From Asparagopsis taxiformis (lineage: Eukaryota; Rhodophyta; Florideophyceae; Bonnemaisoniales; Bonnemaisoniaceae): a stretch of DNA of 64,000 bases. Location of the stretch: assembly GCA_030407315.1 (NCBI GenBank), contig JALQPE010002815.1, positions 38,146 through 102,145 on the forward strand. The letters are read 5' to 3'. Each line of letters opens with the position of its first letter. Position 1 is the stretch's first letter. Below are positions 1 to 64,000 of the stretch, in pieces. The position numbers and the translations under genes are program-made. The notes beneath the pieces are model-generated. The model saw nothing but the letters and a program-made list of their open reading frames with translations. It was not told the DNA's origin and did no database searches.

Positions 1-7
1 ACGAGGC

Positions 8-289
8 ATGATAAGAGCGTCGAGACTTGAATGGTTGGATAGTGCAGAATGTAGCTATCTCACCGCGACAGCGTCAGGCGCTATTCGTGTGCTCGGTGGT
101 ATCTCCATCATTGACTGCTTGAGAAATGGAATGCTGTTGCTCGGCGATCGTGTATTTTACAATGAAGACAGCGGCGCCGGTTATATATTCCGAGTTAATG
201 AAGACGGAAATCACTCTGTTAAAAGGGATAACCTCGGCAGAATGCAAAGCAACTATCAAGTCGTTACCGAAACTGGACTGGTAACTTGA
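8..289 (+). CDS. unrecognised ORF, possibly the 3' end of a gene
   Basis: The frame is open from the window edge through an ATG at 8 to a TGA at 287-289, so the true start may lie outside the window. The 93 residues are of mixed composition (a run around NGMLLLGDRVFYNEDSGAG) and do not look like low-complexity read-through. I do not recognise the family. The glycine-rich run followed by FRVNEDG faintly recalls small beta-rich domains such as RAMA, but that is a guess. The GC content is lower than in the retroelement sequence that follows, so it may be a host gene fragment. Confidence 0.3.
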   Translation: MIRASRLEWLDSAECSYLTATASGAIRVLGGISIIDCLRNGMLLLGDRVFYNEDSGAGYIFRVNEDGNHSVKRDNLGRMQSNYQVVTETGLVT

Positions 290-1525
290 TTTGAGTGGTG
301 CTGCAGAGGTCAACGTGATTTAATCGGAGCGTCCAGCAACAGCGCGGCTAGTGTCGTCCAAGAAATCCTTGTTCCCGCTACATGTAGCTTTCGATCATTC
401 CTGGTTTCTTCGCCACAGTAATGATTCCAGAATACTGTAAAGCTGGGAACTGTATTATCTGACAAAAAAAATACAGACGCTTCCGCGCCAGTAGATTACG
501 TACTATTTAGTTGTAATGTGTCCTCTTTTTTCTGTCCGTTCCCGATACCGTATTTATCGGACATTATATAGACTGGTGGCGGCGCGACAAGCTTACAAAA
601 TTTTGTAAAATCCGGACTCCCATATTTTATTCCGCAAAGGTCCTACGACACGGCCCTCCCCTCAGGCCGACGCCCGGTGGAGGCAAAATTGGCCCGCTCC
701 AGCACATAAAACCTGACCCTTCACTGATCATGCCGAATCCCCGCCTGGCACCGCTGACCGACACCCCATTCGACTCCATCGCGCAGATCTTCCCTGCGTA
801 CGTCCGTCCCCGTCCAGCTGACGTCCGGCCATCCTCGCGTCGAGACGCTGCTTTTGTAGTTCCCTCTGTCCGCCGGGGACGTAATGGCCGACCGCCTTGG
901 ATGGCTCCGACGAACCAGACTGCGAAGTGATCCACTGGGGGAAGGGCACCGCGGAAGGATATTGCAGCCGAAGCAGCCAGTCGCCCGTTGTCGCACCGCG
1001 TCGATCGCACTCCAGTAACGCATACCAGTCTCGAAAACAAGCACATTGAACAAAAAGAAGGGTGCCATTGTTCCTACAGTACCGAATGAGATCGACTTGG
1101 AAGACTCCCAGAATTCACGACACCAGCAAACTCTTTGGGATTGCTCGGTGTGGGACTCGTCCCGTATTGCGCTGCGAGCGGTCGCGGGAGGGATAATTCC
1201 AGGCGTCTGGAATGGGCGCCAGGAGGGGTCGCTTAAGCGGTACGCTCGAGAGCGTGAGTGGGTGCTCGATAGGGAATCAGCCGCGAAGAGCCGCGTTGGG
1301 AATCAATGGCCGCGGTGACGTGGCAAGGCAATTGTCGCCCAAGGGCGAATGGGCGCGTGCCGCCTTGCATTGGCACCGGGCCACATTGCTTGCGCGGGAC
1401 CCTTCGGCACGCGTGCAACGGGTAGCGATATAGGCGCGATTAGTCACACACGTGTGCGAGCGGGAGGATTCTCCCGTTACAGTTGTGCACGTGTACGTTA
1501 CGGCTAGCCGTTTCTACTAGTTACA
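290..1525. other. no convincing gene; possible LTR edge near 650
   Basis: I see no credible coding region here. At 641-660 the bases TACGACACGGCCCTCCCC resemble the LTR/polypurine junction of Gy-1 (around 5081). A TATA-like CACATAAAACC follows at about 702-712. This would fit the 3' end of another minus-oriented Ty3/gypsy element whose body has decayed, but I could not find its other LTR. The short ORFs at 730-1433 overlap on both strands and look like GC-rich shadows. Confidence 0.3.
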
Positions 1526-1660
1526 CGTAGCAACGTAGCAACGTAGCAACGTAGCAACGTAGCAACGTAGCAACGTAGCAACGTAGCAACGTAGCAACGT
1601 AGCAACGTAGCAACGTAGCAACGTAGCAACGTAGCAACGTAGCAACGTAGCAACGTAGCA
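1526..1660. repeat. tandem repeat, 8-bp unit CGTAGCAA, about 17 copies
   Basis: The unit CGTAGCAA repeats almost perfectly head to tail for about 135 bp. Because 8 is not a multiple of 3, the array reads as a 24-nt periodic peptide on the minus strand, which explains the spurious repetitive ORFs there. It lies just upstream of the antisense-ORF relic. Confidence 0.9.
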
Positions 1661-2555
1661 GCTTACTCTGTAAGGCCCCTGGGCCGCATAAAAACCCCCA
1701 CAAGGTCCATTGGACGCCGGACCGGGACCATTGGTCCCGGTCCGGCCCCGGCAGTCTCGTTGACCATTTAAGGTCAACGGACTGACCACTAAGCTACAAT
1801 AAAGGCAGATCGTCTCGGTTCCAAATCTTTCGACCGTGGTCGTTTAACTTACAACTAAACGGCGGCGGCAATTCCTTCGCAGGATACCAGCCGCTCCGTT
1901 TCGATCTCCAATTGGGGATCGCTCGCACATTTCCCCAATTGCCCGCCGCGAGCCTCCTCCGGCGGGAGTGCACGTGGATTGCCCTAGGGCATTTCGTCTC
2001 CGCGGTAGTGGACCACCTTCCCGCTTCTTTTAACGACGTCAGGCGACCGGGAGTGGCCTTCCGCCCACCGGGACAAGGCTACCGACTGGGAGCGCTGTCG
2101 GTTCGGCACTCCCAGCCGGTCAACCGAGCTAACGCCCGTGGGCTTCTCAATCGGTCTCGACCGCAGCCGCCGGCGGTATCACAGTTGCGGAATCCGTCGT
2201 GTGGGCAGCCACGCGTGGAGGCGACCACAATTCCCCGCGGGGATCCATCGCGCTAAGTGCCTAGTTAACCCTTAAGTGGGTTGAGGACGGCCACGGCCGA
2301 TAGATCCCTCCGGCAGGTTAGATCCAGCCGCCCCGGACCCCGCTCTACCACCCGCTACCGGGTTGGGAGACAGGTGTCCGGGCTCCGAGGGATCGATCCA
2401 CCCGACACCGCCCTCGGGCTACTAGGATCGCACGAGGCACCAGCCTCGTGGAATCGTCGCTCTCACTCGTGAGTTCGAAGCCTTATCCCTATCCTCTAAT
2501 CCTCCTCGGAGGTATAATCTATCTACAAGGGCTAAGGTCCTACACTCAGGTCGCA
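1661..2555 (+). other. leader of the decayed antisense-ORF relic; TATA-like site near 1688
   Basis: The segment CTGGGCCGCATAAAAACCC at about 1679-1697 resembles the TATA region upstream of the Gy-2 antisense ORF (CTGGGCCGC at 32772-32780, then TATAAAAG at 32787). A poly(A)-signal-like AATAAAG lies at about 1798. The open stretch at 2281-2472 contains RYRVG in a basic context, where the intact homologue has the H3-like RYRPG. The match is too weak to claim an H3 tail here. The rest shows no coding signal. Confidence 0.3.
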
Positions 2556-3768
2556 CGGACGTTCGTCGCATCACTAAGAAACAAGCTCAGATTGGGCGTC
2601 CGGTAACGTGGAAGATAGACAGAGGGCGAATCGGCGGCTAGCGCTACTCGAATAGTGTCTCCAGAGCTCAGCTTCAACTGCTGTTTGGGTTACAAATTGG
2701 GAGCTTCACTGAAGCGGAGGAGTGTTCGGTTCTCACTGTCTAGGTGTGCCTCCGGCTATGTCTCACTGAGTCGTTTGGTGATCAGCATGTATACGGTGAG
2801 AGTGATGCCAACGAACCTTGGATAATCAAAGCCATCTGGTTCTCGACCGGCGCAGGTGACGAAGAAGAGGGTCGTTACTATGATCGGTAAGAATGTCGGC
2901 CCGGAGAGAAGGAAGATCCGATCGGCATCATAGACCTCTACACCATGACCTTCCGAAGAGAGTTTTTTTCGGACTTTGATAAAGGGGATCGTGCTCAAGC
3001 CGGCGCTACAGTAGTCGACGACGTTCCTTCTCGCGTAGGCCTCGTGCACGAGTACGACCACTGGTGCTCGAAAAATACTGGTATCCCGCTCCAGGTCAAT
3101 GAGGTAATGTCTCGGCCCCTGCCGTCCAAAGCAGAGCATTTCTTCGTCCGGTCAAAGGTCGTACCGATCCAAGACTTCCATGATTCTTGCATTCGAACCG
3201 CCGGGGCGAATGATATTGCCATCGTACATGGCAGGGCCGCTGCCAAGAATTTATTCCATGAGGAGGCCAAGCGGGACAAGGAGTGGCTTGCTATAGAGGG
3301 ATACCGCCCTAGAGTGAAGAGATTTAAGAACCTAGATCAAGCTCAGCAGGGTCGCCACAAGGTGCTCATCGGATGGGAGAAGCTCGAAAAGCCATACCAG
3401 AGAGACAGGGATGTCATCGTCGCTCAGCAGTGGGGTTGATTGCAGACCACTCTCCGGCATCCCCAGTTCCGCGGAACGTTCCTCATGAAGATCTTGGACA
3501 AGGAGGGCTTCGGGCACGTCATCTGAATCGACTCTTCTTCGGATCCGATATTGATCTACGACTGCGTTGAGTTTTGCGCCATGAGGCTCACGAAAGAATC
3601 CCTAGCCCTTCGCTGTAGCACCGGTAATGGTGAAGACTTCAAGGCTATTTCGGAACTGAGCTTCATCAATCGTCACGGTGCAACTCGGGATGCCAAGAGG
3701 GCGAAGCGCAGTCGAGAGGGAGCGAAGAAGAAGTCGGCCTCGAAGGGGAATGCTTCCGACCAAATTTA
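2556..3768 (+). pseudogene. decayed homologue of the Gy-2 antisense ORF
   Basis: Fragments in shifting frames follow the same order as the Gy-2 antisense protein (33056-34515). About 2570 reads VRRITKK against IRRSSDH. About 2706 reads SVLTV-stop-VCLRLCLTES against AISILTAEMACRLGLTES. 2766-2890 reads ESFGDQHVYGESDANEPWII against ESHGDTEKYAECPDDTDWII. 2925-2955 reads GIIDLYTMTFRR against HRIDLYTMVFRQ. 3130-3240 reads HFFVRSKVVPIQDF against HFFVGTPRNRVVVPV-stop-DF, and the final KRAKRSREGAKKK matches a basic tail. Several frameshifts and stops make it a pseudogene. It shows that the Gy-2 antisense ORF belongs to a wider, protein-conserved family and that the 33770-33918 segment was once coding. 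The longest surviving piece is 2945-3439. Confidence 0.7.
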
Positions 3769-3800
3769 GGTTGCGGCTAGCTCAACTGGCACATCCGGCG

Positions 3801-4089
3801 TGTAGTATACGTGGCCAATTCGAAAATGGCAAATATTTACAATTTCCGCGGAATTCTAATTTCGGCGGACACGACCGGCGACAGCAATGTACGAGCATTG
3901 CTGGCGCAAGCGCGCGCGCAATCGGCACACGTCTGCAGCGAACGAACGGGCACGCGGCCAACGGACCAACGGGTCCACACGCGCGACCCACAAGGTCCTT
4001 TCCCATTCGGGGACGTTACGAACAGTGTTTAAACTGTAATGCGATGCCATCGTGGCTAAATAGGTATTGGCAACGTGCCGGGAGGGAAA
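3801..4089 (+). repeat. family C LTR, left part (interrupted)
   Basis: The sequence starts at TGTAGTATACGTGG and matches, in inverse orientation, 60110-60397. It continues after the nested insertions at 17237-17597, giving an LTR of about 645 bp against about 630 bp for the copy at 59768-60397. The last five bases, GGAAA (4085-4089), are the target duplication of the solo LTR inserted here. I found no matching duplication around the whole family C LTR. Confidence 0.75.
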
Positions 4090-4398
4090 TGTCATACGGC
4101 CTGGCGGTCCTCGCAATCTGAGCTGTGTCGCTTCCCTATTGGGTACCCACTTAAGGGATGTGCCAATCACAAGGCACCAGCCAACTTGGCGTGTTTCCTG
4201 TAATTGGGACTAGCGTAAGGCTGTAAATACCCTACTCGGGCCTATCGGCCCCGGCCAAAACCCCACAGGGGACAAATTTCTAACTTAAGCTGGCCATCTG
4301 TACATTACAATATAAGCCTAACTGGCAATAACCTCGCGGGTAGGCGAGTGCCGTTAACTGGGCTCTCGTTGGTCAATAACTGGATATTTATTCCCAAC
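4090..4398 (+). repeat. older solo LTR of the Gy-1 family, left part
   Basis: Starts TGTCATACGGCCTGGCGG and is a diverged copy of the Gy-1 LTR in the opposite orientation. It resumes at 16863 and ends CTACCTGCTACA at 17236. Flanking GGAAA (4085-4089 and 17237-17241) is a 5-bp target duplication, so this is a genuine solo LTR. Gy-1 later inserted into it. Confidence 0.85.
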
Positions 4399-5081
4399 TG
4401 TAGCAGGTAGAAAATCCGCTAGAGCGGCAAACCACCCGACAGGTGTCCCGAGCCTCGGTAGAGGAAGTGGTAGAGCAGATGAACCTTATAGGTACCCAGC
4501 GGGTAGTCTCGTAAGAGAGAAGGGATCGCTACCCGGAGGGGGTTGTGCGATTATAGCGCTCACGCGAGATGCGTATTAATGGAGCAAGATGACGTAATCC
4601 GTCGAGCTGTTGGCTAACCCTAAGGTTTTCCCGGAGAGGGGTTGAACAATAGGTATGCGAACACTGTTCCTGTGGGTCGTAATTCCACTTGAGTTTACGT
4701 TACTCTAGAAACCGTGCCTACTGGCTATTCCAGTGGCAGTTTTATACTAAGTCTACTGTAAGCTAGGGTTAGTGGTTAGGAATAAATATCCAGTTAGTGA
4801 CCAATCAGAACCCAATTACTGGCGCTCGCCTACCCGCGAGGTCATTGCCAATAGGCTTACATTGTAATGTATGGCTGATCAGCCTAAGTTAAAATTTGCC
4901 CCTTGTGGGGTCTTGGCCGGGGCCGATAGGCCCGGGTGGGGTTATTTGTCAGCCTTAGCTGGTCCTAAGTATAGGAAACACGCCAGTTGGCTGGTGCCTT
5001 CTGATTGGCACATCCCGTAAGTGGGTACCCAATAGGGAAGCGACACGGCTCGATCAGCGAGGACCGCCAGGCGGTACGACA
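4399..5081 (-). repeat. Gy-1 3' LTR
   Basis: On the minus strand it starts TGTCGTACC and ends CTACCTGCTACA. It is the same length as the copy at 16175-16857 and nearly identical. The adjacent polypurine tract on the body side marks this as the 3' LTR. Confidence 0.95.
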
Positions 5082-5094
5082 CGGCCCCCTCCTG
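5082..5094 (-). other. Gy-1 polypurine tract
   Basis: On the minus strand the bases AGGAGGGGGCCG directly precede the 3' LTR start TGTCGTACC. This is the expected site and composition for plus-strand priming in LTR retrotransposons. Confidence 0.8.
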
Positions 5095-5581
5095 AGAGAT
5101 TTGTCGTCCCGACAAAATTTGATCAAATAAAATTACAATTTTTGGCTGTGGCCGTTGCATTGTGCAATTCAAAATTTTCCCGCGCGCGGCGCGTGCACAC
5201 TAAATGTGTTGTCCATCCGACTCTTCCCGAGTTCCGCCCGACCGTTTCCTATTGGAATCAATACCTGTTTCAGGTCCATCATCGCCCTAACGCAACACAG
5301 CGTATTCACCCCTTCGGTGTCCAACTGCGTCCACGCATTCGCGTCCTTTCCATTATCCCTCAAAGGGTTTTTGCGTCCATCTGCTAAATAATTAGCCGCG
5401 TGATCGCACGAGCGGTGCCAATTCGAGGCTTGCATTCGCCGTTTCGGCCCATTGCCTCGCGATCCCCCTTCCTGGGTTGAATAGCGCAGCTCCCTCCCGG
5501 AGACTTAAGCCAATAGGCCACTTGTTCGTCCCGCTTCAGGGTTTTTATCAACGTCCGTCATCGCCTCTACTGGCTTTTAGG

Positions 5582-8500
5582 ATGACCCCTCGTGCTCCGA
5601 TTCAATTCGAATCCTCTGAAGAGGAAGGAGACAATATGGGTTCGCCCAACCGTCCTACCACACGCTCCAGCGTTCGCCGTCCCACGACGCGCCACCAGGC
5701 TTCCTCCTCCCGCACCGGGGTTCCGCCTACACCGGCTAAGTCTTCGTCGACTTCAGCGCCACGCGTGCCGTCAGCCACCGCGGCTCAATCGCAAACGCGA
5801 ACGCGTTCGACTGCCGCCAAAGGCACCGCTGATCCAGCGTCGCCTGCTGGCAAGGTTGTGAGTGCGCAAGCGCGTTCCGAAGAGACGGTCCCCCCTACCA
5901 GGGCAAGCGCACAAGAGCGCGACTCTGTTCCGGCTGAATCGCCTGCTTCCCCGAAGCCTTCCACCCCAGTGGCAAGTGTCAAACCGTCATCGGTTAATCC
6001 GCCGTCACGCGAAGGTGAGTCATCGAAGGCCGCCGGCCCGTCCCCAAAGGGAGCCATGCCGGCCGACACCGAGGAGGTGATAGAAGTCGTCGCCGAGGGA
6101 GGCGCTACGCCCAGGCCAACAAGGCAGCCGAACGTCAGGCCTTCGCCAAGTTCGCGTCCGATTACTTCTCGTCCTTCCGCCCCGGCGGCTCGTACCTCTT
6201 CTGGTCATGACGCTTCAGCGAATCCCTATGAGGACTATGGCCGCCGCAACCAACAGATACTGGCGGACGCTCGAAAGCGTAGGGAAGAAGAATTGCGCCG
6301 CGAGGCTGCTCGAGCAGAAGCCGAGAAGGCTGCAGCCGAAAAGGCTAATGCTCAACCTGTCGAGAAGGTCATAGACCCATATGCCTCTACTGGCAGAGTT
6401 ACCCGAAGTGGGTCTGGTGCGGCTGCCGCCGATGCCTCTGTAGGCGTAAGACCGTCGGGCACCGCCTTGGTTGACCCTTACGCGGTTGCGTCTGCTCCAG
6501 CACCAGCTGTTCCGTCACACGACACTCCCCCTCGGGCACCTAAGCCGACTGCCAATTGGCGCTCCATGGGAGAATTTTACCCAGCCAATGCTGATGAACT
6601 GGTGGTATTCGATTCGCAAGCCTTGCCTTTCAGGCGTGAGCTCGCCGCTCCTTGGGAACACTACCCGTTTGCGCGACTCCCTCGTAGGGACTTTACGGAT
6701 CGCCCGAGAAGCGAGTTACGTCGCGATATGCTTCTCATGAGCTCCCTCCGGGGTCAAAACCATCAGGTTCAAAACGAATGTTGGTCGGCGTATGCCCGTC
6801 TCCCCTCGAGTCGCCCTATGCGTCACTTCCGTGTCCCCCATACGCTATGCAGCGACAGGACTTTCCTGCTCCATCCCGGAGATGCGCTGTACGTCGAACG
6901 TATGAATCGTCGCTTGTTCCAGGAAGGATCGTACCAAGGCTCCGTAGCGGATCTACCGATGGTTCGGTCACGCTGGTTTGCGTACCCTCCACGTCCCGAT
7001 ACGGGTAGCTACGAGCATCATATGCGTTTGCACGCTAGGGTTACTTCCCGAAGGATGGGACGTCAGGTGACGGCGAATGATTATCGCGTGTTCGCGCACC
7101 GTCATGGTAGCTCTGCTGAGCCGGTCACTAGACCCATGAAGGTAGCTAGGGAAGCTTTGGACCCGCTATGGGATGATCCCACTTGGGAAGGCAAGTCATC
7201 TCCACCGATGTGTTTGCCCGTTGCCGACCCTCCGTCGCTGGTGTATTTCCACAATTCCGCTCTTCGCGACGCGCCCGAATGGCGAATGGACAGGTTCCGA
7301 TCGTACCTCGAGTTGGAGAGGGATATCCTTATAGGGATCGAGTTGGCTCGTACCGCCGAGACGCGGGGCTTTGTGCCGGTGATGGCGGAGGAACTCCTCA
7401 ATAGGGTGAGCAGTACTTGGTACGATATCCCGAAGGTTCCGGTGTCGGACGTGGTCCCCTATAGTCGGGAGTTACCTGGTTCGGTAGTGCGTCGGTTGCT
7501 GAAGGTGGCCCTTGGGGGTGATGATTATCCGCAGGAATTGGTCAGTACCAACATCACGGGAGTGGCACCGGAGAAGGTGGTTATCTACAGGACTGTTGAC
7601 TTGCCGGTGAGGGCGTTACGTATTAACGTGTTAAACCATCGAGATGGTACAGTCGCAGAGCTGCCGCCTTATCGCAGAGATGGTGAGTTCACCGAAGATG
7701 GGTATTACGGCGTGGAGCCTGACAGGTATTCCGACGGTCACCCCGACTCTTACAAATATCAGCCTGTTGGCGAGGCATTTGTGCCGCGTCCGTGGTGGAC
7801 GGCCGCCGAGGCGGGAGGCCCAGCTGGGCGTTCGCCTTACGCAGGACGGAGCTTCGCTCCTGTTGCTTCCTTACCACCCAGTGGTGCTGATGACTTGTAC
7901 GAAAGTCAGGTCCCGATGACCGTCGCGCCTACCGCGCCAACCCCTCAGCCTACAGCTGCCCCTTCATCCCAAGTGGGTCCCGCCATGGAGGCGCTTCTGA
8001 CATCCGACCAAGGCTCTGAGCCATCCGTGAACGGTGATGATGTAGTCACGCGTCAGCCTCCTGCTGTTGATATCCTACGTGGGGAATTGTCGAGTCGCGA
8101 ATTGCTATCGATTCCGCATGTGCGGCGGTTGGCCGATGATCTCGGGGATGGTACGGTGGCTTCCATTTTTGCCTCTGCCAATGGGCGTTACATCGTAAGA
8201 TCCGCGTTGGATGGACTCGCATTGTCGTGCATTACGTTAGCTGCTCGCTATAAGCAAGGACGCGAACAGCGTAACATCGCCCGAGAGCGTCGCCGCACAG
8301 CGGATAGGGAGGTTGAGGCCGCACGCCTGGAGGCAGCAGAATTGCGAACCCGGGTTGGGGAATTAGAAGGTGAGTTGGAGGACGCTAGGCGTCTACTGCA
8401 GCAAGCAGTTATTCCCGAAGAGGGTGGCGAGGAGGCCGTTCAGCCTGGTTACTCGCGTCGTCGCGCTAGGTCTCCCGATGAGGGTCTTCCCGAACGCAAC

Positions 8501-8848
8501 GTGCGTACTCGTCTTCATTCCCCCGTGGGTGCTGCGGATGCTAGTAATCCTTTACTTGCGCGTCTTGATGCCCGGTTAGGGTCGCCTGAGTCGCCAGATG
8601 TTTCTCCGCCTCCCGCGTCCATCCCAGCAGTTGGGTTATCCGCCTCTGCGGTTGCGTCTTCGCATGGCCCTGTGCCTGCCCGTCGTCGGGGTTCTAGTGC
8701 AGTTCCGCAACGCGGTTTGCGTCGTAATCCTACCTTCACAAGGGTTGCACCCCGCCATCCTCGTCCTTCGACGAATGTACGCGCTCCTGCCCCTACGGCA
8801 CCGTCTGCCTCTCATCGGCCTCGGCCTTCTAGCCATTATCGTCGCTAA
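5582..8848 (+). CDS. Gy-1 antisense ORF, 1088-aa protein of unknown function
   Basis: This ORF runs antisense to gag-pol, between pol and the 3' LTR. The frame is open from 5477 (TTG); the first ATG is at 5582. Residues 1 to about 220 are Ser/Thr/Pro/Arg-rich and look disordered. A charged, probably coiled-coil Arg/Glu/Ala stretch follows (near YEDYGRRNQQILADARKRR). A central region rich in Trp, Tyr, Arg and Pro contains FRVPHTLCSDRTFLLHPGDA and looks folded. A second coiled coil (RERRRTADREVEAARLEAAE) leads to a basic Ser/Pro/Arg tail. The central part is homologous to the relic at 61.5-62.4 kb, with pairs such as GDALYVERM/NDAIYVDRM, ANDYRVFAHRHGSS/ADDYRVSHASARGSS and YFHNSALRDAP/YFTDAVKDAP. 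That argues for selection on the protein. A nuclear or nucleic-acid-associated role is suggested only by its basic character. Confidence 0.8.
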   Translation: MTPRAPIQFESSEEEGDNMGSPNRPTTRSSVRRPTTRHQASSSRTGVPPTPAKSSSTSAPRVPSATAAQSQTRTRSTAAKGTADPASPAGKVVSAQARSEETVPPTRASAQERDSVPAESPASPKPSTPVASVKPSSVNPPSREGESSKAAGPSPKGAMPADTEEVIEVVAEGGATPRPTRQPNVRPSPSSRPITSRPSAPAARTSSGHDASANPYEDYGRRNQQILADARKRREEELRREAARAEAEKAAAEKANAQPVEKVIDPYASTGRVTRSGSGAAAADASVGVRPSGTALVDPYAVASAPAPAVPSHDTPPRAPKPTANWRSMGEFYPANADELVVFDSQALPFRRELAAPWEHYPFARLPRRDFTDRPRSELRRDMLLMSSLRGQNHQVQNECWSAYARLPSSRPMRHFRVPHTLCSDRTFLLHPGDALYVERMNRRLFQEGSYQGSVADLPMVRSRWFAYPPRPDTGSYEHHMRLHARVTSRRMGRQVTANDYRVFAHRHGSSAEPVTRPMKVAREALDPLWDDPTWEGKSSPPMCLPVADPPSLVYFHNSALRDAPEWRMDRFRSYLELERDILIGIELARTAETRGFVPVMAEELLNRVSSTWYDIPKVPVSDVVPYSRELPGSVVRRLLKVALGGDDYPQELVSTNITGVAPEKVVIYRTVDLPVRALRINVLNHRDGTVAELPPYRRDGEFTEDGYYGVEPDRYSDGHPDSYKYQPVGEAFVPRPWWTAAEAGGPAGRSPYAGRSFAPVASLPPSGADDLYESQVPMTVAPTAPTPQPTAAPSSQVGPAMEALLTSDQGSEPSVNGDDVVTRQPPAVDILRGELSSRELLSIPHVRRLADDLGDGTVASIFASANGRYIVRSALDGLALSCITLAARYKQGREQRNIARERRRTADREVEAARLEAAELRTRVGELEGELEDARRLLQQAVIPEEGGEEAVQPGYSRRRARSPDEGLPERNVRTRLHSPVGAADASNPLLARLDARLGSPESPDVSPPPASIPAVGLSASAVASSHGPVPARRRGSSAVPQRGLRRNPTFTRVAPRHPRPSTNVRAPAPTAPSASHRPRPSSHYRR

Positions 8849-9156
8849 GGACTGGCAATTGCCTTTGGGAGAATAACCTCTAACGGTAGTTTGAACACGC
8901 TTTTGCGTTGCGCCATTGTTCATCAGGTAGTCCTGAGGCACCTCTGAGGTACATTAAAGATGCATCATCACGCTGACGTGCGGATTTGTTTGTTGAAACC
9001 CTTTTTTGGTCATTTTTTTTCATTTCCTGAAATCTAAATTTCCACAGTGGCTCCGGTTGGCGGTGATAAAGTGCGCCCTTTTTGGCTTGACCCTCCGAGG
9101 TTTGGTAGCTCCACCCAGTGGGTACCTTGTTAGGTTCTTATCCCTGTGGGGTTACT
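8849..9156. other. spacer between convergent antisense ORF and pol
   Basis: The two Gy-1 transcription units converge on this 308-bp gap. It has no ORF of interest. It holds AT-rich stretches (ACATTAAAGATG near 8950, TCATTTTTTTTCATTTCC near 9009) that could serve 3'-end formation, but no clear AATAAA signal. Confidence 0.5.
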
Positions 9157-12100
9157 CTACTTCTTCCCTCTCTTGGGTTTGCGCGTGCGCGCTCGGCGTG
9201 GTTGCCGGTCACCTTCGCGGTGTTGTCTTCGACGGAAGTACCTTGATGCCCATTCAGGGGGGACGTTCGCGCGTTGCGTCCATGTCGGCTTTCGGTAGCC
9301 ATACCACTTCACCAGGAACCATTGTTCCCCGTCGTCGTCAGTGACGTAATCGATGAGATCATCGATGGGATATTCCTCCTCTGAGGTTGCGCGTTCGGCG
9401 TCGCTACTTCCCTCTGGGGTTTCCTTCGTCCCTTCAGGGAGAGCTACTCGTTCCGAGTTCGGCTGCGTGCCCTGTGGCGCTTTCTCTTGTTCCCCATTGG
9501 GGGTGGCTTCCAAAGACCTTACGGGGTTTGCCGTGGCTATCTTCTTCGCACTTGAGCGAGTGTGTCGACCCGGTTTGGGTTTTGCCAAATGGGCGGGTGC
9601 TTGACTTGCTTGGTTCGCTATGCGAAGTTCGGCTCCCGATGGAGGGTTCGCGTCCCGTTGAGGGAAAGTCGGCGTTTGTACGCGTGCTTTGATTGAGCGT
9701 CGCCTGGTCGCGTTTGCGTTGGTCAAATGCCTTGGGGCTGAGTCTGTGGCGTCGGTGCCTGCCATACTTTGGCGAGTTGCTCGCTTGTGCGACGGGAGAG
9801 CCCTGTCAGGGTTGACGTATTGGTCTTGGTCTGCATTGGCAGAGTTGTCGTGGCGTCTTTGTTGACTTCTTCGCAATTGTGTGCGATTGCGGTTGGTAGT
9901 TACCGGCTGTGTGGGTGAACGACTTGGGTCGTGTGCGTCGTTCCCAATTGTGGGTGAGTTACCGAAGGGTGAAAGACTACAAGGTTGATCCCGAGAGGGA
10001 GTTGCAAAATTTTTGCTTACGCGCACAGCGTCGGGGGCCCCCTCCTGAAGGGTGGTTTGTCCCAAACCACTACTTTCAGGTGTTATCCTAATTGTAGGTT
10101 GTCGTGGAGACGATAGTTGATCCCTGAAGGGGTATTCCTGATTAGGAGTTGGCGGAAGTGATTCGCTTTGTGCGTTCTGTTGGCCGTCGCCCGTCGGTTG
10201 GCGTGATTGTGTATTTGGCGCGAGGGCATCTGCACCTGATGGTGACGCTTGTGCGTTAGCGGCATGTAGCCGAGGTGGTAAGGTTGGTTCCTCGGTCGGT
10301 CGCGGAGCGAGTGCAACTCTATCGAGACTAACCTTTTCGGTGATACCATCGCGGTCGATGTAAACCGTTCGCCGTCCGGCACGGATAACCCTATAGGGAC
10401 CTTGAGCTATTGGAGTTAGCTTGTTCCGTTCACGGACTTCTGGATTATCCAGATAAACGTAATCATCGGTAGTGATGAGTCGTTTAGACTTCCGGATTGA
10501 CCGGTCGAAGTTACGCTTGTAGCGTGCTTGCGCGCTGTGAAGGCGTTTACCTGCCATATCAATGGTATCCGTAATACGGCGTAGGAAGTCTTGCTTCGTG
10601 AACGCGTCTGGCGTTGCCCTCCTTTTCACCGAATGGTGTGTCGCATATGGCGGTGGAGGTCGGCTTAGTATGAGGTCGAAGGGTGTAGTTCCCGTTGTGC
10701 GATGCACGTGCGTGTTGTACGCATAGGTTAACGCTGATGCGTAGACATCCCAGTCGTCCTGGTTATCATTGACGTAATTACGTAGCATGCTCAATAGAGT
10801 ACGGTTATACCGTTCGACTTGCCCATTTGTCTGGGGATGGTAAGCCGTCGTGAAGACGTTCTTCGTTCCTAACTGGAGGCAGACAGCCTGGAAGAACTTC
10901 GACGCAAATTGCGGACCGTTATCGGATAGTAATGTCCGTGGAGGACCATACTTAAACACCCAATGTGTACAAAAGGCTACTGCCACATGGTAAGCCGTAA
11001 TGCTTCGCAGCGGAACCACCTGGGTTAGCTTGGTAAAGCGACACGAAATCACCAGTAGGTGCACGTTACCTTTCTTGGTACGAGGTAGAGGACCGAGGAG
11101 GTCAATTGCAACGTCATCCAATGGTGTGGTAGCTGGGAACAGCTGGAGGGTACTCGCATGTTTGCGCAACCGTAATCGGTTTCTCGCACACGCTGAACAG
11201 CGTTCAACCGTTCCGGTTATATCCGCAGCCATTGCAGGCCAATAGTACGATAGGCGCATCGTGTCGTACATGCGGTTCTGACCAGGATGTCCTGCCAATA
11301 TGCCGTGGTGGCACATCGTCAATAGACGTTGCCGTAAGGCTTTAGGTACTACGATTTGGGATGACCCATCCAGTCTGGACATCCTACAAAGGACACCGTC
11401 TTCATCTTCGAAGAAGAGAGAGTCAGACTTCTGCGAGGCCAGGGCCTGTTGACAGAAGTCGTCTGTTCGTTGCTCTTCGAGCCACTCTTGGAGAGTTATC
11501 GGGCAGTAGTTTTCCGTTTGCGGATGAGTCGTTAAGACGGGGGTACCCTTGGGGGGTGAAGTTCCATTTGCTTGAGCTCTTGCTAGAGAAAGGTCGTAGA
11601 ACCAGACATCTGTGTCGTCATCAACGGATGTTTCACCTTGCGGTGCGTGCGTGGCCAACAGAGTTGGTATTTCATCGTCAATAGTGACGGGCGTCTCGCC
11701 GGTAGTCTCTACACGCGATAAGGCGTCTGGTAGTTGGTGAACCCGACCGGGTCGGTAGACTATTTGATAGTCAAATTCCGCAAGTCGGAGGCGCCAGCGG
11801 CATAGTCTCCCTGAAGGGTCGTTGATATTCATGAGCCAACGTAGCGCGTTATGGTCCGTCCGGACTACAAACTTTGTTTGCTCCAAGTATGGACGTAGGA
11901 TAGTGACAGCCCATACGACGGCTAGACATTCACGCTCCGTAGGGGAGTAACCTCTTTCAGGTTTAGTCAGCGTGCGCGACCAATAGCCAATTGGCTTGAG
12001 ATCATTCTCTTCCTCTTGCTGCTGAAGCAGAGCACATCCTATTTGGTACGCGGAAGCGTCCGTATCCACGGTGTAGGGTTGACCCAACTTGGGTAGAGCC

Positions 12101-14172
12101 AGTATCGGCGGCTTGGTCATGACCTCTTTGAGAGCGTTGAACGCGCGGCGTTGGTCCTCGGTAGGAGGTTCTTTCCCGAATTTAGGGAGGCTGTCTTTGG
12201 TCAGCATTTCGTTCAAGGGGTGCGCAATTGCGGCATACCCTTTGATGAATCGTCGAAAGACGCCACAGCTTCCGAGGAAGGATCGCATTTGCGTAGGCGT
12301 TTGCGGAAAGATCGCGTCAGCGATAGCCGAAGTGGCGTTCTGTGCAACAGCTAGCTTTCCTGGCATCACGACATGTCCCAGGTAATCAACCTTCTTTTCG
12401 AAGAAATGACACTTTGTCAACTTCAGGGTGACACCTGCTTCCCGTAGGAGGGAGAGTACTTGGTCCACATGGTGGAGATGTTCGGCCTCGTCCCGAGAGA
12501 ATACGATCACATCGTCTAAGTAAATCAGACAGGTCTGCCAGCGAACGCTGCTAAGAATAATGTCGATGGCACGCTGAAACGTTGCCGGTGCATTCTTCAA
12601 GCCAAAAGGCAAACGCTTGAAGCGATATGTCCCCAAGTGGGAGGTGAATGCCGTTTTGTCACGGTCGTGCTGTGCAACAGGGATCTGCCAATAGCCAGAA
12701 TTACAATCCAATGTGGTGAATACTTGAGCATCTCCGAGGGAGTCAATGCAATCATCCATTCGTGGAAGGGGGTACACATCATTGACAGTGATGTCGTTAA
12801 GACCCCTATAGTCGACGCAAAAGCGTAATTTACCATCCTTCTTCGGGACAAGAACCACTGGGCTAGCCCATTCGGAGGTCGACGGTTCGATCACTCCCTT
12901 TTCCAGCATGCTGGTTATTTCCTTACGGGCAATCTCTCGACGAGCGGGTCCCATCCGGTAGGGTTGTTGCCGTCGAGGCTTACTTCCTTCGATAATATCG
13001 ATTCTGTGTTCCGTAGCGCGGATGTCCCCTAGGGATCCATCCCACATAGACTCGTGTCGAGATAGCATGCTAAGGATGCGTTCCCTCAACGGGATTTGAC
13101 CAAGGTGGTCCAGAGAGACTTCTTGCTTCCAACTTGATGGTTGTGTGGCCTCGGCCTCTTGCTCTTGATGGAGAGTAGTCACCATAGTGGAGGCCTCTTG
13201 GGAGGAAGGGGTAGAACGGCTGAGAGCCATGGGGCGCATTGGCCGTTCGGGTGCCCGAAGGGCATAGCCTATAATTGTCCCCTTTGGGAGGTACTTGTCG
13301 GATGTACCGAAGTTAGTTAAAATAGTCAGGAATTCCTGTCGCGGGATGACTTCCGCAACCCCATTCGGGATAGAGACACGATGTCGGTGAAGGATCCGAT
13401 CTCTCGGTGAGAGTATACTCAAGCCGCCACCGGCGCATACAACAGTAGTTGTTACTTGACTCCGCGGAGGAACATTCACACTTTGTGACAATCGAATGCC
13501 ATGAGGCTGGCGGTCTAAGTTAATCCCATTAGAGGGTCGCGAGGCATCCACGTAGCACGAAAGGGTGGGGGATGTTTTACGCGTAGGCGACATCACTAGG
13601 ATAGCTATCGACCCGCCGTCGTGAATATCAATTCGTTGGGCCCGGCACCTAATTGCGTCTACGTGGGTATTCATTGCACCAGTTCCCAAGATGAGGGGTA
13701 CGGCCAACTTAGGCGCAACGAAGAATTCTTCCTCAAAGGACTTGTGGCCTAACTGTAATGACAGTATTATCTTGCCTTTTATCCGAAGAGGATTGCCGTT
13801 AGCATCGGCCAGTTGCGGAACTTTCCCCGTAGGGACTTGGAATTGTTCCCAATTGTGGGGTAAGCTCCTTTCATGGATGACCGATGGTCCGGACCCGGTG
13901 TCCATCACCATACGCATGGGCGTGAGAATTGACGGATCGAGTCCGATGGAACCCATTACTACGTAGTGGGCGGCCTTAAGCAGGCATGGGGCTTTCGGCC
14001 TTGAGGTTCGAGTCCCAGTGGGGGAACCCGAGTGGGTTGGTGTCTGGAAAAGACTTTGGTCCCTAGAAGGAGTTGCAGCCTTGTCCTGCGGAGGTGGTTG
14101 TGGTGAGATGTCCACCGAGTAGCGTAATCGCTCCACCTCCTGACGGGAGTGCGACACCTCACTCCCCGTCAT
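9157..14172 (-). CDS. pol: Gy-1 pol polyprotein (PR-RT-RH-IN-chromodomain)
   Basis: A 1671-aa polyprotein that would copy and integrate the element. The aspartic protease motif is DTGSG at residue 91. Reverse transcriptase occupies roughly 400-600 with LIYLDD near 552. RNase H (VDTDASAYQIGCALL) follows. Integrase has an HHCC zinc site (HHGILAGHPGQ to CSACAR) and catalytic Asp-Asp-Glu (IDLLGPL, LLSDNGPQF, NGQVERYNR). A Pro/Ser/Arg-rich linker leads to a C-terminal chromodomain at about 1600-1650, with cage-type residues Y1601, W1623 and Y1626 (LVKWYGY). Its ATG overlaps the gag stop as TAATG, so pol is a separate reading frame rather than a gag fusion. The frame is fully open, which fits a young copy. 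Confidence 0.95.
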   Translation of the reverse strand: MTGSEVSHSRQEVERLRYSVDISPQPPPQDKAATPSRDQSLFQTPTHSGSPTGTRTSRPKAPCLLKAAHYVVMGSIGLDPSILTPMRMVMDTGSGPSVIHERSLPHNWEQFQVPTGKVPQLADANGNPLRIKGKIILSLQLGHKSFEEEFFVAPKLAVPLILGTGAMNTHVDAIRCRAQRIDIHDGGSIAILVMSPTRKTSPTLSCYVDASRPSNGINLDRQPHGIRLSQSVNVPPRSQVTTTVVCAGGGLSILSPRDRILHRHRVSIPNGVAEVIPRQEFLTILTNFGTSDKYLPKGTIIGYALRAPERPMRPMALSRSTPSSQEASTMVTTLHQEQEAEATQPSSWKQEVSLDHLGQIPLRERILSMLSRHESMWDGSLGDIRATEHRIDIIEGSKPRRQQPYRMGPARREIARKEITSMLEKGVIEPSTSEWASPVVLVPKKDGKLRFCVDYRGLNDITVNDVYPLPRMDDCIDSLGDAQVFTTLDCNSGYWQIPVAQHDRDKTAFTSHLGTYRFKRLPFGLKNAPATFQRAIDIILSSVRWQTCLIYLDDVIVFSRDEAEHLHHVDQVLSLLREAGVTLKLTKCHFFEKKVDYLGHVVMPGKLAVAQNATSAIADAIFPQTPTQMRSFLGSCGVFRRFIKGYAAIAHPLNEMLTKDSLPKFGKEPPTEDQRRAFNALKEVMTKPPILALPKLGQPYTVDTDASAYQIGCALLQQQEEENDLKPIGYWSRTLTKPERGYSPTERECLAVVWAVTILRPYLEQTKFVVRTDHNALRWLMNINDPSGRLCRWRLRLAEFDYQIVYRPGRVHQLPDALSRVETTGETPVTIDDEIPTLLATHAPQGETSVDDDTDVWFYDLSLARAQANGTSPPKGTPVLTTHPQTENYCPITLQEWLEEQRTDDFCQQALASQKSDSLFFEDEDGVLCRMSRLDGSSQIVVPKALRQRLLTMCHHGILAGHPGQNRMYDTMRLSYYWPAMAADITGTVERCSACARNRLRLRKHASTLQLFPATTPLDDVAIDLLGPLPRTKKGNVHLLVISCRFTKLTQVVPLRSITAYHVAVAFCTHWVFKYGPPRTLLSDNGPQFASKFFQAVCLQLGTKNVFTTAYHPQTNGQVERYNRTLLSMLRNYVNDNQDDWDVYASALTYAYNTHVHRTTGTTPFDLILSRPPPPYATHHSVKRRATPDAFTKQDFLRRITDTIDMAGKRLHSAQARYKRNFDRSIRKSKRLITTDDYVYLDNPEVRERNKLTPIAQGPYRVIRAGRRTVYIDRDGITEKVSLDRVALAPRPTEEPTLPPRLHAANAQASPSGADALAPNTQSRQPTGDGQQNAQSESLPPTPNQEYPFRDQLSSPRQPTIRITPESSGLGQTTLQEGAPDAVRVSKNFATPSRDQPCSLSPFGNSPTIGNDAHDPSRSPTQPVTTNRNRTQLRRSQQRRHDNSANADQDQYVNPDRALPSHKRATRQSMAGTDATDSAPRHLTNANATRRRSIKARVQTPTFPQRDANPPSGAELRIANQASQAPAHLAKPKPGRHTRSSAKKIATANPVRSLEATPNGEQEKAPQGTQPNSERVALPEGTKETPEGSSDAERATSEEEYPIDDLIDYVTDDDGEQWFLVKWYGYRKPTWTQRANVPPEWASRYFRRRQHREGDRQPRRARTRKPKRGKK

Positions 14173-16097
14173 TAGTTTTCCGACGACGTGTCGGAGTCGT
14201 CGGAGGTTTCCAAGGCGTCGGCAACGTCTTGAGCCGTTACGGAAGATCCGTTACGTTCTAAAACGTCACGCCTCAGAGGGCCCAATTTGGGATGATTTTC
14301 GTCATCGGCGAACGCAACCATGCGTGTTGGAGGGCTTGACCGTTGTAGAACGGTTTTAGGGTAATCCCTTTTTCGGTTGAACCGATTGGACTGGCGCTGT
14401 TGGCGGCGCATAACCTGTTCCGGTTCTTGCTGGTAAGCGTAGTTCGCAAAGGCGAAGTAAGTTCCCACTGAGGGTGGTAGGTAAGGACAAGTGTATAACA
14501 CGTGCCCCGGTTGGCGACAGCCAGAGCATCTCCAAGTAACAGCCCCTTCGGGGATCATACTCTCAGCGAGTTTAAGATGTTCTCCCGTTAGGGTAGGGGC
14601 CTGCATTGGCGCGCCCATTGGGTTCCCGGTAGGGGAAGGTAATGTCGGCGGTGGGGTCCGCGGTATTGCGGACGGCTCCCCGGGTAGGGTGGCGAGCATC
14701 GCCTTGCGTTTGCGTTCGGCAATTTCCCGGGTAGGGTAAGCCTTCGGCTTTGCGGGCAGCGAAGCTCTAAGAGAGTCCCCGAGTCCTTGAGCAAGGTTAC
14801 GGACAGCGAGAAAATCTTCCCCGCCGGAGCGGCCGATTGTAACCTTGACGGTGTGTTTAACCTCTGGGCGTAGGCCCTTGAGGTAATAGTTGACCAAGTC
14901 TCTTTCCGAGAAGACGTTCGCACACAGGAGAGCAGCGTCCTGCAGTCTGTCTGCGTATGCAGCTTCATCTTCATCCGGCCCTTGCCGTATACGCGTTACC
15001 GCGTCATAAGCGTCCGATAGGACGTTGTCTGTTGCGTAGCGAGCCAGAAGGGCGTTAACGGCTTGCGGCCAAGTGATCTGCTGATGCAAATGGTTGAGAA
15101 GCTTGCGCTTTCGCGCCTCGGCGGCGATAAACCTTTGAGGTTCTCCTTCTAGGAAATACTTGAGTAACTTGGTAGCTTCTCCCTCCGAGACTCCGCATGA
15201 ATCACATGCATCTTGAAATTCCGCGAGGAACCGGAGGATATCGATGGGTTCCGTACCATCGAACGGCGTGAATGACGCGTTGAAATTACGGATCTTCTCC
15301 GTTAGCTTATACAAGCTTCTTGTATTCCCCATTGGGGTGTCGGTCGTTAGGGACTTGTTCTTGAGTGGGTAGTACCGATAGGAGACCACTAGGTCGAATG
15401 CGGGTTCGCGGGCCTTCAAAGGCACCAAGCCTTCCTCAAGAGGTCCTTCTTCATCGTCCCACGAGGGGTTTTCCGGTGCAGATCCGGTGGCACGAGTGTG
15501 CTGTCTCGTGCGAGAGATATTCCCTGTTTGGGATAGTGATTCGGCGAGGGCGTCGACACGGTCGGACAGATGTCGGGTTGCTTCTGCGACTTGATCCAAT
15601 CGGGGATCTTCTTCTTCCTCCCTACCGGATGTAGGGTCAGGGAAATCAGCTGATCGGATGCGGCGAGCAGGAAACTCCTGTTGTCCTAATGGACTGGCAC
15701 TAAAGCCGTGAATCGAAAGCTCCTCCAGACGAGTTTCCAAAAGGGATACGCGTTTAGCGAATTCGGCTTTGACCTGATTCCAGGTTTCCGCTAGGAACTC
15801 GGCGTCCCGATCTTGGGTGGCTTCTCGGCTGGCGGCCATCAACTTTGGCTCGACCAGTTCCATGACGGTTTCGACCGTAGCGTCTACGATTTCCGCCCTG
15901 CGGTCTTGAACAGTCTTCTCGACGACGGTGCTGAATTCAGCCTTGAACTCTTCCAACCGTTCGTTGAAGATTCGGTCAGCCCGATCTTGCAGGGTGTTAA
16001 TCACCACGCCTTCTTCGGCGATCAGATCCGAATCGGATAAGTCGCTGGCAGGCGCTATGTCCTCACTAGAGGGTCCCGCTGTAGGGTTACGAGGCAT
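14172..16097 (-). CDS. gag: Gy-1 Gag
   Basis: A 641-aa capsid-type protein that would package the element RNA. It starts at an ATG 78 bp after the 5' LTR. A Glu/Asp-rich N-terminus with predicted coiled coil is followed by a retrotransposon-gag region (FTPFDGTEPIDILRFLAEF, then LVNYYLKGLRPEVKHTVK). Near the C-terminus is one CCHC zinc knuckle, CSGCRQPGHVLYTC. The stop TAA shares its last A with the pol ATG. The homologous capsid segment in Gy-4 (19265 onward; VSEGAALPILKNLL against VSEGEATKLLKYFL) supports the assignment. Confidence 0.93.
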   Translation of the reverse strand: MPRNPTAGPSSEDIAPASDLSDSDLIAEEGVVINTLQDRADRIFNERLEEFKAEFSTVVEKTVQDRRAEIVDATVETVMELVEPKLMAASREATQDRDAEFLAETWNQVKAEFAKRVSLLETRLEELSIHGFSASPLGQQEFPARRIRSADFPDPTSGREEEEDPRLDQVAEATRHLSDRVDALAESLSQTGNISRTRQHTRATGSAPENPSWDDEEGPLEEGLVPLKAREPAFDLVVSYRYYPLKNKSLTTDTPMGNTRSLYKLTEKIRNFNASFTPFDGTEPIDILRFLAEFQDACDSCGVSEGEATKLLKYFLEGEPQRFIAAEARKRKLLNHLHQQITWPQAVNALLARYATDNVLSDAYDAVTRIRQGPDEDEAAYADRLQDAALLCANVFSERDLVNYYLKGLRPEVKHTVKVTIGRSGGEDFLAVRNLAQGLGDSLRASLPAKPKAYPTREIAERKRKAMLATLPGEPSAIPRTPPPTLPSPTGNPMGAPMQAPTLTGEHLKLAESMIPEGAVTWRCSGCRQPGHVLYTCPYLPPSVGTYFAFANYAYQQEPEQVMRRQQRQSNRFNRKRDYPKTVLQRSSPPTRMVAFADDENHPKLGPLRRDVLERNGSSVTAQDVADALETSDDSDTSSEN

Positions 16098-16160
16098 CGT
16101 GAAGATGATTGTGAAGGAAAATTTCTCTCAAAGAGACTTACCCGAGGGTACAAGGTTCTA

Positions 16161-16173
16161 GGTCGAGAGACCA
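16161..16173 (-). other. Gy-1 primer-binding site
   Basis: On the minus strand TGGTCTCTCGACC begins one base after the 5' LTR end CTACA. It starts with TGG, complementary to a tRNA CCA end. The same 13 bases recur after the Gy-4 LTR at 18695-18707, which indicates that both elements use the same primer. I cannot name the tRNA. Confidence 0.75.
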
Positions 16174-16174
16174 A

Positions 16175-16857
16175 TGTAGCAGGTAGAAAATCCGCTAGAG
16201 CGGCAAACCACCCGACAGGTGTCCCGAGCCTCGGTAGAGGAAGTGGTAGAGCAGATGAACCTTATAGGTACCCAGCGGGTAGTCTCGTAAGAGAGAAGGG
16301 ATCGCTACCCGGAGGGGGTTGTGCGATTATAGCGCTCACGCGAGATGCGTATTAATGGAGCAAGATGACGTAATCCGTCGAGCTGTTGGCTAACCCTAAG
16401 GTTTTCCCGGAGAGGGGTTGAACAATAGGTATGCGAACACTGTTCCTGTGGGTCGTAATTCCACTTGAGTTTACGTTACTCTAGAAACCGTGCCTACTGG
16501 CTATTCCAGTGGCAGTTTTATACTAAGTCTACTGTAAGCTAGGGTTAGTGGTTAGGAATAAATATCCAGTTAGTGACCAATCAGAACCCAATTACTGGCG
16601 CTCGCCTACCCGCAAGGTCATTGCCAATAGGCTTTCATTGTAATGTATGGCTGATCAGCCTAAGTTAAAATTTGCCCCTTGTGGGGTCTTGGCCGGGGCC
16701 GATAGGCCCGGGTGGGGTTATTTGTCAGCCTTAGCTGGTCCTAAGTATAGGAAACACGCCAGTTGGCTGGTGCCTTCTGATTGGCACATCCCATAAGTGG
16801 GTACCCAATAGGGAAGCGACACGGCTCGATCAGCGAGGACCGTCAGGCGGTACGACA
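16175..16857 (-). repeat. Gy-1 5' LTR
   Basis: A 683-bp LTR with TG...CA termini on the minus strand, matching 4399-5081 with about four differences (for example CCCGCAAGG against CCCGCGAGG). The primer-binding site and gag follow on its body side, so this is the promoter LTR. Confidence 0.95.
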
Positions 16858-17236
16858 CCAACCACTAACCCTAGCTACAGTAGACTTAGTATAAATACGC
16901 CACTGGAATAGCCAGTAGGCACGGTTTCTAGAGTAACGTAAACTCAAGTGGAATTACGACCCACTGGAACAGTGTTCGCATACCTATTGTTCAACCCTCT
17001 CCGGGAAAACCTTAGGGTTAGCCAACAGCTCGACGGATTACGTCACTTGCTCCATTAATACGCACCTCGCGTGAGCGCTATAATCTCACAACCCCCTCCG
17101 GGTAGCGATACCTTCTCTCATACGAGACTACCTGCTGGGTACGTTATAAGGTTCATCTGCTCTACCACCTCCTCTACCGAGGCTCGGGACACCTGTCAGG
17201 TGGTTTGCCGCTCCTGCGGATTTTCTACCTGCTACA
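16858..17236 (+). repeat. older solo LTR of the Gy-1 family, right part
   Basis: This continues the LTR broken at 4398; bases 16858-16862 are the duplicated CCAAC. It is a visibly diverged inverse match to the Gy-1 LTR and ends GATTTTCTACCTGCTACA. The GGAAA duplication follows at 17237-17241. Confidence 0.85.
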
Positions 17237-17597
17237 GGAAAGGGGACAAGCATCGATCGGGCAACGTGCTCTAGTCGACGACTGACTTCTACGTTTCGCT
17301 TTACGTTTTCGCCTAACGAGGCTTCGTTTCCGTCGAGCTGCGCACTCCCTGCCCATTGCCACACGTGAGGCTGATCGCGTGTCTTGCCTACGGGTTTGGT
17401 TGAGAGCGCCTCCAGTGACGTACCACCTCGTTTAGCAAACGTGAACCACACGTGGAACGTTGCGTCGTGACGCCCATGTCTACCTGCTAACCTACTCTAC
17501 CCTATTCTTTCTACATTTCTATCAATGCAGTCAAACACCAGCGGGTGGCACTGTTTCGTTGTTCGTTCGAAGGACACCGTGTCCATAGCTCGTACCA
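17237..17597 (+). repeat. family C LTR, right part
   Basis: Matches the inverse of 59768-60110 throughout, for example CTTTACGTTTTCGCCTAACG and CAGTCAAACACCAGCGGGTG. The common segment ends at CTCGTACCA (17597). With 3801-4089 it makes one LTR that was hit by the solo LTR and then by Gy-1. Confidence 0.75.
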
Positions 17598-17874
17598 GCT
17601 AACTTCTAGAACTGTGTCGTTCCACAGGGCGCTAGCGATTCTGTTAGCCGCTCCGGCGAAGCGAGCTCGACTCGTAGCTCGGGTCGTACCGTCTCGGACC
17701 AGGTTAGCTCTGCCAGGTTCCCATCCGACTCGTCCCGGCCCCATTAGTGGTGATCTATGACGCCCAGGATAGGAATTACAGTAGCTTGGATGATCCTTAA
17801 GTACCAGTTGCCGCCCGATAGCTTCGGGATAGGTGGTAAAATGACGAAATGAGTTTCTTAACGAGGGACCGAAG
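17598..17874. other. unassigned GC-rich spacer
   Basis: No ORF, tRNA or repeat was recognised between the family C LTR and the Gy-4 LTR. It could be the start of the family C element body (leader), but no primer-binding site was identifiable. Confidence 0.4.
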
Positions 17875-18692
17875 TGTGGCGCAATTTATTTCGTCGACGC
17901 GCGCGCGTTCGCGGTGATTCCGTCGAGTTGAATTCGCGTGCATCCGCCTTAGTTATTTAGTAAGCGAGCGTACGCGTAGAGTTGTGATTACGTGTCACGG
18001 AGCGTCGATGCGAGCGCGTGTGCGCGAACGTTGCCACGAAACCGTGGATCCTGCGCCACGTGAAGCTATTTCTACGAATTTCCCTTTATTTCCCCTTTCT
18101 TGGGTTTTTTATGACGAGTCTTTTTCCAAATATTTCCCTTTTTGCGTGCGAGCGCGTGGCCGCCGGCCGGCCGCGCAAGGACAACCTGTCCTGAGTAGTT
18201 AGCTACTAATGGTCGCCTTGCTTCGCACCTTATCAATAAACAGCCAGCACTTTCGCAGCTACGAGTTAAGCGTTGAGCGCGTCGCGAGGACCGATTGCGT
18301 TACGACGTTGCGTGCGGATTACTCACTATCGCCGACGTACGTGCGCGCGCGCCGCGTTTACCGACCGTAGAACTGCGTCGCACCGCGATATCGCGCGTTG
18401 CGTCGCATACTACTCGGCCAGGGATTTACGACCCCTGCGTAGATCGCGTTGTGCTCGAGTTTACTCGGTAACCTCACCCTGAGATCACGGCTTGCGCCGG
18501 CCCGTGAATCCCATGTTGCGATCGATCCCTGCGCGTTCCGCCGTTGTACCACCCGATCGCCACCGCGACCGAGTGACGCGCGAAACGCAAGTTCATCAGC
18601 GCAATCCGGTTCACCTCGCCCTGACACGGCACTTCCGCTTGGCAAGCGATTCTAGAACTCCCTTAGCGATCGCCATTCCGGCTGGTCCTACA
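17875..18692 (+). repeat. Gy-4 5' LTR
   Basis: An 818-bp LTR from TGTGGCGC to TCCTACA. It is followed two bases later by the same primer-binding sequence as in Gy-1, which fixes its end. It matches 21862-22627 in inverse orientation up to about 18625. Confidence 0.8.
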
Positions 18693-18694
18693 AC

Positions 18695-18707
18695 TGGTCT
18701 CTCGACC
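18695..18707 (+). other. Gy-4 primer-binding site
   Basis: TGGTCTCTCGACC lies two bases downstream of the LTR end and is identical to the Gy-1 site at 16161-16173. Confidence 0.75.
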
Positions 18708-19264
18708 TAGAATTGCGCAAACCGACATGCGAACTCAACGAAGAACAGAAACTCCGCTCGGGGAAACACGGGACGTCAAAACCTACTGCTTATTCTAATT
18801 TTCCCCCTTTTCCGTTCGTCGTGCGCGACAGCGAGGGCGATCGACGCGTGCGCGCGTATCGCTATCCCGGAAGCGGCATTTCAGCCTCTCTGGTTCTCTT
18901 CACTATCTCTACTACGACGATTCGCAGCGCGGAACGACGCGATCGACGACGCAGCGCGTGCGCGCGCTAGTTCGCAACCCTAACGCGGGTTCGGCGGTGC
19001 CGAAAATATTAGGTTCGCGGACGATCGAGACCCGTCTTCGCGCGTTCCGAGCGAGGAAGAAGCCCTCCTGCGAGCGAACTCGTTCCCCTCACCCTTACTA
19101 CGCGCGCCCGATACGCAGACAATTTTCGGGAAGCGCTTCCCATTTTAAACGCCACTTTTTCGACGCGCCGACGCACGAATTTGAAGCGCGCCGAATTCCC
19201 CTTTTTCCTTTCCCATCATCCCTTTCCCCTTTTTCCTAGGCGACACGCGAACGCAACCGCGCCG

Positions 19265-21720
19265 ATGGATCCATCCGCGCCCGAGCGATCGAACGCGCCG
19301 ACCGAACCGCCGCCAGTCGCGTCGCAAACGCACGCAGTCGACGCACTGGTCGCTTCACATATCCCTGACCCTACCGCTTCTCCGTGGCCGCCGTTACCGA
19401 CGCAAGCGCTCGCGAGCATCGACGACGACGCGCAAACGTCCGACGATGGCGCCGCAACGAAGCGCGAGGCCGAGTTTCGCGTTTCCGACGTGCATGCTAC
19501 GCCGTCCGCAACGCTATCGAGCTTGGTTCGACAAGTGGTGGACCACCCGAAGTTCCAATACATGCTCCAGGCTGAAGTACGGGCTGCGGTGGACCGCGCC
19601 ATCAAGGGCCAATCGCGTGGATTAACGGCTCAGATGAGGGCGCAAGTCCATAATCTAATCGTCACTACGATGGACTCCCGCGAGGAGCACAATATCGATC
19701 GCGCGAACGTCGTTACGCGCGAAAACCGAACGCGAACCGTGGCACGCGCGACTCCCACGAACTACGCGCGCAACGCGGATCCCGAGGGATGGCTGGAACT
19801 GGCGCGCCAGGACCTGTCATTCGACGATCACCCGCGTTCGAATAGCGACGACGGACCCGCGCACCCCGGACTGGTAGAGATCCAGACGTTGAACGAGCTG
19901 TTCATGCGCGCGCTTTCGTACCGCACGTATCGCTTGCGAAATACGGAACGCGCGTTTAACCGAGGAATTGCGAAAGAATTGGCTAACACAGCGAAAATGA
20001 TGCGCCATTCGATGCAAGGAGAGAATTTCACGGGCGCAGACGGGATCGCGGTACTATCGTTTCTGAAGTACTTCAAGAGCGCATGCGACGACACCGGCGT
20101 ATCCGAAGGCGCAGCGCTACCTATTCTCAAGAACCTCCTCGCCGACGAGGCACGCAACACGTTCCAGATGTACGTGGGGCAAACGTTCCGAGGATCGCGC
20201 GCGGGCGTCAATTCGATTACGTGCTACGCGGAAGCCGTTCAGTTGCTCCTATTACACTATGCGCGCGAAGGCGACGTTGCGCAACAAACGCAAGACCAGA
20301 AGGAAACCGAAACGCAGTTTGCTACGCGACTACGACGTCGAGCGCTGCGATGCGTTTAGCGAGCGAACGCTTGTTTCTCTATTTTCGTTGATGGTCTGCG
20401 GCCCTACGCGCAACACTTCGTACGGGACGCGTTGTCTCGCGACCCGCGTCGATACACTTTTCGAGAGCTAGTCTCTATGGCGCAGAGCCAGGGGGACACG
20501 CACCGAGCGATGACGCCGACGACGAGCGCGCGACCGCTACTTCGACGAACTCCCGAGCTCTACGTGGAAGAGGACGAGACACCGACGCTGCTGGCGCTGA
20601 CCGTGGGGCACACCCCGCCATCAGGCTTCTTATCGCCAAACGTCTCAACCTCCGACGCGACACCGCACGCTCCGCGCGAACGGAAGTTCTCGACCCCGAG
20701 CCCCATGGGGCTTCGACTTCGCATGCATGCGAAGTCCAACCTCACTTGGCACTCCTTCGTCGAACTACGCTCTCGCGACGCCTCGCCCGCCGACCGCTCG
20801 CGACGCTTTGCGCATAACGACGACCGGGAACGCGAACGCGCGGGACCGTACACGGCGCACAAACCGCGCGCAACTTACCCACCGCCTATCGTGAGGCAGA
20901 CGGCACCGGCCGACATGTCTCGCACGGCGGCGTTCGATGTCTGATATGCAGAAAGTTCGGGCATCCTATGGTGAATTGCCCGCTGCTCTCATCCGAACAG
21001 CAGGCCTCGATTCGCGAGATGAATAGCCACGCGCGACTAACGCCCGAGGAACTGAACCTACAACGCAACGTTCAGGTCTTTGAAGTTTCAGCGCACGACG
21101 ACGCACGCGTGCGCGGATGCGAGCGCGAAAGCGAACCTACTCGTGAAAACGAGGCGCACGACGGCGAGCAGCTCACGCCCCACTCGGTTCGCTTCGTAGA
21201 AGACCCGGGAAACGCCTACGAGGAGTCGTAGCGGGTGGGCCGACTCCTCCTCACCCAACGGACACGTGACGTGCGACGACGCAACCGCCGCGCGAAAAAC
21301 CGCCTCCGTTACCACCCGAAACAGTGGTCCTGTTTCAGACCCCTACCGCGAATTACAAACTCGAGGTCCGCGTCGGATGTAATCAACGCACGGCCACCGT
21401 GGTGACCGCCGTACTTGATACCGACGCGGGCCCGAGCCTCATTCGCGAGAACGTATTAGGTGCTGATTGGAAGCACCACGCTACGCCGCCGACGCTGCGC
21501 TGCGCGATTATCGACGCAAACGGAGGATGCCTCGTGCCGAACACGTCGCTGCGACTTAGCGTCTTTCTAGGTGCCCGCGCGCACCTTCACTCTTTCCTGG
21601 TGATGCTGCGCTTATCCGTCCCTTGAATTTTGGGAGCAGACTTCATCGACCGTGTGGTTCAGATGATCTATACTGGGCCGCAGCGCGCGCTGCGAACCCG
21701 CTATGGTGACCACATTCTGA
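19265..21720 (+). pseudogene. gag: Gy-4 gag and protease, frameshifted
   Basis: The first ATG is at 19265. The gag frame is open to 20359 (capsid motif DTGVSEGAALPILKNLL). It then shifts frame (FVDGLRPYAQHFVRDALSRD at about 20374, matching the Gy-1 GLRPEVKH region) and again before the CCHC knuckle CLICRKFGHPMVNC at about 20938. A retropepsin segment follows (AVLDTDAGPSLIREN at about 21413) with an altered DT(D)AG active site, then a stop at 21624-21626 just before ILGADF. Nothing recognisable as RT follows. Multiple frameshifts and the missing pol make this a dead copy. Confidence 0.8.
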
Positions 21721-21861
21721 TGCTCCCACGCACGTCGACGAAACCGCGCCACGCACCGACCCCAAGACTACCCGACCTGCCGATTTTGCGCTTATCCGCG
21801 TCGCGCGCCGCACTTCGATTCCGCCGCACGCCACGCGAGCTATCGACGTTACCACGAGTGC

Positions 21862-22627
21862 TGAAGGGTGAGGCGAACTGTATTGATCTATTGAACTTGC
21901 GTTTCGCGCGTCGCTCGGTCGCGGTGGCGGCCGGGTGGCACAACGGCGAAAGCGCGTAGAGACCAATCGCAACTCGGGATTCGCGGGCTGGCGCAAGCTG
22001 TGATCTCAGAGGGAGGTCACCGAGTAAACTCGAGCACAACGGGATCTACGCAGATTTCGTAAATCCCTGGCCTAATAGTGTGCGACGCAATGCGCGGTAT
22101 CCCGGCGCGACCTAGTTTGACGGTCAGTATACGCGCTACGCGGGGCGTGCACGCAAACGTTGGCGATCGTGATCAATCCACACGCAACGTCGTAACGCAA
22201 TCGGTCCTCGTGACGCCCTAGGCGCTTAGCTCGTAGCTGCGAATGTGCTGACTGTTTATTGGTTGAATGCGAGGCAGTGCGACCATTAATTCCCAGCTAC
22301 TCAGGACAGGCTTTCCTAGCGCGGCCGGCGGCGGCTGCACACTCGCATGCAAAAGGGAAATATTTTGGGAAAATATTTTCGAAACTTTCGTCATAAAAAA
22401 CCCAGAAGGGGAAAATAAAGGGAAATTCGTAAAAAAGGATAAACGTGGCGCCGGGCTCGCAGTTTCGTGGCAACGCTCGCGCGCACGTGCTCTCTCAGAC
22501 ACGATGTGATACTAATTGTAGCGCCACACGTACGTTCGCTAACTAACAAACTAACGCGGATTAACATAGATTCAACTAGATGCAATCGCTGCGAACGCAC
22601 GCACGTCGACAAAAAAATTGCGTCACA
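21862..22627 (-). repeat. inverted Gy-4 LTR, 3' truncated
   Basis: The inverse complement of 17875-18625, lacking the last 65 bp or so of the LTR. Shared blocks include CCGAGTAAACTCGAGCACAA and CGTTGCCACGAAAC (as complements). The orientation is opposite to that expected for a 3' LTR. Confidence 0.8.
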
Positions 22628-22689
22628 GAGTGTGCTGATGTACCTACATCAGAATCAATCATGATTTTGGAAGTATTACTGTCAGCAAA

Positions 22690-23428
22690 TTAGTAACGTG
22701 GTTCTTTTGCATCTTTGTGGTCGGCACGGGAGGGTGTCATGGGCTTTTTTGTGTAGTTAGATTCCAGAAACATTTTATGCATTTTACAGCAAGCCGTTTC
22801 GTGAAAGTTCGATCCGTGGAACTTGCACCTGCGGCCACGATTTCTTTGTGGGCGCGGTTTATTGTAATTTGGATGCACATGTCGCCGAGGGGCCGATTTT
22901 CGGAAACGATGATGAGGGGGGTGACATATTCGGATTGTGAAGCGAGGAGGCTGTTTGGGAGCGTAACCGGATATTTTTATGATTGAGCATTATCATAGCG
23001 ACATTTTACAGAGATATTGGCTTGTCCAGGTGAGGATCTAAGTGATTGCTGATGTTTTGTAAGAATGATGTCTATTCGGTATAATTTTTCAACCCTCCAA
23101 GGAGAAATTGGAGAGTTGTGATATCTTGTTCCATTTATGGATAGGAGTAGTGTATCATTGCCGTGTGGAGTTGTCTGTTCTGGTTGATATAATCTGATGC
23201 TGGGATGGAAGGGCCTCATTGTATCTCACATGCACGACGCCGGAGGTTTCCAGGATTGTTTTCTGGACTTACAGCAGTGATCTTGGAATGAATATTGTCG
23301 TACAATATGTGAATATTACCACTGAGTTCAAAATCTGTGAAGTGTTTCATAATTTCAGGAGGAATAGAGGATAGCCCCAGGATCTGTGTCTGGACATGTT
23401 TGGTCTCGTGTACTGTTATAATCGCCAC
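22690..23428 (-). pseudogene. remnant of an unidentified retroelement-like ORF
   Basis: Three short minus-strand frames lie end to end. The last contains CKFHGSNFHETACC in a basic context, resembling CxxHGxxxHxxxxC finger motifs seen in some retrotransposon Gag proteins. The piggyBac-like element inserted at 23454. A further minus-strand open stretch continues at 26279-26506, so the two flanks may be one interrupted gene. I could not name the superfamily. Confidence 0.35.
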
Positions 23429-23453
23429 ATCTGAAGTGCGGAGAAACTCCTAG

Positions 23454-26272
23454 TGTCTATCAGACAAGTGGCCTCATATGAGGCCACTTTTTACCACCGT
23501 AATTTAAATTGAAAAAATAAACGATTAGCTCCAATTCTGCCACTAGAAGACTCGCCGGCGAGATTGATGGTGTGGCAGGGCAGAGTGAATTCTTAAATTT
23601 TAATTCTCACGTCAGCAAACCACGACAACTCCATTGCAATCCAGAAATCACAAAAAATGGTGAAACCACTTGATTGTCGCCAAGTTGTCGGAAACAGGGT
23701 CCTCGCCCCTGCCAGATACTATCTTCAGTTAGTAACTGACATATAACTCCAAGTGTCGCAGGATGTATGGCGCCGGATGGAATACAAAGATGATATCCGG
23801 AACTGTCATTCGAGTCATTAAAGGGAGAGGCAACAAGCGATCGATGACATTAATCGAGGCTGAGTGGGAGCTGGCTGATGGTAACAAGGTGACAGCCCTG
23901 CGTCTCTACAGTTTCAAGGCACCTGCCGATGATACAGATGAACAAATAACAGAAGGGGGAGATCAAGCTCAAGAGACTGTGAGTGACTAGAATGAGGCCG
24001 AAAATCAGATGCAGTCACTCCGCAAGAACGTATCATGAGTACAAGTGTTAATACTCTGCCATGTGACACTGAGTCAACCGGTGGGCCAATTGTCATCTGC
24101 AATGACGTGGAATGGACCGTGTCTGGATGTATCAATGCAAATGAATGGCTGGCGCCCCACTCGGCCGTGGAAGGTAATTGTTCCATTGGATGAGATAATA
24201 TCTGAAGGGCACGGCCCATCAGATATGACACCGTATGACTATTTCCAGTGGATGTTTCCGATGGGATTTTTGAGCACTATCGTCTCATACTCTAATTACA
24301 AGCAGGAAAAGCGGAATCTCAAACCTACCTCGCTGGGAGATATCTTGAAGTATTTTGGAGTCATCATGAGTACAATGATTGTACTCATGTCACGATTTGA
24401 GTTCAGATTGAGGCGCTCACTCTGGAGTAGTCAGTCTGGGACCAAATACATCCCCACACCAATGTTCGGACACATGTCACGCAAACGGTTTGAAGAGCTA
24501 AGACAGTACGTGACGAAACTGACCGGTGGGGTATCATATCCGAGTTTATCACCGCTATCAATAACCACAGAAGCTCTCAGGTATTCCCTTCCGATTCGAT
24601 ATGTGTCAATGAGAGTAAGTAAAGATGGTATGGTCTGGGAGGTGACTGGATCGACATCGGACTCCCACATTAAGTTACAATGGACTGCAAGCCCGAGAAT
24701 GGATGTGAGCTTAAAACTGCATCATGTGGCAACAGTGCCATCATTCTCAGGATGGATGTGGTGATGTCAGCCGAGGAGACATGTGGAAAAGCATTCGAGT
24801 CCGAAACGACGCATGGTGCTTCCGTCACATTAAGGCTCGTCGAGCCATGGTTTTATACACACCGCCTCGTGTGTGCTGATTTATACTTTTCCTCTGTTGA
24901 AACGGCAGAAATACTCTTCAAGCATGGACTACGTTTTACTGGTGTCGTCAACAATGCCACAAAGGGATACCCACTTCAGCATCTGTCACACTTGGAGATC
25001 GCGGGAAAGGTTGAACACGTGTCTATGGTTGCTAAAGATAGGGATGGTCCTGATCTGATGGCAGCTATGTGGATCGACCGTGACAGAAGGTACTTTATTA
25101 GTACAGCTGGTACTACTCAGCCTGGCACGCCAATATTCTGAGAGCGTTATCGAAGCAGTAATGGCAGGACATGGAAGGAGGAAATTGATATTCCGATTCC
25201 ACAAGTATGTGAGACTTATTATGCGACTTGCTCGCAGTTTGACCGTCACAACCGATGTCGCCAAGACAACCTTGTGCCGGAGAAGAAATTTGAAGTCAAG
25301 GAATAGTCGGCACTTGTCAACACGTCACTTTTGGCCATATGTGTCGTGGATGCATCGAAGCTGTACTGTGGAGCCATGCATAACAGGGGCAAGATGACAA
25401 CTCATTAGTTCTATACCCAATTGGCTGAAGGATTGATAGACAACTCCATGGATGCAATTGGATTACGTCAGCGAGAATCGGTTGCACCTGATATAGAAGA
25501 GATGGAGAGCGGTAGTGGCATTAGAACTCATTTGACACCGACTACTCGAACTCGCAGGACTTCCAATGGTAGGCATAGCGATGCTATCTATCAAGGTCGT
25601 TGCGAAATTTGCAAGGGAACAAAGAAGTCGAAGTTCGTATGCTCTACTTGCAAACGACTATGCCAAAAGGATGGCTTTATCTGTCACCATCAGACTGGTC
25701 GTGATTGCTTCAAAAAGCATGTCGAGATGAGTCACGATCTTTCCTACTCATGTCCTTTTTACTAGGTTTGATCTCTCTATGGATGCTTTAAACGCTTTTT
25801 AGTCACGCATTGGTGTCCAAAATAGAAAAATGAGGTACTCCTTTAGCCCCCTCCGATTCTGACTGGCGTTCTCGACTTGCTCAGTAAACTTCTGCTTATT
25901 GCGGAATTCCCCTTTATGAAATGTCGCCTTATACTGTCTCATGTTCAACTAGGTGCGTAAGCATCCTAAAGCAGAAGTTGCAACTAAGAATCAGCGAGTT
26001 CTCCGAAGAGAATTTTCGAGCTGCCTAAGCATCTCAGCGAGAAGTCGAGCTTCCGCCCTCTGGCTTTCCTGAGGGGCGTTATCCACTCAGCCATAAGAGA
26101 AAATGTGTCTGACTTGAATGCAATGCTTTATTGAATGCAATGCTCACGTTAGAAGTTTTATAAAAGCGGAATAAAGCCGGAATGCTAAATTCTAATATTT
26201 TCTAGTAATTTTTCTGCCTCATATGAGGCCAGGGTTGACCTCATATGAGGATATTTCAGTGTCCGATAGATA
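23454..26272 (+). mobile_element. decayed piggyBac-like DNA transposon
   Basis: Terminal inverted repeats TGTCTATCAGACA (23454) and, inversely, TATCTATCGGACA (26272) differ at two of 13 positions. Both are flanked by CTAG (23450-23453 and 26273-26276), a likely 4-bp target duplication. Just inside lie palindromes on CCTCATATGAGG: once at the left (23466-23489, extended to a perfect 24-bp palindrome) and twice at the right (26217-26228, 26239-26250). The interior holds a broken piggyBac-type transposase. Confidence 0.8.
23763..25765 (+). pseudogene. piggyBac-like transposase (DDE_Tnp_1_7 type), broken
   Basis: The reading frame breaks at least three times (segments 23763-23990, 24045-24764, 24680-25141, 25421-25765). 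Recognisable parts are the N-terminal GTVIRVIKGRGNKRSMT, a central PYDYFQWMFPMGFLS and MSRFEFRLRRSLWS. The core follows (DLYFSSVETAEILFKHGLRF and MAAMWIDRDRRYFISTAG), as in piggyBac-derived transposases of algae and oomycetes. A C-terminal Cys/His finger reads CEICKGTKKSKFVCSTC then CHHQTGRDCFKKHVEMSH. Without intact frames it cannot make a full transposase unless the breaks are introns, for which I saw no matching splice pattern. Confidence 0.8.
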
Positions 26273-26428
26273 CTAGATCTTGCAAATTTTTCTTACGTGA
26301 ACTTCCAGGGGATAAGGTTGTGTGTTGTGAAAGTAGGAATCTCTAATCGATGCTCTATAGGGATCTTCATTAGGACAGGTGCAGTTTGTGGAGGGAAGGA
26401 ATCGAAGTTGGCCATTGCGGGTTTTTCT

Positions 26429-27088
26429 TGTCAAACTACGATGTGGTCTGCCCTGGTGGGGTCGTGTCGACATCCAATTCGATGACCCCGGTTCGGGAAT
26501 AACCAATGGAAACAGCCTCGCTGTATCTCAGACAAGTCGAGGGAAGGGACCCATTGGAACAACTAAAGACCCCACAAGGGGCAAATTTTAACTAAGCTGA
26601 CTCAGATAACTTTTCACTGTTATACTAACAGTCGGTGATCTCCCGGACTCCCGAATTCGCGATAATCAGGGATCTGATTGGTGCACATAGGGATATTTAT
26701 TCCTTACTACCTACCTACCCTAACTGATTACTGTAACTTAGACAATTATAAAATGTCTCTAGATTTGCCAGAGTGCTTACCCTTCTAGATTTAACGTAAA
26801 CTCACGTGGAATTTACGACTCCACTGAACAGTGTTTGCATTGCTCTTTTCTATCCTTCCAGGACGAATTATCTTTAGCTATACAGCTCGACGGGTTACGT
26901 CTCTTTGTTCCATCAATACGCACTCCGTGCGTGAACACCCCCGACCTTCACCAGGCATCACCGGAAGACCATTCTTGGTATCCTCGCCAATGGTGGTTAA
27001 CGAAAGATTCGCATGCTACACCACACTACAGAGGCTCAGGACACCTGTAGGGTGGTTTTGCCGCTTTGACGACTTTCTACCTACTACC
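26429..27088 (+). repeat. solo LTR, diverged Gy-1-related family (copy 1)
   Basis: A 660-bp LTR starting TGTCAAACTACGATGTGGTC and ending CTACCTACTACC. It matches the inverse of 45203-45861 along its length (for example GGAATAACCAATGGAAACAG, TGGGACAACT-type and ACAGGTGTCC-type blocks). The flanking five bases, TTTCT and TTTTT, could be a decayed target duplication. No body sequence adjoins it. Confidence 0.75.
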
Positions 27089-27535
27089 TTTTTCACTTTG
27101 ATAGTGCAGTGAATTTTGCATATAATGCGTCTGAATTGGTTGGTGGAAGTCAAACGATTGGAGAACAGACTAACGTGAGATCTGTTCGCAGTCTCCATGA
27201 AATGAAGGCACAGCTGTGTGAGATCGTGTCGCCGTAAACGGTAGGCGAGTATGGGTGAAGATGAGCTGGAAAGCTGGGGAATTATGGTGGGTTGCAGTGG
27301 AAATCGTCTGAGTACATTCCCTGTGAAAGAACTGAGGTTTCTTGCCTCGTTTATTGATCCACTGGTTCGTCGACGGAACTTGAACATGTATTGACTACTG
27401 TAAATTGTTCAAGTTATTTGGCACTATAAGAACCTGAATTTTATATTACACTGTGAATCTAGATTTCAAAACGTGAAAAGTTGGTGAAAAATCTTAAATA
27501 TAAAAATATAATTGTTTATTTTGTGGACAAATTTA
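27089..27535. other. AT-rich 3' flank of the NB-ARC gene
   Basis: No gene was seen. The segment before 27535 is AT-rich (AATATAAAAATATAATTG near 27495) and lies just after the stop of the minus-strand NB-ARC gene. It probably holds its 3' processing signals. Confidence 0.4.
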
Positions 27536-30500
27536 TCAATCTTCGTTCCCACTTAATCTCGCTCTCGCCTCAACGATCCCGTCAACCACTCTTATGGCAA
27601 ATCGTCTCCTCTTCTCCTCCTCCACAATTCCGCTATCGTTGGTAGCCATTTCCAAGTTTTCGATCCCGGTAATCCTTCCCAGCTTGCTCAGCGTTTCGAA
27701 AATGTCTTTCACCGAACCGCCTTCTTCAGCCAATCTTTGCCAGACGCGCTCCTTCTCGAAAACATTTTCTCCATCCTTGTTCAACTTGCCTACAATCGCC
27801 GAGACGTCCTTGCATTCATCAAGCGACAGTCTATAGAACGCTGAGATGATCACGATCTCCTCTTCACCCCCCTCCTCGAATCGACGCATGAAGCACATCA
27901 ATTCCTTCATAGTCCATTTGCGGGCTGCAAATTCCGGCGAAAGAATCACAACTGCGATAGATGCAGTTTCCATCGCCTCGTTCATCTTGTTCCATGCGTC
28001 CTCCCCGGGTTGTAGTTCATTCTTGTCGAGAAATACCGTGAAACCAAGCTTGATCAATTCATCGTATATTACCTGTGCAATCGGCAATTTGTCCGGCCCC
28101 GCATGACTGATGAACACTGAGTACCTCTTCCTTGTCTTCTTGCTAGATCCCTTGTTGCGTACAGATGGTTCAGCAAATATGGGCGCCTGCTTCGGAGGCG
28201 TTTCTTCAGATGTGCTGCTTACCAAGTCTATCCAATGAACTCTACCATCATGTCTTCCCCACATCCACATGCGTTGCAATACCGCGCTATACGACGATAC
28301 GGTGGGGTTCCGTTCCAATGTACCGACTGCATGTGTATTGCCCCGATCCTGAAGAACGACACGGAAAAAGTCATCGTTTCCCCTGCAGACTATGCGAGTC
28401 GCAGCCACGATTTCCCCGTCATCGTCGAAACTCTTTCCGAGTCGCTCTGCATCTGCAGAAGACTTTTGCTCCCCTGTCAATGTACTCCATGCAAAATCCC
28501 CGACTCGTTCAGTCTTGAAATTCATCACTTTCGCAACCAGGCATGTTCCATCATGATTGAAGCGCATTGCGGTTGCACGAAGTGGCTCAGCTGAGTGCTC
28601 GTCCTGACCTGCTTTCACTGCTTGCAACCGATTGTCCAACATTTGTAGACGCTGAACTGTCGCTTCGTTGCGTACATCCACGACGTAGATCGCTGAGTTC
28701 TCGAAATACAGCGTGTACGCTATGAAAGCCTGATCGTCCGACACAGCGATTAGATGAACGCCACTGTCTTCCGTCTTCAGTTTGAACTCTGCTATCACAT
28801 GGTTCTTCATCTTACATGCATCCTCTGCATCGTGCAACTGTACTCGTCTAGAAGATTCACAATACGTGACCAAGGTCAAACCATTTGCAGACACTCCGGA
28901 AGCCGTTACGTTATCCAAGAAACCAGCGTCAGGTTCTTTGAAATCGCTGCATATATCCATCCGTCGCTGCGTTCGCCAGGCGAATACAATATCGCTGGGA
29001 TGTGAGAAGTGGAACAGTTCGGATTCATCTTCGCTAAGGAACAGCGAAACTACTCTGGTCATGCGATGATCCCGTAATGAATACATGAGATCGGCGCCGT
29101 TTGACAGGTTGCTCACATTCCAGACGTTGATGACACGGAGTCCACCCGAATAGAGCACTGTCCCGTCTCTACTGAATACGAGAGAATCCATCCATCCCGA
29201 GTTTAGAGCTTCCAGTATGTACTTCCTTCTATCTTGTCGGAGATCCCATAAGTATACGAATCCGGAGTCACTTCCAGATGCAATCAGCGTTCCATCGCTA
29301 CTCATGGCGATGCAGAAAGAAGCATGCGACAAATCATCTGCAAGTTTTTCACCGATCTGATCCCACGTTTCCGTATTCCACAGGCGAATGGTATTATATG
29401 ACGCGGAAGCGATTACCTTCTCTGTACTTTCTGTCGCCAGATTTAGTACAACTCGGTCACCAGAAGATATACTCCTTATAATTGTACCACTGTCGATGTT
29501 CAATATCTTCAGCTGCCCCAGACTGGTACCAAGCACGATAATCCCCTGCTTCTGCAACAGCGACATACATGTAATCTCGCAGGCAGCACTGTTCCTAGAC
29601 CGCTCATCACCATCAGATATGACCCGTACTACCCGCTCACATATGTAATCTTTCCACAAGATCAACACGCCATCCGTGCTGCAAGAATACATTTTTCTCG
29701 AACTAGTGTCAACACAGACGCCGACAATATGGTCGTCATGTCCATTGAGGTCATGAATTTCCGACGCATCTCTTCTGTCAATTACACGAAGTTCTCCATC
29801 ATCGCCTGCAACCACCAGCTCACCATCTGTCATTCCGAGCTGCACGCACGTAAGCTTGAATCGTAGACGCGCATGCAGCGCGCGTTTCAGACCGCTACCG
29901 GCGCTTTTCAGTACGCCGGGGCCTGCGCGAACCCACGGCTGCTCGGCATAAGTCTCCACGCTGTGCATTAGTTGGCTCAAGATTTGCGAGTCTGTTCGCA
30001 ACGAAACCAAGCGGCCGTAAAGTTGAAACGCGCATTCTCGACGATTTTTCGTGCAATGCGGGACCATACATAGCAGCATGGTATCAATTACTAGACCGAT
30101 ATCATTTGTCAGACTTTGCTTCCCGTTGTCTTTGTTCTTCTCAAGACATTGTTGCAGCAGTACTAGATCAGCGATTACTTTCTCAAATGGCGGACGTGAA
30201 TGATCGCTATTGATAAATTGTATCCATCTGTAGTCGATCAAGAGTGCCAGAGCGTGCTCCTCCCTTCCTGCGCCTAGAAGATGGCGAATGAGGTTGTCTT
30301 CAATGTATCCTGCTCTATTGAAATGTCTCTTCTTGACAAACGAATCGAGGTACAAATGTCCTTGGTACATATCTGTACCCAATTCGCGACAATATTTTTC
30401 AACAATCATTGCATGCCAATGACGGGTGCCTTCGTTCTCCACGGCTGAAACTGTGCAAAACTCATGCACAAGGTCGTGTAATCGCAAACCTTTTGCATTG

Positions 30501-31693
30501 CCATCATCGCTAAACTCGCATGAACACAGGTTATGATCGGCAAGCAGATCGAGGATGCTCTCCGCACGCGAGTAATCGACATGCCACATTGCGGCGAGAT
30601 CATCCAACGGGATCCACATTTGCTTCTGGAGTACACATAGCGACGAGACGACTTGCCGAATTGTGATTTCTGCACTGCCGCATTTGGTAGCTAGAAATTG
30701 CACGCTGGATTTGAGCGATGCGAACAATCCATCATGTTCGGGTCCAACGGCGTTTCCAAGCTGTGCCATGTTTCTTCGCAGACTTGAGCAGTATTGCACC
30801 CAGACGTTCTGTTCGTGGTTTTTGCGCTGCTGCGTGATTGCCCGACGAACAGAGGTTCCAGCAACTGCAAGCGCTAGCGGAAGACAGTGGCATCTGGCTA
30901 TAATGTCGTGAAATGCTTCGCTGGTTGTTGGAGAAAAATCGTCAATGGCAGATATGTCAATCGCAGCGTAATGGCAGAGAATTTTCCTGGCAGTCTCGTG
31001 ACCGACTGACGCATTGACGTCTACGATCTTGTCGTGTATAGTGTTGAGACTGACTTGAACGGATCTGGTAGATGTGAGAACTTTGAAACGATTTGTGCGT
31101 AATGAGCACACCTGCGAGCAGAACCTGGCCACGAGTTTGTAAACGCCGTTTCGGTCATCGGCGACATTATCGAAGATGACGAGAAAATGCTTGGCTGATA
31201 GACGGTCGACCAGGTCGATGAGCAGGGTGTCGTGCTGCTCCTCCGACGCGGACATTTGTTCAAAGTGTGGCAACCAGCGTGGGAAGGTACGCTGGACTAG
31301 TGCACGGAATTGACGGAGAAGAGATTGTACGGTGGCGTCCTGTCCGAGCTGAATGAACCAGATGCCGTGTTGAAACTGAGAGCAGATTTGAGGCAGATGA
31401 GCAAGCTGTCTGAGACGTGTTGTTTTGCCACAACCGCCCATGCCGACCAATGCGACTGTGTTGTGATGCGCCGCTTGGGATTGTAGATAACATTTGGCCT
31501 GCGACTCTGGCGTGGTTGGGTCATTGAAGTCGAGTATGGCGTCTGTGTTGCTTGGTACGTTGAAGATTTGGGGCCTTTTGCGCGTCAACGTCTCGAACCA
31601 GGCTAGCAATTGATCCATTTGTGGGGATGACGTCTTGGTGGGGAGCGTCAGGTGATGAAGTATGGCATATGTGTTATGAGTATGCTGTGTCAT
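27536..31693 (-). CDS. NB-ARC-WD40-TIR protein, innate-immune/STAND NTPase type
   Basis: A 1385-aa single-ORF protein starting at the ATG 31691-31693. Residues about 80-430 form an NB-ARC switch: P-loop GMGGCGKTT (about 84-92), Walker B FLVIFDN, KVLTSTRS, the GLPL-like CLPLALAVAG, and an MHD-like LHDLVHEFC. A helical linker follows, then WD40-type repeats at about 610-1130 (DGVLILWKD, NTIRLWNTET, SGFVYLWDLR, RVINVWNVSN). The C-terminus (about 1190-1330) is a TIR domain beginning YSVFISHAG, with a Glu near 1264 in WTMKEL where TIR NADases carry their catalytic Glu. Known STAND receptors use the repeats to sense a ligand and NB-ARC to oligomerise; here the effector would be the TIR. The order is the reverse of plant TIR-NB-LRR proteins. 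The ligand is unknown. Confidence 0.9.
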   Translation of the reverse strand: MTQHTHNTYAILHHLTLPTKTSSPQMDQLLAWFETLTRKRPQIFNVPSNTDAILDFNDPTTPESQAKCYLQSQAAHHNTVALVGMGGCGKTTRLRQLAHLPQICSQFQHGIWFIQLGQDATVQSLLRQFRALVQRTFPRWLPHFEQMSASEEQHDTLLIDLVDRLSAKHFLVIFDNVADDRNGVYKLVARFCSQVCSLRTNRFKVLTSTRSVQVSLNTIHDKIVDVNASVGHETARKILCHYAAIDISAIDDFSPTTSEAFHDIIARCHCLPLALAVAGTSVRRAITQQRKNHEQNVWVQYCSSLRRNMAQLGNAVGPEHDGLFASLKSSVQFLATKCGSAEITIRQVVSSLCVLQKQMWIPLDDLAAMWHVDYSRAESILDLLADHNLCSCEFSDDGNAKGLRLHDLVHEFCTVSAVENEGTRHWHAMIVEKYCRELGTDMYQGHLYLDSFVKKRHFNRAGYIEDNLIRHLLGAGREEHALALLIDYRWIQFINSDHSRPPFEKVIADLVLLQQCLEKNKDNGKQSLTNDIGLVIDTMLLCMVPHCTKNRRECAFQLYGRLVSLRTDSQILSQLMHSVETYAEQPWVRAGPGVLKSAGSGLKRALHARLRFKLTCVQLGMTDGELVVAGDDGELRVIDRRDASEIHDLNGHDDHIVGVCVDTSSRKMYSCSTDGVLILWKDYICERVVRVISDGDERSRNSAACEITCMSLLQKQGIIVLGTSLGQLKILNIDSGTIIRSISSGDRVVLNLATESTEKVIASASYNTIRLWNTETWDQIGEKLADDLSHASFCIAMSSDGTLIASGSDSGFVYLWDLRQDRRKYILEALNSGWMDSLVFSRDGTVLYSGGLRVINVWNVSNLSNGADLMYSLRDHRMTRVVSLFLSEDESELFHFSHPSDIVFAWRTQRRMDICSDFKEPDAGFLDNVTASGVSANGLTLVTYCESSRRVQLHDAEDACKMKNHVIAEFKLKTEDSGVHLIAVSDDQAFIAYTLYFENSAIYVVDVRNEATVQRLQMLDNRLQAVKAGQDEHSAEPLRATAMRFNHDGTCLVAKVMNFKTERVGDFAWSTLTGEQKSSADAERLGKSFDDDGEIVAATRIVCRGNDDFFRVVLQDRGNTHAVGTLERNPTVSSYSAVLQRMWMWGRHDGRVHWIDLVSSTSEETPPKQAPIFAEPSVRNKGSSKKTRKRYSVFISHAGPDKLPIAQVIYDELIKLGFTVFLDKNELQPGEDAWNKMNEAMETASIAVVILSPEFAARKWTMKELMCFMRRFEEGGEEEIVIISAFYRLSLDECKDVSAIVGKLNKDGENVFEKERVWQRLAEEGGSVKDIFETLSKLGRITGIENLEMATNDSGIVEEEKRRRFAIRVVDGIVEARARLSGNED

Positions 31694-32490
31694 AACGGAT
31701 GTTTATGATGAATAAGTGTAATGATATGAGCAGGAATACACTTTCCATAGTGTATTTCAGTACACTACAATGGGGTGTACGAAAAATGAAGTGTACCATC
31801 TCAATAGAGTGCCAATATATTCTGTCCATGTTCGCAATGAAATTGCCCGGCTGAGTGACGGAACCGCCTTACGAATCGTTTGTCAGACGAGATCACACAC
31901 CGACAGACATGATCGGCCAAAGCCTTTGCTCACAACTTGATTCCACCCCAACGCCGCGCTCTCCAAATCGCGACTGGAAGCGCCGAAACGCATCGGAATG
32001 GAAAACTCCACGCAAGCTCATCGCATTCTACGCTCGTCGATCCGTTCAGTAAGGACGAATTATGACCCAACAATCGCGACCACGCATGCACATCGCATCA
32101 CGTTTTGCATCTCATCACCGACTCCAATTCATCGTTGCTACCGTATCTTCTCTTGTACAACGACACGAATGGCCTGCAAAGTCGAAACGCGTCTCATCGT
32201 ACACGTATCCTTTGTTTGACGTTCTGTCGCTCATCGCAACCGCCGCGTTACTTCCTATCTGGACTACGAACCGCACGTTCGGCTCGTATTGCTAGACTAT
32301 AAAGAATGTTGTGCCTGCGCAGACACTAGAGTTGGCATGTCGCCTAGTTATATGGATATCCCAACACGCGCCCGCTCCCTGGGCAAGCGGTGAAGCGGTA
32401 GGAGGCGTAGCAGCCTGAGGCATTGGAGCCTGTCTTGATTAGATAGGAGTCTTGTTGTTGGCTTGTCGTAGCGGGGTTTGTCGTCGCTAT
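31694..32490. other. intergenic region, putative NLR promoter
   Basis: This region lies between the divergent NB-ARC gene and the membrane-protein gene, now separated by Gy-2. Near 31760-31800, just upstream of the NLR start, are repeated GTGTAC/AGTACACT-type motifs (AGTACACT at 31770-31777). A short ORF at 31855-32052 has no recognisable feature. A 76-bp segment at 32292-32367 is duplicated at 39630. Confidence 0.4.
32292..32367 (+). repeat. 76-bp direct repeat, copy 1
   Basis: Nearly identical to 39630-39706 (AAGAATGTTGTGCCTGCGCA and CGCCTAGTTATATGGATATC). Removing Gy-2 leaves the copies about 310 bp apart, so it is a tandem duplication in the intergenic region, later split by Gy-2. Copy 1 has CTATAAAGA where copy 2 has CTAAAAAGA. 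Confidence 0.8.
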
Positions 32491-32722
32491 TGTTGTACGT
32501 GGCCACGTGACGGGGAGAGAAAACGATGTAGGTTGTAGAAACGTAGATAGATTGATTTTACTAAGTCTAGCTTATCTCCCTCTAGGTTATTCCGACCGCT
32601 GGGAGCTGTATTTAGCTTCCTACGGTTGGACGGCTGGAAACTTCCAGACGTCCACCTAACCCTAAATTAAAATTCTGGTAGAAATTACCTGTAGAATTTT
32701 TCTTGTAAAAGTCATTTCCACA
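32491..32722 (-). repeat. Gy-2 3' LTR
   Basis: On the minus strand it runs TGTGGAAATGAC to GTACAACA. It is identical to 39285-39516. A purine-rich stretch precedes it on the body side. Confidence 0.95.
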
Positions 32723-32738
32723 TGACCCCCCGGCCAGA
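32723..32738 (-). other. Gy-2 polypurine tract
   Basis: On the minus strand GGCCGGGGGGTCA directly precedes the 3' LTR start TGTGGAAATG. The position is right for a polypurine tract, although the run is short and mixed. Confidence 0.55.
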
Positions 32739-32786
32739 CCGAGGCACCGAGGAGGTCTAATTTCGCAGGTTCTGGGCCGCGCTCGG

Positions 32787-32794
32787 TATAAAAG
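32787..32794 (+). promoter_or_regulatory. TATA box for the Gy-2 antisense ORF
   Basis: TATAAAAG sits in a GC-rich context, 262 bp before the antisense-ORF ATG and outside the LTR. A run of TTACTGTAAG-like motifs follows at 32855-32925. A similar TATA-type site precedes the related relic (about 1688), and TATTTAAG precedes the Gy-3 relic (60778). This suggests that the antisense ORFs have their own internal promoters. Confidence 0.55.
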
Positions 32795-33055
32795 CCGGCA
32801 GTACTTTCGCGTGGGTCTGGACTCCAGACCCTCTTCCACCGCTGACCCCTTCCTTACTGTAAGCACTGTAAGTACTTTACAGTAGTTGGTAGCTTACTGT
32901 AGTGCGATAACTTACAGTAAACGTCTGTTTGCAGCCATCCCACTTCCCGCCTTCCCTTCGGTCGTCTCTCCGAGCACCCTGCGTAGTCGCGGTCATCGAT
33001 TTGTTGAGATCTTGCTTACGTGGGCCTTTCGGTACCTGGTGGGTGATCCATTGAG

Positions 33056-34515
33056 ATGGCCAAGACGAAACAGACCGCAAAGAAGTCGACTGGGGGGACT
33101 GCCCCTCGGCAGGAGCTAGCTGCTCGGGCGGCGCGGATTCCCAGACGAGACCCTCCCGCGGCTCCTGGCACCTACCGTCGCGAGGGCGGCCAGGAGGTAC
33201 GCTATCGCCCCGGGGAAGCCGTCCCCGTGCGGGCCAACGAGGTTAACTTCGACGACAAATCCCATCGGGGAATTCGTCAGAACCTCTTCCGTTGGTTCGG
33301 ACGTGAAGACGTCCAGAACATCCGCCGCTCCTCCGACCACCGTGGTCGTTTCGTCGTCGACTTTGGCCGAAATCGTCGCGATCCGTGCCAAGTGACGGCC
33401 AGGGAACTAGAGTTCCTCTTCGGGCCTCAAATCGTCGAATTCGCCTCCGATCCGGCCATCTCCATCCTTACCGCGGAGATGGCTTGTCGTCTCGGTCTCA
33501 CCGAATCCCACGGTGACACCGAGAAGTACGCCGAATGCCCCGACGACACCGATTGGATCATCGAGAAGATCTGGTTGTCGAAGGGAGGTGAGAACGGCGA
33601 ACTGGAAGGCTGCTTCTATGCCTCCGCCGAAGGGGAGCGAACCGGCCATCGAATCGATCTGTATACCATGGTTTTCCGTCAGGTCTCCGAACCGGCGGAG
33701 CGCGACGCGGCACTCCAGGAGCAGGATAACCCCTCTCCTGTGACCAGAGGGAATGGTCAACCCTCGCGGGTGAGTTTAATAGCCAGCATCGACGCTTGGT
33801 GTTACAAGAAACCTGGGAAGAAGAAACGAGTCAATGTCGCCATAGCTCGGGTGCCCTCCCTCGAAGCCCCCCATTCTTCGTGGGGACTCCTCGGAACCGC
33901 GTGGTGGTACCTGTGTAGGACTTCACCAACAACTGCCTGCGTGCCGCGGCCGCCAATGGGATCGCTCTCGTGTGCGATTTTAACACGGCCGATAGGTTTT
34001 TCCGTCGGGAGCTGGCTCGGGACGAAGAAGAACGCCTTGTTCGAGGTTATTGTACTAGTGTCGTGGACTTTGGTTCTGTCTCGAAGGCCATCGATGATCG
34101 TGCTCCTTCAACAGTGACTCTGCCCCGGGTGGCGATCCCCCATTTCGACCTAGGAGCCCCAGATTCGCGCTCTAGGCAATGGGCGTGGTTACGGGAGAAA
34201 CTTTCGAGGGAGCCGGACGTATACGTGGTGCAGGTTTGGAGTCGAGATGGCCTGAAACACGCCATATGTATCGACTCTCGTACCTGGCCTGGTCTCATCT
34301 ACGACTCCTCTGAAGCCTTTGTGATGAGTCTAGAGCCTCGGGCATTCTTCTTATGTTGTAGCACCAGTAAGTCGTCGGATTTCTCCTCCTTCAACGATCT
34401 TCGACGCGTCCAACGGGAGGGTTCGAATCCAGAGGAGAAGCGCGCTAAGCGACAGCGCATGAGGAAGCGCGAGAAGGTTCGCAAAGCGAAGATCGACGGT
34501 GAGGGGTTGTCTTAG
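33056..34515 (+). CDS. Gy-2 antisense ORF with N-terminal histone H3 tail mimic
   Basis: The protein starts MAKTKQTAKKSTGGTAPR. Against canonical H3 (ARTKQTARKSTGGKAPR) I count 19 identities in the first 26 residues after Met, keeping K4, Q5, T6, K9, S10, T11, R17 and R26. K14 becomes T, K18 Q and K27 I. About 20 residues later RYRPG matches the H3 residues that lead into the core, but no histone fold follows. The next segment (FRWFGREDVQNIRR, ESHGDTEKYAE, HRIDLYTMVF) is unknown and conserved in the relic at 2556-3768. The first frame is open to 34117. The homologous C-terminal part lies in another frame (to 34515), with a stop at 33916-33918. Either the copy carries a frameshift and nonsense change, or a 149-nt intron (33770-33918, GTGAGT...TAG) joins the frames in phase, giving about 436 aa. 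Confidence 0.8.
33770..33918 (+). other. candidate intron or decayed coding segment in the Gy-2 antisense ORF
   Basis: GTGAGT at 33770 and TAG at 33916-33918 lie in matching phase 0. Removing them joins frame 2 to frame 1 and deletes both the frame change and the stop. Against this, the segment still aligns with coding sequence in the relic (DAWCYKK/DHWCSKN, HFFV, VVP), and I see no clear branch point or pyrimidine tract. Both readings remain open. Confidence 0.4.
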
Positions 34516-34680
34516 CACAGAACGATTTGATAGAGAAGGAAATGAATCGTATTGAGTAGACTAGCTAGTAATGGGTAGAGAGATCTAGAATTGAAATGAA
34601 TGCGTAGACAAGGGTTGAATGATTAAAAGGGATTATGCATAAAAGGGAGTGTGCAAACGAAGGGTTTCCCTAGTGGAAAC

Positions 34681-37600
34681 TTAATGCAGTAGATGTAGTG
34701 GACGCCTACGGAAGAGAAGTAGACGTCTCGCATGGATGGGGCGGCGTGATACCTTCGCTTGGTCGGAGGCGAGTAGGTATCGGGGGTGGCTAGATTGGAT
34801 GACCTTAAACGGTCCGTACCACTTGGTTTCGAACAACGACAACTTCGTCGTTCCGAAAGCTTTCCCTTTCGCCACAAGGACCTCGTCGCCTACCTCGAAC
34901 CGACGTTCAGGTAGATGAGCTCGAGCTTGGGTATTGCGTAGATGCATTTCTACCCTGCTCGCTCGTTGCGACTGGAGAGCTAACATCTCAAACAGTCGGG
35001 ATTGAGGGTCCAGTGGACGGTCCAGAAGCGGTGACGGGTCGTGGGCGACTACCCTCGGGACTACTCCGTACATCAGTTCGAAGGGGGAGGTTCCGCCTGT
35101 CATGCAACGACGGCGATAACCGTAGAGAACGTGCGGAAGAAGCGTGTCCCATTCGACTGAGTCCCTTCCTTTGACTTTGGCTAAGGACCTCTTGATGGTC
35201 CCTACCATCCGCTCGGCTCGCCCGTTAGACATGGGGGAGTACTCAAGCACGGTCTTCCAATCGATCCCGTTGCTCTTCATGAAACTCGCGAGTGTCGCAG
35301 CTGTGAAACACCCCGCATTGTCGGATACAATGGTAGTTGGGGGACCGAACGAGTAGATGATCTCATCCTTCACGAAATTGAGTACGACATCCGCGGTACT
35401 AGCTGCGGTGGCCCTGGAGATAGGCCAGCCAGTGAGGTGTTCGACGGCGATGAGAAGGAATCGGTTACCTTTGGCCGTGCGCGGGAGCGGTCCCGCAAAG
35501 TCGATGGAAAACGTGTGGAAAAGGCCTGTCAACGGCTGACTCAGGGTAGTCCGATAGCGGGGTACCGGTTTATTCTTCTGACACCCCTCACAACTCCGAA
35601 CGTAGTCGTGAATGTCCTTGCCCATACGCGGCCACCAGTAACGTTCCACGATAAACTGGCGGGTCGAGGCAGCGTCCCAATGACCGATGTTGTCGTGGAA
35701 CATTTGCAGGATCTTGATTCGGAGCGGAATCGGTGCGACTACCTTGGGTCCCAACGCGGTGCGGCGAAAGAGCTGGTCTTCCCAGACTATGAAATCCTTG
35801 GAACTCCGTCGAACCTTTTGTCGAGCGAGACCCTCTACTTCGGGCTCAGCTCCACCCCGTAAGTATTGGAACACTGCGACTAGGTCAGGTTCTATGCGGA
35901 GGGTTTCCGGAATGGCGAGCAGTGCGAGGTCGCCCTCATCTTCTCCTGACCCCGGAGCGGTATGGGTTTGTTCTAGACGGGACAGAAAGTCTGCAGCGGA
36001 GTTCTGTTTTCCCGGCCTGAACGATATGACGAAGTCGTATTCCGCGAGGAAGTCGAGCCAACGGGCAAGTCGCCCGTGTATATCCTTCTTCTGGAATGCG
36101 TATTGCAACGCTTGGTGATCCGTCATCAGCTTGAAGGGCTGGGTGGACAGAAGGTAGAGTCGGAATTTCTTCAGTGCGAAGATAACTGCTAGGGCCTCTC
36201 GTTCGCATGCCGAATATTTTCGTTCGGCCGCATTCATCGTCCTACTCGCGAATTGAATAGGATGAATACGCCCGTCTTCCTTCTTCTGCGCTAGGACAGC
36301 TCCGACGGATACGGAGGAGGCATCTGTCTCGACTACGAAGGTATTATCGAAGTCAGGGAAGGAAAGGACGGGAGCCGAAGTTAGTTTTTCCTTCAGCGTC
36401 CAGAAGGCCTGATTCATCTCCTCTGTCCACTCGAAGGAACGTCCAGAAGAGGTATATGGGAATAGAGAAGCCGAGAGGTCAGCAAACTCCTTAATGAACC
36501 GGCGATAGTAGCCCGCCAAACCGAGGAAGCTGCGGAGCTCGGAAGCGGTTTGCGGCGGAGCTACGTCTCTAATGGCAGAAATCTTGGCGGGGTCTACTGA
36601 CACCCCATCGTGGCTAACGATGTGACCAAGCAACTCGACTTTAGGTTGAGCGAAGAAGCATTTGACGATCTTCAGCTTCAAACCCCTCTGACTTAAAGTC
36701 TCGAAAAGGATACGAAGGTGGGAGATGTGTTCTCCCATGTTTTTAGAGAATACCACAACGTCGTCGAGATACGCTCGGACGAACGGAAGATCCTTGACCA
36801 TCTCATCCATCATCCTCTGGAAGGTGGACGGGGCATTCATTAGTCCAAACGGCATAACTTCGAACTTGTAGGTACCGTAACGGGTGACGAAAGTCGTCAT
36901 CTCCTTGCAAACGGTATCCATTCGAATCTGCCAATACCCAGAGAAGAGATCGAGAGTGGTGAAGAGGGAATTTCCTCCCAATTCATCGAAAATCTCTTCG
37001 ATCCTGGGTAAGGGCCAACGATCGGGTTTGATCTTCCGATTCAGGATGCGGTAGTCGACGCAGAAACGAGGTTTCCCGTCCTTCTTCGTAGCAATGACCA
37101 CCGGGAAGGACCATGCTGATGAGGCCGGGGTGATGATTCCCGCTTCCAGCATGCGATCGATTTCGGATCGTACTACCTCGTTGTGTTTCGGCGACAACCG
37201 ACGAGGTTGGTGGTAGACAGGGGTGTCGTCTTCCAGCTCAAAAGAGTGTTTAACAGGGACGTCGGCTTTCCTGAGATCGTGAAAGGACCAAGCTACGATT
37301 CCGTAGTCCTTCAACGACTCCGATATAACTCGTCTATCCGAGGGTGATAGATGCACGAGTTTTTCTTCGATGAGCTTGTCATGCTCTTCGGTCTCAGAGA
37401 GGTCGCTCTCCTCTTCGACCGCTATTTGCGGCTTGGCGAAATCAACGTGGGCGACAATTAGCGTACCTTCGTCTTCTTCGCCTGAAGAAGTCGTCGAGGC
37501 TCCTTCATCGGTGCTGAGAGACGTGAAGTCTTCGCTTTCACTACCACCCTGGGGAAGGAAGTGGAGGCCGTTATCGGGTTCTAGCCCAATCCTTGCCGAT

Positions 37601-39300
37601 TCTTTGCCGAGTTGTATCTCAACGACTCGACTCCCAATATCCAGTTTAGCCTGTAGATCCTCCATGGCCGGTAAGCCGATGATGAGGCCGATAGGTGCCT
37701 TTTCAATGGTGAGGAAATCCATGGAAGCTGTGAGGTTTCCAAAGGTTATGGGCACATCTTTGACACGACCAATACAGTTGGCGCTCGACCCATCTGCGAC
37801 TGTAATCCTCTGCTTGGTACGCTTTGGCAGGAGGCACAACTGACGGGCGAGATCAGCAGAGATGATATTGGGTATAGCCCCAGTATCCAGGAGCGCGCGA
37901 ATCTCTCGACCATAGATACGAACTGGCGCGACTATCAGAACTCGTTTGTTCTGAACGTTTAAGGCTGGCGCAGCCTTACTCGGTCGGCGATTCTTAAGAG
38001 GCGAGAAGAGACGTCGCATCTCTTTGGCGGCTTCGGCGGCGTCTCCACGGAGGAGTTGGCCGAACGTGAGGCCTGTAGACGCATTAGCGAGCTCTCCAAC
38101 AACGTCGTACTTTCCGACGTGATCTTGAAGAACCTTCTTGGAAGTGTTCTTTTTCTTCGCCCTGCGGTTTTTCTTCCCTCGGATGGGAAGAGGCTCCAGT
38201 TGCAAGGGAGGTAGGATACGACCAGGCGTTGGGCGCATCAGGTTTTCAGTGTTGATCCCCTCAGCTCGACGTTGCTTCGGAACCGCTTCTCCAGTCATGG
38301 TACGTTTCGTAGTACCAACAACATCGGGAGTTGCGGTTACAACGGTAACTTGATTCGAACGGGAGGAATCGTCCCTGCCGGTAGAGGGGCTCCTCTGCTT
38401 CTCCGTGCCCTTCTGGCGACTATAGCATGTCGCGACAGAATGACCCAAACGACCACATTTCGAGCAACGGGTGTCTCGGTGAGGGTTTTCGGGGCAGGAG
38501 TTAGCCCCATGTCCAGGCTTCTGACAGAAGGAGCAAGGACGAGGCGTTTCGCGCCTATCCGATGAGGATGCTCCTGTCTGCTTGCGGACGATGAGGGAGA
38601 GCTCAGCGAGTTGCTCCGCTAGCTTGTCCACCTTGTTCTCCACCTGTGACGTTCGTGCGTCGGGACGGTTCAGGACCCGCTTAGATCCAAAGGTGGAATC
38701 GAGCGGGTGCTGTTTCTCTGTATCGTGATACGGGACGGAAGAGAGGAAGTCCTTGCGACCCTGGTCGAAGTCACGCACCACTTTCTTGAGGTCGGTGTAG
38801 TGCGTGGCACCGCGATAGATCGCGAACTGGGCCAGTTCTGGGAAGCGGGAGAGTGCATTCCTCAGAAGGCCAAACTTAGCTTCATCATTGAAAGATGCCT
38901 TTTCGAACAGACGATCCATAGTTTTGAGCGAGCCGACAAGATCCTCGGGATCCAGTACCGCATTGATGGCACTGCGGATATCGTCACTCGGCTCTGTCTT
39001 GACTCCGAAACGATCGATGAAGGCCTTCTTGACGAGGGCGTAGTTCATAGCCTCTTCCGTCAGCGCTCCATCCTTGGCGAACGTTTCGTAGTAGAAGTCG
39101 AATGCCTCGCCCTCGAGGTGGGCGAGGAGTTCGAGAGCTTTCTCCTCGTCGGACTTGCCGCGCATAGCGACGTTCTCGAAGAAGAAGAAGAACTTCTTGA
39201 CGTCGGAAGAGAGAGAGCCGTCCATCTTAGCAGTGGATGGACCCGCCTGCTGGTTCGGGTCGTCGGCCCTCCACAAGAGTACCATGTTGTACGTGGCCAC
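34681..39300 (-). CDS. gag-pol: Gy-2 gag-pol polyprotein
   Basis: A 1539-aa single-frame polyprotein. The Gag part carries two CCHC knuckles (CSFCQKPGHGANSC and CSKCGRLGHSVATC). A retropepsin site LLDTGAIPN follows. Reverse transcriptase has TTLDLFSGYWQ and AYLDDVVVF; RNase H has VVETDASSVSVGAVLA. Integrase has an HHCC site (HDNIGHWDAA to CEGCQKN) and catalytic D-D-E (SIDFAGPL, IVSDNAGCF, GRAERMVG). It ends with a basic tail and has no chromodomain, unlike Gy-1. The first ATG (39300) lies in the last 16 bp of the 5' LTR; the next (39285) is at the LTR/primer-site junction, so there is essentially no leader between LTR and Gag. The frame is fully open. Confidence 0.95.
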   Translation of the reverse strand: MATYNMVLLWRADDPNQQAGPSTAKMDGSLSSDVKKFFFFFENVAMRGKSDEEKALELLAHLEGEAFDFYYETFAKDGALTEEAMNYALVKKAFIDRFGVKTEPSDDIRSAINAVLDPEDLVGSLKTMDRLFEKASFNDEAKFGLLRNALSRFPELAQFAIYRGATHYTDLKKVVRDFDQGRKDFLSSVPYHDTEKQHPLDSTFGSKRVLNRPDARTSQVENKVDKLAEQLAELSLIVRKQTGASSSDRRETPRPCSFCQKPGHGANSCPENPHRDTRCSKCGRLGHSVATCYSRQKGTEKQRSPSTGRDDSSRSNQVTVVTATPDVVGTTKRTMTGEAVPKQRRAEGINTENLMRPTPGRILPPLQLEPLPIRGKKNRRAKKKNTSKKVLQDHVGKYDVVGELANASTGLTFGQLLRGDAAEAAKEMRRLFSPLKNRRPSKAAPALNVQNKRVLIVAPVRIYGREIRALLDTGAIPNIISADLARQLCLLPKRTKQRITVADGSSANCIGRVKDVPITFGNLTASMDFLTIEKAPIGLIIGLPAMEDLQAKLDIGSRVVEIQLGKESARIGLEPDNGLHFLPQGGSESEDFTSLSTDEGASTTSSGEEDEGTLIVAHVDFAKPQIAVEEESDLSETEEHDKLIEEKLVHLSPSDRRVISESLKDYGIVAWSFHDLRKADVPVKHSFELEDDTPVYHQPRRLSPKHNEVVRSEIDRMLEAGIITPASSAWSFPVVIATKKDGKPRFCVDYRILNRKIKPDRWPLPRIEEIFDELGGNSLFTTLDLFSGYWQIRMDTVCKEMTTFVTRYGTYKFEVMPFGLMNAPSTFQRMMDEMVKDLPFVRAYLDDVVVFSKNMGEHISHLRILFETLSQRGLKLKIVKCFFAQPKVELLGHIVSHDGVSVDPAKISAIRDVAPPQTASELRSFLGLAGYYRRFIKEFADLSASLFPYTSSGRSFEWTEEMNQAFWTLKEKLTSAPVLSFPDFDNTFVVETDASSVSVGAVLAQKKEDGRIHPIQFASRTMNAAERKYSACEREALAVIFALKKFRLYLLSTQPFKLMTDHQALQYAFQKKDIHGRLARWLDFLAEYDFVISFRPGKQNSAADFLSRLEQTHTAPGSGEDEGDLALLAIPETLRIEPDLVAVFQYLRGGAEPEVEGLARQKVRRSSKDFIVWEDQLFRRTALGPKVVAPIPLRIKILQMFHDNIGHWDAASTRQFIVERYWWPRMGKDIHDYVRSCEGCQKNKPVPRYRTTLSQPLTGLFHTFSIDFAGPLPRTAKGNRFLLIAVEHLTGWPISRATAASTADVVLNFVKDEIIYSFGPPTTIVSDNAGCFTAATLASFMKSNGIDWKTVLEYSPMSNGRAERMVGTIKRSLAKVKGRDSVEWDTLLPHVLYGYRRRCMTGGTSPFELMYGVVPRVVAHDPSPLLDRPLDPQSRLFEMLALQSQRASRVEMHLRNTQARAHLPERRFEVGDEVLVAKGKAFGTTKLSLFETKWYGPFKVIQSSHPRYLLASDQAKVSRRPIHARRLLLFRRRPLHLLH
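39271..39284 (-). other. Gy-2 primer-binding site, inside the gag coding start
   Basis: On the minus strand TGGTACTCTTGTGG follows the LTR end ACA directly. It begins TGG, as expected for pairing with a tRNA 3' CCA, and is also read as codons of Gag (ATG GTA CTC). It differs from the primer site shared by Gy-1 and Gy-4. Confidence 0.6.
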
Positions 39301-39516
39301 GTGACGGGGAGAGAAAACGATGTAGGTTGTAGAAACGTAGATAGATTGATTTTACTAAGTCTAGCTTATCTCCCTCTAGGTTATTCCGACCGCTGGGAGC
39401 TGTATTTAGCTTCCTACGGTTGGACGGCTGGAAACTTCCAGACGTCCACCTAACCCTAAATTAAAATTCTGGTAGAAATTACCTGTAGAATTTTTCTTGT
39501 AAAAGTCATTTCCACA
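39285..39516 (-). repeat. Gy-2 5' LTR
   Basis: Identical by eye to 32491-32722. The gag-pol frame is open into its U5 end. Confidence 0.95.
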
Positions 39517-39810
39517 GCTATGATGTAATTGGCGGTAGTTGCGTCACCGTGATGAATAAATTATGATTCAGCGGTGCCTGTGAGAATCCAACTCACGCAA
39601 TCCGGTTAGGGATAACGGCCCATAACCTGTTAGACTAAAAAGAATGTTGTGCCTGCGCAGACACTAGAGTTGGCATGTCGCCTAGTTATATGAATATCCC
39701 AATACGTATACGCCGCGGCATGGCGCGTTTTGCAATGCGTAACAGCTCCTGTCAACGTTGTGGTTGCCCATTCCTGCGTCGGGAGGCGCTATCAGTTGCT
39801 GTAGATTCAC
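39517..39810 (+). other. upstream region of the membrane-protein gene
   Basis: Contains copy 2 of the 76-bp repeat (39630-39706), 104 bp before the ATG. Near 39579-39595 is the hairpin GTGAGAATCCAACTCAC, which resembles a tRNA T-arm, but no complete cloverleaf could be drawn. The region is a probable promoter, disturbed on its upstream side by Gy-2. Confidence 0.4.
39630..39706 (+). repeat. 76-bp direct repeat, copy 2
   Basis: See 32292-32367. It lies immediately upstream of the membrane-protein gene and may include its core promoter. Confidence 0.8.
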
Positions 39811-41199
39811 ATGCGCTCTTGTGGTGTCTATGATTACAATCTTTCTCCTCGCGTCTTGTCGGTTTTTGTTATCTGTTTCGCAGTATCGTCGGCTTTTCGA
39901 AACGTCGAACTTTCCGATGTGCAACCAGGATACGTGCATTCTCTTTCTGCAGACGGCCCGACGACGGCTCTCATCAACCGCGAACAATCATCACGAGACG
40001 CAGTGCGACGCTTCTGCGATGCCTTTAGTGGCTTTGAAGAAGACGTCAAATTGCATTCAAATGGCTCTGCACCGCCGAATCAGACGCACAACATCCAACG
40101 GCAGTGTTACAATAACCCCATCCGACCGCACACTATCCGTAGATACGGATGGCACGCGATGGAGAATCCCTGCGTTTATCACATTTCGCAGCATGCAGTC
40201 ATCGCCGGCAAACGCAAAGATGCTTCCGATCCACCGCAAAGTCTTCTTCGTTCCGTACATGCTTTTCATGAGGTTCAACTCGCCGTCTCGCAAGAAATTC
40301 GGAAAAGAAAAGTGAATCAAATTTCATTTCGGCAACCAATTTCGATGCGAAATCTCTCAACTGAATCGCTCACATGTCACGTGTTCGAAGTGACCGGCTT
40401 CAGAATTGTCAATCAATGGTTCATTCGCTCGTCTTTCATCAGCGCTGCAATGCCCGGAATCATTCCCCAAGGGGAGCGATACTACTTGAATGAATTCAGC
40501 GGTGCGTCATCGGGTGATAAATTGCTGCAATCGGCATCGATGCATATCCCGTTTATACATAGCGACCAATCGGAGAGCATGACGCATAACGCGACAACAA
40601 GTGTTGTAAAGTGGTCCAGGTCAAGTGAACTGCGAAACAGTGCATCGATTAAACAACAAGCGTTTCGACAAGCACAATCCATCTCAGATGTTGATGTCCA
40701 AAGAGCGAAAGACGCCTTGTACATCCCCGATCTAGTCATCTTGGTGCTGCCAATGTTCATGAACCTGGTACCAGTGGCCGCACTGGCGAAAAACCCGTTT
40801 GCCATGGCTATTGCAGTGCTGTTCTCGGATGTATGGTCGGTTTTGCCGATCATAATTAAAGGTGTAGAGCTGGTGGGATTGTCGGAGATGTCTTATATCT
40901 CCGCATCGATCCGAATGGGGGATGTTTTCAGCACGCCTAACAATACAGTCGCCGCTTTTATTGGAGTGGCCGACTGTAGAATGACGGATGTAACTGGTAT
41001 GTACGGATGGTTGTTCATCGCTATCGGTGTGTTTATGCTGTTGGTTGGGTTGGTGATTGAGGTGGTGGCGTTGTATTTCAGGTACAAGGCAATCCAGGAT
41101 CTCCCATCGTGTCTGGATGATGGGATGGAGGAAAGTGATGTTGACTTGGAGGAAGACACGTCACGGAAAAGGCGCATTCGAGATTGGGATGTCGTGTAG
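39811..41199 (+). CDS. membrane protein of unknown function
   Basis: A 462-aa ORF starting at an ATG. A hydrophobic N-terminal stretch (VLSVFVICFAVSSAF, about 15-30) could be a signal peptide. About 260 hydrophilic residues with several NxS/T sites follow (for example HNATTS), consistent with a lumenal or extracellular domain. Three strongly hydrophobic segments come next: about 305-330 (VILVLPMFMNLVPVAAL), about 332-356 (AMAIAVLFSDVWSVLPIII) and about 405-430 (LFIAIGVFMLLVGLVIEVVA). The tail is acidic then basic (DVDLEEDTSRKRRIRDW). I do not recognise the family. It is divergent to the NB-ARC gene, with only intergenic sequence and Gy-2 between them. GC content and codon use look host-like. 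Confidence 0.7.
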   Translation: MRSCGVYDYNLSPRVLSVFVICFAVSSAFRNVELSDVQPGYVHSLSADGPTTALINREQSSRDAVRRFCDAFSGFEEDVKLHSNGSAPPNQTHNIQRQCYNNPIRPHTIRRYGWHAMENPCVYHISQHAVIAGKRKDASDPPQSLLRSVHAFHEVQLAVSQEIRKRKVNQISFRQPISMRNLSTESLTCHVFEVTGFRIVNQWFIRSSFISAAMPGIIPQGERYYLNEFSGASSGDKLLQSASMHIPFIHSDQSESMTHNATTSVVKWSRSSELRNSASIKQQAFRQAQSISDVDVQRAKDALYIPDLVILVLPMFMNLVPVAALAKNPFAMAIAVLFSDVWSVLPIIIKGVELVGLSEMSYISASIRMGDVFSTPNNTVAAFIGVADCRMTDVTGMYGWLFIAIGVFMLLVGLVIEVVALYFRYKAIQDLPSCLDDGMEESDVDLEEDTSRKRRIRDWDVV

Positions 41200-43605
41200 C
41201 CACCGTGGTAGTTTTTATGAATCTTTCTGATGCTCGGAGCTTACTCAGAGCTATGGAAACGAGAGGAATGTATGTGGTTGCATACGGTTGAGCTTTTATG
41301 AACAGTCGCTCCCTCTATTGGTTGATAGTTTTCCACTCACCAATCGTCCACGCCCGCACAACGCACGACTGGTCGACGCGAGAATATCATCTGTACTCAT
41401 TAGCCGTTTCGCGGTACTGAATTTCTCCAAAGTGTGCGACCAGCAAGCCAAACGGTTGCTAAATTAAGGGACCTCGACATCAACATGGACTGGAACGATT
41501 CGTCTATGTGAATTGTGCATTGACCCCATGAGATGGGAGGTGTCGAACAATGTCGCTTGGTCCATGGGACCACTATCGTACATCACAACCAATTGGAGCT
41601 GTTCCAAGTGCGACTTTTGGCCGAATCGGACTTGTTCCATTCCATGCAGCAATGTCTATCCGTGAAGTAAGACAACGCATCGTCTGCTACTTGACTCACA
41701 GCTCGAAACGACGCAATCGTTTCATGTTGTTCATGCAGCCGTATCTCGGAAATTGCATCCTCTTCGTGCACATATGTATCAGAGACACAGCTTTCATGGC
41801 GTACGCCCAATCTACATGATGCAAATTGTGTAGGTTCCTCCAACTCTCTGATAACTCCCATGCGAGCTGCTTGCAGTTTCTTCCATCACGGCGCCTTGTG
41901 TTCTTCCACCGCTCTTGGACCAAGAGTGGTGGACGTGATTGGCTATTTCCGCTGACTCTATAGTTCTGACCTATCACACGGTTGTCTTCCTGTCGTGCAT
42001 CACTTTCAGTCGCCAACTCTTTCACACCAAAACACACCACCCTTTTGCTTCATCTTACCCATACCCGCAACATATTACTGTACACCAATATTTAGACCAG
42101 CGCCTTGATTCGATGTTCCATTGAGGGACGTCATCAGTTGTTGTACTTTTCCAGAGCCCCAGCAATATAGTTTGCTAAGATTCATACTGCAGGAAAATCC
42201 TCACTTCCGCTGTCCAAACGCTGATTCACTTCTACGATCGCGTCCGCTGTCGTCCTGATAAACACCCTCTGCTAAGCCCTCCCTTCCTCGCTCATCTCAT
42301 TCTTGCTTCCAAGGACAATTGCATTCCTCGGAAATTATAGAGCCCTGGGTGTATCTGCAATTCCACACTAGTCCAGTTCAATTTGCAACGAAAATCGCTG
42401 CTTGATAAAAACACGCAACTTGTAGATACTCATCTGTCCAGCCGGATGGACTGTCCTCGTTCCTGTGGGATCGAAACTAGTCTACACCGGCATGGCATTT
42501 TAAACAATCATCAAGCGCCAACCACCAGAAAAGAGGAATAATGATCACACCATGTTCGCCTTCCGCACCGCATTACTCTGCAAAGCATATTAGTCCTTTC
42601 ATGGCCTATTTTCATGCCGCAAATTGAGACGAGAACATCTCTGCAGCAATCCTGAAATGCGTAATTCGTCGATCATCTTGTTTAACACAGAATTCGGTCG
42701 GCGATAAAATCGTTAAAGTACAAGCTCATTGGTATAATGGAAGCTGCAAACGATACATGTCGGAACCACAATGGGCACGTTTGACAGCCTCTAGGGGGAG
42801 AGAAAGTAAATGATTCGGCGCCATGCTCCCACGTATTGCCTATTTCCTCGATGGTAAAGGATCTACAACGACTGGTGGACGTGTGCGTTGAGGAGGAAGG
42901 CGGAGTGGTGATGAGCTGAGTGAACTAATTGTTAACAATTGTCCTGGAGGTCGTTTTCATGTGGAATATATACACGAATGATTGATCATGGTGCGGCGGA
43001 TATGCATTGTGACGTAGAGGTATTTATGAATCACAAGTATGCACTAGATCAGCAACAACTTCTATGATTTGACAGGACGAAAGAAAAGCATGCAGGCAAT
43101 GAACCATGTGCAATACTGCCTCGCCGATAGGAAATGCTATATCACGCACACCATTCCTACGTCGCTTCAATATGGTGTGCATGACTGAACGCAGTGGACT
43201 AGAGGCAGCGAAATGTCACCGTGAGCACGCGCTCCACGCGCTCACGGGATGAATTATTGCTGCAGAATGCGCAAACGCGAGAAGAATCGCGGAATTCCTG
43301 TGGGAGAAGACAAGGGCACAGCGGTAAATGTCATTGTAAAGGTGGGGTGTTACAAGCTGCAGAAATATATGAGATGTGCTAAGGCCTGTAAGCCACTGCG
43401 ATGGTACTCTTGGACTCGGGTGTTACAAATGCTCCGTGAGCGAACCTGCACCTGTTCTTCCACCAACGAATTATCGCCTTGCGCAAGCGTAACTATTCGC
43501 GACACTCGTCCTTATGCGACATCCTCTGTCTCTCTCCACAGCGTCGACCAAATATACGCTCGCGCCTTTTGTACCCACCAACTGGCTTTGCAGCTGGCGT
43601 CTCTG
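41200..43605. other. 2.4 kb without a convincing gene
   Basis: Short overlapping ORFs on both strands (for example 41550-41819 and 41696-42040) have no recognisable motif and no bias to one strand. The segment 43249-43608 has a 119-codon ORF ending at the hAT insertion site, possibly a truncated gene, but nothing identifies it. A tRNA A-box-like TTGGTATAATGG at about 42729 lacks a B box. Confidence 0.5.
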
Positions 43606-43882
43606 TAGGCCTGTGCATGGTCCCACTTTGGTCCGAAATCTGGTTAGAATACGAATAGTGGACCGAACTTGAACAGTCCAATGATTAGCCAGAAACAGAC
43701 TGCAGTCTCAGACACGTTGACGAATTGGGACTGCAGTCCTGATACATACGTTCATGAAGGATTTGGACCGGACATTGAACCCTCGGAAAGGACCTCACTG
43801 GCGGCTCCCTATTGTGGACCGAACCGTGCAGGACCGCAGTCTCATGGACTGAACTACCCTTTACTCCATATATCGATTCCAG

Positions 43883-44710
43883 GAATTCAGGGCCGTTCCC
43901 AGGAAAAATTCTGCACGGGAAATTTGTATGCACGTGCACGAAACGATGGAATAGAGACTTTTGATTGGCTCCATGTAGAAGTGAGTGAGACACCTTGCAC
44001 AGAACAGTCAAGCCCGAAAACGTACCGAGATGATAAGTTTAAAACTCCAAGTCTCTGCAAGTGCGCCACTTGTAAGTTATACGATGGGGGATCACTGAGG
44101 TATCCCGAGTGCTAGCTTTTTCTCTTCAGTAACCTCTCATAGCGGAGGATGCCATGGAGCGGACGGATCTTGGAGTGGACCACTATTACACGCCTTTACT
44201 TGACCATCTTCTAAATTTTGCTTGCTGTGCTCCCCACTGGGGGGGGGGGAGATTAACGCGGTTGTAGGTGGATTGGATTGACTCCTTTCCATTAGAGCGC
44301 ATGAGTAGACTGTTTCAACTTGTGCCAATCTGCTTAGATACAGAGAATGCTGGGGATGGGCGTTAGACGTGAGGTTTGGAAGCTTTACAACGTACGAGGA
44401 TCTTCTGACCCGGTATGATCGGGTCAAGTACAGGCGGGTACTCGTGGTCCGATCGAGGATCCGGCCGCTCCTTGGCATCCTCCGCTATGCTAGGATACCG
44501 AAAAGAACAAGCTAGCACTCATGATACCTCAGTGATTCCCCATCGTACCACTTACAAGTGGCGCGCATGCAGAGATCAGGAGTTCAGTAGTTCAATAAAA
44601 GTAGTTTAACATATTAACATATGGAGCCAATCAAAAGTCTCTATTCCATCGTTTCGTGCACGTGCATACAAATTTCCCGTGCAAAATGTTTCCTGGGAAC
44701 GGCCCTCAGA
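43883..44710. repeat. large imperfect inverted repeat over the 3' end of the hAT gene
   Basis: Two nested pairs of arms, 43883-43985 with 44612-44710 and 44055-44165 with 44462-44570, match inversely at high identity (for example CACGTGCACGAAACGATGG and GCCACTTGTAAG). The outer right arm includes the last about 23 codons of the hAT transposase. A G11 run lies at about 44244-44254. A transcript across it would fold into a long hairpin. Confidence 0.85.
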
Positions 44711-47194
44711 AGTAGGCAAGACTTGATTGATCTGTCACTTAGCGAGCACCTGCTAGTATCTACCATCATACCTGCTAGAGAAAAAGTGCTCTCACTCGGT
44801 ACAGAAGAGGCCTGAATAGCTAGCACATTTCGCGCAACAGTTGCAATAGAAGGAAATCTACCCTGATTATTTCCCCACCAGGTTAGTGAGTCAATTAAAC
44901 GATCCCCTGCATTTGCTACCTGCAGAAAACGATTAATTTTATCACCAGACGTTCCGGCAAGACAAAATTCTTCATCATCCCATAGTTGGTCATAGAGTGA
45001 TTTAGAAATACTTCCATCCGCTTGAATTCCGGATGAATTGCTGGAGCCAGTTGATATTGGTACATAACGCCGTAGTATGTCGCTATCCCGTAGAATGTCG
45101 TTGGGAAAACGAGGACCAAGTATTCTCGCCAAACAGGCTATGTCGGAACACACCAAACTCTCATATTTCTCAAGTTTCATCTTCATTTTTTCGGCGATTG
45201 GTTGTAGTAGGTAGAAAATCCGCAAAGCGGCAAAACCACCCTACAGGTGTCCCGAGCCTCGGTAGTGTGGTAGAGCAAGCGAATCTTGCGTCAACTGCCA
45301 ATGGCGAGTATACCACGAAAGATCCGCCGGTAATACCGGGTGAAGGTTGGGGGTGCTCACGCACGAAGTGCGTATTGATGGAGCGAAAGACGTAACCCGT
45401 CGTGCTGTATAGCTAAAGATAATTCGTCCTGGAAGGATGGAATAGAGCAATGCAAACACTGTTCAGTGGAGTCGTAAATTCCACGTGAGTTTACGTTACC
45501 TCTAAAAGGTTAAGCACTCTGGCTAATCCAGAGGCGTTTTATACTAGTCTAAGTTACTGTAAACAGTTAGGGTAGGTAGACAGTTAGGAATAAATATCCT
45601 TATGTGCACCAATCAGATCCCTGATTATGGCGACTGCGGGAGCCCGCGAGATCACCGACTGTTAGTGTTACAGTGTAAAGTTAGCTGAGTCAGCTTAGTT
45701 AAAATTTGCCCCTTGTGGGGTCTTGAGTTGTCCCAATGGGTCCCTCTCCCTCACTGGTCTGAGGTACAGCGAGGCTGTTTCCATTGGTTATTCCTGAATC
45801 GGGGTCGTCCAATAGGATGTCGACACGACCCCACCAGGGCAGACCACTCCGTGGTATGACATTGGTCTCAAAACAGTGTCATTGTCATCAATAGCAGAGC
45901 TGCAATTTCTCAAAAGGAGCTTGAATCCCTTCGAACATACACTAAACGTGGCATATTTCTTACCTGACTGATTTTCGGTCAGAACAGCTGCAGTCTGTAG
46001 AAAGTCACATATTTTCCTCGATCGGAGCCAATCCGAGTTAGTAATTGACCACTCCGCAAGCTCTGGAATGTTACTGACAACAGTATTTAAAACATTTTTC
46101 ACTTCAAACGCTTTCTGCACCATGTTGAAAGTCGACGACCACCTTGTATCAACATCTATCTCAGGAAGTGTTGCATTCGGTTCCCCAAGAGCTATTGCAA
46201 CGTTCTCAAACGTATCACGCCGTTTGACAGAGGCCCTTAATGAATTCAAAATTGTTCTTACAGAGCTTACCTCTCTAGGTATCCATGATAAAGCATCTTT
46301 AACTGCAATGTTGATAACATGTGCCATGCAACGCACATGAAAGTCCTGCAGAGGTACAAAAATTCTTCTTCCATCGTATAGTTTCGCATGAAATATACGC
46401 ACGCCGGTGCAAATATCACTAGCGTTGTCAGTTGTTACCGATCCTACGGAATCGAGCAAGTCCCATTTTTCAATGACTTCAAACAGGATCTGAGCAGTAG
46501 CGTCACCCGTATGCGGAGTAGGGAAACGGACAAAATCAAGCAGGAATCCTTTTAGACACCAGTTCCTGTCCATCCAATGTGCTGTAATGGCCGTGTATCC
46601 TTTGTATACAGGAGATGACCATGCATCAGTGGTCAAACTAAATTTTCCGGGAACTTTTTGGAGGGCGGCCTTCATGTGGATGAGCTTTTTTTCGTACATC
46701 CCATCAATTCTCCTCTGTATTGTCGTTCTGCAAGGTACATCGACATCTTCGTTCAATAGCTTCAGGAGCTTAACAAATTCAACGTTCTCTACTACGGAGA
46801 ATGGATTTAAACTGCTCACAATCCAAATAGATAGTTGCGTACAAACACGCTCTTGTAGTTCTGCTCGTGGGAGCATTAATTTTTCTGCCAATGACCCATC
46901 CCTGTTGAACTTTTTCTGACGGTTATCAAGTAGAAAACCATGCTTACGCACATGTCTGGTCAGCGTTGACACACCACTGTTGATACTAAATGATGTGGAG
47001 CATTTGATGCACTTTTGTCTGATTTCCTCCCCATTTGCAGACTCTGTGAAGCATTCCCAAACCGAAATCAACTTCCGTTTCTTCGTGGTTGCAGAATCTT
47101 GATTTCCTCTTCTAGTCGATTCCTGAGACTGCAGGGATGGCGTCTCTACCAGAGCGCGGCTCTCGATGCTAGAATCATTCGTAGACTTATCCAT
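44641..47194 (-). pseudogene. hAT transposase interrupted by a solo LTR
   Basis: The first ATG is at 47194 (the frame is open further up to a TTG at 47290). A BED-type zinc finger comes first (CIKCSTSFSINSGVSTLTRH). The RNase H-fold core has Asp in SLTTDAWSSPVY and SVTTDNASDI. After the inserted LTR the frame resumes and reaches the hAT dimerisation region (WWGNNQGRFPSIATVARNV, IQASSVPSESTFSLAG) and a TAG at 44641. Counting one copy of the duplicated TTGGT, the two halves are in the same frame, so the LTR is the only visible lesion. The total would be about 630 aa, typical for hAT. Confidence 0.9.
45203..45861 (-). repeat. solo LTR inside the hAT transposase gene (copy 2)
   Basis: A 659-bp LTR with TGTCATACCACGGAG...CTACCTACTACA on the minus strand, flanked by TTGGT at 45198-45202 and 45862-45866. 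It is the inverse match of 26429-27088 and a diverged relative of the Gy-1 LTR. The clean target duplication and absence of a body show LTR-LTR recombination after insertion. Confidence 0.92.
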
Positions 47195-47543
47195 GGTACA
47201 ACGCGGGAAAACCACAGTGTTGAACGAACAGTTTGTTTGGAGAGGGAAATACGTGGAATGAGAGAGTATGGATGTCTTGGGCACGTTCAAATTTGAACTT
47301 CAGGGTCCGTATGGGTTTTGAACCAGTCCGGTCCAGTGCTATGCTATAATGGATACGGACCAGACTGGTTCACCATAAAAAAAGTGACCGGACCTCGGTC
47401 CAGTCTTCACACTGTTTCTCAGACTGCAGACCTGCCTTACTCCCATTTAATCGGACGGGTTCAGATGCATTTGGACGAATCTAGGAATCACAAGGAGGTG
47501 AACTAGTCCGGACTGGAGTCCAGTCGGACCATGCACAGGCCTA

Positions 47544-48585
47544 CGCCTCTGGCACTAGACTTTATTCGCCAGAGGATATTACATATACTGATTTGGGCGT
47601 GACTGGGAGGTAGCGCGGGGCGAGTGGACAGGTGTTGTTAGGATTCAGTGCGCACATGAAACTCTGCTTCCAGTGTACTGGGATAGTGTACGAAATCCTG
47701 GGAAATATTTTGGTATGCAAACTTGGAATGTGCCAGCAAGCCACCGCCGCCGCCGAAGAGGAGCCAAGTTTAATCATATCGACATTTAGAAACAGTTGGA
47801 TACTCAAACTCCGGATCACATAACATGTACAAACATCCGCGCTCACTGGCTGCGCTGTGTGCACCGCAGTTTCACGCCTCCACATACTTGCACGGCGCCT
47901 CGCAGTTGTACGTCGCGCCCAGCCTGTCGCTCTACACCTTCCAAACACCAAGCACACTCTGCCTGCAACACTGCTCACCCCTTGTGTCGCACGCAACCTA
48001 CCGAACACCTGCACCGATTGTGGGTCGCTCTGCGCCTGCAAACTGCCAAGCGTGAACTGGCTAAAAACGTTTCTCGTCGCGTGTGTCGCCTTACACCTGC
48101 ACACTGCCTGGGAATTTTGGCTTCTCTTGTCCGATAGAGCACACAGCAGGTTGTGTGTCGCTCTACACATACAAAAAACAAACTTACACTGTTTGGAAAC
48201 ATTGTACGCGCATACCACATAGCGTTCACTGCCTGCAGATGTTGGCAGCCTCTCTCCACAAAGTACTCAGCACCGGTCTGTCACCCATAGCTAGCTGCAC
48301 ACAGACAAACAATCATTCCAGATACAAACATCTGCGCTCACATTCTTTTCGCCTTTAAAGCTGGCCTGCAGTGCCACCAAATACCATCTTAACTATTGTT
48401 ACACCAGATTCTGATCTCTTCGGACATTGGAATCACCCAAGACTTCGCCACTGGATACAAAATCTGCTTCCATAAGCTATCCGTTGCATTAACCACAGAT
48501 TATTATCAGAGAAGAAAACTGGAATCGTAATAATCTGTTGTATTGGCTATTTAATTTGGCGGTGTGCTTGGTAGTTTTTTTTGTG
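47544..48585. other. intergenic; degenerate GTGTCGC/CACCTGCA repeats
   Basis: At 47850-48200 the plus strand contains loosely repeated units with GTGTCGCTCTACAC and CACCTGCAAACTGCC-like blocks, translating as recurring CVALHL-type peptides on a 121-codon ORF. It looks like an old minisatellite rather than a gene. 47300-47543, just inside the hAT right end, has GTCCGGACTGGAGTCCAGTC-type inverted repeats typical of subterminal transposon sequence. Confidence 0.4.
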
Positions 48586-49725
48586 ATGGGGGAAATGGCT
48601 GAAGCTGCACACGAAGATACAAAAAACTCTGGCAAATGGAATTGGAAAATAATGTTTCGGACATACTTCCCATTGGAATTCCCCTTGGTATGCGAAGTAA
48701 ACTATTTGTTTACATATCTGTTTGAAGTGGAATCAAATGTTACTACATTTGTGGAACAAGTGTTTGAGAAAGAAGGATACGTCATAGATGAAAAGGTGTT
48801 CATTGCTGTTGCATCGCACATGTTTGGGAATGGTGAACAGCGCAGCTTACAATACTGCCGTGCCCTCTGCCTATTGCGATGCTCCAAGTGTTTGAAGTTC
48901 AAAGGAATGTATACTTTTTACGTCATGAACAAGTATAGTTGCAGTTTAGTCTGCAATACATGCAGAAATGATATCTGCATTGACCAATCACCACAGAAAA
49001 TTTATGCCAAGTATTACATAGATTTTGTGGATGCACAAAGTTCATTTGTTAGGCGATGCCTTGAGATAAATGCTGAAGCTGCGACTGCAATGGATTTTGC
49101 TCTTGAGTGCAGATATGAAAGCTGGATGATAGATAAGCCCCCAGCAGCAGGTACATCATCGGATCGCTTTGTTTTGGAGCGCCAGTTATGCGATATTATT
49201 GGTGCTACTGAGAGTTATAGATATGCAAAAAAAGGCGGATCGAAGTCGAACTCGCAGTTTATATGCTCCCAGATATCCCGTAAAAGGCCCCAGTCATCCA
49301 ATAAACGGCAGAAAGAGTCTTCAAAGCAGTACAATTGCGAAGGCTCGATCAGTTTCTCATACTATGGTAAAGCAAAACTGAGTATTACTGTGAAACACGC
49401 GGTGATGCATGAAAGATGTGAGATAAAAATGGCGCTATCCGTACCTACCATATCAAGAGTGTCACAACTTACAAAATCCGGACTCGCTCCGTTCCAGATA
49501 TGCAGTATCTTACGTAAAGGGATTGCAAATCCATTCCAATACAATAACGTCTATTATTGCTGGCTGGAAAGCATTGGAAGTGTTTTCAAACGTGGGAAAG
49601 ATTCCAAACTTTCCGCCAATCAATTTCTTAATGACAGCAAGGCGTATAAAAAGATCTGGGAACAGAAAGAACCTTATGGTACGTCTGTGTTTTCGGAAGT
49701 GGACGCGGACGTCCAGTCTCTCTAG
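48586..49725 (+). CDS. Cys-rich protein of unknown function
   Basis: A 379-aa ORF from the first ATG (48586); the frame is open back to 48538. After a hydrophilic start, residues about 15-60 (MFRTYFPLEFPLVCEVNYLF) are hydrophobic and aromatic and could be a helical F-box-like module. Residues about 80-140 hold CRALCLLRCSKCLKFKG and CSLVCNTCRNDIC, a pattern of paired cysteines suggesting one or two zinc sites. The C-terminal half is basic, Ser- and Lys-rich. The last codons run into a GGACGTCC-rich repeat and stop within it, so the natural C-terminus may have been altered by repeat expansion. I do not recognise the family. Confidence 0.6.
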   Translation: MGEMAEAAHEDTKNSGKWNWKIMFRTYFPLEFPLVCEVNYLFTYLFEVESNVTTFVEQVFEKEGYVIDEKVFIAVASHMFGNGEQRSLQYCRALCLLRCSKCLKFKGMYTFYVMNKYSCSLVCNTCRNDICIDQSPQKIYAKYYIDFVDAQSSFVRRCLEINAEAATAMDFALECRYESWMIDKPPAAGTSSDRFVLERQLCDIIGATESYRYAKKGGSKSNSQFICSQISRKRPQSSNKRQKESSKQYNCEGSISFSYYGKAKLSITVKHAVMHERCEIKMALSVPTISRVSQLTKSGLAPFQICSILRKGIANPFQYNNVYYCWLESIGSVFKRGKDSKLSANQFLNDSKAYKKIWEQKEPYGTSVFSEVDADVQSL

Positions 49726-49804
49726 TACGGGTCCTAGTCGGCCCCGAGATTTACTAGAACAAATGAACGTCCGCGTCCAAAAAAAAATAAAAATTTTTTG
49801 GATG

Positions 49805-49985
49805 CGGACGTCCACTTTCTCTAGTACGTATGGCGGAATACTAGGACCCGACATCCACTTTCTCTAGTACATATGGCGGAATACTAGGACCCGACATCCA
49901 CTTTCTCTAGTACATATGGCGGAATAGTAGGGCCCGACATCCACTTTCTCTAGTACATATGGCGGAATACTAGGACCCGACATCC
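49805..49985. repeat. 43-bp tandem repeat, about four copies
   Basis: The unit contains CCGACATCCACTTTCTCTAG then TACATATGGCGGAATACTAG and repeats every 43 bp (GACCCGAC at 49845, 49888 and 49931). Diverged versions with GGACGTCC extend upstream to about 49700, into the end of the preceding ORF. Confidence 0.9.
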
Positions 49986-50109
49986 AGTATACAATATATC
50001 AGCGAAAACCGGGAGGGAAGAAATTACAGCGGATGGTAAATTCAGGGCCCATATCGGACCGTATTTTATTCTCTCATTTACGAAACTGCTGGTATACAAT
50101 ACGTCTCTC

Positions 50110-50247
50110 TAGAATAGGAAATACATATCTGGTCAGAATAGGAAATAAATACCCGGTTAGAATAGGAAATACGTATCCAGCCAGAATACGGAATATGTAT
50201 CCAGTCAGAATACGGAATATGTATCCAGCCAGAATATGAAATACCTG
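50110..50247. repeat. 24-bp tandem repeat, about six copies
   Basis: The unit begins AGAATAGGAAATACGTATCC (24 bp in all) and repeats with small changes. Because 24 is divisible by 3 it gives repetitive peptides on both strands (RIGNTYPV-type), which are not evidence of a gene. Confidence 0.9.
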
Positions 50248-50589
50248 TCAGCATATCGTCGATCACCCATCTCCCTCACTATCGCGTTCTCCCTACCATC
50301 CGAACGCCATGCACCACCATCCGCACATACTTCAAGAACCCTCACGACCTTGATTACAAAAAATCTGCTCCTTCCCAATTCCATCCCCGCTTTCCTCGAC
50401 ACCACCCCAGCCCATTTAATCATCAAGACATCAAACACGAACATGGTCAGCAAAATCTTACACCACTTGAAACCCACTCTCACTTCTATCGTATACCCCA
50501 AAATATACACATACCAGAAACACCTCACAGCTTCATTCCCCATCTTCCTACATCCCTTCTTCACTCTCCTTCAGTCCTGCCGTTCCTGC

Positions 50590-51500
50590 TTCACCACTCC
50601 TGCATCACATACAAAACATCAACCCCAACAGTCAGATTCAAAAGCAACGCTTACCGCGACAGATATCCTAGAAACTCCCTTACTTACCTCTCCGAGAGGA
50701 TGAGTGAATCATCCATCCTACACAAAATACAAACCATGATCCAAAAACCTTGCAATGAATAATCAAAGTCAGCAGTCCATATCTTCGCAAAACAAGTCTT
50801 GGTGCTCAGTGAAACTTACCTTCTGTCATCAACATTCCTGCATCATCTACACAACATCGGAATCAACCACAACAGTCAGACCCAAAACCAACCTTCCCTC
50901 GCTGCTTACTTTCAAAACTCGCACACTTACCTTACCTGTTCCATCCTGCACACAATAAAACCATAAATCACGTAATTGTGTAGCCAAGAAAAGTAGTCAG
51001 CATTCCGCATCTTCGCACAACCGGTCTGGGCGCCCAATGTGACTTACCTTCCGTCATCACTATTCCTCCATCACCTACACAACATCGGAATCAATCGCAA
51101 CAGTCAGATTGAAAACCAACGTTTCCCTCGCTACATACCCTGAGAACTCGCAAATGTACCTCTCATCCATCCTACACACAATACAAACCATGATCCAAAA
51201 ACCTTGCAATGAATAATAATCATAGTCAGCAGTCCATATCTTCGCAAAGCACATCTTGGCACTCAATGAAACTTACCTTCCGTCATCAACATTCCTGCAT
51301 CATCTATACAACATCAGAATCAACCACAACAGTCAGACTCAAAACCAACCTTCCCTCGCAGCATACTTTCAAAACTTCACGTACCTCTCTTCCATCCTCC
51401 GCTCAATACACACCATCAGTCAACAGGCTTCCCATGAAAAATATCGCATCAACGGAAATAGTCAGACTCAAAACCCACGCTTCCCTCAACGCATACCCTC
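50590..51500. repeat. satellite-like array, unit about 230 bp, four to five diverged copies
   Basis: Blocks such as TCGCAAAACAAGTCTTGG, TTCCTGCATCATCTACACAA and CAACAGTCAGACTCAAAACC recur at about 50600, 50770, 51000, 51230 and 51440. The plus strand is pyrimidine/A-rich and lacks stops in places, which produces the spurious ORFs here. Confidence 0.8.
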
Positions 51501-51522
51501 GAGGGTAGAGGATGGAACGAAG

Positions 51523-51560
51523 GTACGTGCGCGAATCTTGATCAAGATTCGCGCACGTAC
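51523..51560. repeat. perfect 38-bp palindrome
   Basis: GTACGTGCGCGAATCTTGA is followed directly by its exact reverse complement with no spacer. It lies between the satellite array and the Plavaka-like element. It could be a fused inverted end or a protein-binding site; nothing else defines it. Confidence 0.95.
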
Positions 51561-52158
51561 AAAGCAAAGTCGGTCAAAGAATATCAGTCGGTGATGAGGG
51601 CGGAGTGGAGCCTGCGGCGTCGACCGGACAGCTTTCTGCGTCCGCTTAAGTCTTGCTGTGCATACTCAAAATCATCGCCGGCAGTGAGATTGAGCATGGC
51701 CCAAGCCATGGTCTCTGAATCCCCGAACAATGAGATCCGGATCGAGAACAACGAATATAAACATATAATCATATATATGAGAATCCATTTGCTTTCCTTA
51801 CATGATCCGTGGCATATCCGCTGTAAAGCACATTCAGATTCCACGAAGTTTGGAAATAAAAAAGTTTATTATTACAAATGAATTAATTGAAAATTCATCT
51901 CCCAGGGCAGTCGTTCGTCCTTCCATGCACACGTTGCCAGCACGCAATGTGATGTAACAGTTGGAAATGATTGAACTCTCGGTTAAATTCCACCGTTGGG
52001 ATGTCAGCTGGAGTGAGCATAAAACTACTACCCACAAAACTACGAACGAACACGTTACATTCCAAGTCTCGAAAGCACCACAAAAAAATTGGTCGCATCT
52101 GGACGGCACAGTCTCCCCTGTTCAGCTCGCAATCCTCCCTTTTGCGTCAAAACTCGAC
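51561..52158. other. leader of the Plavaka-like region
   Basis: Short open stretches on both strands (51584-51844 minus; 51591-51881 plus) with no identifiable domain. An AATAAA at about 51867 and AT-rich sequence could be a poly(A) region for a plus-strand unit. I could not find terminal inverted repeats for the transposon here. Confidence 0.35.
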
Positions 52159-55100
52159 ATGGAATGCAAGTATGAAGGGTGCTTCTACTACTGCGTAGAT
52201 GCTTATGCGCTCGCGCTGCATGAGCGAACGTGTCGCTACCGTTTCAACCCCTCTCCCCAACATTTCAACAACGCTCGTGTCCCTGCCGTCACCCATGAGC
52301 CTGCTCGAAACGGCGACCATGATTCCCCGCAACCCAGCTCCCCAGACCCAGAATCTGGTCGTGCTTCCTCCAGCGACTCACCCTGTGACGCTCCACTGCC
52401 ACCAACCTCAACCCCCTCCCGCGCAGACCTCCTCGTGCAATCCCTCGCCGCCAGTCTCACAACCCTCGAGTACAAGGCCGGCGCTGGCCGCGTGAGCGAA
52501 GTCATCACCATCCTACAAGACCCCGCATTCTCCCTAGAAAAGTTCAACAGCGCCGTTCGCACCGTAGAAGAATGTCGCCACGTTACCGCTTCCATGGTCG
52601 AAACACATTTCCGCACCGAAGGTTACAAGAGCCACATCATTCCAGACAAAACTGGTAAGTACTCGGCACAGCTGTACCTCCGCGACCCAGTCGACATGCT
52701 CCGCAGGCAGTTAGCACTGGCTAACGACCAAATACTCTCTTCCACCCCTCCCCACAGACCGCCCCAGACGGCACCGCAATATTTTCTCATCCCCTACACA
52801 CAGAATTCGCGAAAACGCTGCACCAGGTTACTAGACAGCGCGTGCAGCTCTCGGAAGATCCACAGGTCGTATGGGCAGAGGAAAATGATCCCACACCTTC
52901 CTCCTTTGCCGGCCTCCTCCAAGTGTACTCCGACAAGAGCAGCACAAGCCTCAAGAGCTCCGCAATCGTCGCATACCCCATACACGTCACACTGCTCAAC
53001 TTCTCCGCCCCCCTCCGTCGCCACTGCATCCGTACCGGCCTCACCATCGTCGGGTATCTTCCGTACATTGTTAACCCTTCGTCCAACGCCTTGTTCGGTG
53101 ATGAAATGCCGACAACCTCTAGTTCTGCTAGTCGCGCTCGCAAAATTGATATTCTTCATAAAGCACTCGAAAAAGTGTTTTCGTCCCTATCCACCGCGTT
53201 CTCTTCCGGGTTCCCCTGCACAGACTCCACTGCAACTGCCCGCCAATGCTTTCCCATCCTAGCCAATTATTGCTGCGACTTTCCAGAGGCAAAGAGCTGT
53301 CATGCACTCGCAACAGCACTACCACCACACATCCCTGCCACCGCTGCTACATCCCCGCCACTCAACTTGAATCCAGCGCTCCACACCAGCCCCGCTCCCT
53401 CGATGATACACGCTCTGCACGCCAAGAGAGCGCTCAGGAGCATACAACTGCTCCGCTCGAAGCTCTCTCCCTCCTCGAACAACACTCTGCCCTCGAATCG
53501 ACCGCTCTTTTACCACCAACAGTCCCCTAGACCCCTACAACATTTTCTCCTTCGAGCCTCTGCACAATCTCCACCTCGGCATCTCAAAGCTCATCAAACA
53601 GTGCATTGTCCACCGCCTCAGCTCCCCAGACCTCACCACCACCACTGCCTCCCATTCCGGGACACCTCGCACCTTCAAGAAGGTGAAAAAATCCATCCTC
53701 GCCGGCTCAAACAGCATTCTGTCCGCTATCGAACGCGACTACTACATCACGCGGTCTTCATGTCGACTTCTCCAAGGGTGAGAAGGGCACCAATTTGAAC
53801 GGCCTCTTCACGGAGGACGGCATACGCGGCATGCTCGCAGCCAAAGACTATCACCATGTCGACATGGTGTTCCCTTTCATCGCAGCATTCATTGACACAT
53901 GCTGTGACGAAGTAGAGACAGCCCCCCTCACTTCCATCTGCACGCAATACTCTGACCTCGTCGCATGGGTCATGAAACGCGGTCGCATCAAGCACTGGAC
54001 TGCCGCCGAACTAGAAAGCCTCCAGAACTCCATTTCCTATTTCAAACAATCAATGCTCTCCACCCTCGGCCCATTCCACACCACAGGTCTCAAAACTTTC
54101 AAGTTCCATCTTCTAGACCATCTTCCCGGTGACTTGCAGAGATATGGCGCCCTGGAACACATTGATGCAGGCCCCTACGAACACTCGCATCTTCTGTTCA
54201 AACAGAGTTATAGGAAAACCTCTCGAAGGCGCTCCACAGCCATGGAAGAGACTATTCGCCACATGGAATTCTCCTTGGCCACTCCAACTGGTCACACCCC
54301 ATCGAACACATTGGGAAACCCACGCATGATATCGCCCACAGACGGTGCAGTACTCGTTCGCGACGGATTCACCGTTGCACTGCACGACTTTGCCTCCCTG
54401 CTGCCCGATGCAACCCTCCTCGTTGCAGATATCGACGGACAGCCCGATCCTGCCACTCTTTTGCCTCTGCACAACTCCTCGTTCCCGTCTGGCACCATAA
54501 CGCTATTCCAGCAACTCGGTGACACAGCTGCACAAGCGTTCCTCACCCTCGCTAGACTGCGCGCCACGGCAGAAGGCCCTCCAATACATGACATGGACAT
54601 TTCCGTCACGTGGTAAAGTCCGCCTACGTCATGGGAGGGTACGTCCCAGATGCCGACGACTTTGACCCGCACAGTGGCATGCTTCGCCCCACAAACGTGT
54701 CGAGGCACAAGCAGCAGCGCGTCTTTGCAACTTCATCATTCGGCCCCGCAAAGAGATCGCAGTACTCCTTTGTCGTCATCTCCGGAACTGCCGATGACTA
54801 CAGAACCATATGGGTAGGGCGCGTCCTGGCACTGGTACGCCTGCAGTCTCCAAACCTGTTTCAACCTGTAGAACTCGCTTTCGTTCAGTATATGACCTGC
54901 TTTGCCCCAAAAACCGCTGTGGAAAAATCACTTGGGTGCATTTGTTTAAAGTGGTCCACATGGGACCCGGACAACGGATCCGTTGACAGCAATGACACTG
55001 CATCCCACAGTGCAGGTGGTCCTTGGTTTGACCTCATTCCTGCATCTACTATATCTGGCACCGTGCACATCGTACGAAGTAACTTTCCAGTCAAGCCATT

Positions 55101-55197
55101 TACGAAACAAATGCACTGGTCGGACCACCGTTTCTATCTCAACCGCTTCTACACCAACACTGATTACCAGTTCACAGATGATAATGAAGAAGAATAA
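52159..55197 (+). pseudogene. Plavaka/KDZ-like transposase, frame-disrupted
   Basis: The segments follow one another in changing frames. 52159 onward is an N-terminal C2HC-like finger (CKYEGCFYYCVDAYALALHE) and LYLRDPVDMLRRQL. 52842 onward has LLQVYSDKSS then RTGLTIVGYLPYI. About 53297-53400 has HPCHRCYIPATQL. About 53530 has DPYNIFSFEPLHNLHLGISK. 53795-54616 has MLAAKDYHHVDMVFPFIAAF and a catalytic-core-like EHSHLLFKQSYRK. 54610-55197 is the C-terminal IWVGRVLALVRL, ending HWSDHRFYLNRFY. This order is that of Plavaka-type transposases. At least four frame changes mean a dead copy or several short introns; a CTAAC-pyrimidine-CAG sequence at 52731-52757 looks like an intron 3' end, but the phase does not fit the frame change there. 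Confidence 0.75.
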
Positions 55198-55274
55198 ATC
55201 TAAATCGCAGCACTCTATTGATAATGTACTACATGATAAACCTTCTAGTCAACGTCACATTTACTGCACTAATT

Positions 55275-57553
55275 TCAACCATCCTCCATTACGCCAAAAC
55301 CGTTATCAGCAGTGGCTGCATGGCGCCGCTCCATGCCCCCATACTGTGGGGCATTGATTTCGACATTCAGGTTTGCACTCAGGTGTCCAGCATATGGGTC
55401 AACGACGAAAAGTTCTGCGCCAATTAGTCCTTGCGCAATCACACAATCCATTACAGCACCGAGGTTTGACGTAATATGCGATTGAATCCAATCCTCGGAC
55501 ACTAGAACAAGTGATGAGCAGCGGTTTACATCATCAACGACATGAACAATTCCAGACCCCTCTCCGCTTTGCCACACTTCAACAGCCTCTCTCGTCACAG
55601 TACGGCTTGCAAACACATGCCGTGACTGTGCACTAGTCCGCTGTTCGCTCTCGACAACGTCCGTTTCTTCCCTTGCTTGCGAGCCTTGGAGACAAGACAT
55701 GCAGTACACCACCATACCAACTAATTGCTGAAAAGCTACCCCCACATATTGACTGTACCGCCTTGTAAACTCCTTCTGCCGTGCACCTCCTTTCCCCTTC
55801 GGTTCATCCAAACACTCCACAGTAGTCACTAGCCAAGCATCCAGGCGCGCCAGCGTTAGTATGCTCGTCTCTATGTCCATTACTTGTTCTGGTCGTATCG
55901 AATAACCCCTGAAGATGTCCAGCACATTCACAGCTACTCGGTTGTTAAACCATGCATCACCATTCACTTCCATTTCGAAGCTGTCAGGAACCATGCCTTT
56001 GCTGTATCGCAGCTCTGAGAACGGTGCCGTTCGCCACCTCCCCATATCCAAATCACCGTTGCTTTCCCGTTTCAAAAGCTTCTCAGACGCTTCGCGCTTT
56101 TGATCCTCTCGCTCGTCCATCTCAGCTCGCGTCGTCAGCATCGTGCATCTAGACATTAATTTCGTGTACCCCAGCGAACCGAACAATCTGTCCCTCGCAT
56201 TACGCTTCCGTGCACTCATCACGTCGGACAGTTTCTGCGTCACCTTCACTTTCAATTCCTTGCTCCCGCCACTCTTGACAGCACACACGCTGCTCCTCAT
56301 CGGAAAACACATCACACCACGGACTTTGACGCAGTACGTGTCGCACCAAGTCATTCAGCAGATCACTCTCATCTCTGTACGAAGGTGTATACCACTGCAG
56401 ATTCTTGATGATATAGCCCGGAGGGGTAGCAATATATCCTACACCGTTTTCGCTCCAAAGTGTCCCTTCTACCGGCTCTACCTCGATGGTACGTCCAGTC
56501 CAACGTCTCTGCGTTTGTTCCGCTATAGGGTCCAGCTCCATAGTCTCGTTCTTGCACCACTTTGTCAGGTTTTCCTCAACCGCCCTAAGAACTCCAAGGT
56601 ATTTCACAGGAATGGCTTTCTGTATTTCGACTTACCGCCACCGTGATCACTGATTCTACCTGTTCTCGCAATTGCAGTAAGGCTGGCATTTTCCGCCTGC
56701 AGAGTTTCACCTTAGCCTCCAACGCAACTATCTCCGTGGTGAGCGCCTTGTTTGCTATGTCCTGGCTAAACACTTTTTTTCCAGCTCCGCGATCTTCTTC
56801 TTCTGCGCATTGATGCGACTCGCCATTAAATCGATGGATTCCGGCGGATGCAACCTCTCTGCCCTCACCGTCCCCCCATCTCCCACGCTATCGGGAATAT
56901 GATGTCCTCCATCGGCAATAGCCTGACGTCGCGGGGGCGTTACGCGCATATTTGGCACCAATGACAGTCTGTTGTGACGAGGCCCGCACTCCGGCTGCTC
57001 TCTCCCCTCAGTACCACCTGACCGCCGATGATAGTTGGCATCCTGTGAACGTTGCTCAGAAACAACATCCCTTGCCGCTATCCTCGGGTCCCTGACTGCA
57101 TTACCTGCTGGGGCTGATGTACTCGGCATAGTTGGCGCAGTGGGGGTCACAGCCTCCAGTGTCTCGCGAAACCCCCGGCTGGGACTCCGTCCTGCAGCAC
57201 CCCGCATCTGCCAACCCGGGAGGAACTACCTTTGCCATAGCACTCTGCCGCAATTCCAACATGTTTTGAGCCACTATCATGTCATCATCATGATGTTCAC
57301 TGTCCCTGCGAGCACGCTTGCCTCGGTCAAGCCCCATCTCTCTCCGCGCCGTTCCTCCTTCCTCACTTTCTCGCTGCGGATCCCCAGTTCTGCGCCGGTC
57401 CGTCTTGCGACTACCGGACCGCGGTTCAATGCTGCCGGTAGGCCCAGACCGCTTCTTCGCACGGGATTGTCGGGCACTCGATACAGCAGCTGCTGACCGG
57501 GTTTTCTGGAGGCCCGGAGGCTTTGGAGCTTTCTTCGCAATACGCGGCGGCAT
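55275..57553 (-). pseudogene. convergent partner gene of the Plavaka-like element, frame-disrupted
   Basis: Minus-strand open segments run from an ATG at 57553 (MPPRIAKKAPKPPG, very basic, Arg/Ser-rich) through a coiled coil at about 56810-56770 (RINAQKKKIAELEKK). Further segments are at 56607-56200 (TPPGYIIKNLQWYTPSYRDE) and 56354-55275 (DRLFGSLGYTKLMSRCTML, LVLVSEDWIQSHITS), ending at 55275. The frame changes at about 57200, 56770, 56600 and 56300. The gene converges on the transposase with only 77 bp between their stops. No known domain was recognised; the basic N-terminus suggests nuclear or DNA association. It may be an accessory ORF of the transposon. Confidence 0.5.
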
Positions 57554-58211
57554 AATGAAGCTTCCCGGAAGCGATGGAACGATTGAGTTGCACGAGATAC
57601 AAAAAAGATTGCTGTATAGTGTCGGTAACCACAACGGTCTGCGATGAACGTTCAGGTCAGGTCAAGTACCGGAGAATACGCCAACAGCCCAGATTGTATA
57701 CGGTAGGCAGTCATCAACAGTATTTAATGAGGTACAATTACAGCTGTCGAGCTAGGCCGCGAGCACCCCTATGTCCGGAAGACGTCCTGATTTGAATTAA
57801 AATTTGGGCTATTCTCAAAAACATGCACATGTGAACATGTTTTTGAGATGGGGGTGTGCCGTACGGCACAATCGACCCGCTGAAATCGATGTTTTTTGCA
57901 ATATTTTTTTCTGCCCTGAATTGTAGAATTTCTGGGCTGGACAGCAATGCAACTGAGCTGGACATCCACCGGGCGTCCATTTCAACTTGGTCTGTATTTT
58001 GCATCTGCACGCATAACAGCAACCAAGCAGTCAGGTTCACTGCTCGGACGAAGTGCACCTAGAGTGTGAACGATTGGTTTTTGACAGGCGAGTACTGCTC
58101 AATAGGTTTCACCCTGGACTAATGGTGGCTGGACATGCTGCATTATATGATATACTTCAACTCTGGAACGTAGCTTTATTTGTAGTCGAAATGAAAACAT
58201 CTTTCGTGACC
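57554..58211. other. spacer with a strong hairpin at 57813-57848
   Basis: TCTCAAAAACATG (57813-57825) pairs perfectly with CATGTTTTTGAGA (57836-57848) across a 10-nt loop. A GTGCCGTACGGCAC palindrome follows at about 57856. This could be the terminus of an element or a 3' processing hairpin. No gene was recognised. Confidence 0.6.
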
Positions 58212-58853
58212 CTAATTCCATGCTCTAAACGCTGTCCCATAATGAACGTAGAGCTCCTGCCCCGGACGGATATCGCGGATTGCACGTACTACAATGATCT
58301 TCGGATTTTCTAGGTCCTTCGCCTTGAGCTTCTTCCCCGTCGAACCGCTGCTGTAGTTCTCGACAAACTCGACGTTGGCCATCCGCCTGGTGTCTTCCGC
58401 CGGAGTGTCCTCACCTCGCAAATACCGCGGGTCGTTGATGAACTGCGCCGAACAGAACGGAGCCGGAACAATCCAAATTGGATGCTCGATGTTTTCGTCG
58501 TCCTCCGCTGTTGCATACAGCTTGATGGCATACATCAAGAATGTTTCCTTCGTTATCGCCATGTGACCCTCTCCGTACGCGAACCTCATCGACTCCTTGC
58601 TCATATCAGAGTACACAACAGTTCCGTAGTATGCACATACTTCGTCGCCAACATTAAATGTCTGTTCAGCGAAGAGCCCTCTTCCTGCATTTGGATGCTT
58701 AATCAGCGATGGTCGAACGCTCAATTTTTTCGCAACACAATCGTGTGCCCGCATCACGCGAGGGTTTTCAGTTTGCAACCAGCGGCGCAGGGAAGGTGGC
58801 CAATAATGTACCGGTTTTCCATGTGCTCGTGCGACGCAATCGACTCTGGGCAC
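58212..58853 (-). CDS. SET-domain protein (lysine methyltransferase type), N-terminally incomplete
   Basis: A 213-aa frame. From about residue 50, HPNAGRGLFAEQTFNVGDEV and YYGTVVYSD start a SET fold. AQFINDPRYL occupies the place of the usual NHSC cofactor motif, followed by NVEFVEN and the closing RPGQELYVHYG with the conserved Tyr. SET proteins transfer methyl groups from AdoMet to lysine. No pre-SET cysteines were seen. The upstream frame is shared, over 58754-58853, with the end of the methyltransferase ORF, so the two were probably one polypeptide separated by a frameshift. The substrate is unknown. Confidence 0.7.
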   Translation of the reverse strand: MPRVDCVARAHGKPVHYWPPSLRRWLQTENPRVMRAHDCVAKKLSVRPSLIKHPNAGRGLFAEQTFNVGDEVCAYYGTVVYSDMSKESMRFAYGEGHMAITKETFLMYAIKLYATAEDDENIEHPIWIVPAPFCSAQFINDPRYLRGEDTPAEDTRRMANVEFVENYSSGSTGKKLKAKDLENPKIIVVRAIRDIRPGQELYVHYGTAFRAWN

Positions 58854-59767
58854 AGCTGCCAGAGGTACTGCCGAATATATTTCGGGAACCTCTGGTACAG
58901 GGGAAGGCCAGGTGGGGGTTCGATGATCCTGCGTTCCCTCTGTGTACGCATCGTGACAGAGGGGGACGCCAAGAACTTCTCAGCACTCTGTTTCGCTTCT
59001 GTCGTGACCCTCATGTCAGTGTTGTTTGAAAGAATTACACGTGACATGACTGCACACAGCTTTGGAAGCGATCGTGCCACACACAATTTGTCCATGTCAC
59101 TGCCGACGAAAACACGGTGCTCAGGCAAGCTCATAGCTTCTTTTCCCGTTGCGAAAGTGCCAGAGAATGGATCGACAACAATATCACCAGGCTGTGAATG
59201 CTGGCTGATCAACTCCATCATGAGAGCGACGCTCTTCTGCTCTGCACGAACTCTGACCGTAGCACCGGTTGTGCTCCTTGTTCGCCACACCATCTCATTC
59301 GAATCGATGGCGGGCATATTGATGGTGACGTTGCACCACGCCGGGTACGTGCCGTCCATGTATCCGTGGTTCCTATAGGCCACCATCTCGCTTCCAGTCT
59401 TGAACGGAACACCTCGCTTCCAGAAGTGGATAGCGACCTCTGCCATGTTCATGCGTGGTACCTCTTCCGCCCCGGCATTTGATAGAGGTGCCCAGGTAGT
59501 CGGACAAACAACAGAGGTACCTCGTCAACGAAGAAAACTGAATTCCGAACGACGTCCTCGTCCTCCTCGTCCTCGTCCTCCTCCTCCTCCTCATCCGCAC
59601 TTTCTTCGCCACTGTGCTGCGATGCTTCGGAGTCCGAATTCATGGACGTAACCTCTTCTTCATCCGACCCGTCATCACTGGCAGCAGCATCGGTTGGGCC
59701 TTCTGACTGCGGTCCTTTGTACGTTTCCAAGTAATGTGTGGAACGATAGTTCGGAGGACGTAGTAGC
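58754..59767 (-). pseudogene. DNA N6-adenine/N4-cytosine methyltransferase, 5' truncated
   Basis: The frame at 59452-58754 contains GDIVVDPFSGTFATGKEAM, the AdoMet-binding FxGxG-type motif of N4/N6 DNA methyltransferases, followed by VFVGSDMDKLCVARS. A catalytic DPPY/SPPF motif, expected upstream in this class, is absent. Upstream (59449-59767) lies an acidic Asp/Glu segment in another frame, overlapping by ATGA. The sequence is cut at about 59768 by the family C LTR, so the 5' part is displaced or lost. The 3' end shifts frame into the SET region. The order acidic segment, methyltransferase, SET suggests a former fusion protein. Confidence 0.65.
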
Positions 59768-60397
59768 TGGTACGAGCCAGTGGACACGCTGTCCTTACGA
59801 AACGAAACGAGCAGTCCACCCGCTGGTGTTTGACTGTATTGTTAGAACGGTAGAAGGTAGAGTGGTTAGCGAGTAGACACGAGCGTCACGACGCAACAAT
59901 CCACGCGAGGATTACGTTAGCAAACGAGGTGGTACGTCACCGGAGGCGCTCTCAACCAAGCCCGGAGGCACTACACGCAATCAGCCTTACGGCGGCGATG
60001 GGTAGGGAGTACGCAGCTCGACGGAGACGAAGCCTCGCTAGGCAAAACGTAAACGTAAAACGTAGAAGTCAGTCGTAGACTAGAGCCGTTGCTCGTTCGA
60101 TGTATTGTCCCCTTTCCCTCCCGGCACGATGCCATACCTATATGGCCACGATGGCATCGCTTTACAGTGTAAACACTGTTCGTAACGTCCCCGAATGGGA
60201 AAGGACCTTGTGGGCACACGTAGGGACCCGTTGGTCCGTTGGCCGTTGCCAGTACGTTCGTTGCACACGTGTGCCGGTTGCGCGCGCGCATGCGCCAGCA
60301 ATGTTCGTGCATTGCGGTCGCCGGTCGTGTCCGCCGAAATTCGAATTCCGCGGAAAAACGTAATATTTGCAATTTCGGAATTGCCACGTATACTACA
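59768..60397 (-). repeat. family C LTR (3' LTR of Gy-3)
   Basis: About 630 bp, inverse match to 3801-4089 plus 17237-17597. On the minus strand it starts TGTAGTATACGTGG, preceded by the purine-rich GTGGGGGTGGGGCTG (60398-60412), a fitting polypurine tract. It therefore is the 3' LTR of a leftward element whose body extends to the right and out of the window. Confidence 0.75.
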
Positions 60398-60989
60398 CAG
60401 CCCCACCCCCACACGTGACGCCTCCCGGCCACGCGAGGCCCGTCAGGACGCGCCTGAGACATGGGGCCGTGGCGCCTCTTCGGGTACAACTGCGGACGTG
60501 GCAGTTGTCCCGAAAAATCTCGTTTAAACGTACGCGGCCCGGTTGGCTGATCGAATCGCCACGGCGCCGGAGCGCGCGCCGTGCGCTCCGGCTCTTTCGT
60601 AATCATCGCGGCCCGCCCGTTGGCATCGTACGTCAATGCCTCGCTTAGCGTTTCCTGAAACGAATGCAGTGTCCAATTCCACCACGCGGGTGTGCTTCAA
60701 TTCAGCGCGATACGAGCGCAGGCCGCGGCCCTTTCGTGAATCTGCAGAGGGCATTACGACAACGGTCGTCCGAAGGTTATTTAAGCCGCGGCTTAACGTG
60801 ATAGCGATCGTCGCTCACCCTTCCTCTCACCATCGTCATCCAGGCCGTTGCTTTCGTTCTCCCTTACCTTTTTCCCCGCTGGGTACTACTACCTCCGTTC
60901 CTTTCGTTCTCTTGTTTCGTCTAGCCCGCGTGGCCCTCGTTCTCGTGCTCGTTGCACTGTTCGTCTTCGTTGCGTACGAACTGACCACG
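60398..60989 (+). promoter_or_regulatory. leader of the Gy-3 antisense-ORF relic with TATA-like site
   Basis: No gene on this stretch. TATTTAAG at 60778-60785 lies 205 bp before the relic's first ATG (60990), in the same relative position as the Gy-2 TATA box. The long plus frame at 60636-60990 is hydrophobic and lacks similarity to the Gy-1 protein. Confidence 0.4.
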
Positions 60990-63176
60990 ATGGTCACTAC
61001 GCGTAGCACTGATACCACACTCCGCGGCCCGCCGGCTCTGCTGGAGGTGGAGCGAGGAACCCTTCGCAGGGCGCTCCCTCCTCGTCGGGGCCGGTGCGCC
61101 GCCAGCGACGGAAGCGTCCGTCGCGCCCGCCCCATCCGTTAGGGCGGGCCAAGCTGTTGCTTCGCAGGCCGTCGCCTCTTCGTCTCGCCCGATGGCTCCG
61201 TCTCGCCTGGTGGCTCCGTGACGCCTGCCGAGGTTGCTAGGGCCGATGCCCCCGGGATGATGACGCAAACGGCGTCCGACTCGGGGAATTCGTCACCCGT
61301 CATCCGGCTGTCGCGGCCCCCGTCGACGGGTGTAGCCGCGATGGCAGCGGCCGCTCGTTCGCGTCGTGCTGTGGCGGCGGCCCGCACGGGCGTGCCTCGT
61401 CGTGATGGCTCGCCGCGTTCTCCTCGCCAGATCCCTCGCCGGAGGGTGGTGACCCCGTTGGGACAGTCGGCACCGCCTCACGTGGCGGTGCGGCGCTAAA
61501 CGTAGGGTCCTAACCCACGCGTGGGCTGCGTTGCCTCGCGTGGGTATCACGGAATGACGATCTCGCACGTTGGCCAGAGATCGTCTGGACGCCCGCGCGG
61601 TCGTCGACTATATGCGTTCCGCCGAGGATACGTGGGGGCGGGCAGCCGGGCGTCGTTTCGCCAACGGGCCACCGGGATCGGAACGTTACCAGATCCCGGC
61701 GTCGATACGTTGCGACCGCTCGTGGTTGCGTGACGTCAACGACGCGATCTACGTCGATCGTATGGACGCTTCCTGTGGAAGGGGACGCCCGAGGAACCGC
61801 CGGTCATCTCGGTGGCGTCCGTTTCGTATGTCCGCGGACACTTTCCGAAAGGCAACGTGCCGAATGGAAGACTGCTCTTTCGTTGAGCGTCATCTCCAAA
61901 AGCGTCGTGTCGTACGACGACCATTTCGTGCTCCGTCACGTGAACGCGGACGACTACCGCGTGTCGCACGCGTCAGCTCGTGGGTCGTCCCGAGCGAGCT
62001 ACTTCCCGCCGTTGCCGGAAGTAGTAGAGGAGTTTCCTTACCCCCCGTGGGTCGTCCACGTTGCTACCACGCGTGGTACATTATTTTACCGATGCCGTGA
62101 AGGACGCGCCCGCCCCCGTGAAGGAACGTTTCCTCATGGCCGTGGATATCGAACACGCAGCGATGCTCGCATGCTCGCTGTTCGTGGAAACGTCGTGTGT
62201 GTTCGGGCGCGCGTGCCTACTGCCGGAGCCCACGTTGGACTTCCTGGCCGACTACGAGATGCTTCGTGCAATCCCGGTGGACGGTTCCGACACGTTCGTC
62301 TCCGTTACCAGCGCGTTGGCTGAGGTTCGCGGCGCCCTTGCGTTGGGCCGGAGTATCGGGTTATACGTCCCGATTACGCAAGCGGCGATAACCAGGAGTT
62401 CGTCTCCGTGCGCAGCGATGGGGGCTTACGTGCCGCGGGTCGCTTCCCGTTCCGAACGCCGTCGTGGCAATCGTACCGGTTATTTCGGTGGCCTCGGGGG
62501 CAACGAGCGCCCCCGAGGGACGCGTTCTGGCCGTCGTGGCCATCAAAACGAAGCGCCGCGTGCGCCGGATCCTCGAGAGATCGTGCCACGCGAGGCTACG
62601 GGAGGGGGCAGCGTTGCCGCGCGTCGTCCGGATGTGGCCACGCCGGCCGAGCGCGCGCCACGGTTCGTGAGCCTGGACGACCGCGTCTCCGATGAGGATG
62701 CCCGTCGGCTTCTCGGTACGTCGATGGCCGCTCCGCCTCGTGCGGACGGCTGGGTTATTCGTCCCTCATTACGTCCGTGGCTCGCGCAGCCGAAGAGTTC
62801 AGGGCCCAGACGTTGGACCTGACTGCCCGCTTGGCAACGGAACGCGCGATTTCGAGCGTCTTGCCGCGGCGACTCGTAGTACGCGCCGCCCGTTGGCGTT
62901 CGTATGAACCTTATGGATACGCAAGTGGCGGCGGCTACGGAAACCCCGTTGGGTATGGCCACGCGACGGCGTACCCTTCGGATACGCGCAGTCACGGGAC
63001 TGTGGATCCTTACGCTAGGGACCCCGCGTCGCGTCGCGAGCGAGCCCCGTGGCCACGCAGACCGTCGATCCGTACGCGCCGGGCTTCGTTCAGCCCAGTC
63101 GCAGCCGCAGCACGATAGCCGCGGCGAAGGCCCTGGTCCGTATGACCCTGCGGGCAAGCGTTCTCGTCGCTACTAG
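60990..63176 (+). pseudogene. Gy-3 antisense ORF relic, homologous to that of Gy-1
   Basis: Pieces in several frames follow the order of the Gy-1 antisense protein. An N-terminal VTTRSTDTTLRGPP recalls TTRSSVRRPTTR. About 61600-61770 reads YQIPASIRCDRSWLRDVND then AIYVDRMD (Gy-1 FRVPHTLCSDRTFLLHPGDALYVERM). About 61940 reads ADDYRVSHASARGSS, and about 62060-62160 reads HYFTDAVKDAPAPVKERF. A basic tail ends SRRY at 63176. Divergence is high and frames are broken, yet the protein pattern persists, which indicates past selection in both lineages. Confidence 0.7.
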
Positions 63177-64000
63177 GTCGTTTCCTAGGTTAGTTCGTAG
63201 GCCACGTCGGCTCTAGCATCGTGTTACTTCGTAAACTTCGTCTTGTTTCTTTGCGTAATCGCATGGCTCCGTTGAGCTTCGTAATTTGCGTTTGGAGGTC
63301 GTCTTGCAGTGGGGAGGGGTTAGCGTTAAGCCCCTCCCCACAATTTTTGTTGTGGGTCTACCCCGTCGGGTGTCGTAAGGCTTACGTAGCCCGTGCTTCG
63401 AGTTCGCGCGGCGGCGCGTGCCCGTTGGCAGGTTCGTAACACACGCAACTATTCGGCAAAAGCGGCGGCGCGTAGCGGCGGCTTTCATGCGAGTGGTACG
63501 TTTACCTCGATCGTAGAGCCCGTTGGCGTGCGTATCATTTAGTAAACTAACTCGGAAATCGTTTCCGCCGTCGTTTCTCGTTCGGTAACCCCGTCGGGTG
63601 TCGAATTTCGTTGAGCGTTCGAGCTCTTTGGCACGTAGCACGTCGGTGCCAATTTTAATTTGCTCCGATGAGCTGTGGGCGAAAAATTCATCGAGCGTCA
63701 GACGACTCGCGCGTGAGTCGGTTTGACGTTCTACGCCGTGGCGTGTACGCAGCAATCGTCGCAGTACGTTGCGGTTCCGTTGACGACGTGGTTGCCGGCG
63801 GGCTTGGCATTTCGTATAGCCGTTGACGTAATAGCGCCGTCGCGCTTCACGTTCCCGCGGCTTCACGTTGGCCACTGGCGTTATCATTTTGTAACTACTC
63901 GGAATTCGTTTCCGCCCCGTCGTTCTCGTGCGGATAACCCCGTCGGGTGTCGAATGTCGTTGAGCGTTCGAGCTCTTTGGCACGTAGCACGTCGGTGCCA
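63177..64000. repeat. 3' spacer and direct repeats of Gy-3
   Basis: GTGGGGAGGGG (63309-63319) pairs with CCCCTCCCCAC (63331-63341) in a strong hairpin. A segment of about 105 bp at 63547-63651 recurs at 63896-64000, 349 bp apart, and CCCCGTCGGGTGTCG occurs three times (about 63361, 63590 and 63940). By analogy with Gy-1, the pol 3' end should lie here on the minus strand. A 256-codon minus frame (63983-63213) is Arg-rich and unrecognisable. Confidence 0.5.

What the first reader, a model, noticed from the sequence alone, without database searches (positions are those of the whole stretch)
33056..33230. A retrotransposon gene that begins with a histone H3 tail
The antisense ORF of Gy-2 opens with AKTKQTAKKSTGGTAPR. 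Over 26 residues I count 19 identities to the canonical H3 tail, and three of the seven changes are Lys/Arg swaps. K4, T6, K9, S10, T11 and R17 are kept, and RYRPG, the H3 sequence leading into the core, follows about 20 residues later. No histone fold follows; an unrelated domain is attached instead. The sites read by H3K4- and H3K9-specific machinery are present, while K14 and K27 are lost. A capture of host H3 used as a decoy, a tether to chromatin readers or an inhibitor of silencing would explain this. I know of no described LTR retrotransposon with this arrangement, but I could not search.
Basis: partly seen in the sequence, partly recalled or inferred. Interest (0 to 1): 0.95.

Follow-up and report, generated by a model that had tools for sequence, protein, structure and literature searches.

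The report
Retrotransposon accessory protein wearing histone H3's tail
A family of jumping genes in a probable red alga carries, on the strand opposite its own genes, a protein that begins with a near copy of the histone H3 tail joined to an unrelated domain, and selection has kept that tail across three diverged lineages, so it probably lets the element handle proteins that read or write chromatin.

Summary
The ORF at 33056-34117 lies antisense between pol and an LTR of a complete Ty3/Gypsy-type element (32491-39516; identical 232-bp LTRs; target duplication GCTAT). It starts with 26 residues of which 19 match host H3. It is no single-copy fusion: the 41 copies I fetched all carry the tail, and a genome search with the first 45 residues of host H3 finds 3 H3 genes, 51 copies of this ORF and one weak stray. 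A second element family (B) and an unnamed database protein (P0003, about 30% identical) begin with the same tail, which is far more conserved than the rest (Fisher p 5e-5 to 2e-4) although synonymous sites are near saturation. Intact copies encode 486 aa; the window copy's frame is disrupted after about residue 273. The body has no known family; invariant Cys, His and Asp suggest, but do not show, a cysteine protease. Capture and conservation: well supported. Histone-tail mimicry as mechanism: likely, untested. Transcription: untested.

The parts
32486..32490 (.). 5-bp target-site duplication GCTAT (left copy)
   Evidence: identical to 39517-39521
32491..32722 (-). LTR, 232 bp, TG...CA; the 3' LTR as seen from gag-pol
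   Evidence: 100% identical to 39285-39516; 40 matches in the genome, only 40 of 112 candidates being scored
33056..34117 (+). antisense accessory ORF (aORF), 353 aa in this copy; intact copies 486 aa
33056..33136 (+). start Met plus 26-residue histone H3-like tail
   Evidence: 19/26 identical to host H3; PDB phmmer E 2.7e-7 for an intact copy
33200..33214 (+). RYRPG, same as H3 residues just before its core; in the host H3 gene on C578 the inferred intron interrupts the Gly codon of RYRPG
   Evidence: statistically weak; absent in family B and P0003
33257..33874 (+). conserved middle part of the aORF (about residues 68-273), no known family
   Evidence: aligned across A, B, P0003, P0004; no Pfam family near its cut-off
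33907..34488 (+). C-terminal half of the aORF in another frame of this copy, one stop inside; putative cysteine-protease-like part in intact copies
   Evidence: match to P0003 residues 244-428; invariant C/H/D in A6
34681..39285 (-). gag-pol ORF, 1534 aa: aspartic protease, RT, RNase H, integrase; no chromodomain found
   Evidence: Pfam
39285..39516 (-). LTR, 232 bp; the 5' LTR as seen from gag-pol
39517..39521 (.). target-site duplication GCTAT (right copy)
901..987 (+). H3-like tail of a second, degraded family-B aORF copy in the window (one stop inside)
2546..3790 (+). body of a degraded family-B aORF copy, several stops; probably the same copy as 901-987, split by inserted sequence (inference)

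Best explanation
An ancestor of these algal Gypsy-type retroelements acquired the N-terminal tail of a host histone H3 at the start of an accessory gene that runs antisense between pol and the 3' LTR. The gene has since been inherited with the element in at least two families (A and B) in this genome, and a relative of the protein with the same tail exists elsewhere (P0003; its best match in this genome is 31% identical). Shown here: the homology of the tail, its placement at the start Met, its multi-copy conservation, and purifying selection on the protein. Inferred: after Met removal the protein presents an H3-like N-terminus (Ala1 in A and B) to host proteins that grip the H3 tail (readers, writers, erasers or chaperones), engaging or occupying them, while the body of the protein (possibly a cysteine protease or deubiquitinase-like domain) acts at that place. 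The net effect would be relief of silencing or targeting of element components to chromatin. In this view the tail is a bait or pseudo-substrate rather than a faithful substrate: the K14 acetyl site is gone or displaced in all three lineages, and in family B K4 and K9 are gone as well, while the surrounding residues stay.
For: Tail in 41 of 41 fetched loci (30 A, 11 B) and, at E up to 10, in 51 retroelement places against 3 host H3 genes and one stray. A, B and P0003 agree in 18-20 of 27 tail positions against 27-36% elsewhere (Fisher p 4.7e-5 to 2.1e-4, one protein per lineage). H3 against A: 19/26 residues identical while 14-18 of those 19 use different codons (pS 0.77-1.04, pN 0.20); A against B: pS 0.73-0.82, pN 0.18-0.23; as a yardstick the two host H3 genes differ at pS 0.69, pN 0. 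Among 10 B tails pooled pN/pS is 0.13. Whole aORF dN/dS 0.14-0.29 in 18 of 21 pairs. S10, T11, G13 are unchanged in 41 of 41 loci, P16 in 39, R17 in 40, while K14 is kept in 0 of 41. K8 instead of R8 is the majority state in A (24 of 30) and B (10 of 11) and is present in P0003, which fits one shared origin. Integrase of A and B is 45% identical over 198 residues, similar to the aORF (38-45%), which fits co-inheritance. H3-tail mimicry by a virus is documented: influenza NS1 ARSK mimics ARTK and is still modified by methyltransferases (PMC10612106, passages). An antisense accessory protein of the maize Grande element is nuclear (PMC7264820, parts 1 and 2 of 3).
Against: No transcript, protein, localisation or binding evidence. 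In the Copia-like-associated relatives no H3-like start was seen, though those copies are degraded. Two A loci (L028, L029) have R8 like H3 and four have T8, so K8 is not universal. Within family A alone the tail has too few changes to show selection (0-3 nonsynonymous differences per pair, dS 0-0.19), and its low dS hints at some constraint on the DNA itself. The protease reading rests on motif only: no Pfam, NCBIfam or relevant PDB profile match, and both AlphaFold models are poor (pLDDT 34.8 and 40.7). One A-like copy (C64:49653-50663, three stops) matches only from residue 13.
Confidence: 0.6

Rival explanations
1. The H3-derived tail is only a basic nuclear-import or DNA-binding leader; the H3 resemblance reflects its source, and any basic peptide would do.
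For: Net basic charge is kept roughly (H3 nine, A seven, B seven Lys/Arg among 26, counted from the sequences). H3 tails act as import signals (recalled). An antisense protein of Grande is nuclear (PMC7264820).
Against: The uncharged positions (T6, S10, T11, G13, P16) are the conserved ones, while individual lysines change. The protein has a separate basic C-terminus in A, B, P0003 and P0004 that could serve import.
Confidence: 0.2
2. The body is a cysteine protease whose target includes the H3 tail; the protein's own H3-like start is a pro-segment or substrate mimic, and the element clips or de-modifies host H3.
For: Invariant Cys (C-x-R), Asn, His and Asp in the five sequences aligned, one per group; L20 is kept in 39 and A21 in 40 of 41 loci, a stretch where known H3-clipping proteases cut (recalled). 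OTU and Ulp1 protease domains occur in other transposable elements (PMC2836005, passages).
Against: No profile match to any protease, no usable model. The Cys is changed in one B copy read (L050). No activity data.
Confidence: 0.12
3. The conserved 5' end serves the nucleic acid (antisense promoter, RNA or reverse-transcription signal), and the H3 resemblance is an inherited by-product.
For: dS within family A is 0-0.19 in the first 55 codons but 0.24-0.38 in the rest in 16 of the 18 divergent pairs; the other two pairs have 0.10 and 0.12 in the rest.
Against: Between A and B, and between each and H3, synonymous sites are near saturation while residues are kept; B tails change silently (pS 0.275 against pN 0.035). 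Divergence among five A copies is higher upstream of the ATG (0.135-0.18 from -220 to -100) than inside the ORF (0.03-0.08).
Confidence: 0.06
4. Neutral relic or chance resemblance.
For: Many copies carry stops or frameshifts, the window copy included.
Against: 0 of 2000 shuffles, 51 genome places, three lineages, dN/dS 0.14-0.29 in 18 of 21 pairs.
Confidence: 0.02

Closest known systems
Antisense additional ORFs between pol and 3' LTR (aORF-3R) of plant LTR retrotransposons: Grande gene23, RIRE2, Retand ORF4 (TRP28), PvRetro13
   Same: Same place and orientation, present in most copies, conserved as protein, function unknown; some Retand and PvRetro13 antisense ORFs match chromosome-protein domains such as Smc and Mis12 (PMC7264820, parts 1-2 of 3; PMC11963269, passages)
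   Different: The passages read report no histone-derived part (Retand paper: 'histone' 0 times in its main text); the body here matches no TRP28 or other Pfam family above its cut-off
Viral histone H3-tail mimics (influenza A NS1 ARSK tail)
   Same: A parasite protein exposes an H3-like segment (PMC10612106, passages)
   Different: NS1 has four residues in its C-terminal tail; here 26 residues sit at the N-terminus as in H3 itself, are homologous to H3, and lie in a retrotransposon
Chromoviruses (Gypsy elements with a chromodomain on integrase)
   Same: Gypsy elements that touch histone-tail biology (PMC3350952, search listing with start of abstract only)
   Different: They carry a reader; this element carries the read peptide. 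No chromodomain was found in the 1534-aa gag-pol
Host histone H3 (genes on C171 and C578 of this genome)
   Same: 19 of 26 tail residues; RYRPG in family A
   Different: No histone fold; K14 and K27 lost; a different protein follows
Transposable-element OTU or Ulp1 proteases (Ginger1, Mutator, Helitron)
   Same: TE-encoded, possibly a cysteine hydrolase (PMC2836005, passages)
   Different: No sequence-profile match; different architecture with an H3 tail

Membership tests
LTR retrotransposon, Ty3/Gypsy type | Paired LTRs with TG..CA ends and a target-site duplication | tested here: met
   232 bp, 100% identical, GCTAT on both sides
LTR retrotransposon, Ty3/Gypsy type | Protease, RT, RNase H, integrase in that order | tested here: met
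   Pfam stretches at 451-549, 734-890, 953-1083, 1185-1351 of the ORF
Chromovirus | Chromodomain at the integrase C-terminus | tested here: not met
   11 Pfam families found in gag-pol at E 0.1, none a chromodomain
aORF-3R (antisense ORF between pol and 3' LTR) | Antisense position between pol and 3' LTR | tested here: met
   window coordinates; same order at C1607 and C2495; family B ORF convergent with an integrase reading frame at L057
aORF-3R (antisense ORF between pol and 3' LTR) | Present in most copies and conserved as protein | tested here: met
   of 19 near-full matches to a 2001-bp pol probe, 17 have an aORF match within 4 kb on the expected side; C2436 and C1562 do not (my comparison of the lists; 40 of 64 pol candidates were scored); dN/dS 0.14-0.29 in 18 of 21 pairs
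aORF-3R (antisense ORF between pol and 3' LTR) | Own antisense transcript | not testable with these tools
   no RNA data
Histone H3 | H3 N-terminal tail | tested here: met
Histone H3 | Histone fold | tested here: not met
   no Pfam histone hit; residues 54-110 against H3 core at chance
Histone-tail mimic | Sequence resemblance to a histone tail at an exposed end | tested here: met
   tail starts at the ORF's first Met after a stop; exposure itself is inferred
Histone-tail mimic | Binding to, or modification by, H3-tail proteins | not testable with these tools
   needs experiment
Papain-like or OTU-like cysteine protease | Cys, His, Asp/Asn in this order | tested here: met
   invariant in the five sequences aligned, one per group, though changed in B copy L050; the catalytic role is recalled, not shown
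Papain-like or OTU-like cysteine protease | Profile or fold match to a known protease family | tested here: not met
   no protease among Pfam, NCBIfam or PDB profile results; the only PDB row was an Alba protein at E 0.048; AlphaFold models too poor for a fold search

The most novel reading that the evidence does not exclude
A clade of algal retrotransposons has turned the host's own H3 tail into a weapon: an antisense-encoded enzyme that presents an H3 N-terminus with its modifiable lysines progressively removed, so that chromatin writers and readers dock on it as on a nucleosome but cannot complete their reaction, while the attached hydrolase acts on them or on the adjacent chromatin. This would be an element-encoded histone-tail pseudo-substrate inhibitor of silencing, acquired once and kept across lineages.
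Probability: 0.3. Interest if true: 0.93.

Novelty: new variant of a known kind. Interest (0 to 1): 0.82.

Why it matters
Transposons are silenced through marks on the H3 tail, and known elements answer with readers (chromodomains). An element that carries the tail itself, kept by selection over long divergence, would be histone mimicry by a transposon. It would also give an antisense accessory ORF, a class whose functions are recorded as unknown (PMC7264820), a molecular handle. The natural variation (A: K4, K9, T14; B: N4, R9, R14; P0003: K4, K9 with a displaced K14) is a ready set of test peptides.

Tried and rejected
K4/K9 methyl-reader decoy as the sole explanation: rejected as general because family B lacks both lysines in 11 of 11 loci. 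Extension of homology into the H3 core: rejected (A 54-110: 789 of 2000 shuffles; B 46-110: 1091; P0003 29-80: 1834; P0004 1-75: 970 of 2000). RYRPG as proof that exactly H3 exon 1 was captured: attractive, because the intron of the C578 H3 gene, as I infer it from frame and GT..AG ends, interrupts the Gly codon of RYRPG, but left as suggestive since it was seen in family A only and shuffles reach its score in 66 of 2000. Structure: two AlphaFold jobs with 2 and 5 rows gave pLDDT 34.8 and 40.7, so no fold search was run. Viral relatives: a scan of viral contigs matched 15 stretches, none a relative. Known families: nothing convincing for the body. An upstream in-frame start in family B was considered and dropped because the upstream frame is shifted or stopped in L051, L052 and L058 and lacks a Met at that place in L050. 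Copia-like relatives L081-L086: read for an H3-like start, none seen; that they are Copia-like rests on a recalled RNase H motif, as Pfam found nothing in the L081 frame.

Full report
WHAT IS THERE. The + strand of the window opens an ORF at 33056 that reads MAKTKQTAKKSTGGTAPRQELAARAARIPRRDPPAAPGTYRREGGQEVRYRPGEAV. The first Met is the fourth codon after an in-frame stop. The host's own H3 genes were found on contigs C171 (two places, uninterrupted) and C578 (one inferred intron). Over 26 residues the ORF and H3 share 19. phmmer of an intact copy against PDB chains returns histone H3 at E 2.7e-7, and 0 of 2000 shuffles of residues 1-30 reach the H3 score. Beyond the tail there is no histone: no Pfam histone hit and chance-level similarity to the H3 core.

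THE ELEMENT. The ORF lies inside a complete LTR retrotransposon at 32491-39516: two identical 232-bp LTRs beginning TG and ending CA, flanked by the 5-bp repeat GCTAT, and a 1534-aa gag-pol on the minus strand with aspartic protease, RT, RNase H and integrase in Gypsy order. Seen from gag-pol, the H3-tailed ORF is antisense, between pol and the 3' LTR, and convergent with pol. The same order and spacing recur elsewhere; for example on C1607 an LTR lies at 39636-39867, the ORF from 40201, pol at 42847-44847 and the second LTR at 46432-46663. Of 19 near-full matches to a 2001-bp pol probe, 17 have an ORF match within 4 kb on the expected side; C2436 and C1562 do not (lists compared by eye).

COPIES. 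The window ORF is not the full protein. A six-frame search of the genome gave 103 matches; by my count of that list, 50 begin at residue 1 or 2: 38 of the window's family (A), 9 of a second family (B, 35-44% identical) and 3 host H3 genes. Twelve of the 30 A loci fetched encode an uninterrupted 486-aa protein, six of them identical over the ORF, and one more encodes 487 aa. The window copy leaves that frame after about residue 273, as do five other loci (L002-L006), and is probably inactive; its C-terminal half is present in another frame with one stop (33907-34488). A search the other way, with the first 45 residues of host H3, gave 55 matches up to E 10: 3 host H3 genes, 38 A and 13 B copies of this ORF (assigned by me from their positions, and for C2686:39046), and one stray at E 1.1. 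One of the B copies is a degraded one at 901-987 of this same window, with a body at about 2546-3790. So apart from the H3 genes themselves the H3 tail was found in this genome, at this sensitivity, only in these retroelements. Counts are lower bounds, as the tool states.

CONSERVATION. I fetched 41 loci (the 30 best A matches and 11 B places) and all 41 have the tail: two A loci and one B locus have lost the start Met, one A locus (L020) is frameshifted inside the tail, one (L027) has a stop in it. S10, T11 and G13 are the same in 41 of 41; P16 in 39, R17 in 40, L20 in 39, A21 in 40, G12 in 36. K4 and K9 are kept in 30 of 30 A loci but in none of 11 B loci (N4; R9 in 10, Q9 in one). K14 is kept in none of 41 (T in 29 A, L in the frameshifted one, R in 11 B). 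A profile search of 5.8 billion proteins, of which 7997 candidates were scored, found one more lineage, P0003 (442 aa, about 30% identical over its length), which starts MGRTKQTAKKSTGGKRIPRSYLAEKSAR: it keeps K4 and K9, and has K14 followed by an extra residue so that its spacing to P16 is changed. The other hit, P0002, is a 94% identical family-A protein. K8 in place of R8 is the common state in A (24 of 30; 4 T, 2 R), B (10 of 11) and P0003, which favours one origin. Against each other A, B and P0003 agree in 18-20 of 27 tail positions but only 27-36% elsewhere (Fisher p 4.7e-5 to 2.1e-4). Codons tell the same: between H3 and A, 14-18 of the 19 shared residues use different codons (pS 0.77-1.04, pN 0.20), between A and B pS is 0.73-0.82, and among 10 B tails pooled pN/pS is 0.13. 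The whole ORF has dN/dS 0.14-0.29 in the 18 of 21 pairs of distinct intact A copies with dS of 0.09 or more; two of the three near-identical pairs have 0.32 and 0.38 on few changes, and the third cannot be scored.

LIMITS OF THAT EVIDENCE. Within family A the tail has changed too little to measure selection by itself, and its silent divergence is lower than in the rest of the ORF in most pairs, which could mean an added constraint on the DNA. The nearest further relative, P0004 (28% to P0003), has no H3-like start in its predicted model; the start could not be verified because its DNA is not held. A more distant group found beside a Copia-like RNase H frame (L081-L086) shares the C-terminal part, and I saw no H3-like start there, but the copies are degraded. 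So the tail may have been added to an older antisense protein family rather than being present from its beginning.

THE BODY. It matches no Pfam, NCBIfam or solved-structure family convincingly. Five sequences, one per group, share an invariant Cys (C-x-R), an Asn seven residues on, a His followed five residues later by an Asp, and an Asp-x-x-Glu ten residues further on in the alignment; one B copy, L050, has lost the Cys. That order is what papain-like and OTU-like cysteine proteases have (recalled), and OTU and Ulp1 proteases are carried by other transposable elements (PMC2836005, passages), but the AlphaFold models were too poor to test it. A basic C-terminus in A, B, P0003 and P0004 could serve nuclear import.

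ORIGIN. The inferred intron of the C578 H3 gene interrupts the Gly codon of RYRPG, and family A's H3-like part ends with RYRPG. This would fit capture of H3 exon 1, but family B and P0003 lack RYRPG and the extra similarity is weak (66 of 2000 shuffles); I treat it as a lead.

MECHANISM. The best reading is protein-level mimicry of the H3 tail. What is kept is the pattern of residues around the lysines rather than the lysines themselves. This argues against a simple methyl-K4/K9 decoy, and for a peptide that occupies H3-tail-binding sites, in which acceptor lysines have been lost or displaced. The attached domain would then act on, or be delivered by, the bound chromatin factor. Every step after selection on the tail is inference. 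A basic leader is the main rival.

COMPARISON. [quoted passage not shown] In Retand elements some of them match chromosome-protein domains such as Smc and Mis12, so a link of such ORFs to chromosomes is not new in itself, but 'histone' does not occur in the main text of that paper (PMC11963269, passages). A viral H3-tail mimic is known (influenza NS1, PMC10612106, passages). I found no report of a transposon protein with an H3 tail in nine searches of the paper library, of which I saw listings and starts of abstracts; that library lacks most papers of subscription journals.

Noticed in passing
4399-16474: A second, apparently complete Gypsy-type element in the window: identical 300-bp direct repeats at 4399-4698 and 16175-16474, gag (14172-16097) and pol (9157-14172) on the minus strand, and a 1088-aa antisense ORF (5582-8848, +) with no Pfam or PDB match and no H3-like start. 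Target-site repeats were not checked. Antisense accessory ORFs may be common in this alga.
   Followed up: partly
L081-L086 (C72, C649, C3122, C69): A distant relative of the aORF's C-terminal half lies antisense beside a Copia-like RNase H reading frame (motif recalled), suggesting that the putative protease module has moved between retroelement superfamilies.
   Followed up: partly
27536-31693: A 1385-aa minus-strand ORF with NB-ARC, WD40 repeats and a C-terminal TIR domain: an NLR-like architecture in a probable red alga.
   Followed up: no
32290-32368 and 39628-39706: A 79-bp direct repeat (95%) lies just outside both ends of the element, not in register with the LTRs; possibly older repeats flanking the insertion site.
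   Followed up: no
1525-1657: A perfect 8-bp tandem array (ACGTAGCA) lies between the two parts of the degraded family-B copy.
   Followed up: no
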